Of a stretch of DNA of 64,000 bases, positions 1 to 64,000 are shown one piece after another. Source of the stretch: Theodoxus fluviatilis (lineage: Eukaryota; Mollusca; Gastropoda; Cycloneritida; Neritidae); contig JAWQFJ010001142.1 in assembly GCA_034096865.1 (NCBI GenBank), forward strand, positions 217,481 to 281,480. Direction: 5' to 3'. Below the pieces are notes generated by a model. The model searched no databases. It was given only the letters and a program-made list of their open reading frames with translations, and was not told the DNA's origin. Each line of letters starts with the position of its first letter. Positions within the stretch are counted from its first letter, which is position 1. The position numbers and the translations under genes are program-made.

Positions 1-639
1 GGATCAGCAGTGAACAGGAGGGATGATCCAGGGCTGTGTTCTGACCCTGATGAAGCGCCAATGGTCATGTCAACAACGTTTCCAGCTTCTGTTATGGTCC
101 TGGGGGTCATCTTCAAAAAGGGTGACATCATGCCTCCCCTCTTCTTTGAGGAGGGCCTGAAGGTTAATGCTGATGGACACTGTTGTCACACCATGGATAG
201 AGAGGATTGCTGGGGACCGTCATTATGTGTTTCAACAGGATGATGCACCTGCCCACAATGCCAAGAAGACCCAGGCATGGTTGCAGGAAAACCCTAAGGA
301 CAAAGAACATCTGGCCCACCAGCTCCCCCAGACGGCAATCCATGCGACTATTTCTTGTGTGGTGTTTGAGAGGGAAGTCAACAAACACCTTCACAACAAT
401 AAAGAATCCCTCAAGGCCAAAATCACCAAGGTCATGGCCAATTTGAAAAAGACAATGGTAACCAATGCCTGCTGACTGTTCCGCAGAAGAATTGAACATG
501 TTGTGGAGGCTGAGCCTATATAGTACATATTAAAGAATACTTGTGCCAAATTTCATGTCATTAAATTGATTTTCCAGGATGTTAAGGCATTTTCTGCGAT
601 TTTGACATGTTTGTCCCAATTTATCGTCTGCACCCTGTA
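1..639 (+). mobile_element. Mariner-like (Tc1/mariner superfamily) transposon relic, 5' part off window
   Basis: Translations of 10-475 show the C-terminal half of a DDE transposase: a block beginning FPASVMVLGV, the FQQDDAPAHNAKKTQ catalytic block with the second Asp, and a later PDGNPCDYFL-like block (third acidic residue) visible only after changing frame. At least two frameshifts (near 165-185 and 330-350) break the gene, so it is dead. The 3' end is probably the GTTTGTCCCAATTTATC to CACCCTGTA stretch; its reverse complement TACAGGGTGC resembles a mariner inverted repeat flanked by the TA target, here at 638-639. It sits 113 bp upstream of a LARP1 exon, in an intron. The left end lies outside the window. 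Confidence 0.8.
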
Positions 640-752
640 AAGACCTTTTGAATGCCACTTGGTTTAGATCGAGTGATTTCCAGGAAACATGTCTACTAAT
701 GTCAGAACTAGTTGAATGACTGCTGCTCATTTTCCTGTTTGTGTTGTTGCAG

Positions 753-895
753 CCCATCTGAGAGTCTGCTTTCGGCAAGCTACGGCAGCATCCCTCAAAC
801 ATTCCCCAACTTGGAGCATCCCTCTCATGGTCTGCTCAAATCCAACGGTTTCGTCTGGCACGTCTACAACCGTTACCGGAGCAAGTGTCTCAAGG
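753..895 (+). CDS. LARP1: LARP1 exon a (start of DM15 region)
   Basis: The acceptor is TTGTGTTGTTGCAG ending at 752 and the donor is GTAAGAG from 896. The exon enters with one base completing a codon and leaves with one base of the next. It encodes about 47 residues, [20 protein letters not shown] then [20 protein letters not shown], matching the segment that opens the first DM15 repeat. The upstream splice partner is outside the window. Confidence 0.93.
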
Positions 896-3800
896 GTAAG
901 AGTTTGAGCCACTGCATGATTTTGAAGAGGTTGGTTTTGATATCAAAGCTTGCACAAGAAAAGGTCTGGAGGACATGCGAATTGTCAAGTCAACAGCAGC
1001 GTTTGGAGTGTAGCTGAGAAAAATCTAGTCAACTATAGTGTTTGGAGTGTAGCTGAGAAAAATCTAGTCAACTATAGTGTTTGGAGTGTAGCTGAGAAAA
1101 ATCTAGTCAACTATAGTGTTTGGAGTGTAGCTGAGAAAAATCTAGTCAACTATAGTGTTTGGAGTGTAGCTGAGAAAAATCTAGTCAACTATAGTGTTTG
1201 GAGTGTAGCTGAGAAAAATCTAGTCAACAGCAGTGTTTGGAGTGTAGCTGAGAAAAATCTAGTCAACAGCAGTGTTTGGAGTGTAGCTGAGAAAAATCTA
1301 GTCAACTATAGTGTTTGGAGTGTAGCTGAGAAAAATCTAGTCAACAGCAGTGTTTGGAGTGTAGCTGAGAAAAATCTAGTCAACTATAGTGTTTGGAGTG
1401 TAGCTGAGAAAAATCTAGTCAACTATAGTGTTTGGAGTGTAGCTGAGAAAAATCTAGTCAACTATAGTGTTTGGAGTGTAGCTGAGAAAAATCTAGTCAA
1501 CTATAGTGTTTGGAGTGTAGCTGAGAAAAATCTAGTCAACTATAGTGTTTGGAGTGTAGCTGAGAAAAATCTAGTCAACTATAGTGTTTGGAGTGTAGCT
1601 GAGAAAAATCTAGTCAACAGCAGTGTTTGGAGTGTAGCTGAGAAAAATCTAGTCAACAGCAGTGTTTGGAGTGTAGCTGAGAAAAATCTAGTCAACTATA
1701 GTGTTTGGAGTGTAGCTGAGAAAAATCTAGTCAACTATAGTGTTTGGAGTGTAGCTGAGAAAAATCTAGTCAACAGCAGTGTTTGGAGTGTAGCTGAGAA
1801 AAATCTAGTCAACAGCAGTGTTTGGAGTGTAGCTGAGAAAAATCTAGTCAACTATAGTGTTTGGAGTGTAGCTGAGAAAAATCTAGTCAACTATAGTGTT
1901 TGGAGTGTAGCTGAGAAAAATCTAGTCAACAGCAGTGTTTGGAGTGTAGCTGAGAAAAATCTAGTCAACAGCAGTGTTTGGAGTGTAGCTGAGAAAAATC
2001 TAGTCAACTATAGTGTTTGGAGTGTAGCTGAGAAAAATCTAGTCAACTATAGTGTTTGGAGTGTAGCTGAGAAAAATCTAGTCAACAGCAGTGTTTGGAG
2101 TGTAGCTGAGAAAATCTAGTCAACTATAGTGTTTGGAGTGTAGCTGAGAAAAATCTAGTCAACTATAGTGTTTGGAGTGTAGCTGAGAAAAATCTAGTCA
2201 ACTATAGTGTTTGGAGTGTAGCTGAGAAAAATCTAGTCAACTATAGTGTTTGGAGTGTAGCTGAGAAAAATCTAGTCAACAGCAGTGTTTGGAGTGTAGC
2301 TGAGAAAAATCTAGTCAACTATAGTGTTTGGAGTGTAGCTGAGAAAAATCTAGTCAACTATAGTGTTTGGAGTGTAGCTGAGAAAAATCTAGTCAACAGC
2401 AGTGTTTGGAGTGTAGCTGAGAAAAATCTAGTCAACAGCAGTGTTTGGAGTGTAGCTGAGAAAAATCTAGTCAACTATAGTGTTTGGAGTGTAGCTGAGA
2501 AAAATCTAGTCAACTATAGTGTTTGGAGTGTAGCTGAGAAAAATCTAGTCAACAGCAGTGTTTGGAGTGTAGCTGAGAAAAATCTAGTCAACTATAGTGT
2601 TTGGAGTGTAGCTGAGAAAAATCTAGTCAACTATAGTGTTTGGAGTGTAGCTGAGAAAAATCTAGTCAACTATAGTGTTTGGAGTGTAGCTGAGAAAAAT
2701 CTAGTCAACAGCAGTGTTTGGAGTGTAGCTGAGAAAAATCTAGTCAACAGCAGTGTTTGGAGTGTAGCTGAGAAAAATCTAGTCAACTATAGTGTTTGGA
2801 GTGTAGCTGAGAAAAATCTAGTCAACTATAGTGTTTGGAGTGTAGCTGAGAAAAATCTAGTCAACTATAGTGTTTGGAGTGTAGCTGAGAAAAATCTAGT
2901 CAACTATAGTGTTTGGAGTGTAGCTGAGAAAAATCTAGTCAACTATAGTGTTTGGAGTGTAGCTGAGAAACATCTAGTCAACAGTGTTTGGATGTAGCTG
3001 AGAAAATCTAGTCAACAGCAGTGTTTGGAGTGTAGCTGAGAAAAATCTAGTCAACAGCAGTGTTTGGAGTGTAGCTGAGAAAAATCTAGTCAACTATAGT
3101 GTTTGGAGTGTAGCTGAGAAAAATCTAGTCAACTATAGTGTTTGGAGTGTAGCTGAGAAAAATCTAGTCAACTATAGTGTTTGGAGTGTAGCTGAGAAAA
3201 ATCTAGTCAACTATAGTGTTTGGAGTGTAGCTGAGAAAAATCTAGTCAACTATAGTGTTTGGAGTGTAGCTGAGAAAAATCTAGTCAACAGCAGTGTTTG
3301 GAGTGTAGCTGAGAAAAATCTAGTCAACTATAGTGTTTGGAGTGTAGCTGAGAAAAATCTAGTCAACTATAGTGTTTGGAGTGTAGCTGAGAAAAATCTA
3401 GTCAACTATAGTGTTTGGACTGTAGCTGAGAAAAATCTAGTCAACTATAGTGTTTGGACTGTAGCTGAGAAAAATCTAGTCAACTATAGTGTTTGGACTG
3501 TAGCTGAGAAAAATCTAGTCAACTATAGTGTTTGGACTGTAGCTGAGAAAAATCTAGTCAACTATAGTGTTTGGACTGTAGCTGAGAAAAATCTAGTCAA
3601 CTATAGTGTTTGGACTGTAGCTGAGAAAAATCTAGTCAACTATAGTGTTTGAACTGTAGCTGAGAAAAATCTAGTCAACTATAGTGTTTGGAGTGTAGCT
3701 GAGAAAAATCTAGTCAACAGCAGTGTTTGGAGTGTAGCTGAGAAAAATCTAGTCAACAGCAGTGTTTGGAGTGTAGCTGAGAAAAATCTAGTCAACTATA

Positions 3801-6800
3801 GTGTTTGGAGTGTAGCTGAGAAAAATCTAGTCAACTATAGTGTTTGGAGTGTAGCTGAGAAAAATCTAGTCAACAGCAGTGTTTGGAGGGTTATTGAGTA
3901 AAATCTGGTGAACTGTTTCATTATGAGGGCTTTTGAGAAGGGCCTCTGAGAACTGCCTCTGAGAACTGTCTAGTCAACTGTGGTGTTTGGAGAGCTCTCA
4001 AGAATTGTCATCAACCATGGTGTTTGGAGGGCTCTTGAGAATTGTTGTCACATGTGTAGTGTAGAGCTGCCAACCATTATGCTTTTGGCATAATTAGTTA
4101 TGCCTAAGCTGCTCAAATTACGCTTTATGCTCATTTTAGAATCATTACACTAAAAATATAAAACCCAAATATGAAAAATGCATGTCGCGCACAATCTTGT
4201 GTTCACCGCGTGGAGCGAGAGAGCTAGAGAGCTTGTGAAGTGCATGACAACCTCTGATTTACAGCCAGTCGCGTTGCTTAACTTTATTTGCTGCGGTTCT
4301 ATGCTTCATTTCAAACGTTCGTCGCTTCCCTTCCCGCGCATTTCACTGTGTTCAACATTGCCACACACCTTCTATCATCATGATTAACTTGAAGTGATGC
4401 TGTCCTAGCGATGGATCAATTCCTCTGTGAAGAAGGTGAAAATTCAACTGAAGTACAAGAATGAATACACTGAAAAGCATCCCTACACCGAAAGATCGTG
4501 TCTCGGAGCGAGTCTGTCGAGATGCTAAGTGTGTGGATTGGATGTTTCCCATAGTGCACGCTGGGATGTGTGACATTGATCAACACATCAGGACAAAGAA
4601 TCACCAACGGAAAGCAAATGCAACTCGGTCAACTCCAAATATTTCAGGCTTTGTGAATGTAGAAAAGGAAGACACTGATCTTGTTATCCACAATGTTCCG
4701 CTATTGGCAGCTGATGTGGGTTCGAATTTGAGTCAGGAATAAATTTTTTTGGTCAACATTAGGTACTATGTATTAGGTTGAAAAGAGACCAGGTCTGTTC
4801 TTCAGAATCATGTTATTGTTTGTTGAACAATATTAACTCTTAAAGTCCTGTACTGCTCCAAACCACTTGTGAGTCTAAATCCTAAACTGCTTATAACAGT
4901 TTGCATTTCATGCATTGAGGTCCAAGGGAAATAACTCTGGCAAGAAGCTCTCGCATTAAAAGAAATAATTGTGCTACTCCCGCTTGGTTAGTGCGTCTTT
5001 GTGAATTTCAAAAACAGATTTTGATAAGTTTCTACTGAGTTATTTGGCTTTTTTGACTCACATGCGAAACAAAAGTGAGTCTATGTACTCAGCCGTGTCG
5101 TCCGTCCGTCCGTCCGGGCGTAAAAAACTTAAACGTTGGATTTTTCTCGGAGACTATTAAGTCTATCAACACCAAATGTGGCATGATGGTGTATGATGAC
5201 AAGGCCTCAAAAAACATACATAGTGACTTGACCTTGCTTCAAGGTCAAGGTCACAGGAGCCATAAATGTGGTCTCAAAAACAGTCATTTTTCACATTTTC
5301 CCAATTTTCTCCCACGTTATTGAGAATGGCGACCTTAGCTACAAGTGGTATATAGGTCAAAGCAAGCCCTATCTTTTGATACCAGTTTGGTTGACCTTGC
5401 TTCAAGGTCATAGTCACAGGAGCTCTTCAAAGTTGGATTGTATACCTATTTTGAAGTGACCTTGACCCTGAACTATGGAAGATAACTGTTTCAAACTTAA
5501 TAATTATGTGGGGCACATGTTATACTTTCATCATGAGACACATTTGTTCACATATCATCAAGGTCAAGGTCACTTTGACCCTTATGAAATGTGACCAAAA
5601 TGGGGTAGTGAACCACTAAAAGTGACTATATCTCATGGTAGAAAGTGCCAATAAGCACCATTGTGCTTCCTATGTCTTGAATTAACAGCTTTGTGTTGCA
5701 TGACCTTGGATGACCTTGACCTTGGGTCAAGGTGACATGTATTTTGGTAGGAAAAATGTGTAAAGCATTTCTTAGTGTATGATGTCATTGGTAAATTTAG
5801 TTGTTTGACCTTGACCTTGAAGGTCACCTGAAGGTCAAGGTCATATAAAGGTCAAGGTCAAGCATGTGAGTCGTATGGGCTTTGCCCTTCTTGTTGCTTA
5901 TTTTTTGTCTGCATTCTCCATTGCGAATATGGCGGACAGAAATGCTGACCATGGTTTGGGCAGGGATTTGTTTTTTTATCGAAATGGTTCAATCTAGAAA
6001 TGTTAGACTCAGAGACTCTGATCAGAGTGATGTAACTGTTTCTGTTGTAACTGAATTATTGGACTTCCATGAGCAAATTACTTTGACTTTGTCATCGGAT
6101 GATTATTTCAGCTTTGCTGAATGGTCAGACACTGTCAAGGAGTTTGCTAACGATCCTTTCGTAGAAGCAGTTGGTCCACGAGTACCACTTGGATTTGATG
6201 CAGAACTAGTAGCGTAGAGGAACTGTAGATGATCCATGATGAGACTGTATGCAAGGCAGAATGGCAACGGAACATTCGAATCTTCCATGGAGGAGATGAA
6301 ANNNTTGGATGCGTTGACCAAAACTGGCAGATTTCTGGCTTCTTGATGAGGCCCATGGCGATCAACACACCAATGAATCGCTTCATCTCTTCCCTGTCGG
6401 TTGGCTTCCATATCTTCAGATAGTAGAAGTTTGGAGTGAGTTGTGCAGCCTGCTCAGCATACCTGTTCGTCTCTGAGACCATCAAGTCTATCATTTGCTG
6501 ATCAACGAAAAGATCAAAATAATCCAGAGCAGTTTTCATTCTGGGCACAATCACCATCATTCCCGGATGTCCAGAAAACACAGGAATATTCAAAATCTCC
6601 CCATAATCTACTTCGATCCAGCCATCATCATCGTCCTCATCAGCTGGGAAATAGCTTCTGACACCACGCCCCCTTCTCGATCTTGTAGATGATCTCGTAC
6701 GAGGTCGGCGGCGAGCAGATCGCGATCGACGGGAAGAAGCAGTCGAAGTGCTTGGCCGAGGCTCAGTCTCAGCCTCCTCTGAGTTTTCCTCACTAGATTC

Positions 6801-9800
6801 GGCCTCAAACAGGTCAGATGAGTCGCTGTCATCATCACTGGCACTGTCCGGATCAAGTGTCAACTCTAGCAACGGTTCGTTGCTCGAACTATCGCCTCCA
6901 GAATACATATTTCACTCTAAAAATGGCACGAAAACATTTCCACCAACGTACAATCAACGTTTTGGAAAGGGAGGTAACTCTAGTTCAAATTCGGGTTTCC
7001 CAAATGAAGGAATCATTGCCAAAACGACCCTAGGGTGGCATTACGAGTATACTCGTAGTCCGGAAGTGGGAGGTAACTCTATTGTTACGAGTATACTCGT
7101 AGCCCGTCAGAAAAGGGTTAACACCAAATGTGGCATGATGGTGTATGATGACAAGACCTCAAAAAACATACACTACTTGACCTTGCTTCAAGGTCAAGGT
7201 CGCAGGGGCCATAAATGTTGTCTAAAAAACATCCATTTTTCACATTTTCCCAATTTTCTCTGAAGTTTTTGACATTGGATACCTGACCTATACAGACCTG
7301 CCAAGTGCTACGATTTAGGCGTAGCATGCTACGATTTCGACATGCTTGCTACGCTGCTACGCTTGTCCGTAAAAACTACGCTTTAAAAAAAAAATGACGT
7401 GAATTTTTTATTTTATTTTAAAAAATCAATTTATGGAAAAGCGAGCGACCCACGTGCCAGCCTCGAACTTAACTTTTGACCTTCACGTAGAATTGTATAC
7501 TGTAACCAACCAATCGCGTTGCGTTTTAACTCCCCGTGCGGAAATGCTGGAAACACCGGAAGCGCTGTTGTTTGACCGCAAAAATGGCGTCGAAGCGAAA
7601 GACGCCCGCTGTCGATCTCGCTGCTACTCCCCCAAAAAAGGCATGAAAGTCTCGACCCAGTTGTAAGCACTTTAACGCAGACTACACCAAGGAGTATCCA
7701 TGTATGGTCAGATCTGCAAATAGCTCCTCAGCCGCAAGATGCACGTACTGTCAGACCAATTTTTCGATTGCTCACGGCGGGCGGTTTGACATCGAGAAAC
7801 ATGTGCGTACTGCGACACACAAGAAGAAAGCCGCGGAAAAGCCGGGCAAACCGCTCACTGCGTATTTCAAGCCAGCGACTGCAGCAGAGGACGATCAATC
7901 AGTCATTTTAGCAGAATGTTTGTTCACATCGTTCCTATGGAACACAATGTACCCATCAGTGCAGCAGATCACGCGGGGCCACTTTTTCGGAAAATGTTTC
8001 CTGGGAACGCGATTGCACAGGAATACGGATGTGGTCGAACAAAAACCACTGCGATTGTGAAGTGCATTGCCCATTCGGCAGTGCAAACATCGGCATTTTC
8101 CTTCTTCTGCGTGTGTGCTACGCCTATTTCTTAAATACTACTCCAAAAAGCTCTGGATGCTACTCTTTGGCATGATGGTGGGTTGGCAGGTCTGCCTATA
8201 TTTGGTTATATAGGGCAAAGAAAGCTCTATCTTTTGATACCACTTTGGTTGACTTTGCTTCAAGGTCAAGGTCACAGGAGCTCTTCAAAGTTGGATTGTA
8301 TACATATTGTGAAGTGACCCTGACCCTGAACTATGAAAGATAACTGTTTCAAACTTCATTATTGTGTGGGGTACATGTCATACTTTCATCATGAGCCACA
8401 TTTGGTCACTTATCATCAAGGTCATGGTCACTTTGACCTGTATGAAATGTGACCAAATTGGCCAGTAAACAAGGCCATGTAAAGGCGCTGCAGGTGCCTG
8501 CATGGAAACAAATCCATGAAAACAAATCTAGATGGTAGTGCCGCAGGCTCCAAACTTGTAGGCTCCAAACTTGGTGATGGCAGCTGTCTGCAGAGATTCC
8601 AACTGCTTGGCATTGTGAGTTTCCACAAGTTTGCGTTTGCAGTACAGATGGAGAACTGGGCTGTGATTTTGTTCTCCACCATTCGCTGAAGCAGAGTCAG
8701 CAGTGTTGGCTGGTTGTCTGCTGATTCGTGACTTGATGACCCGCACATCCTCCTCAGTGTGGCGGCCTTCTCGCACCCTATTGAGCAACTGAGCAAACTG
8801 GCAGTCCTCTTTCTGCCGCATGATCTCTGTCAGCTCAAACATGCCCGCTCTGTCGCTGAGTTGAGTTGAGTTGAGTTGCACAACCTCTGTACATAGTTCA
8901 CAACACAACCTCTGTACATAGTTCACAACACAACCTCTGTACATAGTTCACAACACAACCTCTGTACATAGTTCACAACACAACCTCTCAGCATGTGAGT
9001 CGTGTGGGCTTTGCCCTTCTTGTGTCATTGTACCCTCAGCATTAATGCAGGGAGAAAAGGAGAAAAAAAATTGTATCATAATATTAGAAGAGGTTGTGAG
9101 CACAGGAAAAACTGTGAAGTCAGTATAAACTTGAAACAGCTGATGTCATGACAGTTCAAGTGTAAAAACTATCTTATCAGCACTGATATAAACTTTCCAG
9201 TCATAAAGGAATGAGAACAGTGGCTTGTTTTGTTAAATGATGGTCTATTTCCATAAATTTACCTGGAATTATGCTAATTGCTTACAAATTAAGCAAAGAA
9301 AAATATCAAAACACTTTGTATTTGATCTTTGTATGACCATCATTCATTTTTGACTACACACAAAAAAATTCTTATAGATCAATACAATATTGTAGAAGTA
9401 TGAATTTTTTTAACAAACTGTGTCATGGGTCATTTTCTCTGAAACCTTACAGGACTGGGGGTTGTAGCTGTAAAATCTCTTATTTTTACATGTTTCCGTG
9501 TGATCTTTTGTGTGTATGTTACGTGCATGGCAAAGTTTAGTCTCGGGCGTGGATTACTCTCAAACTTCAAGGATTACACCTAAAAGCTGAAGTTATTACA
9601 CTGGAAGCATCTGTGGGGTTGGCAGGTATGCATATGATGTTTAGAGGGCTCTCAAAAAGTGTCGTCAAATGTGGTGCTTGGAAGGCTATTGAGAATTGTC
9701 TAGTCAACTGTTGTGTTTGGAGGGCCATAGAAAATTGTTTAGTCAACTGTGGTGTTTAGAGGGCTATTGAGAATTGTTGTCAAATGTGGTCTTTGGAGGG

Positions 9801-12800
9801 CTATCGAGAATTGTCTAGTCAACTGTAGTTAAAGGGTGTTTGATTTTGTTACTTACTCTCAGCCCGTGTCCTCAGCTTCAACTTCTTTATTATGTCCATA
9901 GGGGACTGGTTGTTTTTAGAGTATTTACTTTCATTTTCTTCCTCACAGTTTAAACCCCCCCCCCCCCCCCTGGATTCGGGGTAAGAATTGACCCACAGCA
10001 TCTCCCTGTGGGATTGGTAAGAGGTAAATAACTAGGGACACTGTGACTTGCTGCTCCTAACCGTTCCTGAGGCTAAATCCTATGCCGCTTGTAACCGCGT
10101 GTGATTCATGCCAAAGAAACCAATGGAGAGGAAGCTCTCTATGATTGAAGGAAATTACTGCGCTACATCCGCTTGGTTAGTGTCTCTCAGTGAATTTTTA
10201 ACATGGATTTCAATCAATTTCTGCAGAGTTGTTTGGCTTTTTTGCTCAATTTTTGTGTGTGGTCGCTCTCCATTGCCAAGGTGGCAGACAATAATGCCAA
10301 CTATGGTTGAGGCAGTGATTAGTTTTTTCTCAAAATGGTTCAATTTAGAGTTGGCTCAGCATGATGTAAAGGTTTCAAGTGCCCACAAGTGATTTATCGG
10401 ACCTGTGGGCAAAATATTTCTACTCCTTTTATCGGACCTGTGGGCAAAATATTTCTACTCCTTTTATCGGATGTGTGGGCAAAATATTTCTACTCCTTTT
10501 ATCGGACCTGAGGGCAAAATATTTCTACTCCTTTTATCGGACCTGTGGGCTAAATATTTCCACTCAGTCATTGGATGATGTCGCTGAATAGTCAAACACT
10601 GTCATTGAAGCAGTTGTTTCAGAAATACCAATCGGACTTGATGTAGAAACAGTAGAGACTAGAGTATTTTCTGCAACTCTTTCCAGAGGAAATGTTCATC
10701 ATGATCTATATTTAGACTTTAAGCAAGGCTGAATGGCAACGGAACATTCATTAAGGACGTCAATCATTCAATGTGATGGGCCTGCGTCTCCCTATGCAAT
10801 TCATAAGAGGCGAATGACTAGGGACACCGTGACTTGATTAGCGTTTACTCCAAACTGTTCTAGTGATTTTCGTGCTTAATGGCCTTATATAGTCTACAAA
10901 GGATGATAGGCCGTAAAACACCAACCAACCAACCAAATCCCTACAGGATACGTAAGATCTTAGAATGACCAACATTCATTTCTGACTACACAAAAAAAAA
11001 TTCTTACAGATCCATACAATATTACAGAAGTAGGAATTTTTTTGACTCGCATGCGAAGCAAAAGTGAGTCTATGTACTGAGCCGTGTCGTCCGGGCGTCC
11101 GGGCGTCCGGGCGTAAAAAACTTAAACGTTGGATTTTTCTCGGAGACTATTAAGTCTATCAACACCAAATGTGGCATGATGGTGTATGATGACAAGGCCT
11201 CAAAAAACATACATAGTGACTTGACCTTGCTTCAAGGTCAAGGTCACAGGAGCCATAAATGTGGTCTCAAAAACAGGCATTTTTCACATTTTCCCAATTT
11301 TCTCCCACGTTATTAAGAATGGCGACCTTAGCTGCAAGTGGTATATAGGTCAAAGCAAGCCCTATCTTTTGATACCAGTTTGGTTGACCTTGCTTCAAGG
11401 TCAAGGTCACAGGAGCTCTTCAAAGTTGGATTGTATACATATTTTGAAGTGACCTTGACCCTGAACTATGGAAGATAACTGTTTCAAACTTAATAATTAT
11501 GTGGGGCACATGTTATACTTTCATCATGAGACACATTTGTTCACATATCATCAAGGTCAAGGTCACTTTGACCCTTATGAAATGTGACCAAAATGGGGTA
11601 GTGAACCACTAAAAGTGACTATATCTCATGGTAGAAAGTGCCAATAAGCACCATTGTGCTTCCTATGTCTTGAATTAACAGATTTGTGTTGCATGACCTT
11701 GGATGACCTTGACCTTGGGTCAAGGTCACATGTATTTTGGTAGGAAAAATGTGTAAAGCATTTCTTTGTGTATGATGTCATTGGTAGGTTTAGTTGTTTG
11801 ACCTTGACCTTGAAGGTCACCTGAAGGTCAAGGTCATGTAAAGGTCAAGGTCAAGCATGTGAGTCGTATGGGCTTTGCCCTTCTTGTTAACAAATGAACC
11901 GTGCTATGTGTCATTTTCTCTGAAACCTTACAGGACGGGGGCTTGTAGTTGTGAAATTCCTTACAGGACATTAAGAGTTAATTTGTGTTTTCTCTAAACT
12001 GTTGTGGTTTTCATGTGTATTGGCCTCAGCCTACAGAGGCTGATAGGCTGTAAAACACTATCCATCCATCCATTCTCTCAGTTAAAGAAATATATATATG
12101 TATTGCTTTGTCTTCATCATGAAGATGCAAAGAGTGAGTAGTCATTTACAAGAAATTTTATGGTGTATGATCTTGGAGGAAGGATTGAAATTGTAGTTGG
12201 GTCTAAATGATCTCTGTGCAGAGCCCCCTGATAGCTTTGTAGACTGTTTGGGGCCAGCCAGTGCTGCTGGAAAAGACTTTGAAAGCCCTGCAGCCAGGAG
12301 TCCAGCTGGTGAGGGGGAATCTGAGCTGTGCCAACCATTTGTCACACTGCTGTACATACAGTGACTGTTGTGTAGTGGGTGTCACACTGCTGTACATACA
12401 GTGACTGCTGTGTAGTGGGTGTCACACTGCTGTACATGCAGTGACTGCTGTGTAGTGGGTGTCACACTGCTGTACATGCAGTGACTGCTGTGTAGTGGGT
12501 GTCACACTGCTGTACATTCAGTGACTGCTGTGTAGTGGGTGTCACACTGCTGTACATACAGTGACTGCTGTGTAGTGGGTGTCACACTGCTGTACATACA
12601 GTGACTGTTGTGTAGTGGGTGTCACACTGCTGTACATGCAGTGACTGCTGTGTAGTGGGTGTCACACTGCTGTACATTCAGTGACTGCTGTGTAGTGGGT
12701 GTCACACTGCTGTACATACAGTGACTGCTGTGTAGTGGGTGTCACACTGCTGTACATACAGTGACTGTTGTGTAGTGGGTGTCACACTGCTGTACATACA

Positions 12801-15800
12801 GTGACTGCTGTGTAGTGGGTGTCACACTGCTGTACATTCAGTGACTGCTGTGTAGTGGGTGTCACACTGCTGTACATACAGTGACTGCTGTGTAGTGGGT
12901 GTCACACTGCTGTACATACAGTGACTGTTGTGTAGTGGGTGTCACACTGCTGTACATACAGTGACTGCTGAGTAGTGGGTGTCACACTGCTGTACATTCA
13001 GTGACTGCTGTGTAGTGGGTGTCACACTGCTGTACTTACAGTGACTGCTGTGTAGTGGGTGTCACACTGCTGTACATGCAGTGACTGCTGTGTAGTGGGT
13101 GTCACACTGCTGTACATACAGTGACTGCTGTGTAGTGGGTGTCACACTGCTGTACATGCAGTGACTGCTGTGTAGTGGGTGTCACACTGCTGTACATACA
13201 GTGACTGTTGTGTAGTGGGTGTCACACTGCTGTACATACAGTGACTGCTGTGTAGTGGGTGTCACACTGCTGTACATACAGTGACTGCTGTGTAGTGGGT
13301 GTCACACTGCTGTACATACAGTGACTGCTGTGTAGTGGGTGTCACACTGCTGTACATACAGTGACTGTTGTGTAGTGGGTGTCACACTGCTGTACATACA
13401 GTGACTGCTGTGTAGTGGGTGTCACACTGCTGTACATACAGTGACTGCTGTGTAGTGGGTGTCACACTGCTGTACATGCAGTGACTGCTGTGTAGTGGGT
13501 TGCTGTGCTTGCATTGCCTGGTGCTCTGTCTTGTAGATCGGAAGAAGCTGGGGATTGGCATGTCCCAGGAGATGAACACGCTGTTCCGGTTCTGGTCTTT
13601 CTTCTTGAGACAGCACCTTAACCGCAAGATGTACGAAGAGTTTCGCACTCTGGCGCTGGAGGATGCCAAGCATGGATACAGGTAGGCCTTTTTCTCCCCT
13701 TCTGTGACTGCGCACGCACGTACACACATACACACACATACACACACATACACACACTCAGACACACATACAGACACTCAGACACACACATATACACACT
13801 CGCGCACACACATTCACACACATACACATACATAAACACATACATACACATACATACACATACATACACAAACACGAATGCACGCGCTCACTCACACTCG
13901 CACACATATACACATACACACATATACAAACACACACACATACACACCTATACACTAACATACACATATACACACACATGTGCATGCGCGCACACGCATG
14001 CGCGCACACACATGCACACACACACATGCGGTCAGATATACACACATGCACACTCATACACACACTCATGCACACATAAACACATACATACACTAACACT
14101 CATGCACGCACACACGTGCAAACACACACATGCACACACACATACACACTCTCACACACACACACAAACCTTCCCACCCCTTCCCCCCACCCACCTGCCC
14201 CCATTCTCTGCCTGTGTGTGTGGGTGTGTGTGTGTGTGTGTGTCTGTGTGTGTGTGTGTGAGTGAGTGTGTGTGTGTGTGTGTGTATTTCTCTCTGTGTG
14301 TGTGTGTGTGTGTGTGTGTGAGTGAGTGTGTGTGTGTGTGTGTGTATTTGTGTGTGTGTGTGAGTGAGTGTGTGTGTGTGTGTGTATTTGTGTGTGTGTG
14401 TGTGCGTGTGTGTGTGAGTGCACCTGTCCCTAGTCCTTGGCATTCCATGAGTTTTCAAAAAGGCTTTTCTGCACTTCTAGCACACTCCCCCCTTTTGCCT
14501 CCATCTCATTCTACTGCTGTGCCAATGCGGTGCATTTGTTTACTTTGATGCTTGACTGGGGTGATTCTCCACAGGTATGGCGTGGAGTGCCTATTCCGCT
14601 TCTACAGTTATGGTCTGGAGAAGAAGTTCCGCATGCAGATCTTTGAAGACTTCCAGGTGGAGACTATCAGAGACTACAGGAGTGGTAAGTGCTGCAATAA
14701 CTTCTCAAAGATTCTGCCAGTGATGGCTTTGAATGATGTTGAATAAAGATATTCATTCTGTCTTTCTGATATGGTCTACATAGACTTTTGTTGACTAAGT
14801 ATTGAGGAAGTTTTGATGAGAATAAAACTAAATTGTGTATATCATAGGCTGAGAAAAGATTGGAGTAAGGACAGAGTGCTTGTGCAGACTTGTAAGAAAC
14901 ACACACATGCATGCACCCATACATGTTCATATGCACACATACTCACACACATGCACACGCCTCAAAATATGCACACATATACACATACCACACACAAACA
15001 CACACCTCTCCCATGAAATACACATGCACCAAAAAACATGCACACACCACAAAACACACACAATCAATCACACACACAATTACTCACATAAACACACACA
15101 CCACACACAAACACTACAAATCATACATGTATACACACACACACACACACATACATAAATACTCTGACACATCTCACATGAAAAACAGAAATATGCACAC
15201 CCCACATAACACACACAAGCATGCACACACAGACATGGTGCAGATCCATGGGGAGAACGAGGTGCATGCAGATTTGTAGAGGAGTCAGACGTAGCCTGCA
15301 GTGACCACAGATAGGACTCTTCTTGGCAAGCTGTGTCCACTGACCCAGTGACCACAGATAGGACTCTTCTTGGCAAGCTGTGTCCACTGACCCAGTGACC
15401 ACAGATAGGACTCTTCTTGGCAAGCTGTGTCCACTGACCGGCATATGTTGGCTGCTTGCAGGCCAGCTGTACGGACTTGAGAAGTTCTGGGCCTACCTGA
15501 AGTATTCCAATCGCAATGTCACCATTGACAAACAGCTGGAGGAGTGGCTGTCCCGCTACAAGTCTCTGGAGGACTTCCGTGTTCTGCCTTCAGTGAGTGC
15601 CTGCTTGTGTCGACTTTGGACTGACAGTGTGTTATGTAGTCAGACATGCTTTGGTGTGTAAGACTGATGGAGTGTGGGCCTGGTTGTGTCGACTTTGGAC
15701 TGACAGTGTGTTATGTAGTCAGACATGCTTTGGTGTGTAAGACTGATGGAGTGTGGGCCTGGTTGTGTTGACTTTGGACTGACAGTGTGTTATGTAGTCA

Positions 15801-18048
15801 GACATGCTTTGGTGGTGTGTAAGACTGATGGAGTGTGGGCCTGGTTGTGTTGACTTTGGACTGACAGTGTGTTATGTAGTCAGACATGCTTTGGTTGGTG
15901 TGTAAGACTGATGGAGTGTGGGCCTGGTTGTGTCGACTTTGGACTGACAGTGTGTTATGTAGTCAGACATGCTTTGGTGTGTAAGACTGATGGAGTGTGG
16001 GCCTGGTTGTGTCGACTTTGGACTGACAGTGTGTTATGTAGTCAGACATGCTTTGGGGACCTTGGTGTGTAAGACTGATGGAGTGTGGGCCTGGTTGTGT
16101 CAGACCTGTTTACTCTCCCGATTTTAGCGGGAGACTCCCGATTTCAGACCCTATTTCCCGACCTCCCGCTAGCTTCGTAAATCTCCCGATTTTTTTTTCA
16201 CCGATCTCCCGAAAATGAAAAATTTTGAAAGGTTTATTTCGTTTCCGAAGCGTTTACATGACGATCCGAACTTTCTACTACGCCACTGAAGGTCGTTCTG
16301 CCGATCTGCAGTACAATTTGTTTGATTGGTTGAGTCAGGGCCTTTGTCCAATCGAGAGCCAGTTTACAATCTGGAATAGCCGCCATTTTGCTTGACCGAT
16401 CCGAATGATGGCGTCGATTGAAAAGTCAATGAGAAAGAATCGCGGAACCGATTCTGAATCCGACAGTGAGTGTGACACAGAGGATGAGAAAAGAAAGTCC
16501 ACTGATGTCAGAAGCAGAAAGAGAGTAAAGTACAACGCAAAGTGGAAGGCTGAGTGAAAATCCGAATTCCCGGCATTTCGCCCATCGTCTAAATCGCAAT
16601 CACGCGGGTTTTGCACGTTCTGCAAAAAAGACATCAACGTGAGCCACGGAGGCAAAAATGAGAGAGAGAGAGAGAGAGAGAACTTGTGCGCGCACGAGAG
16701 AGAGAGAACTTGCGCGAGAGAGAGAGCGCGCGAGAGCGCGAAAGAAAGAGCGCGCGAGAGAAAGAGAGCGCGAGAGAAAGAGAGCGCGCGCGTGCGAGAG
16801 AGAGAGAGCGAGCAAGCGAGAGAGAGAGACAGCGCGCGCATGAGAGAGAGAGTGAGCGCCGGCGCGCGGAAGAGAGAGAATTTGACTTTTCGCCTCCCTG
16901 ATCAGAGATGGGACTTATTGGCGTTTCAGCTGATTTCTGAGTTTTTTTATTCCACTTTCAGCTGATTTGTATTCAATTGTTATGAAGTTTGTGACCTGGG
17001 ATGGTACACATATCTAAAAATAAAAATCTCCCGCTTTTTATTGAAATCTCCCGATTTTTGAGTCGCCATCTCCCTATTTTGCACAACTTAAGGTAAACAG
17101 ATCTGTTGTGTTGACTTTGGACTGACAGTGTGTTATGTAGTCAGACATGCTTTGGTGTGTAAGACTGATGGAGTGTGGGCCTGGTTGTGTTGACTTTGGA
17201 CTGACAGTGTGTTATGTAGTCAGACATGCTTTGGGAACCTTGGTGTGTAAGACTGATGGAGTGTGGGCCTGGTTGTGTTGACTTTGGACTGACAGTGTGT
17301 TATGTAGTCAGACATGCTTTGGGAACCTTGGTGTGTAAGACTGATGGAGTGTGGGCCTGGTTGTGTTGACTTTGGACTGACAGTGTGTTATGTAGTCAGA
17401 CATGCTTTGGGAACCTTGGTGTGTAAGACTGATGGAGTGTGGGCCTGGTTGTGTTGACTTTGGACTGACAGTGTGTTATGTAGTCAGACATGCTTTGGGA
17501 ACCTTGGTGTGTAAGACTGATGGAGTGAGTGGTTGTGTTGACTTTGGACTGACAGTGTGTTATGTAGTCAGACATGCTTTGGGAACCTTGGTGTGTAAGA
17601 CTGATGGAGTGTGGGCCTGGTTGATTGATTGGTTGTTGTGATTCATCATCACATAAACTTCAAGCACCAGCACTGTTCCATGTAATGTCATCAACACAGA
17701 AGCAGAAAGATCAAATGATAAATTTTCAGTGCGTAGAAAGTCTGATGAGAGCTTTCTTTGAATTTGACATTGATTCAGGAGTAATGGGCATTCAAAGTTT
17801 GAGGCTGTTGAGAAATGTGCTAGACACCAGACTATAGAGACAGCATGCACTGGAATAAGTAGGCTTTGAGTGACCCATGGTTTCTGTGCCTTCTGCAGAA
17901 GGAGGAGGATGACAAGCAGCAGGACTCGAAGGGCATGGAACCAGGAGGGGACTCAAACCCCGGACCTTCCAGCCAGGACCAGAAGGAAGTCAGTGCTGCT
18001 CAGGGAAGCAACTCTCAAGCTACGTCAGAGGCCACTGCCTCCTCCTAG
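753..18048 (+). CDS. LARP1: LARP1 (La-related protein 1), C-terminal five exons with the DM15 cap-binding region; 5' part off window
   Basis: Five exons (753-895, 13537-13681, 14575-14684, 15462-15592, 17899-18048) splice in consistent phases into a 225-residue C-terminus ending in a stop codon. Residues about 25-165 are the three helical DM15 repeats of LARP1, recognisable by [51 protein letters not shown] and [15 protein letters not shown]. In known LARP1 proteins this region binds the m7G cap and the first bases of 5'TOP mRNAs and represses ribosomal-protein mRNA translation when mTORC1 is inactive; it acts in the cytoplasm. The La module and earlier exons are expected to the left. The tail after the repeats (49 residues, acidic then Ser/Gln-rich) is not conserved. 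The introns hold nearly all the mobile elements of the left third of the window. The gene converges with the CDKL5-like gene. Family identity is very secure; exact exon edges are read by eye. Confidence 0.95.
985..3888 (+). repeat. 39-bp minisatellite, about 74 copies, in LARP1 intron
   Basis: The unit is built from GTGTTTGGAGTGTAGCTGAG followed by AAAAATCTAGTCAAC and a two-state ending, either TATA or AGCA. Copies are almost identical. Because 39 is divisible by 3 and one frame lacks stops, a 389-codon open frame appears at 950-2119; it is a by-product of the repeat, not a gene. Around 3415-3655 a run of units carries GGACTG instead of GGAGTG, a locally amplified variant. A slightly collapsed unit occurs near 2968-3015. 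The array starts about 90 bp after the LARP1 exon. Confidence 0.97.
3889..4056 (+). repeat. Degenerate left remnant of the older form of the 39-bp repeat
   Basis: Diverged units of the form GTGTTTGGAGGGCTCTTGAG with AATTGTCTAGTCAAC or AATTGTTGTCA follow the uniform array. The same diverged units resume at 9631, so the array edge was split by the 4062-9630 insertion. Confidence 0.75.
4411..4742 (+). pseudogene. hAT-like transposase N-terminus with BED-type zinc-finger remnant (family A)
   Basis: From ATG at 4411 the frame soon stops, but the next frame reads [13 protein letters not shown], and after a shift the 4461-4742 frame contains [20 protein letters not shown] followed by a SGF block. 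This is the layout of the N-terminal zinc finger of hAT-type transposases (CxxC, then HGG, D-x-x-x-H and xxxH). The first Cys pair is degenerate (CRDAKCVDW). No catalytic RNase-H-like domain follows; the ORF ends at 4742. It is related to the ORFs at 7584 and 16408. Confidence 0.6.
4860..6301 (+). repeat. Dispersed repeat B, copy 1 (interrupted by AAGGTCA element)
   Basis: The segments 4860-5054 and 5894-6301 align by eye with 10050-10775: for example CGCTTGGTTAGTG, GTTRTTTGGCTTTTTT, TCTCCATTGC and AATGGCAACGGAACATTC are shared in order. Copy 1 carries an inserted 839-bp element between its halves; copy 2 does not. The family is unidentified. It ends at a three-N gap (6302-6304), beyond which the sequence switches to piggyBac. 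Confidence 0.65.
5055..5893 (+). mobile_element. AAGGTCA-rich nonautonomous DNA element, copy 1 (complete)
   Basis: The 839-bp element has inverted ends GACTCACATGC (5055) and GCATGTGAGTC (about 5862-5872), the latter followed by a conserved tail GTATGGGCTTTGCCCTTCTTG. It has no coding capacity. The interior holds at least a dozen TCAAGGTCA or TGACCTTGA words on both strands and a short variable GTCC run. It is nearly identical to the copy at 11044. Comparison with the uninterrupted relative at about 10210-10230 shows a clean insertion after a T-tract, with TT repeated at the right edge. Confidence 0.85.
6302..6304. other. Assembly gap (three N)
   Basis: Three ambiguous bases separate repeat B from the piggyBac relic. 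The reading frame and repeat identity both change here, so true adjacency is not assured. Confidence 0.95.
6305..6908 (-). pseudogene. piggyBac-type transposase, N-terminal fragment
   Basis: The frame begins [20 protein letters not shown]. It has a long acidic and Ser-rich leader, then an Arg/Ser-rich basic stretch, then the start of the DDE_Tnp_1_7 domain: [29 protein letters not shown], and the [20 protein letters not shown] block followed by [13 protein letters not shown]. About 200 residues are present before the N gap. The catalytic Asp residues are not present, so no active enzyme is encoded here. Confidence 0.85.
6305..7117 (-). mobile_element. piggyBac-like element, 5' part only
   Basis: On the - strand the outer end reads CCCTTTTCTGACGGGC next to a TTAA at 7118-7121, the expected piggyBac terminus and target. 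Two identical 16-bp palindromes TACGAGTATACTCGTA (7042-7057 and 7086-7101) sit in the subterminal region. The transposase ORF starts at 6908 and is cut at the N gap. The element lies in a copy of the AAGGTCA element, whose body resumes immediately at the TTAA. Confidence 0.8.
7293..8194 (+). mobile_element. hAT-like element, family B, with 6-bp target duplication
   Basis: Perfect 12-bp inverted ends CAGACCTGCCAA and TTGGCAGGTCTG bound a 902-bp element. CCTATA is repeated directly outside both ends (7287-7292 and 8195-8200). Just inside the left end is a 7-bp stem, TGCTACG-ATTTAGG-CGTAGCA, and GCTACG-type words recur in the first 90 bp. It carries a decayed transposase N-terminus. Confidence 0.85.
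7584..8134 (+). pseudogene. hAT-like transposase N-terminus with BED-type finger (family B)
   Basis: ATG at 7584 opens [20 protein letters not shown] and meets a stop at 7644. The same frame then resumes with [11 protein letters not shown] and a finger: [20 protein letters not shown] followed by [10 protein letters not shown], that is CxxC with His residues spaced as in BED/TTF-type fingers. A second frame from about 7937 continues [20 protein letters not shown] and [12 protein letters not shown], the region that follows the finger in hAT transposases. One stop and one frameshift make it a pseudogene, and the catalytic domain is absent. Confidence 0.8.
8460..8985 (-). mobile_element. Helitron-type (Pif1-like helicase) fragment
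   Basis: On the - strand 8528-8944 reads [20 protein letters not shown], then [20 protein letters not shown], matching the C-terminal helicase region of Helitron or Pif1-like proteins. No Walker motifs or Rep domain are present. It replaces part of the AAGGTCA element copy 3. A cellular PIF1 pseudogene is an alternative but less likely in this transposon nest. Confidence 0.65.
8881..8984 (+). repeat. 25-bp tandem repeat, about 4 copies
   Basis: Units of CAACCTCTGTACATAGTTCA plus CAACA repeat at 25-bp spacing at the upstream edge of the helicase fragment. Confidence 0.9.
9631..9835 (+). repeat. Degenerate right remnant of the older 39-bp repeat
   Basis: Several diverged units of the form GTGTTTGGAGGGCTATTGAG plus AATTGTCTAGTCAACTGT, matching 3889-4056. 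They mark the other side of the insertion site of the large hAT-like element. Confidence 0.8.
9970..10050 (+). repeat. SINE-like repeat, partial copy
   Basis: The stretch GGGGTAAGAATTGACCCACA, then CCCTGTGGGATTGGTAAGAG and ACTAGGGACACTGTGACTTG, recurs at 10778, 34770 (reverse) and 54331 (reverse). It follows a poly-C run. No pol III boxes could be assigned with confidence. Confidence 0.5.
10051..10777 (+). repeat. Dispersed repeat B, copy 2
   Basis: Homologous in order to 4860-6301 but without the 839-bp element. It therefore serves as an empty-site comparison. It contains a private 35-bp tandem repeat at 10391-10563. Confidence 0.65.
10391..10563 (+). repeat. 35-bp tandem repeat, about 5 copies
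   Basis: Units contain TTTTATCGGACCTGTGGGC and AAAATATTTCTACTCC at exact 35-bp spacing, with a few substitutions. Confidence 0.95.
10778..10950 (+). repeat. SINE-like repeat with ACCA tail
   Basis: The head contains ACTAGGGACACCGTGACTTG. The 3' part contains CTACAAAGGATGATAGGCCG then TAAAACACC and an (ACCA)n tail. The same 3' motif occurs at 12035 and, reversed, near 54340. Confidence 0.55.
11044..11886 (+). mobile_element. AAGGTCA-rich nonautonomous DNA element, copy 2 (complete)
   Basis: 843 bp, nearly identical to copy 1, starting GACTCGCATGCGAAGC and ending GCCCTTCTTG. The flanks match the uninterrupted stretch at 9400-9470 (GAATTTTTTT then AACAAA). Seven T residues lie on the left and an extra TT follows the right end, so the insertion boundaries are clear. 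Confidence 0.88.
11995..12080 (+). repeat. SINE-like repeat 3' end with ATCC tail
   Basis: Contains CTACAGAGGCTGATAGGCTG, TAAAACACT and a short (ATCC)n tail, the same 3' end as the copies at 10778 and 54331. A short stretch at 25060-25085 also carries CTGATAGGCTGTAAAAC. Confidence 0.5.
12339..13500 (+). repeat. 40-bp minisatellite, about 29 copies, ending 36 bp before a LARP1 exon
   Basis: Units of GTCACACTGCTGTACATACA plus GTGACTGCTGTGTAGTGGGT repeat at exactly 40 bp. Variants are single substitutions (CATACA, CATGCA or CATTCA, and CTG or TTG). The array runs into the 3' splice region, so the branch point must lie in the last unit or in the 36-bp spacer. Confidence 0.97.
13537..13681 (+). 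CDS. LARP1: LARP1 exon b (DM15 repeats A/B)
   Basis: The acceptor is GCTCTGTCTTGTAG and the donor is GTAGGCC at 13682. Encodes [20 protein letters not shown], then [20 protein letters not shown] and LEDAKHGYR. Phase 1 in, phase 2 out. This is the most conserved stretch of LARP1, including aromatic and basic residues of the cap-binding surface. Confidence 0.96.
13715..14420. repeat. Facing (CA)n and (TG)n microsatellite blocks
   Basis: About 450 bp of CA/CATA-rich sequence (13715-14165) is followed after 45 bp of pyrimidine-rich spacer by about 210 bp of TG-rich sequence (14211-14420). Predicted open frames here on both strands are simple-repeat artefacts. Confidence 0.95.
14575..14684 (+). 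CDS. LARP1: LARP1 exon c (DM15 repeat B)
   Basis: The acceptor is TGATTCTCCACAG and the donor is GTAAGTG from 14685. Encodes [20 protein letters not shown] then [16 protein letters not shown]. Phase 2 in, phase 1 out. Confidence 0.96.
14898..15235 (+). repeat. CA-rich low-complexity tract
   Basis: Interspersed CACA, CATA and ACAC words without a clean unit, in the LARP1 intron. Open frames here are compositional. Confidence 0.85.
15294..15440 (+). repeat. 47-bp tandem repeat, 3 copies, just before a LARP1 exon
   Basis: Units contain GACCACAGATAGGACTCTTC, TTGGCAAGCTGTGTCCACTG and ACCCAGT. The array ends about 20 bp before the 3' splice site at 15461. Confidence 0.92.
15462..15592 (+). CDS. 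LARP1: LARP1 exon d (DM15 repeat C)
   Basis: The acceptor is GGCTGCTTGCAG and the donor is GTGAGTGCC from 15593. Encodes [20 protein letters not shown], then [20 protein letters not shown] and LPS. Phase 1 in, phase 0 out. The sequence just after the donor forms the start of the following 79-bp array. Confidence 0.95.
16408..16660 (+). pseudogene. hAT-like transposase N-terminus with BED-type finger (family C)
   Basis: ATG at 16408 opens [20 protein letters not shown]. The frame is acidic then basic and stops at 16555-16557 after KYNAKWKAE. The same frame continues [20 protein letters not shown] then [13 protein letters not shown], the first half of a BED-type finger, and then dissolves into a GA repeat. 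The distal His residues and the catalytic domain are lost. It has the same gene part and layout as 4411 and 7584. Confidence 0.75.
16654..16880 (+). repeat. (GA)n / GCGA-rich simple repeat inside family C element
   Basis: Runs of GAGAGA mixed with GCGCGCGAGA. It begins in the finger codons and accounts for the charged open frames here. Confidence 0.9.
17899..18048 (+). CDS. LARP1: LARP1 terminal coding exon
   Basis: The acceptor is GTGCCTTCTGCAG. The frame enters in phase 0 and encodes 49 residues, [20 protein letters not shown] then [10 protein letters not shown] and a Ser/Ala/Gln tail, with stop TAG at 18046-18048. The tail is acidic and low complexity; homologues vary strongly here. The stop assignment follows from the continuous frame. 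Confidence 0.85.
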   Translation, partial: KEEDDKQQDSKGMEPGGDSNPGPSSQDQKEVSAAQGSNSQATSEATASS

Positions 18049-19880
18049 TCCACCCTTCGCTGCCTCTGGAGCCCCTCCCCCCTCCCCTCCCCCCTTTTCT
18101 CCCTGAACCATTCTCTAGTTCCACTGACTGACTGACATGTTTTCCTGGACAATATTGCTCTGCGATTCAGTTGGAATTGAAAACCAGCACAGATTCACAT
18201 GACCTGGAACAAGAGCTTTGTGCCCTCTTCCCAGTGGCATTGCAAAACATCGCAGAAACTACCAGAAACCCTCTCTTCACGAATGTGTTCAGAAATGAGG
18301 CAACATGGATTTTCCCCATCTCTGTGGCTTTGGGTTGGACTATGCTGCAGACTTTCTCCCGTTTCTGCTTCCTCTCAGAAGAATTTCTTTCTCCAACCAT
18401 AGCACCTTTTTGGAAGGAAATTACAGGAAAAATTGAAATCTAAAGATTGACTGGAGTAAAGTGTTTGCATTGCTTCTACTTGAACTGTGCTGCATTGTGA
18501 ACTGAAATTCAGACGTTCAAGTCTGAATTTTTTTCTCTTTCCCCCAAGTTGCTTTTTGCTTTGTTGCTGGAGTGAAAGAGACAAAGAGCAAAAGTTGAAA
18601 ATTCTCTTCCTGGAAATTGCTACTCACCCTGGCATGGATAAACTTGCATTGGCTTAACTCTCCATCTGTGGTAGGATGGGAGGAGCAAACCCCTCATGGA
18701 TACTTTGCACATGTGGAAATGAGTATCACTAGTGCGCAGGCACTTGACAGCCAAACAGAAGCACAGAAAGACTACCTGGAAATGACAAGACTCAAGTGAG
18801 AATTAACATGTTCAACATTCTCTGGATAATCTTCCCTGATCGTGCTGGAAGCAAGCTGTGGTGATTTTCACAGGCCTTGGGTTCTCCCTCCCCGGCCTGC
18901 AAGAGAGAAACGTTTGAATGTATTCCTGCTGTGGCATGGCCATTTTGTCCCTCTTCCTTTCCATCTGTGACTCTCTCTCTCTCCCCCTTTTCTCTCTCCA
19001 TTCCCATTGTAACCCAGTGTTCTTCTCAGCCTTGATTTTTCTTTCTCTTCATTCTTGTACATCTCTTGGAGAAGGAAGAATTAGATTTTAAATTTTGCTG
19101 GAAAAGAAGGGCAGAGGCATTGTGAGTATAGTAAGCCCAAGTTGTTCATTCTTATAAGAGCAAAGCAAACATGCTGTCTTGATTTATTTCTTATCTATGG
19201 TCAAAGAAATGAAATGAAAGGTTGAATTTACCAACATGCATGTATGTAGAGAACATGGAAAAGAGTAGACTGATGTCTGGGGAATAGGTTTTTATTTCTG
19301 GAATGGTATCATGTGAGAAATTATCTGGCACTTGCAGTCCGATCACTCCATTGTCTTTGCCTCCTGCCCTTGTCTTTTCTATGCTTGTTGTTGACACGGG
19401 GAGACTTTCCCACACTTCCAACCAGGGGAGAAAAACTTTCCATGTACAATCAGTGGTACTCATGCTACAGAAGAGCTATGCATAACCTAGATGTGTGTTA
19501 TAGAACCTAGTTGACATGTTTTTCTACCCTTTCCCACAAGTTGAGCCCATTTCTTTCACCGGATAAATTCTGAAGAGGGACCGAGAACGCTGGCTGGGTT
19601 GAATGTTTTTAAGCAGTTCCATCTGTGCCGACTACTTTCAGAAAGGAAGTGTGTGTTTTTGTTTGTTTCCTCCCCATAATAATGTTTCTTGGATTTGCAT
19701 TTTATTTTTATAGGCAGTGTTGCATGTAATTTATTTACTAAATGTATATATAGTTTGGATCAAGTTTTTAGTGATTAGTACATCCTAGTGTAGTCTAGTG
19801 GCATGCAGTAATGCAAGTTGTATAATGTAGGTTCTATAATGTAGATAAGTGTTTCTTTGAGAGAGAAAAAAATAAAAAAT
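18049..19880 (+). other. LARP1: Probable LARP1 3' UTR
   Basis: No supported coding sequence and no array. A pyrimidine-rich stretch follows the stop. The first good polyadenylation word is AATAAA at 19871 in a run of A-rich sequence. Extension to a second AATAAA at 21926 is possible. Confidence 0.5.
19871..19876 (+). promoter_or_regulatory. Candidate poly(A) signal for LARP1 (proximal)
   Basis: AATAAA followed closely by AATAAAAATG. G-rich and C-rich runs follow about 40-60 bp later. Confidence 0.4.
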
Positions 19881-21925
19881 AAAAATGATCAATTACTTTT
19901 GAGTGGAAAAGTGCAGTCTGGGGGGGAAAAATTACTTCCCCCCCCCCCCTCCCCCCAATGTTGAGATTAATCAATTTGAGATGAAAAGGCATGATTAAAG
20001 TGAGTTGTACAGATTGGATTTTAATTGGAAGCATGGTGCAGAAATTACAACACAGTATAAGGAGTGGAATAGATGTGTATGAGAGGGAGAGCAAAGTGAA
20101 GGCCTTTTGGATGGCTACTGGAAACGTTGTCCTGATGTAGATGCATTTGACCCATGTACAAAGCTTCGTGAACATGACTGGCATTTCATAGTGTATATGA
20201 TGTCTGGTGGTGGTAATGTTGCAGATTACAAACCTCGTGCATGCTCGACATGCATGCGGTCTGTTATGTACTGCACTCTCCCTTTGCATGAATAATCCTT
20301 GTTTGAATACATGCTGCTTGGCATGCTCAGTAGGGAGATGCACATGTTGTGGCCGACTGACTTTTTTTCTTGTGCTTGTGGCCGTGTTAGACTTGGCAGT
20401 GGAGTCGTAGCCCTTGAGAGCAGCTTGTTGTGTTGATGTACAGAGTGACTCATTTCAGCACCTACCTACCTACTTCACCCACTGTGTTTAGTCTTGTGTT
20501 GTGCAGCCGTGTGCTGAAGGTAGTCACGAAACAGATGGAACTGCTTGCCATTCGTCCTCTGTCAGGGATGGAGTACTTAGCACAGCAATCCTCAAGTGGG
20601 GAATGGCTGTGAGTAGTTCCCATGCCTGAATCTATTATTACTCAAGTTTAGTCTTACAGAATGATGCCAGTAGGCCTTCAGGTTTACTGGTGGAGTCAGT
20701 TTATGTTTTGAGAAAGGGAGTATTGTGTTTCTTTCCCTTAGTGTGGTGCCTACCTGAACATTGTTTAACTTTTCCTTGACTTACTGCTTACTGCAACATA
20801 TGTGGCTGAAGTCTAGATAAGTTTGGGTAGTGCATATGTGGGAGTCTAGAATTTTTCTCAAGGGTAAACAAGAAAAAAGGCAAGGATTGTCATAGTTGAA
20901 CTCAATGCATTTCTACTGTTGGTGGTGGTCTGTAGTCAAGGCCAAAGACAGATTATGCAAACAATTCTCCCCTGTGTTGATGGTACCTTGGCCATACCAC
21001 AAGACTGTACATAGTGTTAATAGGATGCATTTTAGCTCCTTGTGCCTTTTCCCCATATATCTATCTATATATGTAGCAAATTACAAACCAAAAAAGAAAC
21101 AAAAAAAAGTTTGGTGAAGGGTTCTGTGTATGGTACCCTAATCCATGATTGTGTGTGCAATTTGTGTTCAAATGAAATCTTGAATGCCTTGCGGAGCGTG
21201 TATTTGGTGGATTGATTCGCTTCATTTTATCAGGATTAACATTTATGAAGGTTTTATCATGAATCATTTTAACACTGGTGAAAATTGTTGGTATGAATGC
21301 AGATAGGACAATATTTTGATGATGCATTCTTTTGCAATATTTTGTTCCAAGATGGAAATTATAATTCTGCAAATGCGATACTAATTTTGGTTTTTCCTTC
21401 ATGTGCTGCTTAGTGTAAACTTCTGCAGAAAGTTAATCGATGGCTTTGTTTACTTGCATCCTGTGTGAAAGTGAGGAAGAAGCCATTGTGATAATTGCTT
21501 GGTGTAGAGTGTACAGAAATTATATCGTGTGTGATCATCTGTCTCCAACTTTGTACCAATTAATTGCTGTGCTTCTGCCAGGGTTAATTTCTTTGATACG
21601 TGTATTTGGAATTCTGAGATTACCATGTGCGTATGATGGAGAGTTTCTGATTTATATGTTTGTGTATCGGTACATAATTCACTTCAAATTGTTCATTTCT
21701 GAGGTTTGGCTCTGATCTCTGATATATTTGCTTATGCAGCCCACTACTGTGTGTTTTACTTACTTTTTCTTTATCAAGGTTTAAGGGACAGCTTGGTGCT
21801 AGTCTTTGGCTTGTGGGAAAAGAGGAAATGAAATTCTGATCAGCAATTTGGTAAAATTTCCTATTGAGTGCATAAAAGAAAAAATGTTGTATTAATTGTT
21901 TCCATTAGTTCATTTAGTAGTATAA
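19881..21925. other. No supported gene; possible long 3' UTR of LARP1
   Basis: AT-rich unique-looking sequence with a C-run at 19937-19956. Short open frames on both strands show no recognisable domains. Confidence 0.4.
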
Positions 21926-21931
21926 AATAAA
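21926..21931 (+). promoter_or_regulatory. Candidate distal poly(A) signal for LARP1
   Basis: AATAAA within TATAAAATAAAAAAATT, followed by a GT-rich element (CAGTGTTGTTGTAG) about 20 bp on, a plausible cleavage context. Confidence 0.4.
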
Positions 21932-22054
21932 AAAATTAAACCTCCAGTGTTGTTGTAGCCATTTGTGCTGCTCTTTGCACCATGATCATCATCATTATAT
22001 AAAAATAATAACTCCACACGCTACCTCGATGGGTGGAAATTGTCAAACGCCATA

Positions 22055-22060
22055 TTTATT
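22055..22060 (-). promoter_or_regulatory. Candidate distal poly(A) signal for the CDKL5-like gene
   Basis: TTTATT on + is AATAAA on -. It would give a very long 3' UTR converging on LARP1. Another - strand AATAAA lies at 24604-24609. Which one is used cannot be told from sequence. Confidence 0.2.
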
Positions 22061-22317
22061 CAACATGGACGAAGCCATCTCCATTGGCAAGGGAGATAAC
22101 CAGTAAAATAAGGGAGGCAATTACTAGTCGACTAGGTCTCATCGGCCAAACTAGAAGCAGCTGATCAACCACCACAGCCATGGCACGAACTTATCACAGG
22201 CTGACAGCAACTTCAGGAATAATTTACAAATTATCAGAGGAAATTGACAGTCCCTTATACTGTTACTGCATATTCATGCATCAGAATTTTTTTTAAAAAA
22301 TTCATGCATCAGGTCAT

Positions 22318-22512
22318 CAGACCTGTTTACACTTCCGCAATTTGCGGAAATCTTCTGATTTTGAGTCCGAGTCTCCGCTTTTACGGCCGATCTTCCGGCC
22401 GATATTTCGCTGAAAAAATCAAAATCTTCCTCTTGAAGATCAAAACCTTCCGCATTTTTCTGGTTATTTATCAAATCTTCCTCATAAGGGTTTTTGGGGG
22501 TAAACAGGTCTG
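22318..22512 (+). mobile_element. hAT-like MITE, family D, with 6-bp target duplication
   Basis: Perfect 13-bp inverted ends CAGACCTGTTTAC and GTAAACAGGTCTG enclose only 195 bp. GGTCAT is duplicated at 22312-22317 and 22513-22518. Beside the left end is a stem TTCCGC-AATTT-GCGGAA. CTTCCG and ATCTTCC words recur through the element. No coding sequence. Confidence 0.93.
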
Positions 22513-23287
22513 GGTCATGCAAATTTATGCAACATGATCATGAGTGACTGTATTGCTTTTAACCAGGAAAAGTCAGGACAATTACTTATAAGATGGGCAT
22601 CATATACAGCTCACCAGAAACAACATTGACCCCTCATACTTCTTGAGTTGTGATTTTAGAGGATGAATGGAGTTCTATGGCCTACCAACCTTCGTTATAA
22701 TTTATTGTGATCAATGCCCTTACATAGCCAACAGAGTCAAGTAATGGAGATCATATGTGTATGTTTAAGTCTATTATAGTGTTAATTCTATTTATAGTGT
22801 TATCAATCTCATACCCCACTAGTATATTTAGACTATGTACAAAATTGTTCACATAGCACACTGTTGCAAACTTTTCACTGATAGAAGTAATATTTAACAC
22901 ACTTTGTCTCACTGGATGCAAAAAAAGATTACATGATTTCCTTGTGGAAAAGCACAGTAAACGAAATCAATATGCAACACTGCACAGGTCAGAAAACTTC
23001 AAGCATCTCATGAACTAAACTTAAAACACCATACAAAATATGGTGAACTCTTATTAGTTTCATATCACACAATTGCATCTAAGCTATTAAAGTATTTGCA
23101 AATAAATGTACAACATGCACACATGGATGAAAACACAAGCTCATCTCTTTGGATAACAAGACCAAATGCGTATTTGTTATGTCAAAAGGACATTAATAAT
23201 TTCAATAAATGTGTCATAATGAACAGAAAAGGAAAAAAATAACCTGAATTTCACAGCTAGTGACTGCAATGATAAAGCTACGACCAT

Positions 23288-24157
23288 CTTGCCATCGCTC
23301 CCTACATGTACCGCCATCGCTCACTACATGTACCGCCATCGCTCACTACATGTACCGCCATCGCTCACTACATGTACCGCCATCGCTCACTACATGTACC
23401 GCCATCGCTCACTACATGTACCGCCATCGCTCCAGACATGTACTGCCATCGCTCCCTACATGTACCGCCATCGCTCACTACATGTACCGCCATCGCTCAC
23501 TACATGTACCGCCATCGCTCACTACATGTACCGCCATCGCTCACTACATGTACCGCCATCGCTCACTACATGTACCGCCATCGCTCACTACATGTACCGC
23601 CATCGCTCCCTACATGTACCGCCATCGCTCACTACATGTACCGCCATCGCTCACATGTACCGTCATCGCTCACTACATGTACCGCCATCGCTCACTACAT
23701 GTACCGCCATCGCTCACTACATGTACCGCCATCGCTCACGACATGTACCGCCATCGCTCACTACATGTACCGCCATCGCTCACTACATGTACCGCCATCG
23801 CTCCCTACATGTACCGCCATCGCTCACTACATGTACCGCCATCGCTCACTACATGTACCGCCATCGCTCACTACATGTACCGCCATCGCTCCCTACATGT
23901 ACCGCCATCGCTCACTACATGTACCGCCATCGCTCACTACATGTACCGCCATCGCTCACTACATGTACCGCCATCGCTCACTACATGTACCATGATCGCT
24001 CACTACATGTACCGCCATCGCTCACTACATGTACCGCCATCGCTCACTACATGTACCGCCATCGCTCACTACATGTACCGCCATCGCTCACTACATGTAC
24101 CGCCATCGCTCACTACATGTACCGCCATCGCTCACGACATGTACCGCCATCGCTCAA
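23288..24157 (+). repeat. 22-bp minisatellite, about 39 copies
   Basis: Units of CATCGCTCACTACATGTACC plus GC, with CTCCCT, CTCACG and CTCCAG variants and one shortened unit near 23650. Open frames of up to 340 codons in all three + frames arise because the unit has no stop in any frame. Confidence 0.97.
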
Positions 24158-25667
24158 CTGTACACAGCTGCTGGTAAACTGCACATTCAGCCACTATTCA
24201 GGACGGTCCAGTTTTGCATCATTTCATGCCATTTTACGACTTTGTTGGAAAGAGCTTAAGAACCTACACACAAAATTAAGTAAACAGATGCCTTTAATAA
24301 ACATCAACTAGATCCATGAACTGTCAAAATAACCCATGTACCCCTCACATCTAGTCCTGCATCACTCCGAGGCTTAGAATAAGCATGCTCAGACTCCTCA
24401 ACTGAATAGACATGCAAATAACACGAGCTCCAGTGTCACACATAGTTTGGAAACAATTTCAGTAATTCAAAGCAAACTGATTACATACTTATCTCAACTA
24501 CTCTGTTCAGTGCCCAACTATCAATTGTCAAAAGCTTGTAAATGAGGTAGTTTACAGTGGGACCCAGTTTCTACACTAAAAAAAGGTAGTTCAGTTCAAA
24601 GATTTTATTGAAAAAGTTTAACTAAAATATGTTGCCAACAGTTGATGATACACATCAGGAGAGCTAACTGCTAATAACTTCATTCATTTGTTGAGAACAG
24701 ACCCAGAGCACCAAACACAACACAAACCTACTCCACTGTTGTAAGTCCCCTGGAAATTATTAACGGTCAAAAACAGAGAAAACTCCAGTGGATGAGTATA
24801 TCAGTAATTCACTTGGCAAGAAATAAGACAAATCTCAGTGCCCCTTCTTTCCACTCACTCTAACAACTCCTCATAAAATAAGTTTATAATAAATGATTAT
24901 TAATGAGTTTAATAACCATTAGTGCAGCATGTTACAGACAAGCAACAGCAAATAAATGGGCACCTTCAACTTCTCTACAGCAGGATTTTGAGATATAATC
25001 AGTTCCAATCAAAAAGCACTCTGTTAAAATCTGGCCATATTCCTGGACCAAGAAAACTGCCACAGCTGATAGGCTGTAAAACAATTCAGCACACTTCCAC
25101 TCTCAAAAGAATCTCACAGCATCATGCCATTCCAAGCAATTTTCATCTTTTTGTAGGCCATTTGGGACAGGTCTTCCTCCAATTCAACACATAATTTCTT
25201 CCATTCTTAGAAAAGTGGCAAACTTTTCCGTGGCAATGAATTGCCTCAAAGAGCAAAATAATACGAAGATTATTATCACAAAGGCCAGTTCATAATGTCA
25301 CAATGTAAAGGAAATTAAAAGAAAAATAACATTTAGTCTTAGGTAGTTGTCTTCTGTCCAAGTCATAATCAGCTCTAAGCCACTATTGACATGGACTGAA
25401 ACAATGGGTCTAACAACCTAAGTATAATAGTAAGTAATTACTGCATGACCAGGTAATAAAAACTGAAAGATGATATGGAAGCATGCAATTCAGCAACTTT
25501 TGCTTCTCTCTCTGCCCATCCCAACCTTCACCTTTTTACCCCCTCAACCCCCCCCCCCCCCCCCCCCTGCATGCACATGCACCCACACAGAGTAAGCATG
25601 TGTACAAAGTGATCAACCCTAAAGAGTGTGCAAGCAAGCATGTGTGCAAGCACATGCACACACACAA

Positions 25668-25705
<38 letters not shown>

Positions 25706-27882
25706 TTCTGCCACCTCACTATTTCACAATTCTGGTTAACCTCTATCTGTGTGTGAAGCCCTCAAGCTCCACCTACAGCCTATTCTATTTGACCAGTGTC
25801 CACCATGAGTATGTGCAGGACAACTTCAAGAGCCACAAAGGCCAACTCTCACCTGAGATATAAACGAGCATTTATGGATGGACTGGACGGAAAGTGTAGC
25901 ACAGATTTTCTCTCTCACTGTGACCAGTTAAAAAAATACAAAAGTTCAAAATTGAATGAAGGTAGCTGTTTGCATCCGGCTGTTCAATTGATAAGTGAAT
26001 ATCCCATTCTAATGAACTCACTGGAACACTGGTTGTTCACACTCAACTAATGATCACAGCATGAAAACATTTGATGAAACACCAGTGGTATTTAGTAGTA
26101 GACAAGTTAAACCACACAAGGTCAGATTGTCTTTAGCCTTTAATAAACATATTTCCTATAGTTAATGGCCATATATATTTACAGTTAATGTTTGAATTAA
26201 AAATAAAATGCAAGCAAAATATTACTTCAAAAATCAATGTTTCTTTAAAGAAATATTCTAATAAATGTCATCAGAACAATCAAGTTTTTTCAATCTTATT
26301 TCATGCTTCTTCAGTGTCCCCAATTGAAGAATATTATTGCTCTTCTTCATTGTTAAAAAGTGATTTCCACTCAAATATGCTTATCTCACGGTAATAAAAG
26401 TCCACATAATCATGCCAATTATAAATTGTCAAAAGTTATACAATTGTCATTCGTGTATTTTCTTGTCTCATGAACAAAAGAATATTTCTTTACTGTCATT
26501 TACTCCACATATAATAGTCATCTACTTAACACCAGAGCAACATTGCACACACAAGACAAAACATTCTGCACCTCGCAGAACCACTGGTCCCAAAGAAACC
26601 TTTCAAGATTGGCACACTGCAGGTTTCAAATCAGGTTTGCATGTCAAGGCCTCAAAGTCAAAGCCAAAGGAGCTGGCTGGCTCCTCCTCCAATGTGCCTT
26701 CCATAGCTGGTGACTGCAACCAACTTACAAGACAGCCATGGCATCAGCAGCACTTCGTAAGTTCTTTCTTCCCAGACAAACTCTGAAAGCAATGATCCAA
26801 ACTATCTTCTACTGATAATAATGAAGCAGTTGGACTGAAGTCCCCCTTGTTTTCATCATTCTACTGAGGGTGGGATTCAAAACTTTTCGTGACAGACACT
26901 TCCAAGATCTGCAATTTGAATGAACCAAGATCCTTTTGCTTGAATATTAAAAAAATACTGACTTCTGAATAAGTTCTCTTCAAGTTTCATCATCATATAT
27001 AATGAGGGACAGTGGGTTCTCTTCAAATTGATGAAGTATCACTAGACATTAATATTGATACATGAGCATTCATCTCGTAAGTCAGGTGGTCAGGCAGGCA
27101 GTGTGTTCATGTCAGTCTCAGTGTCAGTCATCATAAGTGTGTCTGACCTTGTTGCTACTAATGTACATGTAAACATTTGGTCCACACCAGCAGGTCCTAT
27201 ATTTCCTGTCATCCTCCATGATTCAATTTCATTCTTTCTCAATAGTTTCCTGACTGTCATAAGAATTCCATAATAGACCAATTGATTCGTTACACTAACC
27301 TACCGAAGCAGAAAAGTAGACAAGATTCCACATTTACTCCCCGTCAGACCAGTTGAGGTGTAACACCACTATGTTGTGAAGCATCAGAGACAAGATTCTC
27401 TACGGATTTCTGCAAGGAAAGTGAAGTAGTAGTACCACACAACTTTGGGCAAGGTACAAACATCTGCTTCAAGATGAAGTTCATGTTGGGAGACCCTCCA
27501 AGGACCATATAATTTTGGCCCCATCAGACAGGAAATGTAACACTATGAAGATGGGGTGCAATGAACCTCAGTACAAAATGAGGAACTGCCTGTAAATGTC
27601 TTAGTACAGCACAACATAGCGAAAATATACAGCCATTGGAAACTCTTTCAACAGCCATGCAGCAATTGTCTTTCATGTCCTTGTTTACTTCTGCAAGTTG
27701 AAGATGATGCTCAATGAGGTTTGGCAAGACAATTCAGTGGTATTCACAGAACTTTGTTCTGTCACAAAGCACAGATCTACAGCATGTTGACCTCCTTTCC
27801 AGGGACACTCCTTTGACTGCAGGAAAGAGCTTGTAAACAATCCACAACAAGCACAAACTGGAAAAAGCATGAAACTGCTCCA
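24158..27882. other. No supported gene; downstream / possible 3' UTR of CDKL5-like gene
   Basis: AT-rich, with a poly-C run (25550-25567) and a (CA)n tract (25656-25700). On the - strand 26640-26720 reads MEGTLEEEPASSFGFDFEAL preceded by TTGGTTGCAG, which could be an alternative last exon but lacks confirmation. Confidence 0.4.
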
Positions 27883-28206
27883 TCACAAATAGGAGTCTGG
27901 AAAAGTGCGAAACTCGGCGGGGGTTCGGTTTCCTCGACGAACAGGTCGGAGGTCAGCATTACGAGGTGAGGCTCCAGAGTCTGGCGAATCGTTGTTGCCA
28001 AGCACGGAGGAGGGCCGGGACTTGGGGCCTGTACGCAGCTCCAGCCCCGACCTGGCAGCCACGGCTTTGGCCTCCGCCTCACACCCACCCCCCGCTGCCC
28101 TGGTCCCCGCCCCCCCTGCTTCAGGCAGGTAGCTGGCATAGCTGTGCTGGACACCAGCCTTGTGTAGTGGCATCAGTCTCCCACCCTGCAAACCAGCAAG
28201 GACATT
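27883..28206 (-). CDS. CDKL5: CDKL5-like last coding exon
   Basis: The acceptor on - is AGTACTCCCCCTACAG, phase 0. Encodes 107 residues starting [20 protein letters not shown] and ending [12 protein letters not shown], stop at 27883-27885. Gly/Ala-rich and Arg/Pro-rich. GC content is well above the neighbouring introns, consistent with coding. No clear counterpart to the vertebrate C-terminus. Confidence 0.7.
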   Translation of the reverse strand, partial: NVLAGLQGGRLMPLHKAGVQHSYASYLPEAGGAGTRAAGGGCEAEAKAVAARSGLELRTGPKSRPSSVLGNNDSPDSGASPRNADLRPVRRGNRTPAEFRTFPDSYL

Positions 28207-31200
28207 CTGTAGGGGGAGTACTGAGAGAGAGGGGAAGCAAGAGTCAATAACAAAGACATTTTCACAACAGCGACCTAATAACATAGACAAAGTTGTTCAA
28301 AGGTTCATGAGGAAAACAAAAGGCTCTTGTATAATGAATATGAAATGGTTACATCAAAATGTTACCACACACACAAAGAATTCAATGTTCTCTTTTTGTT
28401 CCATCAAAATTCAGCATCTTCTGAACCATTCACCTAGATTTCACAGGAATGGGCTCAAAAGGGTGAGGTGGGGGTGGGGGTGGGGTGAGGGGTGGGGGGT
28501 GGGGTGGGGTGGGTGGGGGTTGAAGTGGGGGAGCTCCCAACATTCAAAACAATTAACCTTAGTATTGCTCTCACTGCTGTCATTATAATGAGATAAAAAA
28601 TACTGCTCTAAATAAATTTCTAATGCTTCATCATTGCTTTTCTATTGTGATCCATGAAATAAAAAGCATTTGTTGAAAAAGTGTTTCATGTGAAAAGTGT
28701 GTCAGCTGAATTAGCTGTATTTCATGCAGAAACAGTGTAAGCATCTGTCCAGTGTTCAGTGTGCAGGCAGCAGACACTACTGATGAGAACTGCTTGCTCA
28801 TGATGTTGCTGTCAGCATCAAGACTTGCAGTGTTCAGTGTGCAGGCACCAGACACTACTGATGAGAACTGCTTGCTCAGTGTGCAGGCACCAGACACTAC
28901 TGATGAGAACTGCTTGCTCAGTGTGCAGGCACCAGACACTACTGATGAGAACTGCTTGCTCAGGATGTTGCTGCAGGCACCAGACACTACTGATGAGAAC
29001 TGCTTACTCAGTGTGCAGGCACCAGACACTACTGATGAGAACTGCTTGCTCAGTGTGCAGGCACCAGACACTACTGATGAGAACTGCTTGCTCAGTGTGC
29101 AGGCACCAGACACTACTGATGAGAACTGCTTGCTCAGTGTGCAGGCACCAGACACTACTGATGAGAACTGCTTGCTCAGTGTGCAGGCACCAGACACTAC
29201 TGATGAGAACTGCTTGCTCAGTGTGCAGGCACCAGACACTACTGATGAGAACTGCTTGCTCAGTGTGCAGGCACCAGACACTACTGATGAGAACTGCTTG
29301 CTCAGTGTGCAGGCACCAGACACTACTGATGAGAACTGCTTGCTCAGTGTGCAGGCACCAGACACTACTGATGAGAACTGCTTGCTCAGTGTGCAGGCAC
29401 CAGACACTACTGATGAGAACTGCTTGCTCAGTGTGCAGGCACCAGACACTACTGATGAGAACTGCTTGCTCAGTGTGCAGGCACCAGACACTACTGATGA
29501 GAACTGCTTGCTCAGTGTGCAGGCACCAGACACTACTGATGAGAACTGCTTGCTCAGGATGTTGCTGTCAGCATCAAGACTTGCAGTGATCTCAGCATCA
29601 CAGTCATGCCAGAGAAGTACACGTGCAAAGTGCAGGGTGTATTTCATGCACTGTTTCAGCAAGGAACCAACATGGCTTGATCCTCAAACTCCCCAAACAT
29701 CTTAAATGCATGCACAATTCCATTCCATTATGTCTACATGACACCAAAGAGCAGTACTTTTAGTCAAACTTTATTTCAAACTTTTTCAGTCCTTGAGAGT
29801 TTTAAAATAATGTTCAAGTAACCTGTGGCATTGAGTGTTTTCAAAAGGGAGGGAAAGGCACATCAAATAATCCACTCATATCAGCCATAAACACAAACAG
29901 GAATCAACGTCCTTTAGGGCACAAGTCCATTCTAGCACAAAGAAAACAAATGATTCCCATCACCATCACTTCCAACTAAACCCACGACAAGATAATCATC
30001 CTATCCTCCTCCTACTTAAGAGTACAATACCTTTTGCTCCTATATGCCTAGTTTCTACTCATCTAGGAGGAACTTTAAAATCTGGCCATACATGCTGAAG
30101 CACTGATGTGAGCAGAATCTGGCTGTATTTCCCATCTGTGGTATGGTCTGGTTTTTGTAGTGATTTGAATAGGGTCTGGATTTTGTATGGCTTAAAATAG
30201 GATCTGGATTTTGTAGCAATTTGAATTGGGTCTGAATTTTGTAGTGATTTGAATAAGGCTTGGAATTTGTAGTGATTTGAAAAGAGACTGGTTTTTTATT
30301 AGTATTTTAAATAGGGTCTGGATTTTGCAGTGATTTGAATAGGGCCTGGTTTTTGTATTGATTTGAATAGGGCCTGGTTTTTGTATTGATTTGAATAGGG
30401 TCTGGTTTTTGTAGTAGTTTGAATAGGGCCTGGATTTTGTAATGATTTGAATAGGGCCTGGTATTTGTAGTGATTTGAATAAGGCCTGGTTTTTGTAGTA
30501 GTTTGAATAGGGCCTGGATTCTGTAGTGATTTGAATAGGGCCTGGATCTTGTAGTGATTTGAATAGGGCCTGGTTTTTGTAGTGATTTGAATAGGGCCTG
30601 GTTTTTGTAGTGATTTGAATAGGGCCTGGTTTTTGTAGTGATTTCAATAGGGTCTGGTTTTTGTAGTGATTTGAATAGGGCCTGGTTTTTGTAGTGATTT
30701 GAATAGGGCCTGGTTTTTGTAGATTTGAATATCCTGGTTTTTGTAGTGATTTGAATAGGGTCTGGTTTTTGTAGTGATTTGAATAGGGCCTGGTTTTTGT
30801 ATTGATTTGAATAGGGCCTGGTTTTTGTAGTGATTTGAATAGGGTCTGGTTTTTGTAGATTTGAATAGGGCCCAGATTTTGTAGTGATTCCAAAATGGCC
30901 TGGAATTTGCAGTGATTTGAATAGGGCCTGGATTTTGTAGTGATTTGAATAGGGCCTGGTTTTTGTAGATTTGAATAGGGCCTGGTTTTGTAGTGATTTG
31001 AATAGGGCCTGGTTGTGTAGTGATTTGAATAGGCCCTGGATTCTGTAGTGATTTTAATAGGGCCTGGTTTTTGTATTGATTTGAATAGGGCCTGATTTTT
31101 GTAGTGATTTGAATAAGGTCTGGTTTTTGTATTGATTTGAATAGGGCCTGGTTTTTGTATTGATTTGAATAGGGCCTGGTTTTTGTAGTGATTTGAATAG

Positions 31201-34200
31201 GGTCTGGTTTTTGTAGATTTGAATATCCTGGTTTTTGTATTGATTTGAATAGGGCCTGGATCTTGTAGGAATTTGAATAGGGCCTGGATTTTATAGCAGT
31301 TTGAATAGGGCCTGGTTTTTGTAGTGATTCAAACAAGGCCGGGATTTAGTAGCAATTAGAATAAGGCCTGGATTCTGTAGTGATTCGAATAGACCCTGGA
31401 TTCTGTAGTGATTCGAATAGACCCTGGATTTTGTAGTGATTTGAATCAGGCCTGGATCTTGTAGGAATTTGAATAGGGCCTTGATTTTTATAGCAGTTTG
31501 AATAGGGCCTGGTTTTTGTAGTGATTCAAACAAGGCTGGGATTTAGTAGCAATTAGAATAAGGCCTGGATTCTGTAGTGATTCGAATAGACCCTGGATTC
31601 TGTAGTGATTCGAAGAGACCCTGGATTTTGTAGTGATTTGAATCAGGCCTGGATCTTGTAGGAATTTGAATAGGGCCTGGTTTTTGTAGTGATTCACACA
31701 GTACCTGGTTTTTTAAGTGATTTGAATAGGGTTTGGTTTTTGTAGCGATTTGAATATGGCCTGGTTTTTTAAGTGATTTGAATAGAGCCTGGTTTTTGTA
31801 TTGATTTGAATAGATCCTGGATTTTGTAGTGATTTGAATCAGGCCTGGATTTTGTAGCAATTTGAATAAGGTCTGGTTTTTGTAGTGATTCACACAGTGC
31901 CTGGTTTTTTAAGTGATTTGAATAGGGTCTGGTTTTTGTAGCGATTTGAATATGGCTAGGTTTTCGTGGTGATATGTTTCAACCTGTAGCAATTTGTAAT
32001 AACATTTTGTCAGAAACATGGTTGGGTACCTATATTTCACATTTTCTTGATGTAGTTTTCATTTTAAGCCTTTACACTTGTGTACAAATCTTAACAGAGT
32101 GATGAGATTGCACCAGTCTGATGCTAATGCCTGGAATAAAAAGCCTGTCCCTGATCCATTCTCAAACTTCAAGCTACAAACATCTAATCATGAAAGTCAC
32201 AACCATGACAAAATCACCAAGTCTCTACTGAAACATGTAATGCCCAGCAGATGTAAGAGGAATAAATGTTCAATTACATAAACAAGCAAAGCACCTGCTT
32301 TCTGATGATAATTTGAAGATAAGGCTTTACTCAGGCCTTTCTACAATCTTGCACATTTCACAATTACTTGGATCAGGCCAAGCTTTTTCATCAACTCTAA
32401 ATAATTATGCAAGTTTGACTTAATAAGCACTGGGTAGTTTTTTTCTTCTTCACAAATTAAATATCAAATTGTCTTCATCAGTAACTTCTGAAATAACGGT
32501 GTTTTTACGATGTTGAAAAATATTTGTCTCGTGTCGTTTCATAATTTGTCCACCTCTGGAGTGCTGGTAACCAAAAGGAGTGCTGATAACCAAAAGGAGT
32601 GCTGGTAACTAAAAGGAGTGCTGATAACCAAAAGGAGTGCTGGTAACCAAAAGGAGTGCTGGTAACTAAAAGGAGTACTGCAGCCTTTTATAGATTTCTT
32701 TTTTCACTCTACTTCACATTATTCATATCTTTCATAGGTTCTTTTTTTACTCTACTTCAGACTATTCTTATTATGCGTTATCGATCAAGTTGATGCTAAT
32801 AAGCAGACATTGTGCATGGTAGTGATGTCAAATCTACATATTGGGCAGACATGCAGACACACTGGCAGTTAACACAAGGCAAGCTTGGATAGCCAGTGGG
32901 AGGAGAGGCAGGGCACTGTGAATTCAGGACAAGCCACACAGAAGGGCAGAGAACAGACCAAGACCTGCACGCATACTAAATTTATCTGGTTGGGCTCGAG
33001 GTAAGCATGTAAAGGGAAGGAGCTAATGTGTCGGCCATCCTGGAAAACAACACAGCAGCACAAATTGGCACAAGGGACATCCAGTCATACATTTGCATAA
33101 ATGTAATAACAACACATGACAAGTAGCCCAGATTAAATTCAACTTTGATAGCATGCTTTATATAACCTGTAATACTGATGTAACTTTGTGGTTTTAGAAG
33201 AGTAATATTCAAAACAGGTTTTGAATTAAAAATTAAAACATTCAGAATGGAGAGGGCAAATAAAGATATGACTTTAAAAAAAAGAAAACTTCAAACTTTC
33301 ACAGAGATTTTCACACTGGTACCACTGACCGCTGATATTTTAAAACATATCTTATGAACCAATTAACTGGCATGAATGATGGTTCTTGTTCAACTCACAA
33401 ACTAAATTAGTTTTCTGATAATGAATACAGCATGATATGATAATTACAAGAAATGAATATTGTATCAAGTGCACAAATACTCCATTTAATCCCTTAACAA
33501 TTAATTGATTTGCAGATTGAAAGTAGCATTGAGGAAAGCAATGCAAAGTAAAGATTCTTCAATAGGTTTGGTTTCTCCATTTCATCATATTCAATTACAA
33601 CTACAGCACAGCACAGTCACAAAAACACAAACTAGCACAAGCAAAGCATGCAAGCTGATGAGAAAACATTCTATCTTAAACGCAAACTGTCAGTCGTGAC
33701 AAGACCACTAGGTATGCAATACAAGTAGCAGCAGCAGGAGCACTGAAGCGCTGTACACCAGCAAACCTGTACTCACTCGATCTCCCACAGGCATTTTTCG
33801 AAGAGTGATGGGTTGGCGGTATTGCCGCTTCTCTCTAGAGGTCATCATGTCCCGAAAAGGTGGGTCCTTGGGCACAACTTCAGCACGCGGAGAGAAGGGG
33901 TCTGTGGTGCTTTGACTGTCATCATCGCCCCTGCAGTCATAGTCGTAGCGAGACAGGCGAGAGTTGTTCCGTACTGACGGCGCTGGTGATGCTCTGTTGG
34001 GGTCATCTGCTGCATCAGTCATCTGAAATTTGCAGTCACAGAATGACGTCAGGGTCTTGCCAAAAGGCTAGCGTGGAAGAAATGAGGAAGAATGGATGGA
34101 ATGAGAGATGAGGCTGTAGAGAACATCAGTTTCTGTAGGGTACGTAAGGCCACCGACTATCAAAATCAAGACCTGACTTCCCCAGATAACTGCATTTGTC

Positions 34201-35178
34201 ATGGTGGTCTTTCTTTAATACCCAACCACAGCAGTGAAGGCATGGTGGTCTTTCTTTAATACCCAACCACAGCAGTGAAGGCATGGTGGTCTTTCTTTAA
34301 CACCCAACCACAGCAGTGAAGGCATGGTGGTCTTTCTTTAATACCCAACCACAGCAGTGAAGGCATGGTGGTCTTTCTTTAATACCCAACCACAGCAGTG
34401 AAGGCGGGGGTCAGCGAGGAGAGCAGCGATTGACAGGCTAGAGGCTTCTAGACCTGACAGATGCAATTGTGTCCAGACAGCCACGGGGACATGATGTGCA
34501 TGACAAAACAAGGCTCAAGTTACAAATTAAAAAAAGAATATATATTTCAACCACAATACTATTAATTAATTCATTCATGCATATTAAAAATGAAACCAAC
34601 AACAGCATGTTCATAGAGAAGATTAAAGAAAATTTCATTAAGGTTCCGAATAACAATACATGACGTATTGTGCTGATGACTTTTCTTTGCAATTACTAGA
34701 CGACTTTTTTGCTGACTTGAGCCTTGTTTCCACTGTATGGTCACAATTATGGTCAGACAGAACTGTGACAATCAGGCTAAAACCCTATGATGGAATGAGT
34801 CAATGGATGAATAGAGATTTATGGCTTATCAGTCTTTGTCTACTATGCAAGCTACTGATGGCAAATATCAATAGGGCAGGTTAAAATAGAAGCAAGCAAA
34901 GTCAAGATCCCTAGTCATTTGCTGTTTGCAAATCACTCAGGGAGATTCTTACTCCAACCCACAGGGCAATGCCTTGTGGAAAGACAAGATAGGAAATATC
35001 CCTGAAGACCTGTACTGGAAAGACAAATGATAGAAAAAGTTATCCAGATTGGCCTAAATGTTGTGTGTCCTTCATGCACAAAGATTACTAAGATAGATAT
35101 ATGTGCATACACACATGCAAGCATACACACTCTCTCTCTCTCCCTCCCTCCCTCCCTCACCCCCCCCCCTCCCTCCCT

Positions 35179-35249
<71 letters not shown>

Positions 35250-38200
35250 CACCGCATAGAATTTTTTCTTCTTTTTCTTGGCCAGGTTGTACATGTTAGA
35301 ACTGTTACTGGCGGAGGACTCGGCTCCCCCACGCCTTGCAAAACAAAACACAGCATTCATTCCTCTGAACTGCCATTTCAGGCTCTACATAATTTTTGGG
35401 GGTTATTCAAAATCTTTACAAACATGAAAAGGACATATTAACTGTATGACAAATTTTTTCAATCGCTAGAAATCATTAAAATTCCAAAAAGGGTATCTTG
35501 TGATTATAAAAATTATTTTCCACAAAACAAGGTGAATATGAATAACAGTCAAGACAAAAGCATGCTCACAAAAAACACAATCACAATCAAGATGTGAAAT
35601 AGTCAATCCAGAAGAGCAAGCGCAGTGACACTTTCCATATGAGAGACAACATACAACAGCAAAGGAAATTGCTGATCTGCTCCAGAAGTCCATATGGGAA
35701 GGAGGAAGATGTCTGCATTAACTTCTGGGACAGTGCTCAAGTGTAGAAAGGCAACACAGCAAAATGTGCAACGTGATCCTTCTCGTCCCTTGCGTGACCC
35801 TGGGATCACCCCCCTCCAAACAGACAGTCACGGCTTTGGCCTGTAGTTCACAAGTAGCACTTATCCTAGTCACTTGATGCAATTGGTAGCAGCCACACAT
35901 TTACAGCTCTCTCCTTTCTAACCAATTAGTTCAGCTTGCTCCCTCCAATCACTGGGTTAATCCTATGAAATTTGTCTCCCATTAAAGTCAGTCTCTAACC
36001 TTGATTTCATTATGAAATTTAAATGCCTGTAATGCAGATGCAAGATTAATATTAATAAACATATTAATAAACATTAATAAACATATAACATATTAATCTA
36101 TTCCCTGATGGTTTGATGTCATTATTTCTCTTTGATAACTTGGATCCTAGTTTTCATCAAGCATTCAAATATTGATCCTCTTATTCTTCCTTTCTAAACA
36201 ATGGCTGAGACTAGTTTCTATCAGACACATTTCTTTGTTTTAATAATTACAACACATTATTTCCCCAAGAAAAACACAAACAAATCCACAAACAGAAACA
36301 AATCACCAGCCTTACAAAATGTCAAAAGACAAAATGTTTCAAGCAGAAAAATGTTTAGACAGTTTTTTCAATAGAATGCAAAAAGGTTTTACAACAAGCA
36401 TTTTAATGCAAGTCCAAACAAAAAGTTCATTTGGTGTTCATTTTCCAGTTTACACATTAGCTTTCCTGACTTTTTCCCCTGGATTTTTTTCCACTGACTT
36501 TTTTCCACAGACTTTTTTCCACGGACTTTCTACATCTTCTTGGAGCAGTGGATTTCCTATTATGCTTCAGCTGATGAGGAAAATGGCACGTGTCCAAAAA
36601 AAAAAGTTCAAGCAATGTTCATGGCAAGAAAAGTGTTTTTTTTCTTCTCAAGAAATGTACTGAACAAACATATTATAGTCCTGATCCTATCTTTGTGGGG
36701 GAAATCTCATTGAGTACATGTACAGTCTCTATTTCAAGAAAGGTACGACAGCTTGTTGACATCTGTGTCTACTGGCACAAGGTGTAGAGACTTCTGGTGT
36801 GGTCTGTAACCGCCTTGGTTTGCTTCTCTACAGAATTTCTGTCATGGATGGATTTCTGAAAGGGGTAGACATGACGCATTTCCAATAGTTTGCATGGGCT
36901 CTGCAAGGGCCACTGTGGGCAGCCAAAGTTTCCATGCATCAGACTGGGGTGAGGAGAAGTGTGCCGTCCTCTAGATTGAGGTACACAGGCCCAGACCTGT
37001 CAAAGTTTCCATGCATCAGACTGGGGTGAGGAGAAGTGTGGCGTCCTCTAGATTGAGGTACACTGGCCCAGGCCTGCCAAAGTTTCCATGCATCAGACTG
37101 GGGTGAGGAGAAGTGTGGCGTCCTCTAGATTGAGGTACACAGGCCCAGACCTGTCAAAGTTTCCATGCATCAGACTGGGGTGAGGAGAAGTGTGCAGTCC
37201 TCTAGATTGAGGTACACTGGCCCAGACCTGTCAAAGTTTCCATGCATCAGACTGGGGTGAGGAGAAGTGTGCCGTCCTCTAGATTGAGGTACACTGGCCC
37301 AGACCTGTCAAAGTTTCCATGCATCAGACTGGGGTGAGGAGAAGTGTGGCGTCCTCTAGATTGAGGTACACTGGCCCAGGCCTGCCAAAGTTTCCATGCA
37401 TCAGACTGGGGTGAGGAGAAGTGTGGCGTCCTCTAGATTGAGGTACACAGGCCCAGACCTGTCAAAGTTTCCATGCATCAGACTGGGGTGAGGAGAAGTG
37501 TGGCGTCCTCTAGATTGAGGTACACTGGCCCAGGCCTGCCAAAGTTTCCATGCATCAGACTGGGGTGAGGAGAAGTGTGGCGTCCTCTAGATTGAGGTAC
37601 ACAGGCCCAGACCTGTCAAAGTTTCCATGCATCAGACTGGGGTGAGGAGAAGTGTGGCGTCCTCTAGATTGAGGTACACTGGCCCAGGCCTGCCAAAGTT
37701 TCCATGCATCAGACTGGGGTGAGGAGAAGTGTGGCGTCCTCTAGATTGAGGTACACTGGCCCAGACCTGTCAAAGTTTCCATGCATCAGACTGGGGTGAG
37801 GAGAAGTGTGCAGTCCTCTAGATTGAGGTACACTGGCCCAGACCTGTCAAAGTTTCCATGCATCAGACTGGGGTGAGGAGAAGTGTGCCGTCCTCTAGAT
37901 TGAGGTACACAGGCCCAGACCTGCCAGACCATCATACAGACCACATGCACACTGAGTGACCTTTCTGTAACTGTTCTATCTCTGCTTCCTGCTTCTCCCT
38001 CTGCCTTCTCCATTAGTGCTCAGTCCTTTGTTATGGTGAGCAGAGGATGCAAGGTAAAGTTCTTCATTTTTTTCTCTTGCTGCTGGAAAAACCCATCAGA
38101 TAAAAAATTTCACTTACTAATGAAATATTGTTTATACCATTATGTATGTGACATAACCAAAAAATGTCACTATTATAAACATGAAACATACACAGACAAG

Positions 38201-41200
38201 TTTCTAACTCATTCTTCAATATCCAAATAATAGGTATACAAAGCACCAAGCTTCTAACTATACTCCAGAGCTTTCTAGCCAACTATATATAAATGTAAGA
38301 ACAGCTAAGTTATTGATTATCGTAATAATGTTGCAAGCCAAGTATGCTACTTTTATTATTTCTCTTCTTGCACTAAAATCCTTGAACCATGCCAAAAATG
38401 TAGACTAGCACAAAACCTATTCCATATGAGCCCAAAGCCATCAAATACTAGATTTCCTCCTATAATCTGACAACATTAAAACACACACACACAAATACAA
38501 AAACACACCAATCAAACAAAGAAAACAAACCCGCTTGCACCAACCACAAGCCAGTTCACCGGAAAGCAGGTGAGTGGAGCACTTCAACACAGGCACTTGG
38601 CTAGAAGACTCACGCCTCAGCAATGCATGGTGGTGTGCTAGGACAAAATGCAACACCTCAGTAATGCATGGTGGCGTGCTAGGACAAAATGCAACACCTC
38701 AGCAATGCATGGTAGTGTGCTAGGACAAAATGCAACACCTCAGCAATGCATGGTGGCATGCTAGGACAAAATGCAACACCTCAGCAATGCATGGTAGTGT
38801 GCTAGGACCAAAAGCAAGACCTCAGCAATGCATGGTGGCGTGCTAGGACCAAAAGCAAGACCTCAGCAATGCATGGTGGCATGCTAGGACAAAATGCAAC
38901 ACCTCAGCAATGCATGGTGGTGTGCTAGGACAAAATGCAACACCTCAGCAATGCATGGTGGCGTGCTAGGACCAAAAGCAAGACCTGTGGGTGAGTGAAT
39001 GAGTGTCCCATCTAGAATAAGAGGACTGGGAACTTTACCAGGAAGAAGTGTGTGTCTGCGTGTGGCTGCCTGGCGATTCAGACCTCAACTGATAGGGTTG
39101 GGGCCCAGTGAACTTGGTGTAGGACCGAGCCTGGATCCCAAGGTAGCGGTTGTCCCGGGTGTCCCGGGTGTCCCTTGCTGTGTCTCGCTGCAGGTACCCA
39201 AACTCTGTAACAGCAAGCAGATGGAGCCATGCAAAGAGGTGACACAGCAACAGCAGTGTTCATGTCTGGTCATTGCAGGAGGCAGATGCATTCAGTTTGG
39301 TCTTGAGTTTGTGCCACAAACGGCATTTCTTTGGTCACAAACGAAATCTTGGAATTGTTCTGCAATGATGTGAAAACTTATTTTGGTGAACATTACAAGT
39401 CTGCACATAACAGCTGCTGCTCAATGTAACACACTGCTCTGAATAACAAAGATAACATATGAAATAGTTAGTCCAATGGATGTGAATAATGAACCATTTC
39501 TATCAATTGTCTTTTGTTTATCAAGCAATCTTAAGCAACTTTTCTTTCATTTAAAGTTATACTAAAGAAACACTGCAATCTAAAACACTAAACACACATA
39601 ATTTAATTGATAAGTATGCAACAACTTTTACTCTGAATTAAATATTAAATCCAATACTCAAATTCCCAATCACCTTCACCCTTTTGAAATGTTACATAAT
39701 AAAAAGCACTCCAGATCCATACCGATGTTGGTTTATAAAAGATTTCATGTTTTAAGAAAACTCAAAACAACCCCACACAATCAAAATCTCAGGCTTCCAA
39801 AAAATTTTAGATGCACATATCTGCCTTCCACACAAAAACCTTCCCCACATCCCTTGACCTCAAACTTTCCATGTTCCACACCCACACACCCATTCGCCAA
39901 CAGTCCTACTGTGATCATTACCATTGTCTAATAGACCTGTGTCAATGGCATCTGAAAATAGGCACCCAGATAAGGAAAAGTGATAAACCCAGACAACCAA
40001 ACACCCAACAACTTCCCGATATAGACTTTGTGGGTTTAAGTCCCATCATTAATCTCCCAAGCCCATAAACAAAGGCATGAACAAAATTCACACCTGTGTC
40101 AGCAAAGTCACTCATATCATTGCTTGCTGTCCCAATGCTGTCTTGTGGTATGTAAGCAAAATTTGCTGGCTTAAAAATGGGAGGGAGAGGGTGATGGTGG
40201 TGGTGGGGAGGTCAAGGGTGGGTAGGAGGTGGGTGTGTGGGTGTGTGGACTAGTGTGAGCAGACATGCAGCATTTCAAAGGCAGACATTGCAGTGAGCAG
40301 TCACTCCACAACCCCACATGGAACAGAAATCGTGTCACTGGGGCTATGGATGCAGCACAAGTGATCTTTTTGCAAATGCAGGGTCAGGGGGAGGGAGAGG
40401 TCTGCACAGTTGTTGGCAGCACAGCTGCATTTCATCACACTGTGCAAGAGAGCACACAGCATAAACTCCGCAGCTCTGTGGTTTGTGTAGCACGACTGGG
40501 TGGTGTTGGACAAATACCTGCTACAGTGGTTCGATAACCACTGGCCTCATTAATTTCTACCTCAGTATCTGTCAAAACAGCCACAGCAACAAGGTGAAAG
40601 CTCAGGATGTGATAATCTCTATCACACTACTACCTCCCACTGACATACTGGCAAGTGAGATTGGAATGAATGAATGAACGAATGAATGACAAAGGTGGTT
40701 ACGAGATAAAACAACAATAATGAAGTAAAAATTCAATAAAACAACATTACACAACAAAGCTGCAATAAATAATGCACCTATGGGAACTCTTGTCTTTCAA
40801 ACTGATCAATATTTCACTATGTTTCTGTAAGCATCTACTGTGTGCTGCAAATAACAAAATGAGATGGAATAAAGGGGCCTTTGTGGAAATAGAAATGCAG
40901 AAAACAGAATCTTTTTCTGAAAAGAAACAACTCAGTTAAAGTAAGACTTTTAGACTGTTGCATAAACTTAGTCAACCAAAACAAAACAAAACAAAATTTA
41001 AAACTATTTCAAACTATGCAAGTCAAGGCAGTGGAGAAGCAAGGAAAGGCCTTACACACGACTCATTGCTGGGTTTGGGGTGGAGCCTTTCTGTGGGAAC
41101 GAGTGAAGGGGGCAAATCCATGGCACGGCACAGCACTGACCATGCAGACTTCTCTAGCTTCACAGTGCTTGTAGCAAAAACAGCAGAAATCAAGTCTGAT

Positions 41201-44200
41201 GGTGTAGCTACCTGTGGATTGGTTATTTATTTGAAAGGGACTTTTATTTCCCGGTGAGGACTGAAAGAACTCTGAACAGAAGCACAAACAAAAGACAGGT
41301 TAGTAGGAATGATCAGTTTAGCAAAGCATTCCATCCTGATAATGGTGAACCACAATCTACATAATTTTTTTCAGTTTCATTTTCCAACTTGGAGCTCTGG
41401 AGCAACTTTTGTTATCAGTGCAAACTGTTATTCTAAAAGCAATATGAGACTAACACAATTATTTTACATAAATCAAAGCATCATTTTAAAAAAGTGTGAG
41501 AAAATGAACAAACTACTGATTACTTGTTAGAAAAAATAGGGAAGAAAAATATATGATTTCTTTTGTATGACCAATTGGTGTTATATACATTTTATAGCAC
41601 TCCTGCAAGTAATGAAAACTATTCTGGACTGTGTGGTAAAAAATGTCAACGTGTATGTGCAGCCTTGCTATCTGAGACACACAACCATATATTCCACTCT
41701 AAAAACAGACTTTCAACATTGATGCAACAGTCACAGATGTACCGCCACTATACCACGGTGAATCTGACAGACCCAGGCTGTCTAGGAGAGAGGACCAGAC
41801 CAGCAAGGTCAAGTGCAGGGAAGAGAGAAAAAAGAATGAGAGGAAAAGATGGCTAAACAAATAAGTAGCGTTAAGATTTTAACAAAGCCCATATGACTCA
41901 CATGCTTGACCTTGACCTTTATATGACCTAGACCTTCAGGTGACCTTCAAGGTCAAGGTCAAACAACAAAACCTACCAATGACATCATACACTTAGAAAT
42001 GCTTTACACATTTTTCCTACCAAAATACATGTGACCTTGACCCAAGGTCAAGGTCATCCAAGGTCATGCAACACAAAGCTGTTAATTCAAGACATAGGAA
42101 GCACAATGGTGCTTATTGGCACTTTCTACCATGAGATATGGTCACTTTTAGTGGTTCACTACCCCATTTTGGTCACATTTCATAAGGGTCAAAGTGACCT
42201 TGACCTTGATGATATGTGACCAAATGTGTCTCATGATGAAAGTATAACATGTGCCCCACATAATTATTAAGTTTGAAACAGTTATCTTCCATAGTTCAGG
42301 GTCAAGGTCACTTCAAAATATGTATACAATCCAACTTTGAAGAGCTCCTGTGACCTTGACCTTGAAGCAAGGTCAACCAAACTGGTATCAAAAGATAGGG
42401 ATTACTTTGCCCTATATACCATATATAGCTGAGGTATCCAATCTCAAAAACTTCAGAGAAAATTGAGAAAATGTGAAAAATGACTGTGTTTGAGACCACA
42501 TTTATGGCCCCTGTGACCTTGACGTTGAAGCAAGGACAAGTCACTATGTTTGTTTTTTGAGGCCTTGTCATCATACACCATCATGCCACATTTGGTGTTG
42601 ATAGACTTAATAGTCTCCGAGAAAAATCCAACGTTAAAGTTTTCGGACGCCCGGACGCCCGGAGGCCCGGAAGCCCGGACAGACGAAACGGGTGAGTACA
42701 TAGACTCACTTTTGCTTCGCATGTGAGTCAAAAATGAGAATCCCGATGACAACACAAATACAATTAAAAAAATTAAGTTAGTTAGACATCTCAAACCAGA
42801 GAAATAAATTATTCAAGGAAGGAAGAGGGGGAAGGAAAATGAAAGGGAGATAGTGGAGGCAGAAAACAGAAACAAAGAAGGTCAGAGGATTGGAAAACTG
42901 TGCGAGCATCATGCAGCTACACTGGAATAGGAAGGGCGAGAGGAAGGGGCGGGCAGGGTGCTGTGCTTACCGAAGTACTGGTTGCGCCTGCGGGAGGACT
43001 GCTTGTAGTAGCTGTGAGCGTCCTTGTGCTTGCTGCTGGGAGTGACGGACGCATGGGTCTCCACCTCCGCCTGCAACTGCCAACAGGAAATTAGTCAACC
43101 CCTTGCCTCCACTCCGTTTTCCATGAGATGAAGTTCCTAAGTTCTGTCCAGTTTAAATCACTGACTTAAACAAAAAGATAACATTAAGTTATTAATCATT
43201 TAAAATGTTTCTCTGATTAATTGGTAAAATTCTAAAACAGCCTCATCATCTAAACATTTAATCACATGCAGTTTTACTCTGGGTTCAATGAAGTATTATC
43301 TTTTAATTAATACACAATACAATCAGAAAACAACCAAAATTACTGTCCCAGGCTTTACTGTAGCAATATACACGACAAAACAAGGTCAACATTTCGAGTA
43401 GAAACTCTTCTTCTGGACAACAACACAAACAAAAAAGACAACACTTAACTCAGTGACTGGTGTGGGCAGGAGGAAATGAAGTTGTGAGGTGTAAGAGGAG
43501 GGGGTATGTAGATGTGAATGTATTTCACTTTCGTGAGCGGGAGCTCATGATATTATTATAACAATACACATGCCCAAACAAGGTCAATGTTTAGAGTAGA
43601 GATTCTTCTTCAGTGTAACACAATACCATATGAAAACTTGAATTATAAATCATACATGTAGAGAAAGAAATATCTTAATCATGACACCTCACTGGTGAAG
43701 CTAATCAAAAGTACACAAGGAGAGAAGCCCATTCTCTTTCCCTACAAAGTGTGCACAGGGAGTCCTACCTTGGCATCTGACATATTCTTTGTGAGAGTAT
43801 ACATTGGAGCACCATCTTTTTTCTTTCGTAATGTACTGGACTTTATTCTTTCTATTTCATCCTGCTTTTCCTGATTGAGAAACTGAAACAAAAACAGTGG
43901 GAAAAATTTATATAGTGCATTTTTCAGCTGGGTGGTCACAGAGCCAAGATAAATGATGAATGTGTCATGAGTTCTACTGTGATGATCTCCAAGATCCATG
44001 TGGAGACTTTCTGATCAAACGCCGAGAGACTTATCAAGGTAAAGAGTGCGTAGTGCAGACTGAGGGAGAAAAACTACAGATCTGTTATAAGATCAATGAA
44101 AAGAGAAAGATGGGCAACATAAAATTCTCCATTCAGTGGAGAACCTACATTGCAGTCTTCACTTTTACTGAACATGCTCTATCGTAGTCATGCTCTATCG

Positions 44201-47200
44201 TAGTCATGCTCTATCGTAGTCATGCTCTATCGTAGTCATGCTCTATCGTAGTCATGCTCTATCGTAGTCATGCTCTATCGTAGTCATGCTCTATCGTAGT
44301 CATGCTCTATCGTAGTCATGCTCTATCGTAGTCATGCTCTATCGTAGTCATGCTCTATCGTAGTCATGCTCTATCGTAGTCATGCTCTATCGTAGTCATG
44401 CTCTATCGTAGTCATGCTCTATCGTAGTCATGCTCTATCATAGTCACGCTCTATCGTAGTCACGCTCTATCGTAGTCATGCTCTATCGTAGTCATGCTCT
44501 ATCGTAGTCATGCTCTATCGTAGTCATGCTCTATCATAGTCATGCTCTATCGTAGTCATGCTCTATCGTAGTCATGCTCTATCGTAGTCATGCTCTATCA
44601 TAGTCATGCTCTATCGTAGTCATGCTCTATCGTAGTCATGCTCTATCGTAGTCATGCTCTATCATAGTCATGCTCTATCGTAGTCATGCTCTATCGTAGT
44701 CATGCTCTATCATAGTCATGCTCTATCGTAGTCATGCTCTATCGTAGTCATGCTCTATCATAGTCATGCTCTATTGTAGTCATGCTCTATCGTGGTCATG
44801 CTCTATCGTAGTCATGCTCTATCGTAGTCATGCTCTATCGTAGTCATGCTCTATCGTAGTCATGCTCTATCGTAGTCATGCTCTATTGTAGTCATGCTCT
44901 ATCGTAGTCATGCTCTATCATAGTCATGCTCTATCGTAGTCATGCTCTATCGTAGTCATGCTCTATCGTAGTCATGCTCTATCATAGTCATGCTCTATCG
45001 TAGTCATGCTCTATCGTAGTCATGCTCTATCGTAGTCATGCTCTATCATAGTCATGCTCTATCATAGTCATGCTCTATCATAGTCATGCTCTATCGTAGT
45101 CATGCTCTATTGTAGTCATGCTCTATCGTAGTCATGCTCTATCATAGTCATGCTCTATCGTAGTCATGCTCTATCGTAGTCATGCTCTATCGTAGTCATG
45201 CTCTATCATGGTCATGCTCTATCGTAGTCATGCTCTATCATAGTCATGCTCTATCGTAGTCATGCTCTATCGTAGTCATGCTCTATCGTAGTCATGCTCT
45301 ATCATAGTCATGCTCTATCGTAGTCATGCTCTATCGTAGTCATGCTCTATCGTAGTCATGCTCTATCGTAGTCATGCTCTATCATAGTCATGCTCTATCG
45401 TAGTCATGCTCTATCATGGTCATGCTCTATCGTAGTCATGCTCTATCGTAGTCATGCTCTATCGTAGTCATGCTCTATCGTAGTCATGCTCTATCGTAGT
45501 CATGCTCTATCGTAGTCATGCTCTATCATAGTCATGCTCTATCGTAGTCACGCTCTATCGTAGTCATGCTCTATCATGGTCACGCTCTATCGTAGTCATG
45601 CTCTATCATAGTCATGCTCTATCGTAGTCATGCTCTATCGTAGTCATGCTCTATCGTAGTCATGCTCTATCATAGTCATGCTCTATCGTAGTCATGCTCT
45701 ATCGTAGTCATGCTCTATCGTAGTCATGCTCTATCGTAGTCATGCTCTATCGTAGTCATGCTCTATCATAGTCACGCTCTATCGTAGTCATGCTCTATCG
45801 TAGTCATGCTCTATCGTAGTCATGCTCTATCGTGGTCATGCTCTATCGTAGTCATGCTCTATCGTAGTCATGCTCTATCGTAGTCATGCTCTATCGTAGT
45901 CATGCTCTATCGTAGTCATGCTCTATCGTAGTCATGCTCTATCATAGTCATGCTCTATCGTAGTCATGCTCTATCGTAGTCATGCTCTATCGTAGTCATG
46001 CTCTATCGTAGTCATGCTCTATCGTAGTCATGCTCTATCGTAGTCATGCTCTATCGTAGTCATGCTCTATCGTAGTCACGCTCTATCGTAGTCATGCTCT
46101 ATCGTAGTCATGCTCTATCGTAGTCACGCTCTATCGTAGTCACGCTCTATCGTAGTCATGCTCTATCATAGTCACGCTCTATCGTAGTCATGCTCTATCA
46201 TGGTCACGCTCTATCGTAGTCATGCTCTATCATGGTCATGCTCTATCGTAGTCATGCTCTATCGTAGTCATGCTCTATCATGGTCACGCTCTATCGTAGT
46301 CACGCTCTATCGTAGTCATGCTCTATCATGGTCACGCTCTATCGTAGTCATGCTCTATCATGGTCACGCTCTATCGTAGTCATGCTCTATCGTAGTCATG
46401 CTCTATCGTAGTCATGCTCTATCGTAGTCATGCTCTATCGTAGTCATGCTCTATCATAGTCATGCTCTATCGTAGTCATGCTCTATCGTAGTCATGCTCT
46501 ATCGTAGTCATGCTCTATTGTAGTCATGCTCTATTGTAGTCATGCTCTATCGTAGTCATGCTCTATCGTAGTCATGCTCTATCGTAGTCATGCTCTATCG
46601 TAGTCATGCTCTATCGTAGTCATGCTCTATCGTAGTCATGCTCTATCGTGGTCATGCTCTATCGTAGTCATGCTCTATCGTAGTCATGCTCTATCGTAGT
46701 CATGCTCTATCGTAGTCACGCTCTATCGTAGTCACGCTCTATCGTAGTCATGCTCTATCGTAGTCACGCTCTATCGTAGTCATGCTCTATCGTAGTCACG
46801 CTCTATCGTAGTCATGCTCTATCGTAGTCATGCTCTATCGTAGTCATGCTCTATCGTAGTCACGCTCTATCGTAGTCATGCTCTATCGTAGTCATGCTCT
46901 ATCGTAGTCACGCTCTATCGTAGTCATGCTCTATCGTAGTCATGCTCTATCGTAGTCATGCTCTATCGTAGTCATGCTCTATCGTAGTCATGCTCTATCG
47001 TAGTCATGCTCTATCATAGTCATGCTCTATCGTAGTCATGCTCTATCGTAGTCATGCTCTATCGTAGTCATGCTCTATCGTAGTCATGCTCTATCGTAGT
47101 CATGCTCTATCGTAGTCATGCTCTATCATAGTCATGCTCTATCGTAGTCATGCTCTATCGTAGTCATGCTCTATCGTAGTCATGCTCTATCGTAGTCACG

Positions 47201-48305
47201 CTCTATCGTAGTCATGCTCTATCGTAGTCATGCTCTATCGTAGTCATGCTCTATCGTAGTCATGCTCTATCGTAGTCATGCTCTATCGTAGTCATGCTCT
47301 ATCGTAGTCATGCTCTATCGTAGTCATGCTCTATCGTAGTCATGCTCTATCGTAGTCATGCTCTATCGTAGTCATGCTCTATCGTAGTCATGCTCTATCG
47401 TAGTCATGCTCTATCGTAGTCATGCTCTATCGTAGTCATGCTCTATCGTAGTCATGCTCTATCGTAGTCATGCTCTATCGTAGTCATGCTCTATCGTAGT
47501 CACGCTCTATCGTAGTCATGCTCTATCGTAGTCATGCTCTATCGTAGTCATGCTCTATCGTAGTCATGCTCTATCGTAGTCATGCTCTATCGTAGTCATG
47601 CTCTATTAGTGACTATGAAATGAGTGAATGCAGAAATCTAGATAAACATAACTGCATGGGCTTAAATGCTCATGTGATGTCTTTAAATAAATATAGATTA
47701 GCATGTTTTTCAAAAGAAACACACACACACATATATGCATATGTATGCATTCATACACACACATACACATGCATTCACAAACACACACACACGCATTCAC
47801 ACACATACACACACTGTCATGACTTGGTTTAATATTTTGTAACTTTAAGAAATTATAGAGAATGTTGTCTCTGTGGTGACTTGCTGACTACGCATTTTCA
47901 TAACATTTTGCACGTGTTTTGTGTTTTTAATCGTTCTGCAGAACTTTTTTTTGGGTGCATAATTGGATTGTTAGCGGTCGGCATCACATATAAATAGAAG
48001 AGAGATTGATAAGGAATGGGAACATGATAACTGACTAAGAACTGTTAATGTTAAGCCCGCTGGGCGTTTTTTTCATTTGGATAATTGTTTTTGTTTCTTC
48101 TTTTCATTTTTATTTGTATGTTCAGTTAGTGAGAGTTTTGTTTGAAAGATGTCTATGTAATTGGTTGGTTGTTTTTAGGTCAAATTCGGTTTATGGCGTC
48201 TTTGTCTTTAAATGTGATTAGTGACTGAGGAAGGAATTTCCCTTATTTATTTATTTTTAACTGTCCAGTTGGGCGTCGAGCCACCTTCCACCTACCTCAA
48301 CCGCG

Positions 48306-48336
<31 letters not shown>

Positions 48337-51300
48337 CATACATATTCATTCATACACACACATATACATGCAATCATACACACACACACATGCATTCACA
48401 AACACATTCACACACATGCATGCACACATTCACACTCCATAATTCACACACTCTTCCTACCTTCCTTCTGTCTGCCTTCGGACTGGAAGCTGTTGTCCTT
48501 GAGGTGTTGGACTGTCCAGGAGAGAAGGACAGCAAACTTTCTACAGGGGCAGGAATGTTTACAGTGTATGTGGTTTCTCGGCCTAGCGTAAGACAGCTTT
48601 TTGACTCGCTGACATCCCCACACTCAACCGGATCTTCCAGTCCTGGCATTGGAGACGGCAGCTCCCGGCCTTCTGGGACACAACCCACTCCTGCTGCTCC
48701 CCCTGCATCCTTTTTCTTGAGGAACCTGGAATCACTGGGGGTCCAGTCCATCTCCTCTGCGGCCAGGGTGGGTGGGGGGGCAAGAGTGTCACTGGGGGTG
48801 GCCCGACCCTTGTCTTGTGTGGTTGGGCCCAACACGCTGTCCAAAAGTCCCCCATTACGGAAGTCTGAAAATGTGCTATGGTGGCGGGCGTCAATTGTCT
48901 GCTGACCAGCTTTAGACACAGGCTTGCCCCCAGTCTTGCAGTCTATGACCAGAAGAGAGGTATTTGTGTCCCTCCCTGTGTCACCCTCACCCCCCAGCAC
49001 TCCCCTCCCTGGTGGAGGGATTTTGGAGTCTTTGGGAGGAGTTCTGGAAAGGACGAGCACTTCCTTGTCACTCCTCTCCTCACTGCTCTGTTGTTTGAGC
49101 AAGGGAGCTGGAGGGTCCTTGACAGACGTGGCAGTGGACTGCTGCTTGGCCTGCTTGATGAACTTGCTCTGCGACTGTGGGGCAATGACGTTGTCATCTG
49201 CTGTGTCCATCTTCTCTACCTCCTGGCCGTTGGCTGTCTGGCCTGTCCCTGGTCGTGTGAAGTTTTCCCGCAAATTCTCACTGTGACGAGACAGATTTGA
49301 TTTATAGGATCAATTGTAAAATGTACATCCTGTCACAGTGATTGCAGTTCCAGGCTTTCACATAATCCTTTGATCATTTGTGCAAGAGATGTAGTTTTAA
49401 ACGATTGAAAACAATAATGAAAACAAGGTTGAAGAGTTTTTGAAAATTATTTGCTGAAGGAAGTATACTGTATTTAGCCTTCCAAAACTTATATCTTCCT
49501 TGTACAAGAATGATTTTTTTTCTACTAAATCTACATAAGCAGATCAGTGAAGTAAATCAACCAACCAACTCACTCACAAAAAGTTCTGCATGAAATTTTC
49601 TCAGCAGGCCAAACTGGCCGTCAAGTCTAGGAAGAAGATGGAAGAGCAGTAACCACCTGTTCATTTTCTCTATGTAATCCGTTTTCCTCTTCTTGGAGAG
49701 ACTGCCTTTGGAGCGCCTGGCAGTGTGGGTGATAGGGAAGAGGGCGCGCTCTGTGACGAAGGCATCGTGCTGCAGACACTCCAAGACACTCAGGCGGTCC
49801 TCGGGCTCCAGCTGTAGCGTCTTCTGCTCAACACAAGCAGCAGCACAGCTCAGCATCACGTACAGGCACGGTCAGTGTGTCCTGGGATATTCATGGTCCA
49901 CTGACTTTACATGCATGTGCAGCATCACACTGCGTTGTGAAGACTAAAAAAACTTTCCTTTTACACGGAAAAGATTGAGACTTAAAAAAATGTAAATAGT
50001 TGAATAAATATGTGGATGAAAACGCCTTTTGCACTAGTGTGAATATGACCAAACAAAATTCCTGCAACTGCCCCTCCAAAATACCACAACAGTTTTTGTG
50101 TTACACTATACGTGTAGCTAGTATGCCAAGACGAGTTATCTCCCTTTCTCCCTTCGGCTCCTCTTCCTTCTTCGTCCTACTTTCCCCTCGTGTCTTGTAA
50201 GGCAGTCGAATAAAGCCGGTATCCTAAACGGACGCCTCGCCATCTCTCTCCTTGATTCCGCATCACGACAGACGCGTACGGCACAAAACATACACTAACA
50301 ATGCTTTAAATCTATGATGGAATGCAAACAAATGCACACCATCAAAGGTACATGTTTATCATTGAAAATGTTTAAGGAGAAACCACAATGCATGGGTCTT
50401 GAAATACACAAAATATGAAGTATGGGAAAACACAGTGTATGATTTCCTGACCTCCATGAAGTCGATGAGGACGCTGCCAAGGATGCCTTGATAGCGCTTG
50501 GGCAGCGTCTGGTGCTGCCTCACTGCGGGGAACTGAGAGACAGAGGTGAATACAGTGTCTGCATCACCAAGTGTATGGCCATGGGAATCAAAGCATTACA
50601 AGTGCTCACCAAATATTTACCCTGCACATTTTCCAAAGTTGTCGTTCGAATCAATACATTATAGTAAAATCATCTTTGTTATCAGCACATTCATAGTGAG
50701 CTTCAAAGATCAGTAACATTTTTCCAGTAGCTAAACCCTGGTATGTTTCACCTTACGCAACCATAACTCCTTCATACTTTCAAAGCAAACAATAATCTAT
50801 GTATGATGATTATAGCAAAATGCCATTTCACAGATATCACATAATCAGATTGTGAGATTCCTCTTAGAACAATGCAATCCAGTCATAGACTTATCAAAGC
50901 TTTGAAAGATGACAAGAAAACCATCTGTTGCACTCTTCTCTGCAATATCTTGATATACGGGGGTTCTCCTGGCTTGCGCTAGGAAGTCGGTCGAAGTGAC
51001 AGACACTGGTGGTCGTTTCCAATGAACTTTATTCACGCACTGACCTCTACAGTGGTGAAAATCAGCAACAGCAATTCGTAGCACTCCCACAGCTCCACTC
51101 TGCTTACAGTACCGCAGAGGCTCGCTAGCACACAGCAGAAAACTCGCTACCTCGGGGGTCAAAGCTCTCACCTTTGACTCTGCCGTATCTGCTGCTCTCC
51201 CTCTCTCACTCGCTTTCGCTCCTTATATACCTTTACACAATTTCTAGAAACTACCAGCACAATATCGCATTTACTCCCACATTCCTAACTGCAACGCGAC

Positions 51301-54300
51301 TGACTTACTGTGTCACAACAAGCTAATATTAGCCTAACTCGGTCGCGCGTGGGTCAAGGCCGTGACCTGACTGATAAACACGCCTGCGACGCTGCCAGCA
51401 ACACTGGAGAAAATTCTAGTGTCTTCACAACACATCATAGCTCCACAGTGAACAAGATCTACTGTTTCAGTGAAGATTTTGCGCTGCCTGGGTTTCTCGT
51501 GGAAAATAAGGTCAGTTTGCTCAGGCATCTGACAAGTTTAAGGAAAAACAAGACAGCTTTCTGGTGCCATGAGACCCTGGTATCTGACAAGGAAACACAA
51601 GACAGCTTTCTGGTGCCATGAGACCCTGGTATCTGACAAGGAAAAACAAGACAGCTTTCTGGTGCTTTGAGACCCTGGTATCTGACAAGGAAACACAAGA
51701 CAGCTTTCTGGTGCCTTGAGACCCTGGTATCTGACAAGGAAATACAAGACAGCTTTCTGGTGCCATGAGACCCTGGTATCTGACAAGGAAACACAAGACA
51801 GCTTTCTGGTGCTTTGAGACCCTGGTATCTGACAAGGAAAAACAAGACAGCTTTCTGGTGCCATGAGACCCTGGTATCTGACAATGAAATACAAGACAGC
51901 TTTCTGGTGCCTTGAGACCCTGGTATCTGACAAGAAATACAAGACAGCTTTCTGGTGCCTTGAGACCCTGGTATCTGACAAGGAAACACAAGACAGCTTT
52001 CTGGTGCCTTGAGACCCTGGTATCTGACAAGGAAACACAAGACAGCTTTCTGGTGCCTTGAGACCCTGGTATCTGACAAGGAAATACAAGACAGCTTTCT
52101 GGTGCCATGAGACCCTGGTATCTGACAAGGAAAAACAAGACAGCTTTCTGGTGCCTTGAGACCCTGGTATCTGACAAGGAAACACAAGACAGCTTTCTGG
52201 TGCCTTGAGACCCTGGTATCTGACAAGGAAACACAAGACAGCTTTCTGGTGCCTTGAGACCCTGGTATCTGACAAGGAAACACAAGACAGCTTTCTGGTG
52301 CCATGAGACCCTGGTATCTGACAAGGAAACACAAGACAGCTTTCTGGTGCCTTGAGACCCTGGTATCTGACAAGGAAACACAAGACAGCTTTCTGGTGCC
52401 ATGAGACCCTGGTATCTGACAAGGAAACACAAGACAGCTTTCTGGTGCCATGAGACCCTGGTATCTGACAAGGAAACACAAGACAGCTTTCTGGTGCCTT
52501 GAGACCCTGGTATCTGACAAGGAAAAACAAGACAGCTTTCTGGTGCCTTGAGACCCTGGTATCTGACAAGGAAACACAAGACAGCTTTCTGGTGCCTTGA
52601 GACCCTGGTATCTGACAAGGAAACACAAGACAGCTTTCTGGTGCCATGAGACCCTGGTATCTGACAAGGAAACACAAGACAGCTTTCTGGTGCCATGAGA
52701 CCCTGGTATCTGACAAGGAAATACAAGACAGCTTTCTGGTGCCTTGAGACCCTGGTATCTGACAAGGAAACACAAGACAGCTTTCTGGTGCCATGAGACC
52801 CTGGTATCTGACAAGGAAACACAAGACAGCTTTCTGGTACCTTGAGACCCTGGTATCTGACAAGGAAACACAAGACAGCTTTCTGGTGCCATGAGACCCT
52901 GGTATCTGACAAGGAAACACAAGACAGCTTTCTGGTGCCTTGAGACCCTGGTATCTGACAAGGAAACACAAGACAGCTTTCTGGTACCTTGAGACCCTGG
53001 TATCTGACAAGGAAACACAAGACAGCTTTCTGGTACCTTGAGACCCTGGTATCTGACAAGGAAACACAAGACAGCTTTCTGGTGCCTTGAGACCCTGGTA
53101 TCTGACAAGTAAACACAAGACAGCTTTCTGGTGCCATGAGACCCTGGTATCTGACAAGGAAACACAAGACAGCTTTCTGGTGCCTTGAGACCCTGGTATC
53201 TGACAAGGAAACACAAGACAGCTTTCTGGTGCCTTGAGACCCTGGTATCTGACAATGAAATACAAGACAGCTTTCTGGTACCTTGAGACCCTGGTATCTG
53301 ACAAGGAAACACAAGACAGCTTTCTGGTGCCATGAGACCCTGGTATCTGACAATGAAACACAAGACAGCTTTCTGGTGCCATGAGACCCTGGTATCTGAC
53401 AAGGAAAAACAAGACAGCTTTCTGGTGCCATGAGACCCTGGTATCTGACAATGAAATACAAGACAGCTTTCTGGTGCCTTGAGACCCTGGTATCTGACAA
53501 GGAAATACAAGACAGCTTTCTGGTGCCTTGAGACCCTGGTATCTGACAATGAAACACAAGACAGCTTTCTGGTGCCTTGAGACCCTGGTATCTGACAATG
53601 AAAAACAAGACAGCTTTCTGGTACCTTGAGACCCTGGTATCTGACAAGGAAAAACAGCTTTCTGGTGCCATGAGACCCTGGTATCTGACAATGAAACACA
53701 AGACAGCTTTCTGGTGCCTTGAGACCCTGGTATCTGACAAGGAAAAACAAGACAGCTTTCTGGTACCTTGAGACCCTGGTATCTGGGATTCTCATGGAAG
53801 AGCGTCATTTGATCTGGGGGCAGCTGTCCCACGATTTTCTGGATGACGTACAGCTGGTCAATTTCACTGTCCCCTGGGAAGAGTGGCTGTCCATCACTCA
53901 GCTCCCCAAGGATGCAGCCTATGGCCCAGATGTCCACTGCCTTGCCATAGGGAGCACTGCAAGTAAAAAGGGCACCTGTGAGCTCTCTTTGGATTGAATG
54001 CATGTCACTTTTTTGCTCTTGCAGAAACAGCCCAGTAAGCTTTGCACACTGCTGTGTTTCAAGAAAAAAGTTGATCATAATGAAGACATACTTCAAATCT
54101 TAGGACTAGCTATGTGACTTTGTAAAAGCCAAGGCTTTGAGTGAGGTTTTATAAATTTCATGTCATGCAATTACTCAACAGGACACCAAAGTAAAATGCT
54201 TGTTTATGCCAAAAGTGAGCTTCATTTTGCAATTTCAAGTGGGGATAGATGGATGGATGGATGGATGGATGGATGGATGGATGGATGGATGGATGGATGG

Positions 54301-55393
54301 ATGGATGGATGGATGGATGGATGGATGGATAGCGTTTTATGGCCTATCAGCCTTTGTAGGCTCTGTAAAGCCACGAAATGTGGTGGGTCAATTCTTACCC
54401 CAAACCCACAGGGGGATTCAGGTGGGAAAGTGATCAAGTTTACTGAAACTTTAAAGCTGGATCTTTGCCCATTTCTCATTGACAAAAATTATTTGCAAAT
54501 GTCAAAGGCATCTTTTGTTTTTTTGTTTTTCCTTTAGCAGAAAAAAGCAAGGGCCGGTGTCCGGTACAAACACAAATGCTGCATAGACATTTCTTCAACC
54601 ATGCTGCAACACAGAAATTCCGCAAGTCTTAATACAGCAAAGAGTGCATGAGTCATTTTCGCCTTTTCAAACACTATTCAGTTCATGAGTTCCTGCAGGC
54701 ACATCCAGTGGCCACTCCACACCCACTCACCCAAGCAGCAGTTCAGGGGAGCGGTACCAGCGCGTGGCCACGTACTCCGTGTATGTCCCGTCCTCTCCCT
54801 TGCTGATGGGCCTTGCAAACCCTGGCATGCAAAACAGACCATCAGCTCCAGTATTCACACATCACAGTATTACTTTCAATCTCTCAAACACCTTGGGAAA
54901 TATGCATTGAGTTTCTTAAGGCACCAAGAGTTGCTTCCCCTTTTTAACCAAGATGCAGATTTATTGTGTATGATTTTAAAGCATGGACAATTTCCAGCCT
55001 CATTAACTCAGAAACTTCACAAAGAGTTTGACAGGAATGGCCTCTTATAACTAATCATCTTTATGTAATGGCTATAAAAAAAGGACTTTGCTGTCATGAA
55101 ATGTTATGACAGATGCAAGCACTGAATTTGAGCATTCCTATCATCCAGTTGTACATTTCATTTACCACGTGGATTTTTGCACAGGAAGTGAATGTTTGTC
55201 CTACTTACCAAAGTCACAAAGTTTCAATGTGCCATTTTTGCTGATGAGTAAATTTTCAGGTTTAATATCTGAAAAAATACAAAGAGTGTATGAAAAAAAG
55301 TTATTTCAGCAATACATACATGTACACAGGCAAAGGGTATAGACAAACAGACAGATGGACTGACAGATAGATGGATAACAGACATACAGATAG

Positions 55394-55468
<75 letters not shown>

Positions 55469-58400
55469 GCATATATAACACGCATTTCTTGCAAGAACTC
55501 AATGCGCGGGCATAACCACATTTACACGCAGTTACTCGTCAGTCATACTACATAGCACAACACTCGTATGACTATCATACCAGGACTTGAAAAAAACTAG
55601 GAGGTTACAGAAAAGCAAGACGAAACATAAGGGTTTTTAACTGAGATTTAAAAATGGACATAGTTGGTGCATCACGTAGGACAGATGGCAGGGAATTCCA
55701 GACACTAGGGGCAATGGAACTGAAACAACGCTCTCCGAAAGACTTGGTACTACGCTTTGGAATTTTCAGAAGCTTTTCACTAGATGAGCGGAGAGAACAG
55801 GAAGGGTGATAGGTACAAAGGGAGGCCGAAAGATATGCCAGAAGGGTTGAATCAAAATGACGGTTCGCCAAAACAGCAATTTTGTATAGGCAGCAGAAAT
55901 TAACGGGAAGCCAGTGTAGATGTTTCAGGGGGGTGTCACATGATCGTGCTTGCCCTTCATAAGAACCAGATGCGCTGCACTGTTTTGAACTCGTTGCAGA
56001 CGGTTTAGTTGTTCTGCCGGAAGACCCGCCAGGACTGAATTGCAGTAATCCAGTCGTGACGTGATCCTGGCAGTTACTAGCCTAGCACAGGTAGTGTCCG
56101 AAAGGTATTGACGGATAGATGCAAGTTCAAGAAAACATGCACGGCATGTACTGCTAATCTGATCGTGCATGGACAAGGTCTGGTCAATGTGAACACCGAG
56201 ATACCTAACTGAGCTCTTGAATGGAATAGAGCTACCCCCAATGACTGTGGACTCACTCCCCACAAGCCCAAGACGTGATGGTGTACCGACAGGTAAAACT
56301 TCAGTTTTATCTGTGTTGAGCATCAGTTTGTTGCTGTTCATCCATGAAAGTACATCGTCAACACATGTCTCAATATTTGACTGCACAGAAGAACAAGAAG
56401 GGCAAAGCCCATACGACTCACATGCTTGACCTTGACCTTTATATGACCTTGACCTTTATATGACCTTGACCTTCAGGTGACCATCAAGGTCAAGGTCAAA
56501 CAACTAAACCTACCAATGACATCATACACAAAGAAATGCTTTACACATTTTCCCTACCAAAATACATGTGACCTTGACCAAGGTCAAGGTCATCCAAGGT
56601 CATGCAACACAAAGCTGTTAATTCAAGACATAGGAAGCACAATGGTGCTTATTGGCACTTTCTACCATGAGATATAGTCACTTTTAGTGGTTCACTACCC
56701 CATTTTGGTCACATTTCATAAGGGTCAAAGTGACCTTGACCTTGATGATATGTGAACAAATGTGTCTCATGATGAAAGTATAACATGTGCCCCACATAAT
56801 TATTAAGTTTGAAACAGTTATCTTCCATAGTTCAGGGTCAAGGTCACTTCAAAATATGTATACAATCCAACTTTGAAGAGCTCCTGTGACCTTGACCTTG
56901 AAGCAAGGTCAACCAAACTGGTATCAAAAGATAGGGCTTGCTTTGACCTATATACCACTTGTAGCTATGGTCGCCATTCTCAATAACGTGGGAGAAAATT
57001 GGGAAAATGTGAAAAATGACTGTTTTTGAGACCACATTTATGGCTCCTGTGACCTTGACCTTGAAGCAAGGTCAAGTCACTATGTATGTTTTTTGAGGCC
57101 TTGTCATCATACACCATCATGCCACATTTGGTGTTGATAGACTTAATAGTCTCCGAGAAAAATCCAACGTTTAAGTTTTTTACGGACGGACGCCGGACGG
57201 ACGGACGGACGCCCGGACGGACGGACGACACGGCTCAGTACATAGACTCACTTTTGCTTCGCATGTGAGTCAAAAATCACCAATTTGTGCACTCTTTGAC
57301 AATTCAGTGTCATCTGCATACTTATGAAAATCACACTCATGTCTTGATATTACATCTGAAAGGGGTTGGAGTACAATGTAAACAAAACAGGATCTAAGAC
57401 AGAACCCTGTAGGACACCAAAAACAAGTGGGGTTGGGGCTGACAAGACGCCGTCAACAATGACGGACTGAGACCGATCATGAATGAAGGTCGCAAACCAG
57501 TCGAGAACGGTGCCTCGGAATCTAAAAGATAGCTCTAAATGCTTCAGGAGGATGGTGTGGTCAAGCGTATCGAACGCTGCACTGAGGTCCAACAACGCCA
57601 TGAGTGACACGAGTTTCTCATCCGCGTTCACAAGCAGACCATCAAGGACACTCAGTACAGCGGTCTCAGTGCTGTGACCCTTCCTGTACGCGGACTGGCA
57701 TGCGACCAACAAATCATTATCAGCGAGGTGCTTCTGAGGCAGGACAACCTTTTCAAGAATCTTTGAAATAAATGAAAGATTTAACACAGGTCTATAGTTT
57801 TTCAGAACATTGCAGTCTAAACTAGGCTTTTTCAGAAGAGGAGTGACAACCCTCCCCCCCCCCCCCCCCACACACACACACACACAAAGAGAGAAAGACA
57901 GGCACAGAGACACCCCTAAACAAATAGATACTAACACACACAAGCAGACACCTACAGACACCCCAAAACACACAGACAGACAGACACACAGGCAGACAGA
58001 CAGACACACAGGCAGACAGACAGACACACAGGCAGACAGACAGACACACAGGCAGACACACAGACAGACAGACACACAGGCAGACAGACAGACACACAGG
58101 CAGACAGACAGACACACAGGCAGACACACAGACAGACAGACACACAGGCAGACAGACAGACACACAGGCAGACACACAGACACACAGGCAGACACACAGA
58201 CACACAGACAGACAGACACACAGACAGACACACAGGCAGACACACAGACCCACAGGCAGACACACAGACACACAGACAGACAGACAGACACAGACAGACA
58301 CACAGGCAGACACACAGACAGAACTTGACCTCCACACCAACACAGAGCTAGTTTTCCAATCCACGATAGGCTACACCTTGGCAAAGAGCCAGCCTCCTTT

Positions 58401-60631
58401 CCCAGTTCTCTCGCCCCGCTGACACAAGGCTGGCACTGACCCTGCCTCTGTGGATGAATCAGTTCCATGGTGGACAACTTCTATCTGAGTGGATGAATTA
58501 ATTCAATGGTGGACAACTTCTATCTGAGTGGATGAATTAATTCCATGGTGGACAACTTCTATCTGAGTGGATGAATTAATTCAATGGTGGACAACTTCTA
58601 TATGAGTGGATGAATTAATTCAATGGTGGACAACTTCTATCTGAGTGGATAAATTAATTCAATGGTGGACAACTTCTATATGAGTGGATGAATTAATTCA
58701 ATGGTGGACAACTTCTATCTGAGTGGATGAATTAATTCCATGGTGGACAACTTCTATCTGAGTGGATGAATTAATTCAATGGTGGACAACTTCTATCTGA
58801 GTGGATGAATTACAAGTAAATTCACAAAGGACGCCTTCCTACCTCTGTGGATGATTTCGTTGGAGTGGCACCAGTAGATGGCGCGACACAGCTGGAAGGT
58901 GTAGCTTCGGACCTGCTCCACTGGAACTCCGTTGGGCATCTCCTCCAGCAGCTCCAGCATGTTCTGTGCAAGAAACATAGGTATGATGTAGATATGCATA
59001 CACACGTAGATATGTATGTATGTATGTTACACAATTTCCATAGCACTAATTCCATAATCCTGTCACAGAGCAAAAAAGTTGGTCTTCAGTCGTCCCTGGA
59101 ATTACATGTACAGTGGGGCCTCTGCCTGTTGAACTGTCCAAGCCAGACTGTTCCACAGCTGCAGTGCAGACCACTGGAAAGTTCCGCCTCCAGAAGCCTT
59201 ACATAAATACAGGTACATATCACATATCAATTACAGATAACAGCAGCTCCATCATATACATTGAGTTCCTGTACAAGTGCTAAATAAAAATACATGTACA
59301 TGTACTTAACACAATATCTAGTCCCCATGCTTTGAGCAAACTTCTTCTCTGAAGATAATTTCAGGAAATTTTCTAACAAATTCATGGAAAAGATAAACAA
59401 ATCAAAGGTATTCAACAGTAATTCTACTGATATAAAACAAGTTTGAGTTTAGATGTGTGCATGCATGCATACAGGGATGTTTCTGTCGGCTCATGCATTA
59501 TGTGTGCAGAGATAATTGTACTGCAAGTATGCACAAGTCAAAGTGCCTGCAGTACTGTGCCTGTCCTTTGTGCATCACATTCCTCACTAAGAGACCCTTT
59601 ATTCATCATCAATACTTTCCCCCAAGCTCACTCCCTCAGGGTAGGGTAAAAAAACAGCCAAGAAATAAAGCTTTCAGCAGAAAGATAATCCCCTGCCATT
59701 CATTGGCACCAGAGAGTAATTACACACCAATAAACCTCCCAGGCCACAAATCAGCAAGGACCTCAAAGCGAGCCACACCTTATAGACCCAATAGCCAGGG
59801 TAGTGTGGTTACAGCCAAGCACAGCACACAGTCAGCCAGCCAGGAGATTAGCAGCGGTCTCACACCAAACTCCCAGCCACAAACAATCAGGCCTCCTCTG
59901 TATCATACCCCAACACAATCACCCATGGAGAGGAAGTCGAAGAAAGAAAAAAAAATTAAAGAATCAATCCTGCCATTGGTGCAGCTGTCACAGAGCACCC
60001 ACTCACCCTCTCCACATATTCAAAGACCAGGTACAGCTTCCCTTTCCGCCTGAACGCCTCCCGCAGCTCCACAATGTTCTCCTGCTTCAGGGTTCGCAAC
60101 ATCTTCAGCTCGCGAAGTGTTGTCCGCTTCACATCCTCATTTTCTATGAGATGAGAACGAGAGGACAAGAGGTAAATTCACTGAGGGTAAAAGACTGATT
60201 CTCAGGCATAACAACGAACTTTCATTTGTTTATTGACAAGGTAATATAATCATGACCAAACAGAATACTGGCAATATTCTACATTAGTTTACCTTGAATT
60301 ATACAGATTTGGAAAATAAGCAGTTCTCATAAATTCATTCATGATATCACATTCTGCAGACCTAAACACTTCTAATGTAGGAAAACGATACAGCGAAAAG
60401 TGCATTTGATACATATTAAAAAACTTTCATGCCATTATAACTTTCAGGAAAACTTAACTGCAAACATACAAAATTTTAAACCATCCCTCACTCGTAAACG
60501 GAATGGAAATGTCACTGATCAATATAATTCGTGCCAACAGCAACAAGAGTGTTTATTCAGTAAACAAAGCAAACAATGCCTTTACCTTCACTGTCTTTGA
60601 ACTTCTTTATGGCCACCATCTCGCCTGTCTC
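27883..60631 (-). CDS. CDKL5: CDKL5-like serine/threonine kinase, 15 exons, 5' end off window
   Basis: Fifteen exons joined in phase give 914 residues from VAIKKF (beta-3 lysine) to a stop. Kinase residues 1-260 contain TTLRELKML (helix C Glu), HRDIKPEN (catalytic loop, split between two exons), DFG, a TEY activation motif ([16 protein letters not shown]) and [40 protein letters not shown] and [10 protein letters not shown] favour CDKL5 over CDKL1-4. The tail of about 650 residues is Ser/Pro/Lys-rich and poorly conserved, with a long exon as in vertebrate CDKL5. Total length would be about 950 residues, close to the 960-1030 of the human isoforms. The family is a CMGC kinase that phosphorylates microtubule and cilium-associated proteins (established for vertebrates). 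The glycine-rich loop exon was not found in 60632-64000. Confidence 0.92.
28461..28531 (+). repeat. G-rich tract with quadruplex potential
   Basis: A run of more than ten GGG or GGGG blocks separated by single T or short spacers on +, i.e. C-rich on the CDKL5-like sense strand, about 255 bp upstream of its last exon. Confidence 0.9.
28758..29590 (+). repeat. 42-bp minisatellite, about 18-19 copies, with framing repeats
   Basis: Units of AGTGTGCAGGCACCAGACAC, TACTGATGAGAACTGCTTGC and TC. A separate word, ATGTTGCTGTCAGCATCAAG plus ACTTGCAGTG, occurs at both edges (28802 and 29556) and partly inside (28973). Because 42 is a multiple of 3, 14-residue periodic open frames exist on both strands. 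They are not treated as genes. Confidence 0.95.
30140..31975 (-). repeat. 28-bp minisatellite, about 65 diverged copies
   Basis: On + the unit is GTAGTGATTTGAATAGGGCC plus TGGTTTTT, with many variants. Between 31290 and 31700 a longer block of about 197 bp is itself duplicated (GTAGTGATTCAAACAAGG at 31321 and 31518). The open frames of up to 233 codons on - reflect a stop-poor unit whose length is not a multiple of 3. Confidence 0.95.
32557..32687 (+). repeat. 19-bp tandem repeat, 6-7 copies
   Basis: Units GGAGTGCTGGTAACCAAAA with GATAACC and GGTAACT variants. Confidence 0.93.
32690..33776. other. Intron of CDKL5-like gene, nothing recognised
   Basis: AT-rich unique sequence with short open frames only; none shows a recognisable motif. 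Confidence 0.5.
33777..34022 (-). CDS. CDKL5: CDKL5-like tail exon (next to last)
   Basis: The acceptor is GACTGCAAATTTCAG and the donor is GTGAGTACAG at 33776 and below. Phase 0 both ends, 82 residues: [20 protein letters not shown], then an Asp/Arg-rich segment, ending [11 protein letters not shown]. Basic, Ser/Pro-rich. Confidence 0.85.
34200..34405 (+). repeat. 41-bp tandem repeat, 5 copies
   Basis: Units of CATGGTGGTCTTTCTTTAAT, ACCCAACCACAGCAGTGAAG and G, nearly identical. Confidence 0.95.
34770..34970 (-). repeat. SINE-like repeat, reverse copy
   Basis: On - the sequence has CCCTGTGGGTTGGAGTAAGA and TGACTAGGGATCTTGAC, then towards 34790 a diverged CTGATAAGCCATAAATC block, the head and tail of the same family as at 9970, 10778 and 54331. 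Confidence 0.55.
35131..35250 (+). repeat. (CT)n / CCCT pyrimidine tract next to a CDKL5-like splice donor
   Basis: CT dinucleotides with C-runs. On - this is a (GA)n tract that begins seven bases into the intron after the donor GTGAGTAGAG. Confidence 0.95.
35253..35334 (-). CDS. CDKL5: CDKL5-like exon with lysine run
   Basis: The acceptor is TGTTTTGTTTTGCAAG and the donor is GTGAGTAGAG. Phase 2 in, phase 0 out. Encodes [20 protein letters not shown] then KKKKFYA. The lysine run may correspond to the poly-Lys segment in the tail of vertebrate CDKL5 (inference). An AAG acceptor is less usual, but the phases fit both neighbours exactly. Confidence 0.85.
35335..36900. other. Intron of CDKL5-like gene, nothing recognised
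   Basis: AT-rich sequence with a local triple repeat of ACTTTTTTCCAC-like words near 36477-36530. No supported gene. Confidence 0.5.
36925..37925 (+). repeat. 77-bp minisatellite, about 13 copies
   Basis: Units of TCAAAGTTTCCATGCATCAG, ACTGGGGTGAGGAGAAGTGT, GGCGTCCTCTAGATTGAGGT and ACACTGGCCCAGACCTG. Variant sites (GCAGTCC, GCCGTCC or GGCGTCC; ACTGG or ACAGG; CTGTC or CTGCC) alternate, showing block amplification. Confidence 0.96.
38620..38985 (+). repeat. 41-bp tandem repeat, about 9 copies
   Basis: Units of CACCTCAGCAATGCATGGTG then GCGTGCTAGGACAAAATGCA and A. ACAAAATGCAA and ACCAAAAGCAAG versions occur. It ends about 55 bp downstream (on -) of a CDKL5-like exon. Confidence 0.95.
39039..39204 (-). 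CDS. CDKL5: CDKL5-like tail exon with RDT repeats
   Basis: The acceptor is GCTTGCTGTTACAG and the donor is GTAAAGTTCC. Phase 1 in, phase 2 out, fitting both neighbours. Encodes [20 protein letters not shown], then [20 protein letters not shown] and a Ser/His/Thr tail. A 9-base tandem repeat (GACACCCGG) encodes the Arg-Asp-Thr series. Confidence 0.85.
39205..41883. other. Intron of CDKL5-like gene, nothing recognised
   Basis: AT-rich. A short TGG-rich stretch lies at 40183-40250. Short open frames on both strands have no recognisable domains or consistent splice phases. Confidence 0.5.
41884..42729 (-). mobile_element. AAGGTCA-rich nonautonomous element, copy 4
   Basis: Full-length reverse-oriented copy from GTGAGTC at 42729 to GACTCACATGC near 41895. 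The outer tail GCCCTTCTTG is shortened to GGGCTTTGTT. It differs from copies 1, 2 and 5 at many sites (for example a CAATCTCAAAAACTTCAGAG block), so it belongs to an older subfamily like copy 3. Confidence 0.85.
42971..43070 (-). CDS. CDKL5: CDKL5-like tail exon
   Basis: The acceptor is CTGTTGGCAGTTGCAG and the donor is GTAAGCACAG. Phase 0 in, phase 1 out. Encodes [20 protein letters not shown] then [13 protein letters not shown]. Basic; function unknown. Confidence 0.88.
43365..43615. repeat. Two diverged copies of a short dispersed repeat
   Basis: ACAAAACAAGGTCAACATTT with CGAGTAGAAACTCTTCTTC at 43375-43415 recurs as CCAAACAAGGTCAATGTTTA with GAGTAGAGATTCTTCTTC at about 43572-43612. The family is not identified. 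Confidence 0.5.
43769..43882 (-). CDS. CDKL5: CDKL5-like tail exon
   Basis: The acceptor is CACTGTTTTTGTTTCAG and the donor is GTAGGACTCC. Phase 0 both ends, 38 residues: [20 protein letters not shown] then [18 protein letters not shown]. Highly charged and helical-looking. Confidence 0.88.
44170..47608 (+). repeat. 16-bp minisatellite, about 214 copies, 3.4 kb
   Basis: Units of CATGCTCTATCGTAGT repeated without length change. Common variants are CATAGT, TGTAGT or CGTGGT and CACGCTC. It fills most of the CDKL5-like intron between exons at 43769 and 48461 and has no long open frame. Confidence 0.98.
47720..47815 (+). repeat. CA-rich microsatellite
   Basis: ACACACAC blocks with CATATG and CATTC interruptions; a similar tract lies at 48306-48440. 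Confidence 0.9.
48306..48440 (+). repeat. CA-rich microsatellite beside CDKL5-like long exon
   Basis: (CA)n with CATTC interruptions, ending about 20 bp from the donor of the 820-bp exon. Confidence 0.9.
48461..49280 (-). CDS. CDKL5: CDKL5-like long tail exon
   Basis: The acceptor is AATCTGTCTCGTCACAG and the donor is GTAGGAAGAG. Phase 2 in, phase 0 out, 820 bp, about 273 residues. Begins [20 protein letters not shown], is rich in Ser, Pro, Lys and Asp, and ends SPKADRRK. Low complexity, probably disordered. Many SP and TP sites (TPPKDSK, SPMPG, TPSD) could be phosphorylated. A comparable long exon exists in vertebrate CDKL5. Confidence 0.9.
49657..49823 (-). CDS. CDKL5: CDKL5-like exon: end of kinase domain
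   Basis: The acceptor is TGTGTTGAGCAG and the donor is GTGGTTACTG. Phase 0 in, phase 2 out. Encodes [20 protein letters not shown] then [10 protein letters not shown], the kinase C-terminal helices (LDPxxR-like Arg conserved), then a basic [10 protein letters not shown] segment that may act in nuclear import (inference). Confidence 0.92.
50097..50270 (+). mobile_element. Possible short solo LTR
   Basis: Starts TGTGTTACAC, has AATAAA at 50209 followed by GCCGGTATCC, and ends CATCACGACA. The TG-to-CA borders and internal poly(A) signal suggest an LTR. No target duplication or second LTR was seen. Confidence 0.3.
50452..50532 (-). CDS. CDKL5: CDKL5-like kinase exon
   Basis: The acceptor is CACCTCTGTCTCTCAG and the donor is GTCAGGAAATC (a weak donor). 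Phase 0 both ends, 27 residues: [20 protein letters not shown] then VLIDFME. Clear match to the subdomain XI segment of CDKL5. Confidence 0.92.
50950..51320 (-). mobile_element. Possible solo LTR or promoter-bearing repeat
   Basis: On - it starts near TGTGACACAG, carries a TATA box (GGTATATAAGGAGCG, near 51230) and an AATAAAG poly(A) word (near 51028-51033) about 200 bp downstream. This spacing is typical of an LTR, and GC content is higher than the surroundings. Borders are uncertain; no internal retrotransposon region remains. Confidence 0.4.
51481..51531 (-). pseudogene. Diverged second copy of a CDKL5-like exon end
   Basis: On - [15 protein letters not shown] parallels [14 protein letters not shown] from the exon at 53767. 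It lies at the far side of the 49-bp array and is preceded by a splice-like CTTAAACTTGTCAG. It could be a duplicated exon remnant. Chance similarity over about 15 codons is not excluded. Confidence 0.4.
51541..53785 (-). repeat. 49-bp minisatellite, about 45 copies, derived from a CDKL5-like exon-intron junction
   Basis: On - each unit reads AGATACCAGGGTCTCAAG (the last six codons of the neighbouring exon) and then GTACCAGAAAGCTGTC or GCACCAGAAAGCTGTC followed by TTGTTTTTCCTTGTC. The first copy is the true exon end. All three - frames stay open for 739-852 codons since the unit has no stops and its length is 3n+1. These are not separate genes. Confidence 0.95.
53767..53956 (-). CDS. CDKL5: CDKL5-like kinase exon ending inside the 49-bp array
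   Basis: The acceptor is TTTTTACTTGCAG and the donor is AAG/GTACCAG at 53766-53765. Phase 2 in, phase 0 out. Encodes [20 protein letters not shown], then [20 protein letters not shown] and [10 protein letters not shown] to NPRYQGLK. The end matches the homologous boundary, where FPAV follows in the next exon. Similar GT-bearing units recur at 53619, 53276, 53031, 52982 and 52835. Confidence 0.93.
54245..54425 (-). repeat. SINE-like repeat, reverse copy, with expanded (ATCC)n tail
   Basis: On - CCCCTGTGGGTTTGGGGTAA opens the copy, then CTACAAAGGCTGATAGGCCA, TAAAACGCT and about 20 ATCC units (GGAT on +, 54245-54330). It gives the best view of the family's 3' tail. Confidence 0.65.
54731..54821 (-). 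CDS. CDKL5: CDKL5-like kinase exon with TEY activation loop
   Basis: The acceptor is TTTTGCATGCCAG and the donor is GTGAGTGGG. Phase 1 in, phase 2 out. Encodes [20 protein letters not shown] then [13 protein letters not shown] is the dual-phosphorylation-type motif of the CDKL family. Confidence 0.95.
55209..55268 (-). CDS. CDKL5: CDKL5-like kinase exon: catalytic loop to DFG
   Basis: The acceptor is TTGTATTTTTTCAG and the donor is GTAAGTAGG. 60 bp, phase 1 both ends. Encodes [20 protein letters not shown] with the G split by the next intron. Contains the catalytic Asp and the metal-binding Asp of DFG. Confidence 0.95.
55398..55465 (-). repeat. (ATT)n tract at the 3' end of the LINE
   Basis: About 22 ATT units on -, directly after the non-LTR retrotransposon 3' region; probably its microsatellite tail. 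Confidence 0.85.
55466..57856 (-). mobile_element. Non-LTR retrotransposon (CR1/Jockey-like group), 5'-truncated
   Basis: On - from about 57856: [62 protein letters not shown] and the YADD catalytic box (57309-57320), which are reverse-transcriptase blocks. After an inserted element the frame resumes [20 protein letters not shown] and YLGVHIDQ. A typical LINE C-terminal block follows at 55605-55871 ([19 protein letters not shown]). Stops and frameshifts separate the pieces, so it is inactive. It sits in the CDKL5-like intron between the DFG and HRD exons. Clade assignment is by resemblance only. Confidence 0.85.
56394..57271 (-). mobile_element. AAGGTCA-rich nonautonomous element, copy 5, inside the LINE
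   Basis: Complete reverse copy of 878 bp, close to copies 1 and 2, with an expanded GGAC/GTCC run (57182-57230). Inserted after a T run in the LINE's reverse-transcriptase region. The outer side reads CTTCTTG then TT, as in copies 1 and 2. Confidence 0.9.
57857..58322 (+). repeat. CAGA/CACA-rich microsatellite with poly-C
   Basis: A C run (57858-57878) and (CA)n are followed by a long CAGACAGACACACAGG-type array (57960-58322) at the truncated 5' edge of the LINE. Long open frames on both strands are compositional. Confidence 0.95.
58464..58812 (+). repeat. 39-bp tandem repeat, about 9 copies, 30 bp from a CDKL5-like donor
   Basis: Units of TCCATGGTGGACAACTTCTA plus TCTGAGTGGATGAATTAAT with CAATGG and TATATGAG variants. 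Confidence 0.95.
58843..58963 (-). CDS. CDKL5: CDKL5-like kinase exon (helices D-E to HR)
   Basis: The acceptor is TATGTTTCTTGCACAG and the donor is GTAGGAAGG. Phase 0 in, phase 1 out. Encodes [20 protein letters not shown] then [30 protein letters not shown] is a CDKL5 signature. Confidence 0.96.
58964..60006. other. Intron of CDKL5-like gene, nothing recognised
   Basis: A 198-codon + frame (59457-60053) overlaps the next exon antisense, has no recognisable domain, and is not accepted as a gene. Confidence 0.5.
60007..60143 (-). CDS. CDKL5: CDKL5-like kinase exon (helix C to hinge)
   Basis: The acceptor is CGTTCTCATCTCATAG and the donor is GTGAGTGGG. Phase 1 in, phase 0 out. Encodes [20 protein letters not shown], then [20 protein letters not shown] and EYVER. 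Helix C Glu in LRELKML and hinge FEYVE are visible. Confidence 0.96.
60586..60631 (-). CDS. CDKL5: CDKL5-like kinase exon with catalytic lysine
   Basis: The acceptor is ATCTTTCAG and the donor is GTAAAGGC. 46 bp, phase 0 in, phase 1 out. Encodes [19 protein letters not shown] holds the ATP-anchoring Lys. The preceding exon is not in the window. Confidence 0.94.
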
Positions 60632-62640
60632 CTGAAAGATCAGTGAAAAAGCATTTGCCTCAAGATCAATGGGAAAATATTTGTCTACAGATCAATGAAA
60701 ATGTTTGTCTAAGGCAAAGCCATATCGATCAAATACACACCCTGGGTGGCAGGTCGTTCACCTGATCCAAGTAGTTCTGCAACACTCACTTCAGAGCAGA
60801 GAAAGAGACTTTGAGCAGGTTCCACACATAGAGTGTCTGATCTGAGGCAAGGCACAGGCCCAACCACAAAAAACCCTTTCATGCATTCCCGCCATTCATC
60901 CAGCACACAGGCTGTAGAGGTGGCCACTCTCCAAAGGCAGCTTGAGGTTCCAAAGAAAGTGGCAGCCTCCACAAAGCCTCCAGCAGTCCCACTCCTGGGG
61001 GAGAACTGATTGATGGCTGGTCTTGTTCACGCCTCATGTCAAGCATGGCTCTCCCACAGCAAGGACTACACGGCATGCTCCACAGTTCTCACTGTGTACT
61101 TGAGTGGCATGGTGAGGTCCAAGTTTGGAAAACTGAGAAGAGCATTTTTGTGAACATACTTTCAAAATTACTCAATTAGGCTGACAGCTCTGAAAACATG
61201 CACATCTAGATATTTAGAACCCCTGCAGTGATAATGAATATTCAAAATGCTTTTAATCTTATGTTGTCTTTTGAGAAACTTAAAAAAATGTATAATGCTA
61301 GTTGCTGGTGTATCTTTTTTTATCACACAAAATTAAGTTTTTCTGTCTCAGGCATGCTATTATCTCCACAGGCACCATAAGAACTGGCATGACTTTTGCA
61401 AATAAAAACAGTCCTCAGAAGATGAACTTAATATTTCTAGTAATAACTATCAATAAGAAACAAACACACGACAAACACCAAAATCATGTAATAAATCTAG
61501 TAATAAAAAAGTTGTAACAATCTTCTGAAAAACCATAGACAAAGAATCAAATGATCACAAATATATATGTAAGGGCTTGTTCATTTTTAACAAAAGGAAT
61601 CAAAGTGATATCTATCGGTACCTCCTGGTTGAAACAAAAGTGAATTACATGTTTTTCTACACATCTAAATGACGCCAAGGGAAAACATGATCTCAAACAC
61701 TGGCGCCAAGACCACAATAATCTGGCACACTGGAAGGAGGAACAGTGAAACAAGGAATCAGTCAAAAGCAGAATCCTTTTTCTGACACGTAACTCCAAGT
61801 CTGAAACAGCACCCACACTTCCTGCCCTGCACTCAGCAAAGGGCTGGAGAGAATGGGACTGGAAGCAAAGGCACAGAGACTGACAATGCAACAATGTGCT
61901 AAGTGCTGGATCAATGACCCGCAGAAGCTTGCTGAACTGTGGCATGAATTATATGCATGCCTTCATGGGGCAATATGGCCTCACTTCACTGCTGTGAAAT
62001 GGCCTGAAACAACTTGCATGCTTATGCTTCACCGCAGATTAAACTTCATGCACCAGTGCCCACTAATCTATTGTGTAAGATAGGTCCCTTCCAAATTATA
62101 GTTCAGCTGTGAGCATGATATTCCCAGTGTTCTATATTTCTCTGTTTATGCCAAGTCTATGTACCTACTTCCAAGTAATCCATAAGTAGGTCTGTGAAAG
62201 CTTCCATGTCTCAAAATACTTCTGCACAATCTCACTGTGTTCTTGTATTCTTTGACTACAGTTGGCTGGCTGAATAATAAATTTCTAAACACCCCATTCA
62301 CTTTAGTCTTTCTCCTAACATGGTGTTGACCATCAACACCAAGGTTAGCAGATAGAAAAGACAGTTTTGTTATCTTTCCACTGAGGAGCAAGCATTTCTC
62401 CTTCTCTTACCCATCTGACATCACCTTTGTTTGCTCTCTTGTTAAACTCTTTCACTTTTTCAGTGCAGTGGAAAACCTTTTCTATTTGTTGTGATGGTAC
62501 CGCATGCTTTTTTCCCTTAGCTAATAAAATGTTCATGAGCTGAAAAAAAGCAACCCAAAAAAACTAAAAAACCCACAATCTCATTGTGCTCTACACCATT
62601 TATGTGGAGGGTAGTTGTCTCCAAGTATTCATTAATGTAT
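60632..62640. other. First visible intron of CDKL5-like gene, nothing recognised
   Basis: No glycine-rich-loop exon was found on -. Short open frames lack domains. AT-rich unique sequence. Confidence 0.5.
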
Positions 62641-62646
62641 GTGTTT

Positions 62647-62649
<3 letters not shown>

Positions 62650-62737
<88 letters not shown>

Positions 62738-62745
62738 CGTGCGCA
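62650..62745 (+). repeat. (GT)n microsatellite
   Basis: About 45 uninterrupted GT units followed by GCGTGCGTGCGCATGC. Confidence 0.98.
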
Positions 62746-62852
62746 TGCATTTGTGGCAGTAAGAATATATTATAATCACATGGCTGTAAAATCTGGATGT
62801 CCATGCATGTGTTGCACATCAAGCTGAATGATCACTGTCATCCCCTCCAGGG

Positions 62853-63000
62853 GAAGCGTCACCCAAACTGGAAGCGTCACCCAAACTGGAAGCGTCTCCC
62901 AAACTGGAAGCGTCACCCAAACTGGAAGCGTCTCCCAAACTGGAAGCGTCACCCAAACTGGAAGCGTCACCCAAACTGGAAGCGTCACCCAAACTGGAAG
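62853..63000 (+). repeat. 18-bp tandem repeat, 8 copies
   Basis: Units GGAAGCGTCACCCAAACT with a GTCTCCC variant. The 18-bp length keeps frames open on both strands. Confidence 0.96.
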
Positions 63001-63035
63001 GCAAGGAATGGCCAAGGCAAAGCTGCTGAAGACAC

Positions 63036-64000
63036 CTGCTCCACACTGCAAAGTGAAGGCCAGAGGCCAGGCTTACAGGCCTATACACACTGCAAAGTGA
63101 AGGCCAGAGGCCAGGCTTACAGGCCTATACACACTGCAAAGTGAAGGCCAGAGGCCAGGCTTACAGGCCTATACATACTGCAAAGTGAAGGCCAGAGGCC
63201 AGGCTTACAGGCCTATACACACTGCAAAGTGAAGGCCAGAGGCCAGGCTTACAGGCCTATACATACTGCAAAGTGAAGGCCAGAGGCCAGGCTTACAGGC
63301 CTATACACACTGCAAAGTGAAGGCCAGAGGCCAGGCTTACAGGCCTATACACACTGCAAAGTGAAGACCAGAGGCCAGGCTTACAGGCCTATACATACTG
63401 CAAAGTGAAGGCCAGAGGCCAGGCTTACAGGCCTATACACACTGCAAAGTGAAGGCCAGAGGCCAGGCTTACAGGCCTATACATACTGCAAAGTGAAGGC
63501 CAGAGGCCAGGCTTACAGGCCTATACACACTGCAAAGTGAAGGCCAGAGGCCAGGCTTACAGGCCTATACACACTGCAAAGTGAAGGCCAGAGGCCAGGC
63601 TTACAGGCCTATACACACTGCAAAGTGAAGGCCAGAGGCCAGGCTTACAGGCCTATACATACTGCAAAGTGAAGGCCAGAGGCCAGGCTTACAGGCCTAT
63701 ACATACTGCAAAGTGAAGGCCAGAGGCCAGGCTTACAGGCCTATACACACTGCAAAGTGAAGGCCAGAGGCCAGGCTTACAGGCCTATACATACTGCAAA
63801 GTGAAGGCCAGAGGCCAGGCTTACAGGCCTATACATACTGCAAAGTGAAGGCCAGAGGCCAGGCTTACAGGCCTATACATACTGCAAAGTGAAGGCCAGA
63901 GGCCAGGCTTACAGGCCTATACATACTGCAAAGTGAAGGCCAGAGGCCAGGCTTACAGGCCTATACACACTGCAAAGTGAAGGCCAGAGGCCAGGCTTAC
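63036..64000 (+). repeat. 44-bp minisatellite, about 22 copies, running off the window
   Basis: Units of ACTGCAAAGTGAAGGCCAGA, GGCCAGGCTTACAGGCCTAT and ACAC or ACAT. The ACAC/ACAT site is a two-state variant. The array is cut by the window end. Confidence 0.97.

Follow-up and report, generated by a model that had tools for sequence, protein, structure and literature searches.

The stem-loops described in an earlier note just inside the ends of four transposable elements in the window (the whole 64,000-nucleotide stretch analysed) probably represent the two outermost of a series of six or seven predicted transposase sites at one end of a group of hAT transposons, and the stem-loop is probably the wrong picture of them. 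On the basis of sequence comparison, we consider with good confidence that the zinc finger at the N terminus of the element's own transposase has a phased array of candidate sites in the left end (LE). Site 2 (bp 28) is inverted and faces site 1, which is direct (bp 16), and the pair forms the palindrome that was taken for a stem-loop. Sites 3 to 7 (approximately 36, 56, 64, 84 and, in some families, 107) are direct repeats with a spacing of mostly about two helical turns. At the right end (RE), copies of the word lie at approximately 31 bp and at two further places some 50 to 80 bp from the tip. The anatomy of these ends, the end specificity, the coordinates common to the families, the family-specific words and the both-sided changes can be read from the copies themselves.

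The elements are hAT transposons, on account of a hAT dimerisation domain and a Hermes fold. The C-terminal hAT dimerisation domain (PF05699) was matched by a D-family reading frame (8e-14) and occurs in 9/9 full-length homologues, and among 35 relatives D178, D245, R335 and W336 are invariant and E642 is nearly so. For a scallop homologue modelled with AF2 (mean pLDDT 88.9), the top fold matches were to Hermes. Target-site duplications of hAT elements are typically 8 bp long, with other lengths occurring in hAT subgroups. Here the duplication is 6 bp, exact in 33/45 pairs chosen regardless of duplication (an earlier count of 39/51 was inflated by six E pairs selected on exact duplication), and none of 39 exact 6-bp duplications extended to 7 or 8 bp. 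For the hAT-6 subgroup of Repbase, the accessible part of PMC10641963 gives no duplication length.

Direct reading places the four stems where the earlier note had them, at 4076 (A), 7306 (B), 16114 (C) and 22333 (D), and when scored at the same offset they were matched or exceeded in only 0.88 %, 0.26 %, 0.16 % and 0.8 %, respectively, of 5,000 dinucleotide shuffles. Element A is represented by its left end (4062..4191, forward strand; TIR TAGAGCTGCCAAC), with the palindrome ATTATGC-TTTTG-GCATAAT (sites 1 and 2) at 4076..4094 and the word TTATG at LE positions 16, 37 and 64 and inverted at 28. This is followed by what is left of a hAT transposase's N-terminal zinc-finger region, which has lost the second zinc Cys (4461..4742, forward strand; profile match 2.8e-6). 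A right end of A was looked for and not located. The letters of the A end are TAGAGCTGCC, not CAGACCTG as had been claimed, and a CAGACCTG element ending at 4797 was rejected, with no duplication found and the CAGACCTG at 4790-4797 belonging to another repeat, which, as read by eye, also flanks L114. Element B (902 bp; 7293..8194, forward strand; ends CAGACCTGCCAA) lies between exact copies of CCTATA (7287..7292 and 8195..8200). It includes the palindrome TGCTACG-ATTTAGG-CGTAGCA (sites 1 and 2; 7306..7326), further direct CTACG sites at LE positions 37, 57, 65 and 84 (7329..7380, forward strand), a hAT transposase remnant including the N-terminal zinc finger (7704..8060, forward strand; profile match 4.6e-23) and right-end sites 31, 53 and 73 bp from the tip (8118..8164, forward strand), of which that at 73 is exact and the other two have one mismatch each. 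Element C (1005 bp; 16101..17105, forward strand; ends CAGACCTGTTTAC / CAGATCTGTTTAC) is similarly flanked by exact copies of TTGTGT (16095..16100, within a minisatellite unit, and 17106..17111). It contains the palindrome TCTCCCG-ATTTTAG-CGGGAGA (sites 1 and 2; 16114..16134), direct TCCCG sites at LE positions 36, 56, 64, 84 and 107 (16136..16211, forward strand), a transposase remnant (16558..16962, forward strand), the finger of which is interrupted by a (GA)n-rich stretch, and right-end sites 73 and 53 (exact) and 31 (one mismatch) bp from the tip (17029..17075, forward strand). Element D is a 195-bp non-autonomous copy (22318..22512, forward strand) between exact copies of GGTCAT (22312..22317 and 22513..22518), with the palindrome TTCCGCA-ATT-TGCGGAA (sites 1 and 2) at 22333..22349.

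Stems had been claimed for the element ends in general; the palindrome is confined to the end upstream of the transposase, with its centre at bp 24, or bp 23 in two families. Among the LE copies of eight families (n = 71; the class labelled C/C2 includes two J copies), all five core pairs were present in 59 and four in 11, while the right ends in the same classing (n = 65) never had more than 3/5. Judged by these pairs, 70/71 classed LE copies have the Hermes-type arrangement, with a pair of inverted subterminal sites within the left TIR and none at the right; H and the copies L087 and L101 depart from it. Over nine families (all but H, I and C2), 44/45 core pairs are complementary, with changes on both sides (20,000 shuffles: mean 30.0, maximum 40), and over all twelve families 56/60 are (mean 34.9, maximum 46), although these shuffles overstate the significance because the families are related. 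H, a single decayed copy with 3/5 core pairs, is without the palindrome. Both copies of G have 4/5, and the five copies of I have 4/5 (three copies), 3/5 and 1/5. In the I copy L101, a short deletion removed the right half-site and yet its score equals that of two other copies, which may mean that the palindrome is not needed there. The B left end L087, overrun by a poly-C run, has 1/5. Other ends seen include L074/L027 (4/5 and 3/5) and the right end of L058 (4/5), and no stem was observed at L057, the left end of L058, the right end of L059, L065 or L075.

The genome-wide searches that had been proposed gave far more matches than reversed-pattern controls, with 767+778 against 16+9 for CAGACCTGTTTAC ends and 1067+1182 against 158+164 for CAGACCTGNCAA ends. 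No new family was found among the 16 places fetched with CAGACCTGNCAA, fifteen of which belong to family B and one (L091/L092) to an unrelated repeat; one of the fifteen has a left end overrun by poly-C. A loose scan of 293 kb for a TIR plus stem, for which the background rate of stems of at least 6 was 96/6,000 window positions, returned, besides A, B and background, a single additional B copy (L012).

A DNA cruciform or RNA hairpin near the element start, serving in regulation, protection or structure recognition, would account for the perfect arms of 5 to 8 bp and short loop of most families and for the both-sided changes. It is nevertheless quite improbable, as the same word also stands unpaired at other fixed positions and at the right end, and family I retains two unequal half-words, its halves being two slightly different words. 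Furthermore, the half-sites keep a CG at their core (TG in A) and flanking DNA that is mostly AT-rich, neither of which pairing alone would demand, and the accessible part of PMC10368747 provides a protein-DNA precedent in Hermes. Of the family-specific recognition site previously suggested, the iterated word, which is family-specific and changes on both sides of the palindrome, is retained, and the hairpin as a structure is not. The stems were also said to share no sequence, but the aligned core half-sites (CTACG, TCCCG, TTCCG, ATACG and TTATG) have a common core.

The reiteration of these words near the ends, as the note had it, can be refined to fixed positions, in one orientation within the first 130 bp save for site 2. 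In eight families, the word recurs at LE 16, 28 (inverted), 36, 56, 64, 84 and often 107, with site 7 (approximately 107) missing in B, D and J; a separate count of coincident positions leaves out A, C2, H and I. G and I keep little of the array (own-word mismatches at sites 3 to 7: 2, 2, 4, 3, 3 in G and 1, 3, 2, 4, 4 in I). Recent common descent without constraint could be considered for both palindrome and array, given that the families are homologous, with an identity of 62 to 100 % over their terminal 13 bp, and that C and J, probably sisters on sequence grouping, cluster (92/85) and have the same word. However, spacers between sites are 33 % identical among families, near the 30 % of shifted comparisons (G, I and C2 were shown but not permuted in the word/spacer permutation, and H was left out), yet the sites stay in place and the word stays the same within a family, and the right ends of the same elements have no palindrome; we thus give this explanation hardly any credence. 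In the tree of 20 N-terminal pieces, the four starred branches all fall among near-identical or outside rows, with C+J and H+F (88/81) just short of starred support. The outer end, previously described as constant, is so only in part, its inner portion being TTTAC, CCAA or CCTA, or CAGGGCTG in I, and CTACG is found with all three of the former types.

Sites are packed more densely at the end upstream of the transposase reading frame, where the array lies, as would be expected of a host-factor site or transposase promoter element for which different families use different factors. Such a role is unlikely, since B, C, D, E and F carry copies of the words at similar distances in the right end too, since the words are variants of one core, which fits one protein family, and since hAT transposases bind subterminal repeats, according to the accessible parts of the reports on Herves (PMC3143072) and Ac (PMC3260210). 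Judged from sequence, the zinc finger of the transposase is the most likely reader of the iterated word. An N-terminal C..C/H.....H finger is present in 35/105 homologues and in this genome's own families (its invariant Gly, Asp and His were demanded by the search pattern and are no finding). The finger had no Pfam zf-BED match in the pieces searched or in 9/9 full-length homologues, and the structural alignments to Hermes begin at residue 115 or later and do not cover it; the label 'BED' derives from position and zinc-ligand pattern. A finger of the BED kind would read the word, and the two would have changed together. A suggestive coupling comes from a comparison of nine families, with exceptions and with A's decayed finger left out: an aromatic residue at His-5 accompanies A at half-site position 6 in 4/4 aromatic families (B, E, F and G), and Lys at His-1 accompanies A at position 3 in 4/5 Lys families, the exception being G.

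Among the closest known systems is Hermes, whose target-site duplication is reportedly 8 bp, in contrast to the 6-bp duplications of the present elements, in which the BED nature of the finger is putative. In the accessible part of PMC10368747, the Hermes left end has a quasi-palindrome (STR1-STR2) of two BED sites, so that the architecture is not wholly undescribed. Hermes and the present elements share a hAT fold and, at the left end only, a pair of inverted subterminal sites immediately inward of the TIR, as well as further sites inward, an asymmetric right end and a motif followed by AT-rich DNA. They differ in the palindrome centre (approximately bp 19 in Hermes, as deduced from LE11-27, versus bp 24 or 23) and in the half-sites, which are closer in Hermes, while the word here is longer and CG-cored and the array more regular. 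The Hermes-type palindrome also entails an octamer and the cooperative binding of two BED domains. By analogy with Hermes, two fingers from different protomers may bind the palindrome, which once bound would mark the left end and load the multimeric transposase, with the core domain reading the outer TIR; the order of assembly on the left end would follow from the same analogy. Ac/Ds of maize, also hAT, has a short iterated subterminal word bound by Ac transposase (AAACGG hexamers), but the accessible text of PMC3260210 describes a single word, stresses number rather than fixed positions and has no family series with replaced words. Similarly, the hAT element Herves of Anopheles has a common subterminal motif at both ends and asymmetric end binding, but is a single element, and 'palindrom' does not occur in the accessible text of PMC3143072. 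No description of conserved site coordinates with replaced words appeared among the papers listed by the literature searches.

Whether one lineage kept its frame while exchanging the word appears to us evenly poised. Such a lineage would have retained up to ten candidate sites (left 16, 28 inverted, 36, 56, 64, 84 and in part 107; right approximately 31, 53 and 73, shifted in D and F), with the word replaced in concert in at least five versions (CTACG, TCCCG, TTCCG, ATACG and TTATG) in step with the recognition helix of the finger, and the DNA between sites randomised. If true, this would represent a re-addressing code of natural origin, by which families coexisting in one genome are kept from mobilising each other. 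It is an open question how the specificity of a transposase shifts together with that of its numerous end sites, as altering the finger should put all of them out of use at once. The present genome contains nine or more families that use five different words in largely the same geometry, and D and K have nine reading frames each, of equal or nearly equal score. Existing sequences thus permit direct tests of the finger code, of how the hAT synaptic complex is arranged and of how families escape cross-mobilisation.

The four hAT elements A, B, C and D have left ends (upstream of the transposase) at 4062, 7293, 16101 and 22318, respectively, and direct reading of the sequence located their stems, just inside the terminal inverted repeat (TIR), exactly where an earlier note had placed them. 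A script for perfect stems starting 13 to 19 bp from the element tip detected 7-bp arms in all four, which were matched in shuffled subterminal DNA in 0.88 % (A), 0.26 % (B), 0.16 % (C) and 0.8 % (D) of 5,000 trials. Elements B, C and D are complete and flanked by exact 6-bp duplications, with neighbouring units displaying the empty site of C because this element inserted within a minisatellite of ~80-bp units (15620–17610). Element A comprises a left end only, and a search for its matching right end found none; CAGACCTG at 4790–4797 was rejected as it forms part of another repeat. A transposase fragment containing Ns (PF13843 DDE_Tnp_1_7, 2e-16; 6147–6908, reverse strand), which we take to be piggyBac-type, is located between A and B. 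A tandem array with a 77-bp period (36992–37923), the units of which carry CAGACCTG or CAGGCCTG, yields CAGACCTGNCAA matches that are not transposon ends, and 13-residue coding units are tandemly repeated in one frame at 950–2119 and 3801–3880.

The genome search that the note had proposed found both the element ends and the 6-bp duplications. In the 965-Mb genome, CAGACCTGTTTAC was counted 767+778 times, versus 16+9 for the control. Among 51 end pairs, fetched as elements together with flanking DNA, the duplication is exact in thirty-nine, with one mismatch in four and more in eight; six pairs had been picked by requiring an exact duplication, and without these it is exact in 33/45. None of the 39 exact duplications extends to 7 or 8 bp. 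Further families were obtained from CAGACCTGTTTAC matches (E, F and G), from loci L059 and L072 (H) and upstream of hAT reading frames located with a scallop homologue (I: L099–L101, L104, L111; J: L102, L103; K: L106, L113, L114), while C2 is a variant of C. Only 64 of 1,724 candidates in the reading-frame search were scored, and the number of families is therefore an undercount. The nearest named proteins belong to marine snails or bivalves, among them Littorina saxatilis (68 %), Batillaria, Nucella and Mizuhopecten, which makes a mollusc the likely host. Nine 425-aa frames of family K, at C418 and C3986 (where its left ends were read) and seven further places of the genome, have equal or almost equal scores, and this family has possibly spread recently.

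The palindrome is a feature of the left end. Seventy-one distinct left ends were classed by left arm and loop (B 17, C/C2 14, J 2, D 10, E 12, F 12, G 2, K 2) and scored for the five core pairs that flank the palindrome centre (bp 24; bp 23 in F and G) at distances of 4 to 8 bp. All five pair in 59, four in eleven and three in one, and a further, poly-C-overrun B left end has 1/5. The 48 classified right ends reach at most 3/5, and a further 17 B right ends, of class "other", have one or two pairs. Across families A to G, J and K, 44/45 core cells are Watson-Crick, compared to a mean of 30.0 and a maximum of 40 when partners were shuffled among families (20,000 trials); 8 to 15 cells pair when one arm is slid by 1 to 3 bases. 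H is mismatched at 2/5 core pairs, and two copies of family I pair at 3/5 (L104) and 1/5 (L101). In three of the five I copies read, the left half is ATCCGG and the right half, on the reverse strand, is ATACGG; these are two plausible half-words that differ by one mismatch. In L101 (C8301:17800–19150) a short deletion removed the right half-site, and since two other frames score equal to this copy, a version of family I without the palindrome may have moved. With C2, I and H added, 56/60 cells are Watson-Crick. Changes are two-sided at position 5 (C:G/T:A), 6 (A:T/C:G), 7 (T:A/C:G) and 8 (three pair types); the stems, said in the note to share no sequence, are therefore variants of one half-site.

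In most families the family's own 5-mer core (CTACG, TCCCG, TTCCG, ATACG or TTATG) recurs in the left end at up to seven sites (1 to 7), of which site 2, facing site 1, is inverted at bp 28 (27 in F). Exact copies are at bp 16, 36, 56, 64, 84 and 107 in C (with 15 in place of 16 in F), 16, 37, 57, 65 and 84 in B, 16, 36, 56 and 63 in K, 16, 36 and 85 in D, 16, 55 and 83 in E, 16, 37 and 64 in A, and 16 and 64 in J. One-mismatch copies fill most gaps, but B, D and J have no site 7 and A has a weak site 6. Sites of families with different words coincide within 1 bp in 56/120 comparisons, versus a mean of 10.3 and a maximum of 31 under random placement (20,000 trials). With every family assigned its own word, sites 3 to 7 show 27 mismatches, whereas other assignments average 68.3 and solely the 12 permutations exchanging equal words reach the same figure. 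Spacer identity between families is 33 % in register, close to the 30 % of shifted comparisons. In B, C and E, right ends carry exact or one-mismatch copies at distances of ~31, 53 and 73 bp to the tip; the distances are 31, 51 and 61 bp in one D copy, 31 and 51 bp in another, and 31, 62 and 82 bp in F, with none in G at those distances. In C copy L046 and F copy L037, each of the three right-end words departs from the left-end word by one shared change (TCCCT instead of TCCCG in the former, CTACA instead of CTACG in the latter), perhaps as an end-specific variant. In G and I the left array is not retained past the first sites, which is evidence against a universal rule.

For the N-terminal transposase finger, the six residues that precede its first zinc His were compared with the base at half-site position 6. 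This base is A in B (RFDIEK), E (SYDIEK), F (KFDC(A/T)(H/R); KLDCTR in copy L107), G (LYDCKK) and K (INDCKR), C in C (KNDISK), D (RNDCDR) and J (KHDITK), and C on one half and A on the other in I (ANDIKR). With nine families, two of which (C and J) are probably sisters, this association is a lead rather than a test. Of 27 columns compared in 40 fingers, from the 35 of 105 homologues fitting the pattern and from five own families, His-5 (3.17 bits) and His-2 (3.20 bits) vary most; the surrounding fixed residues had been demanded by the search pattern. By our own correspondence, these positions would match S66, N67 and R70, for which the Hermes study (PMC10368747) reports base contacts.

In the literature searched, which included parts of PMC10641963, PMC3143072 and PMC3260210, that study is the only one known to describe an inverted pair; fixed site coordinates with replaced words were not described in the titles and abstract openings covered. 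Beyond the anatomy, the mechanism is most likely as extrapolated from Hermes (PMC10368747): two fingers on the inverted pair would define the left end, further fingers of a multimer would occupy the other sites, mostly ~20 bp apart, along one DNA face, and the right end would be captured mainly via its TIR, together with fewer sites.
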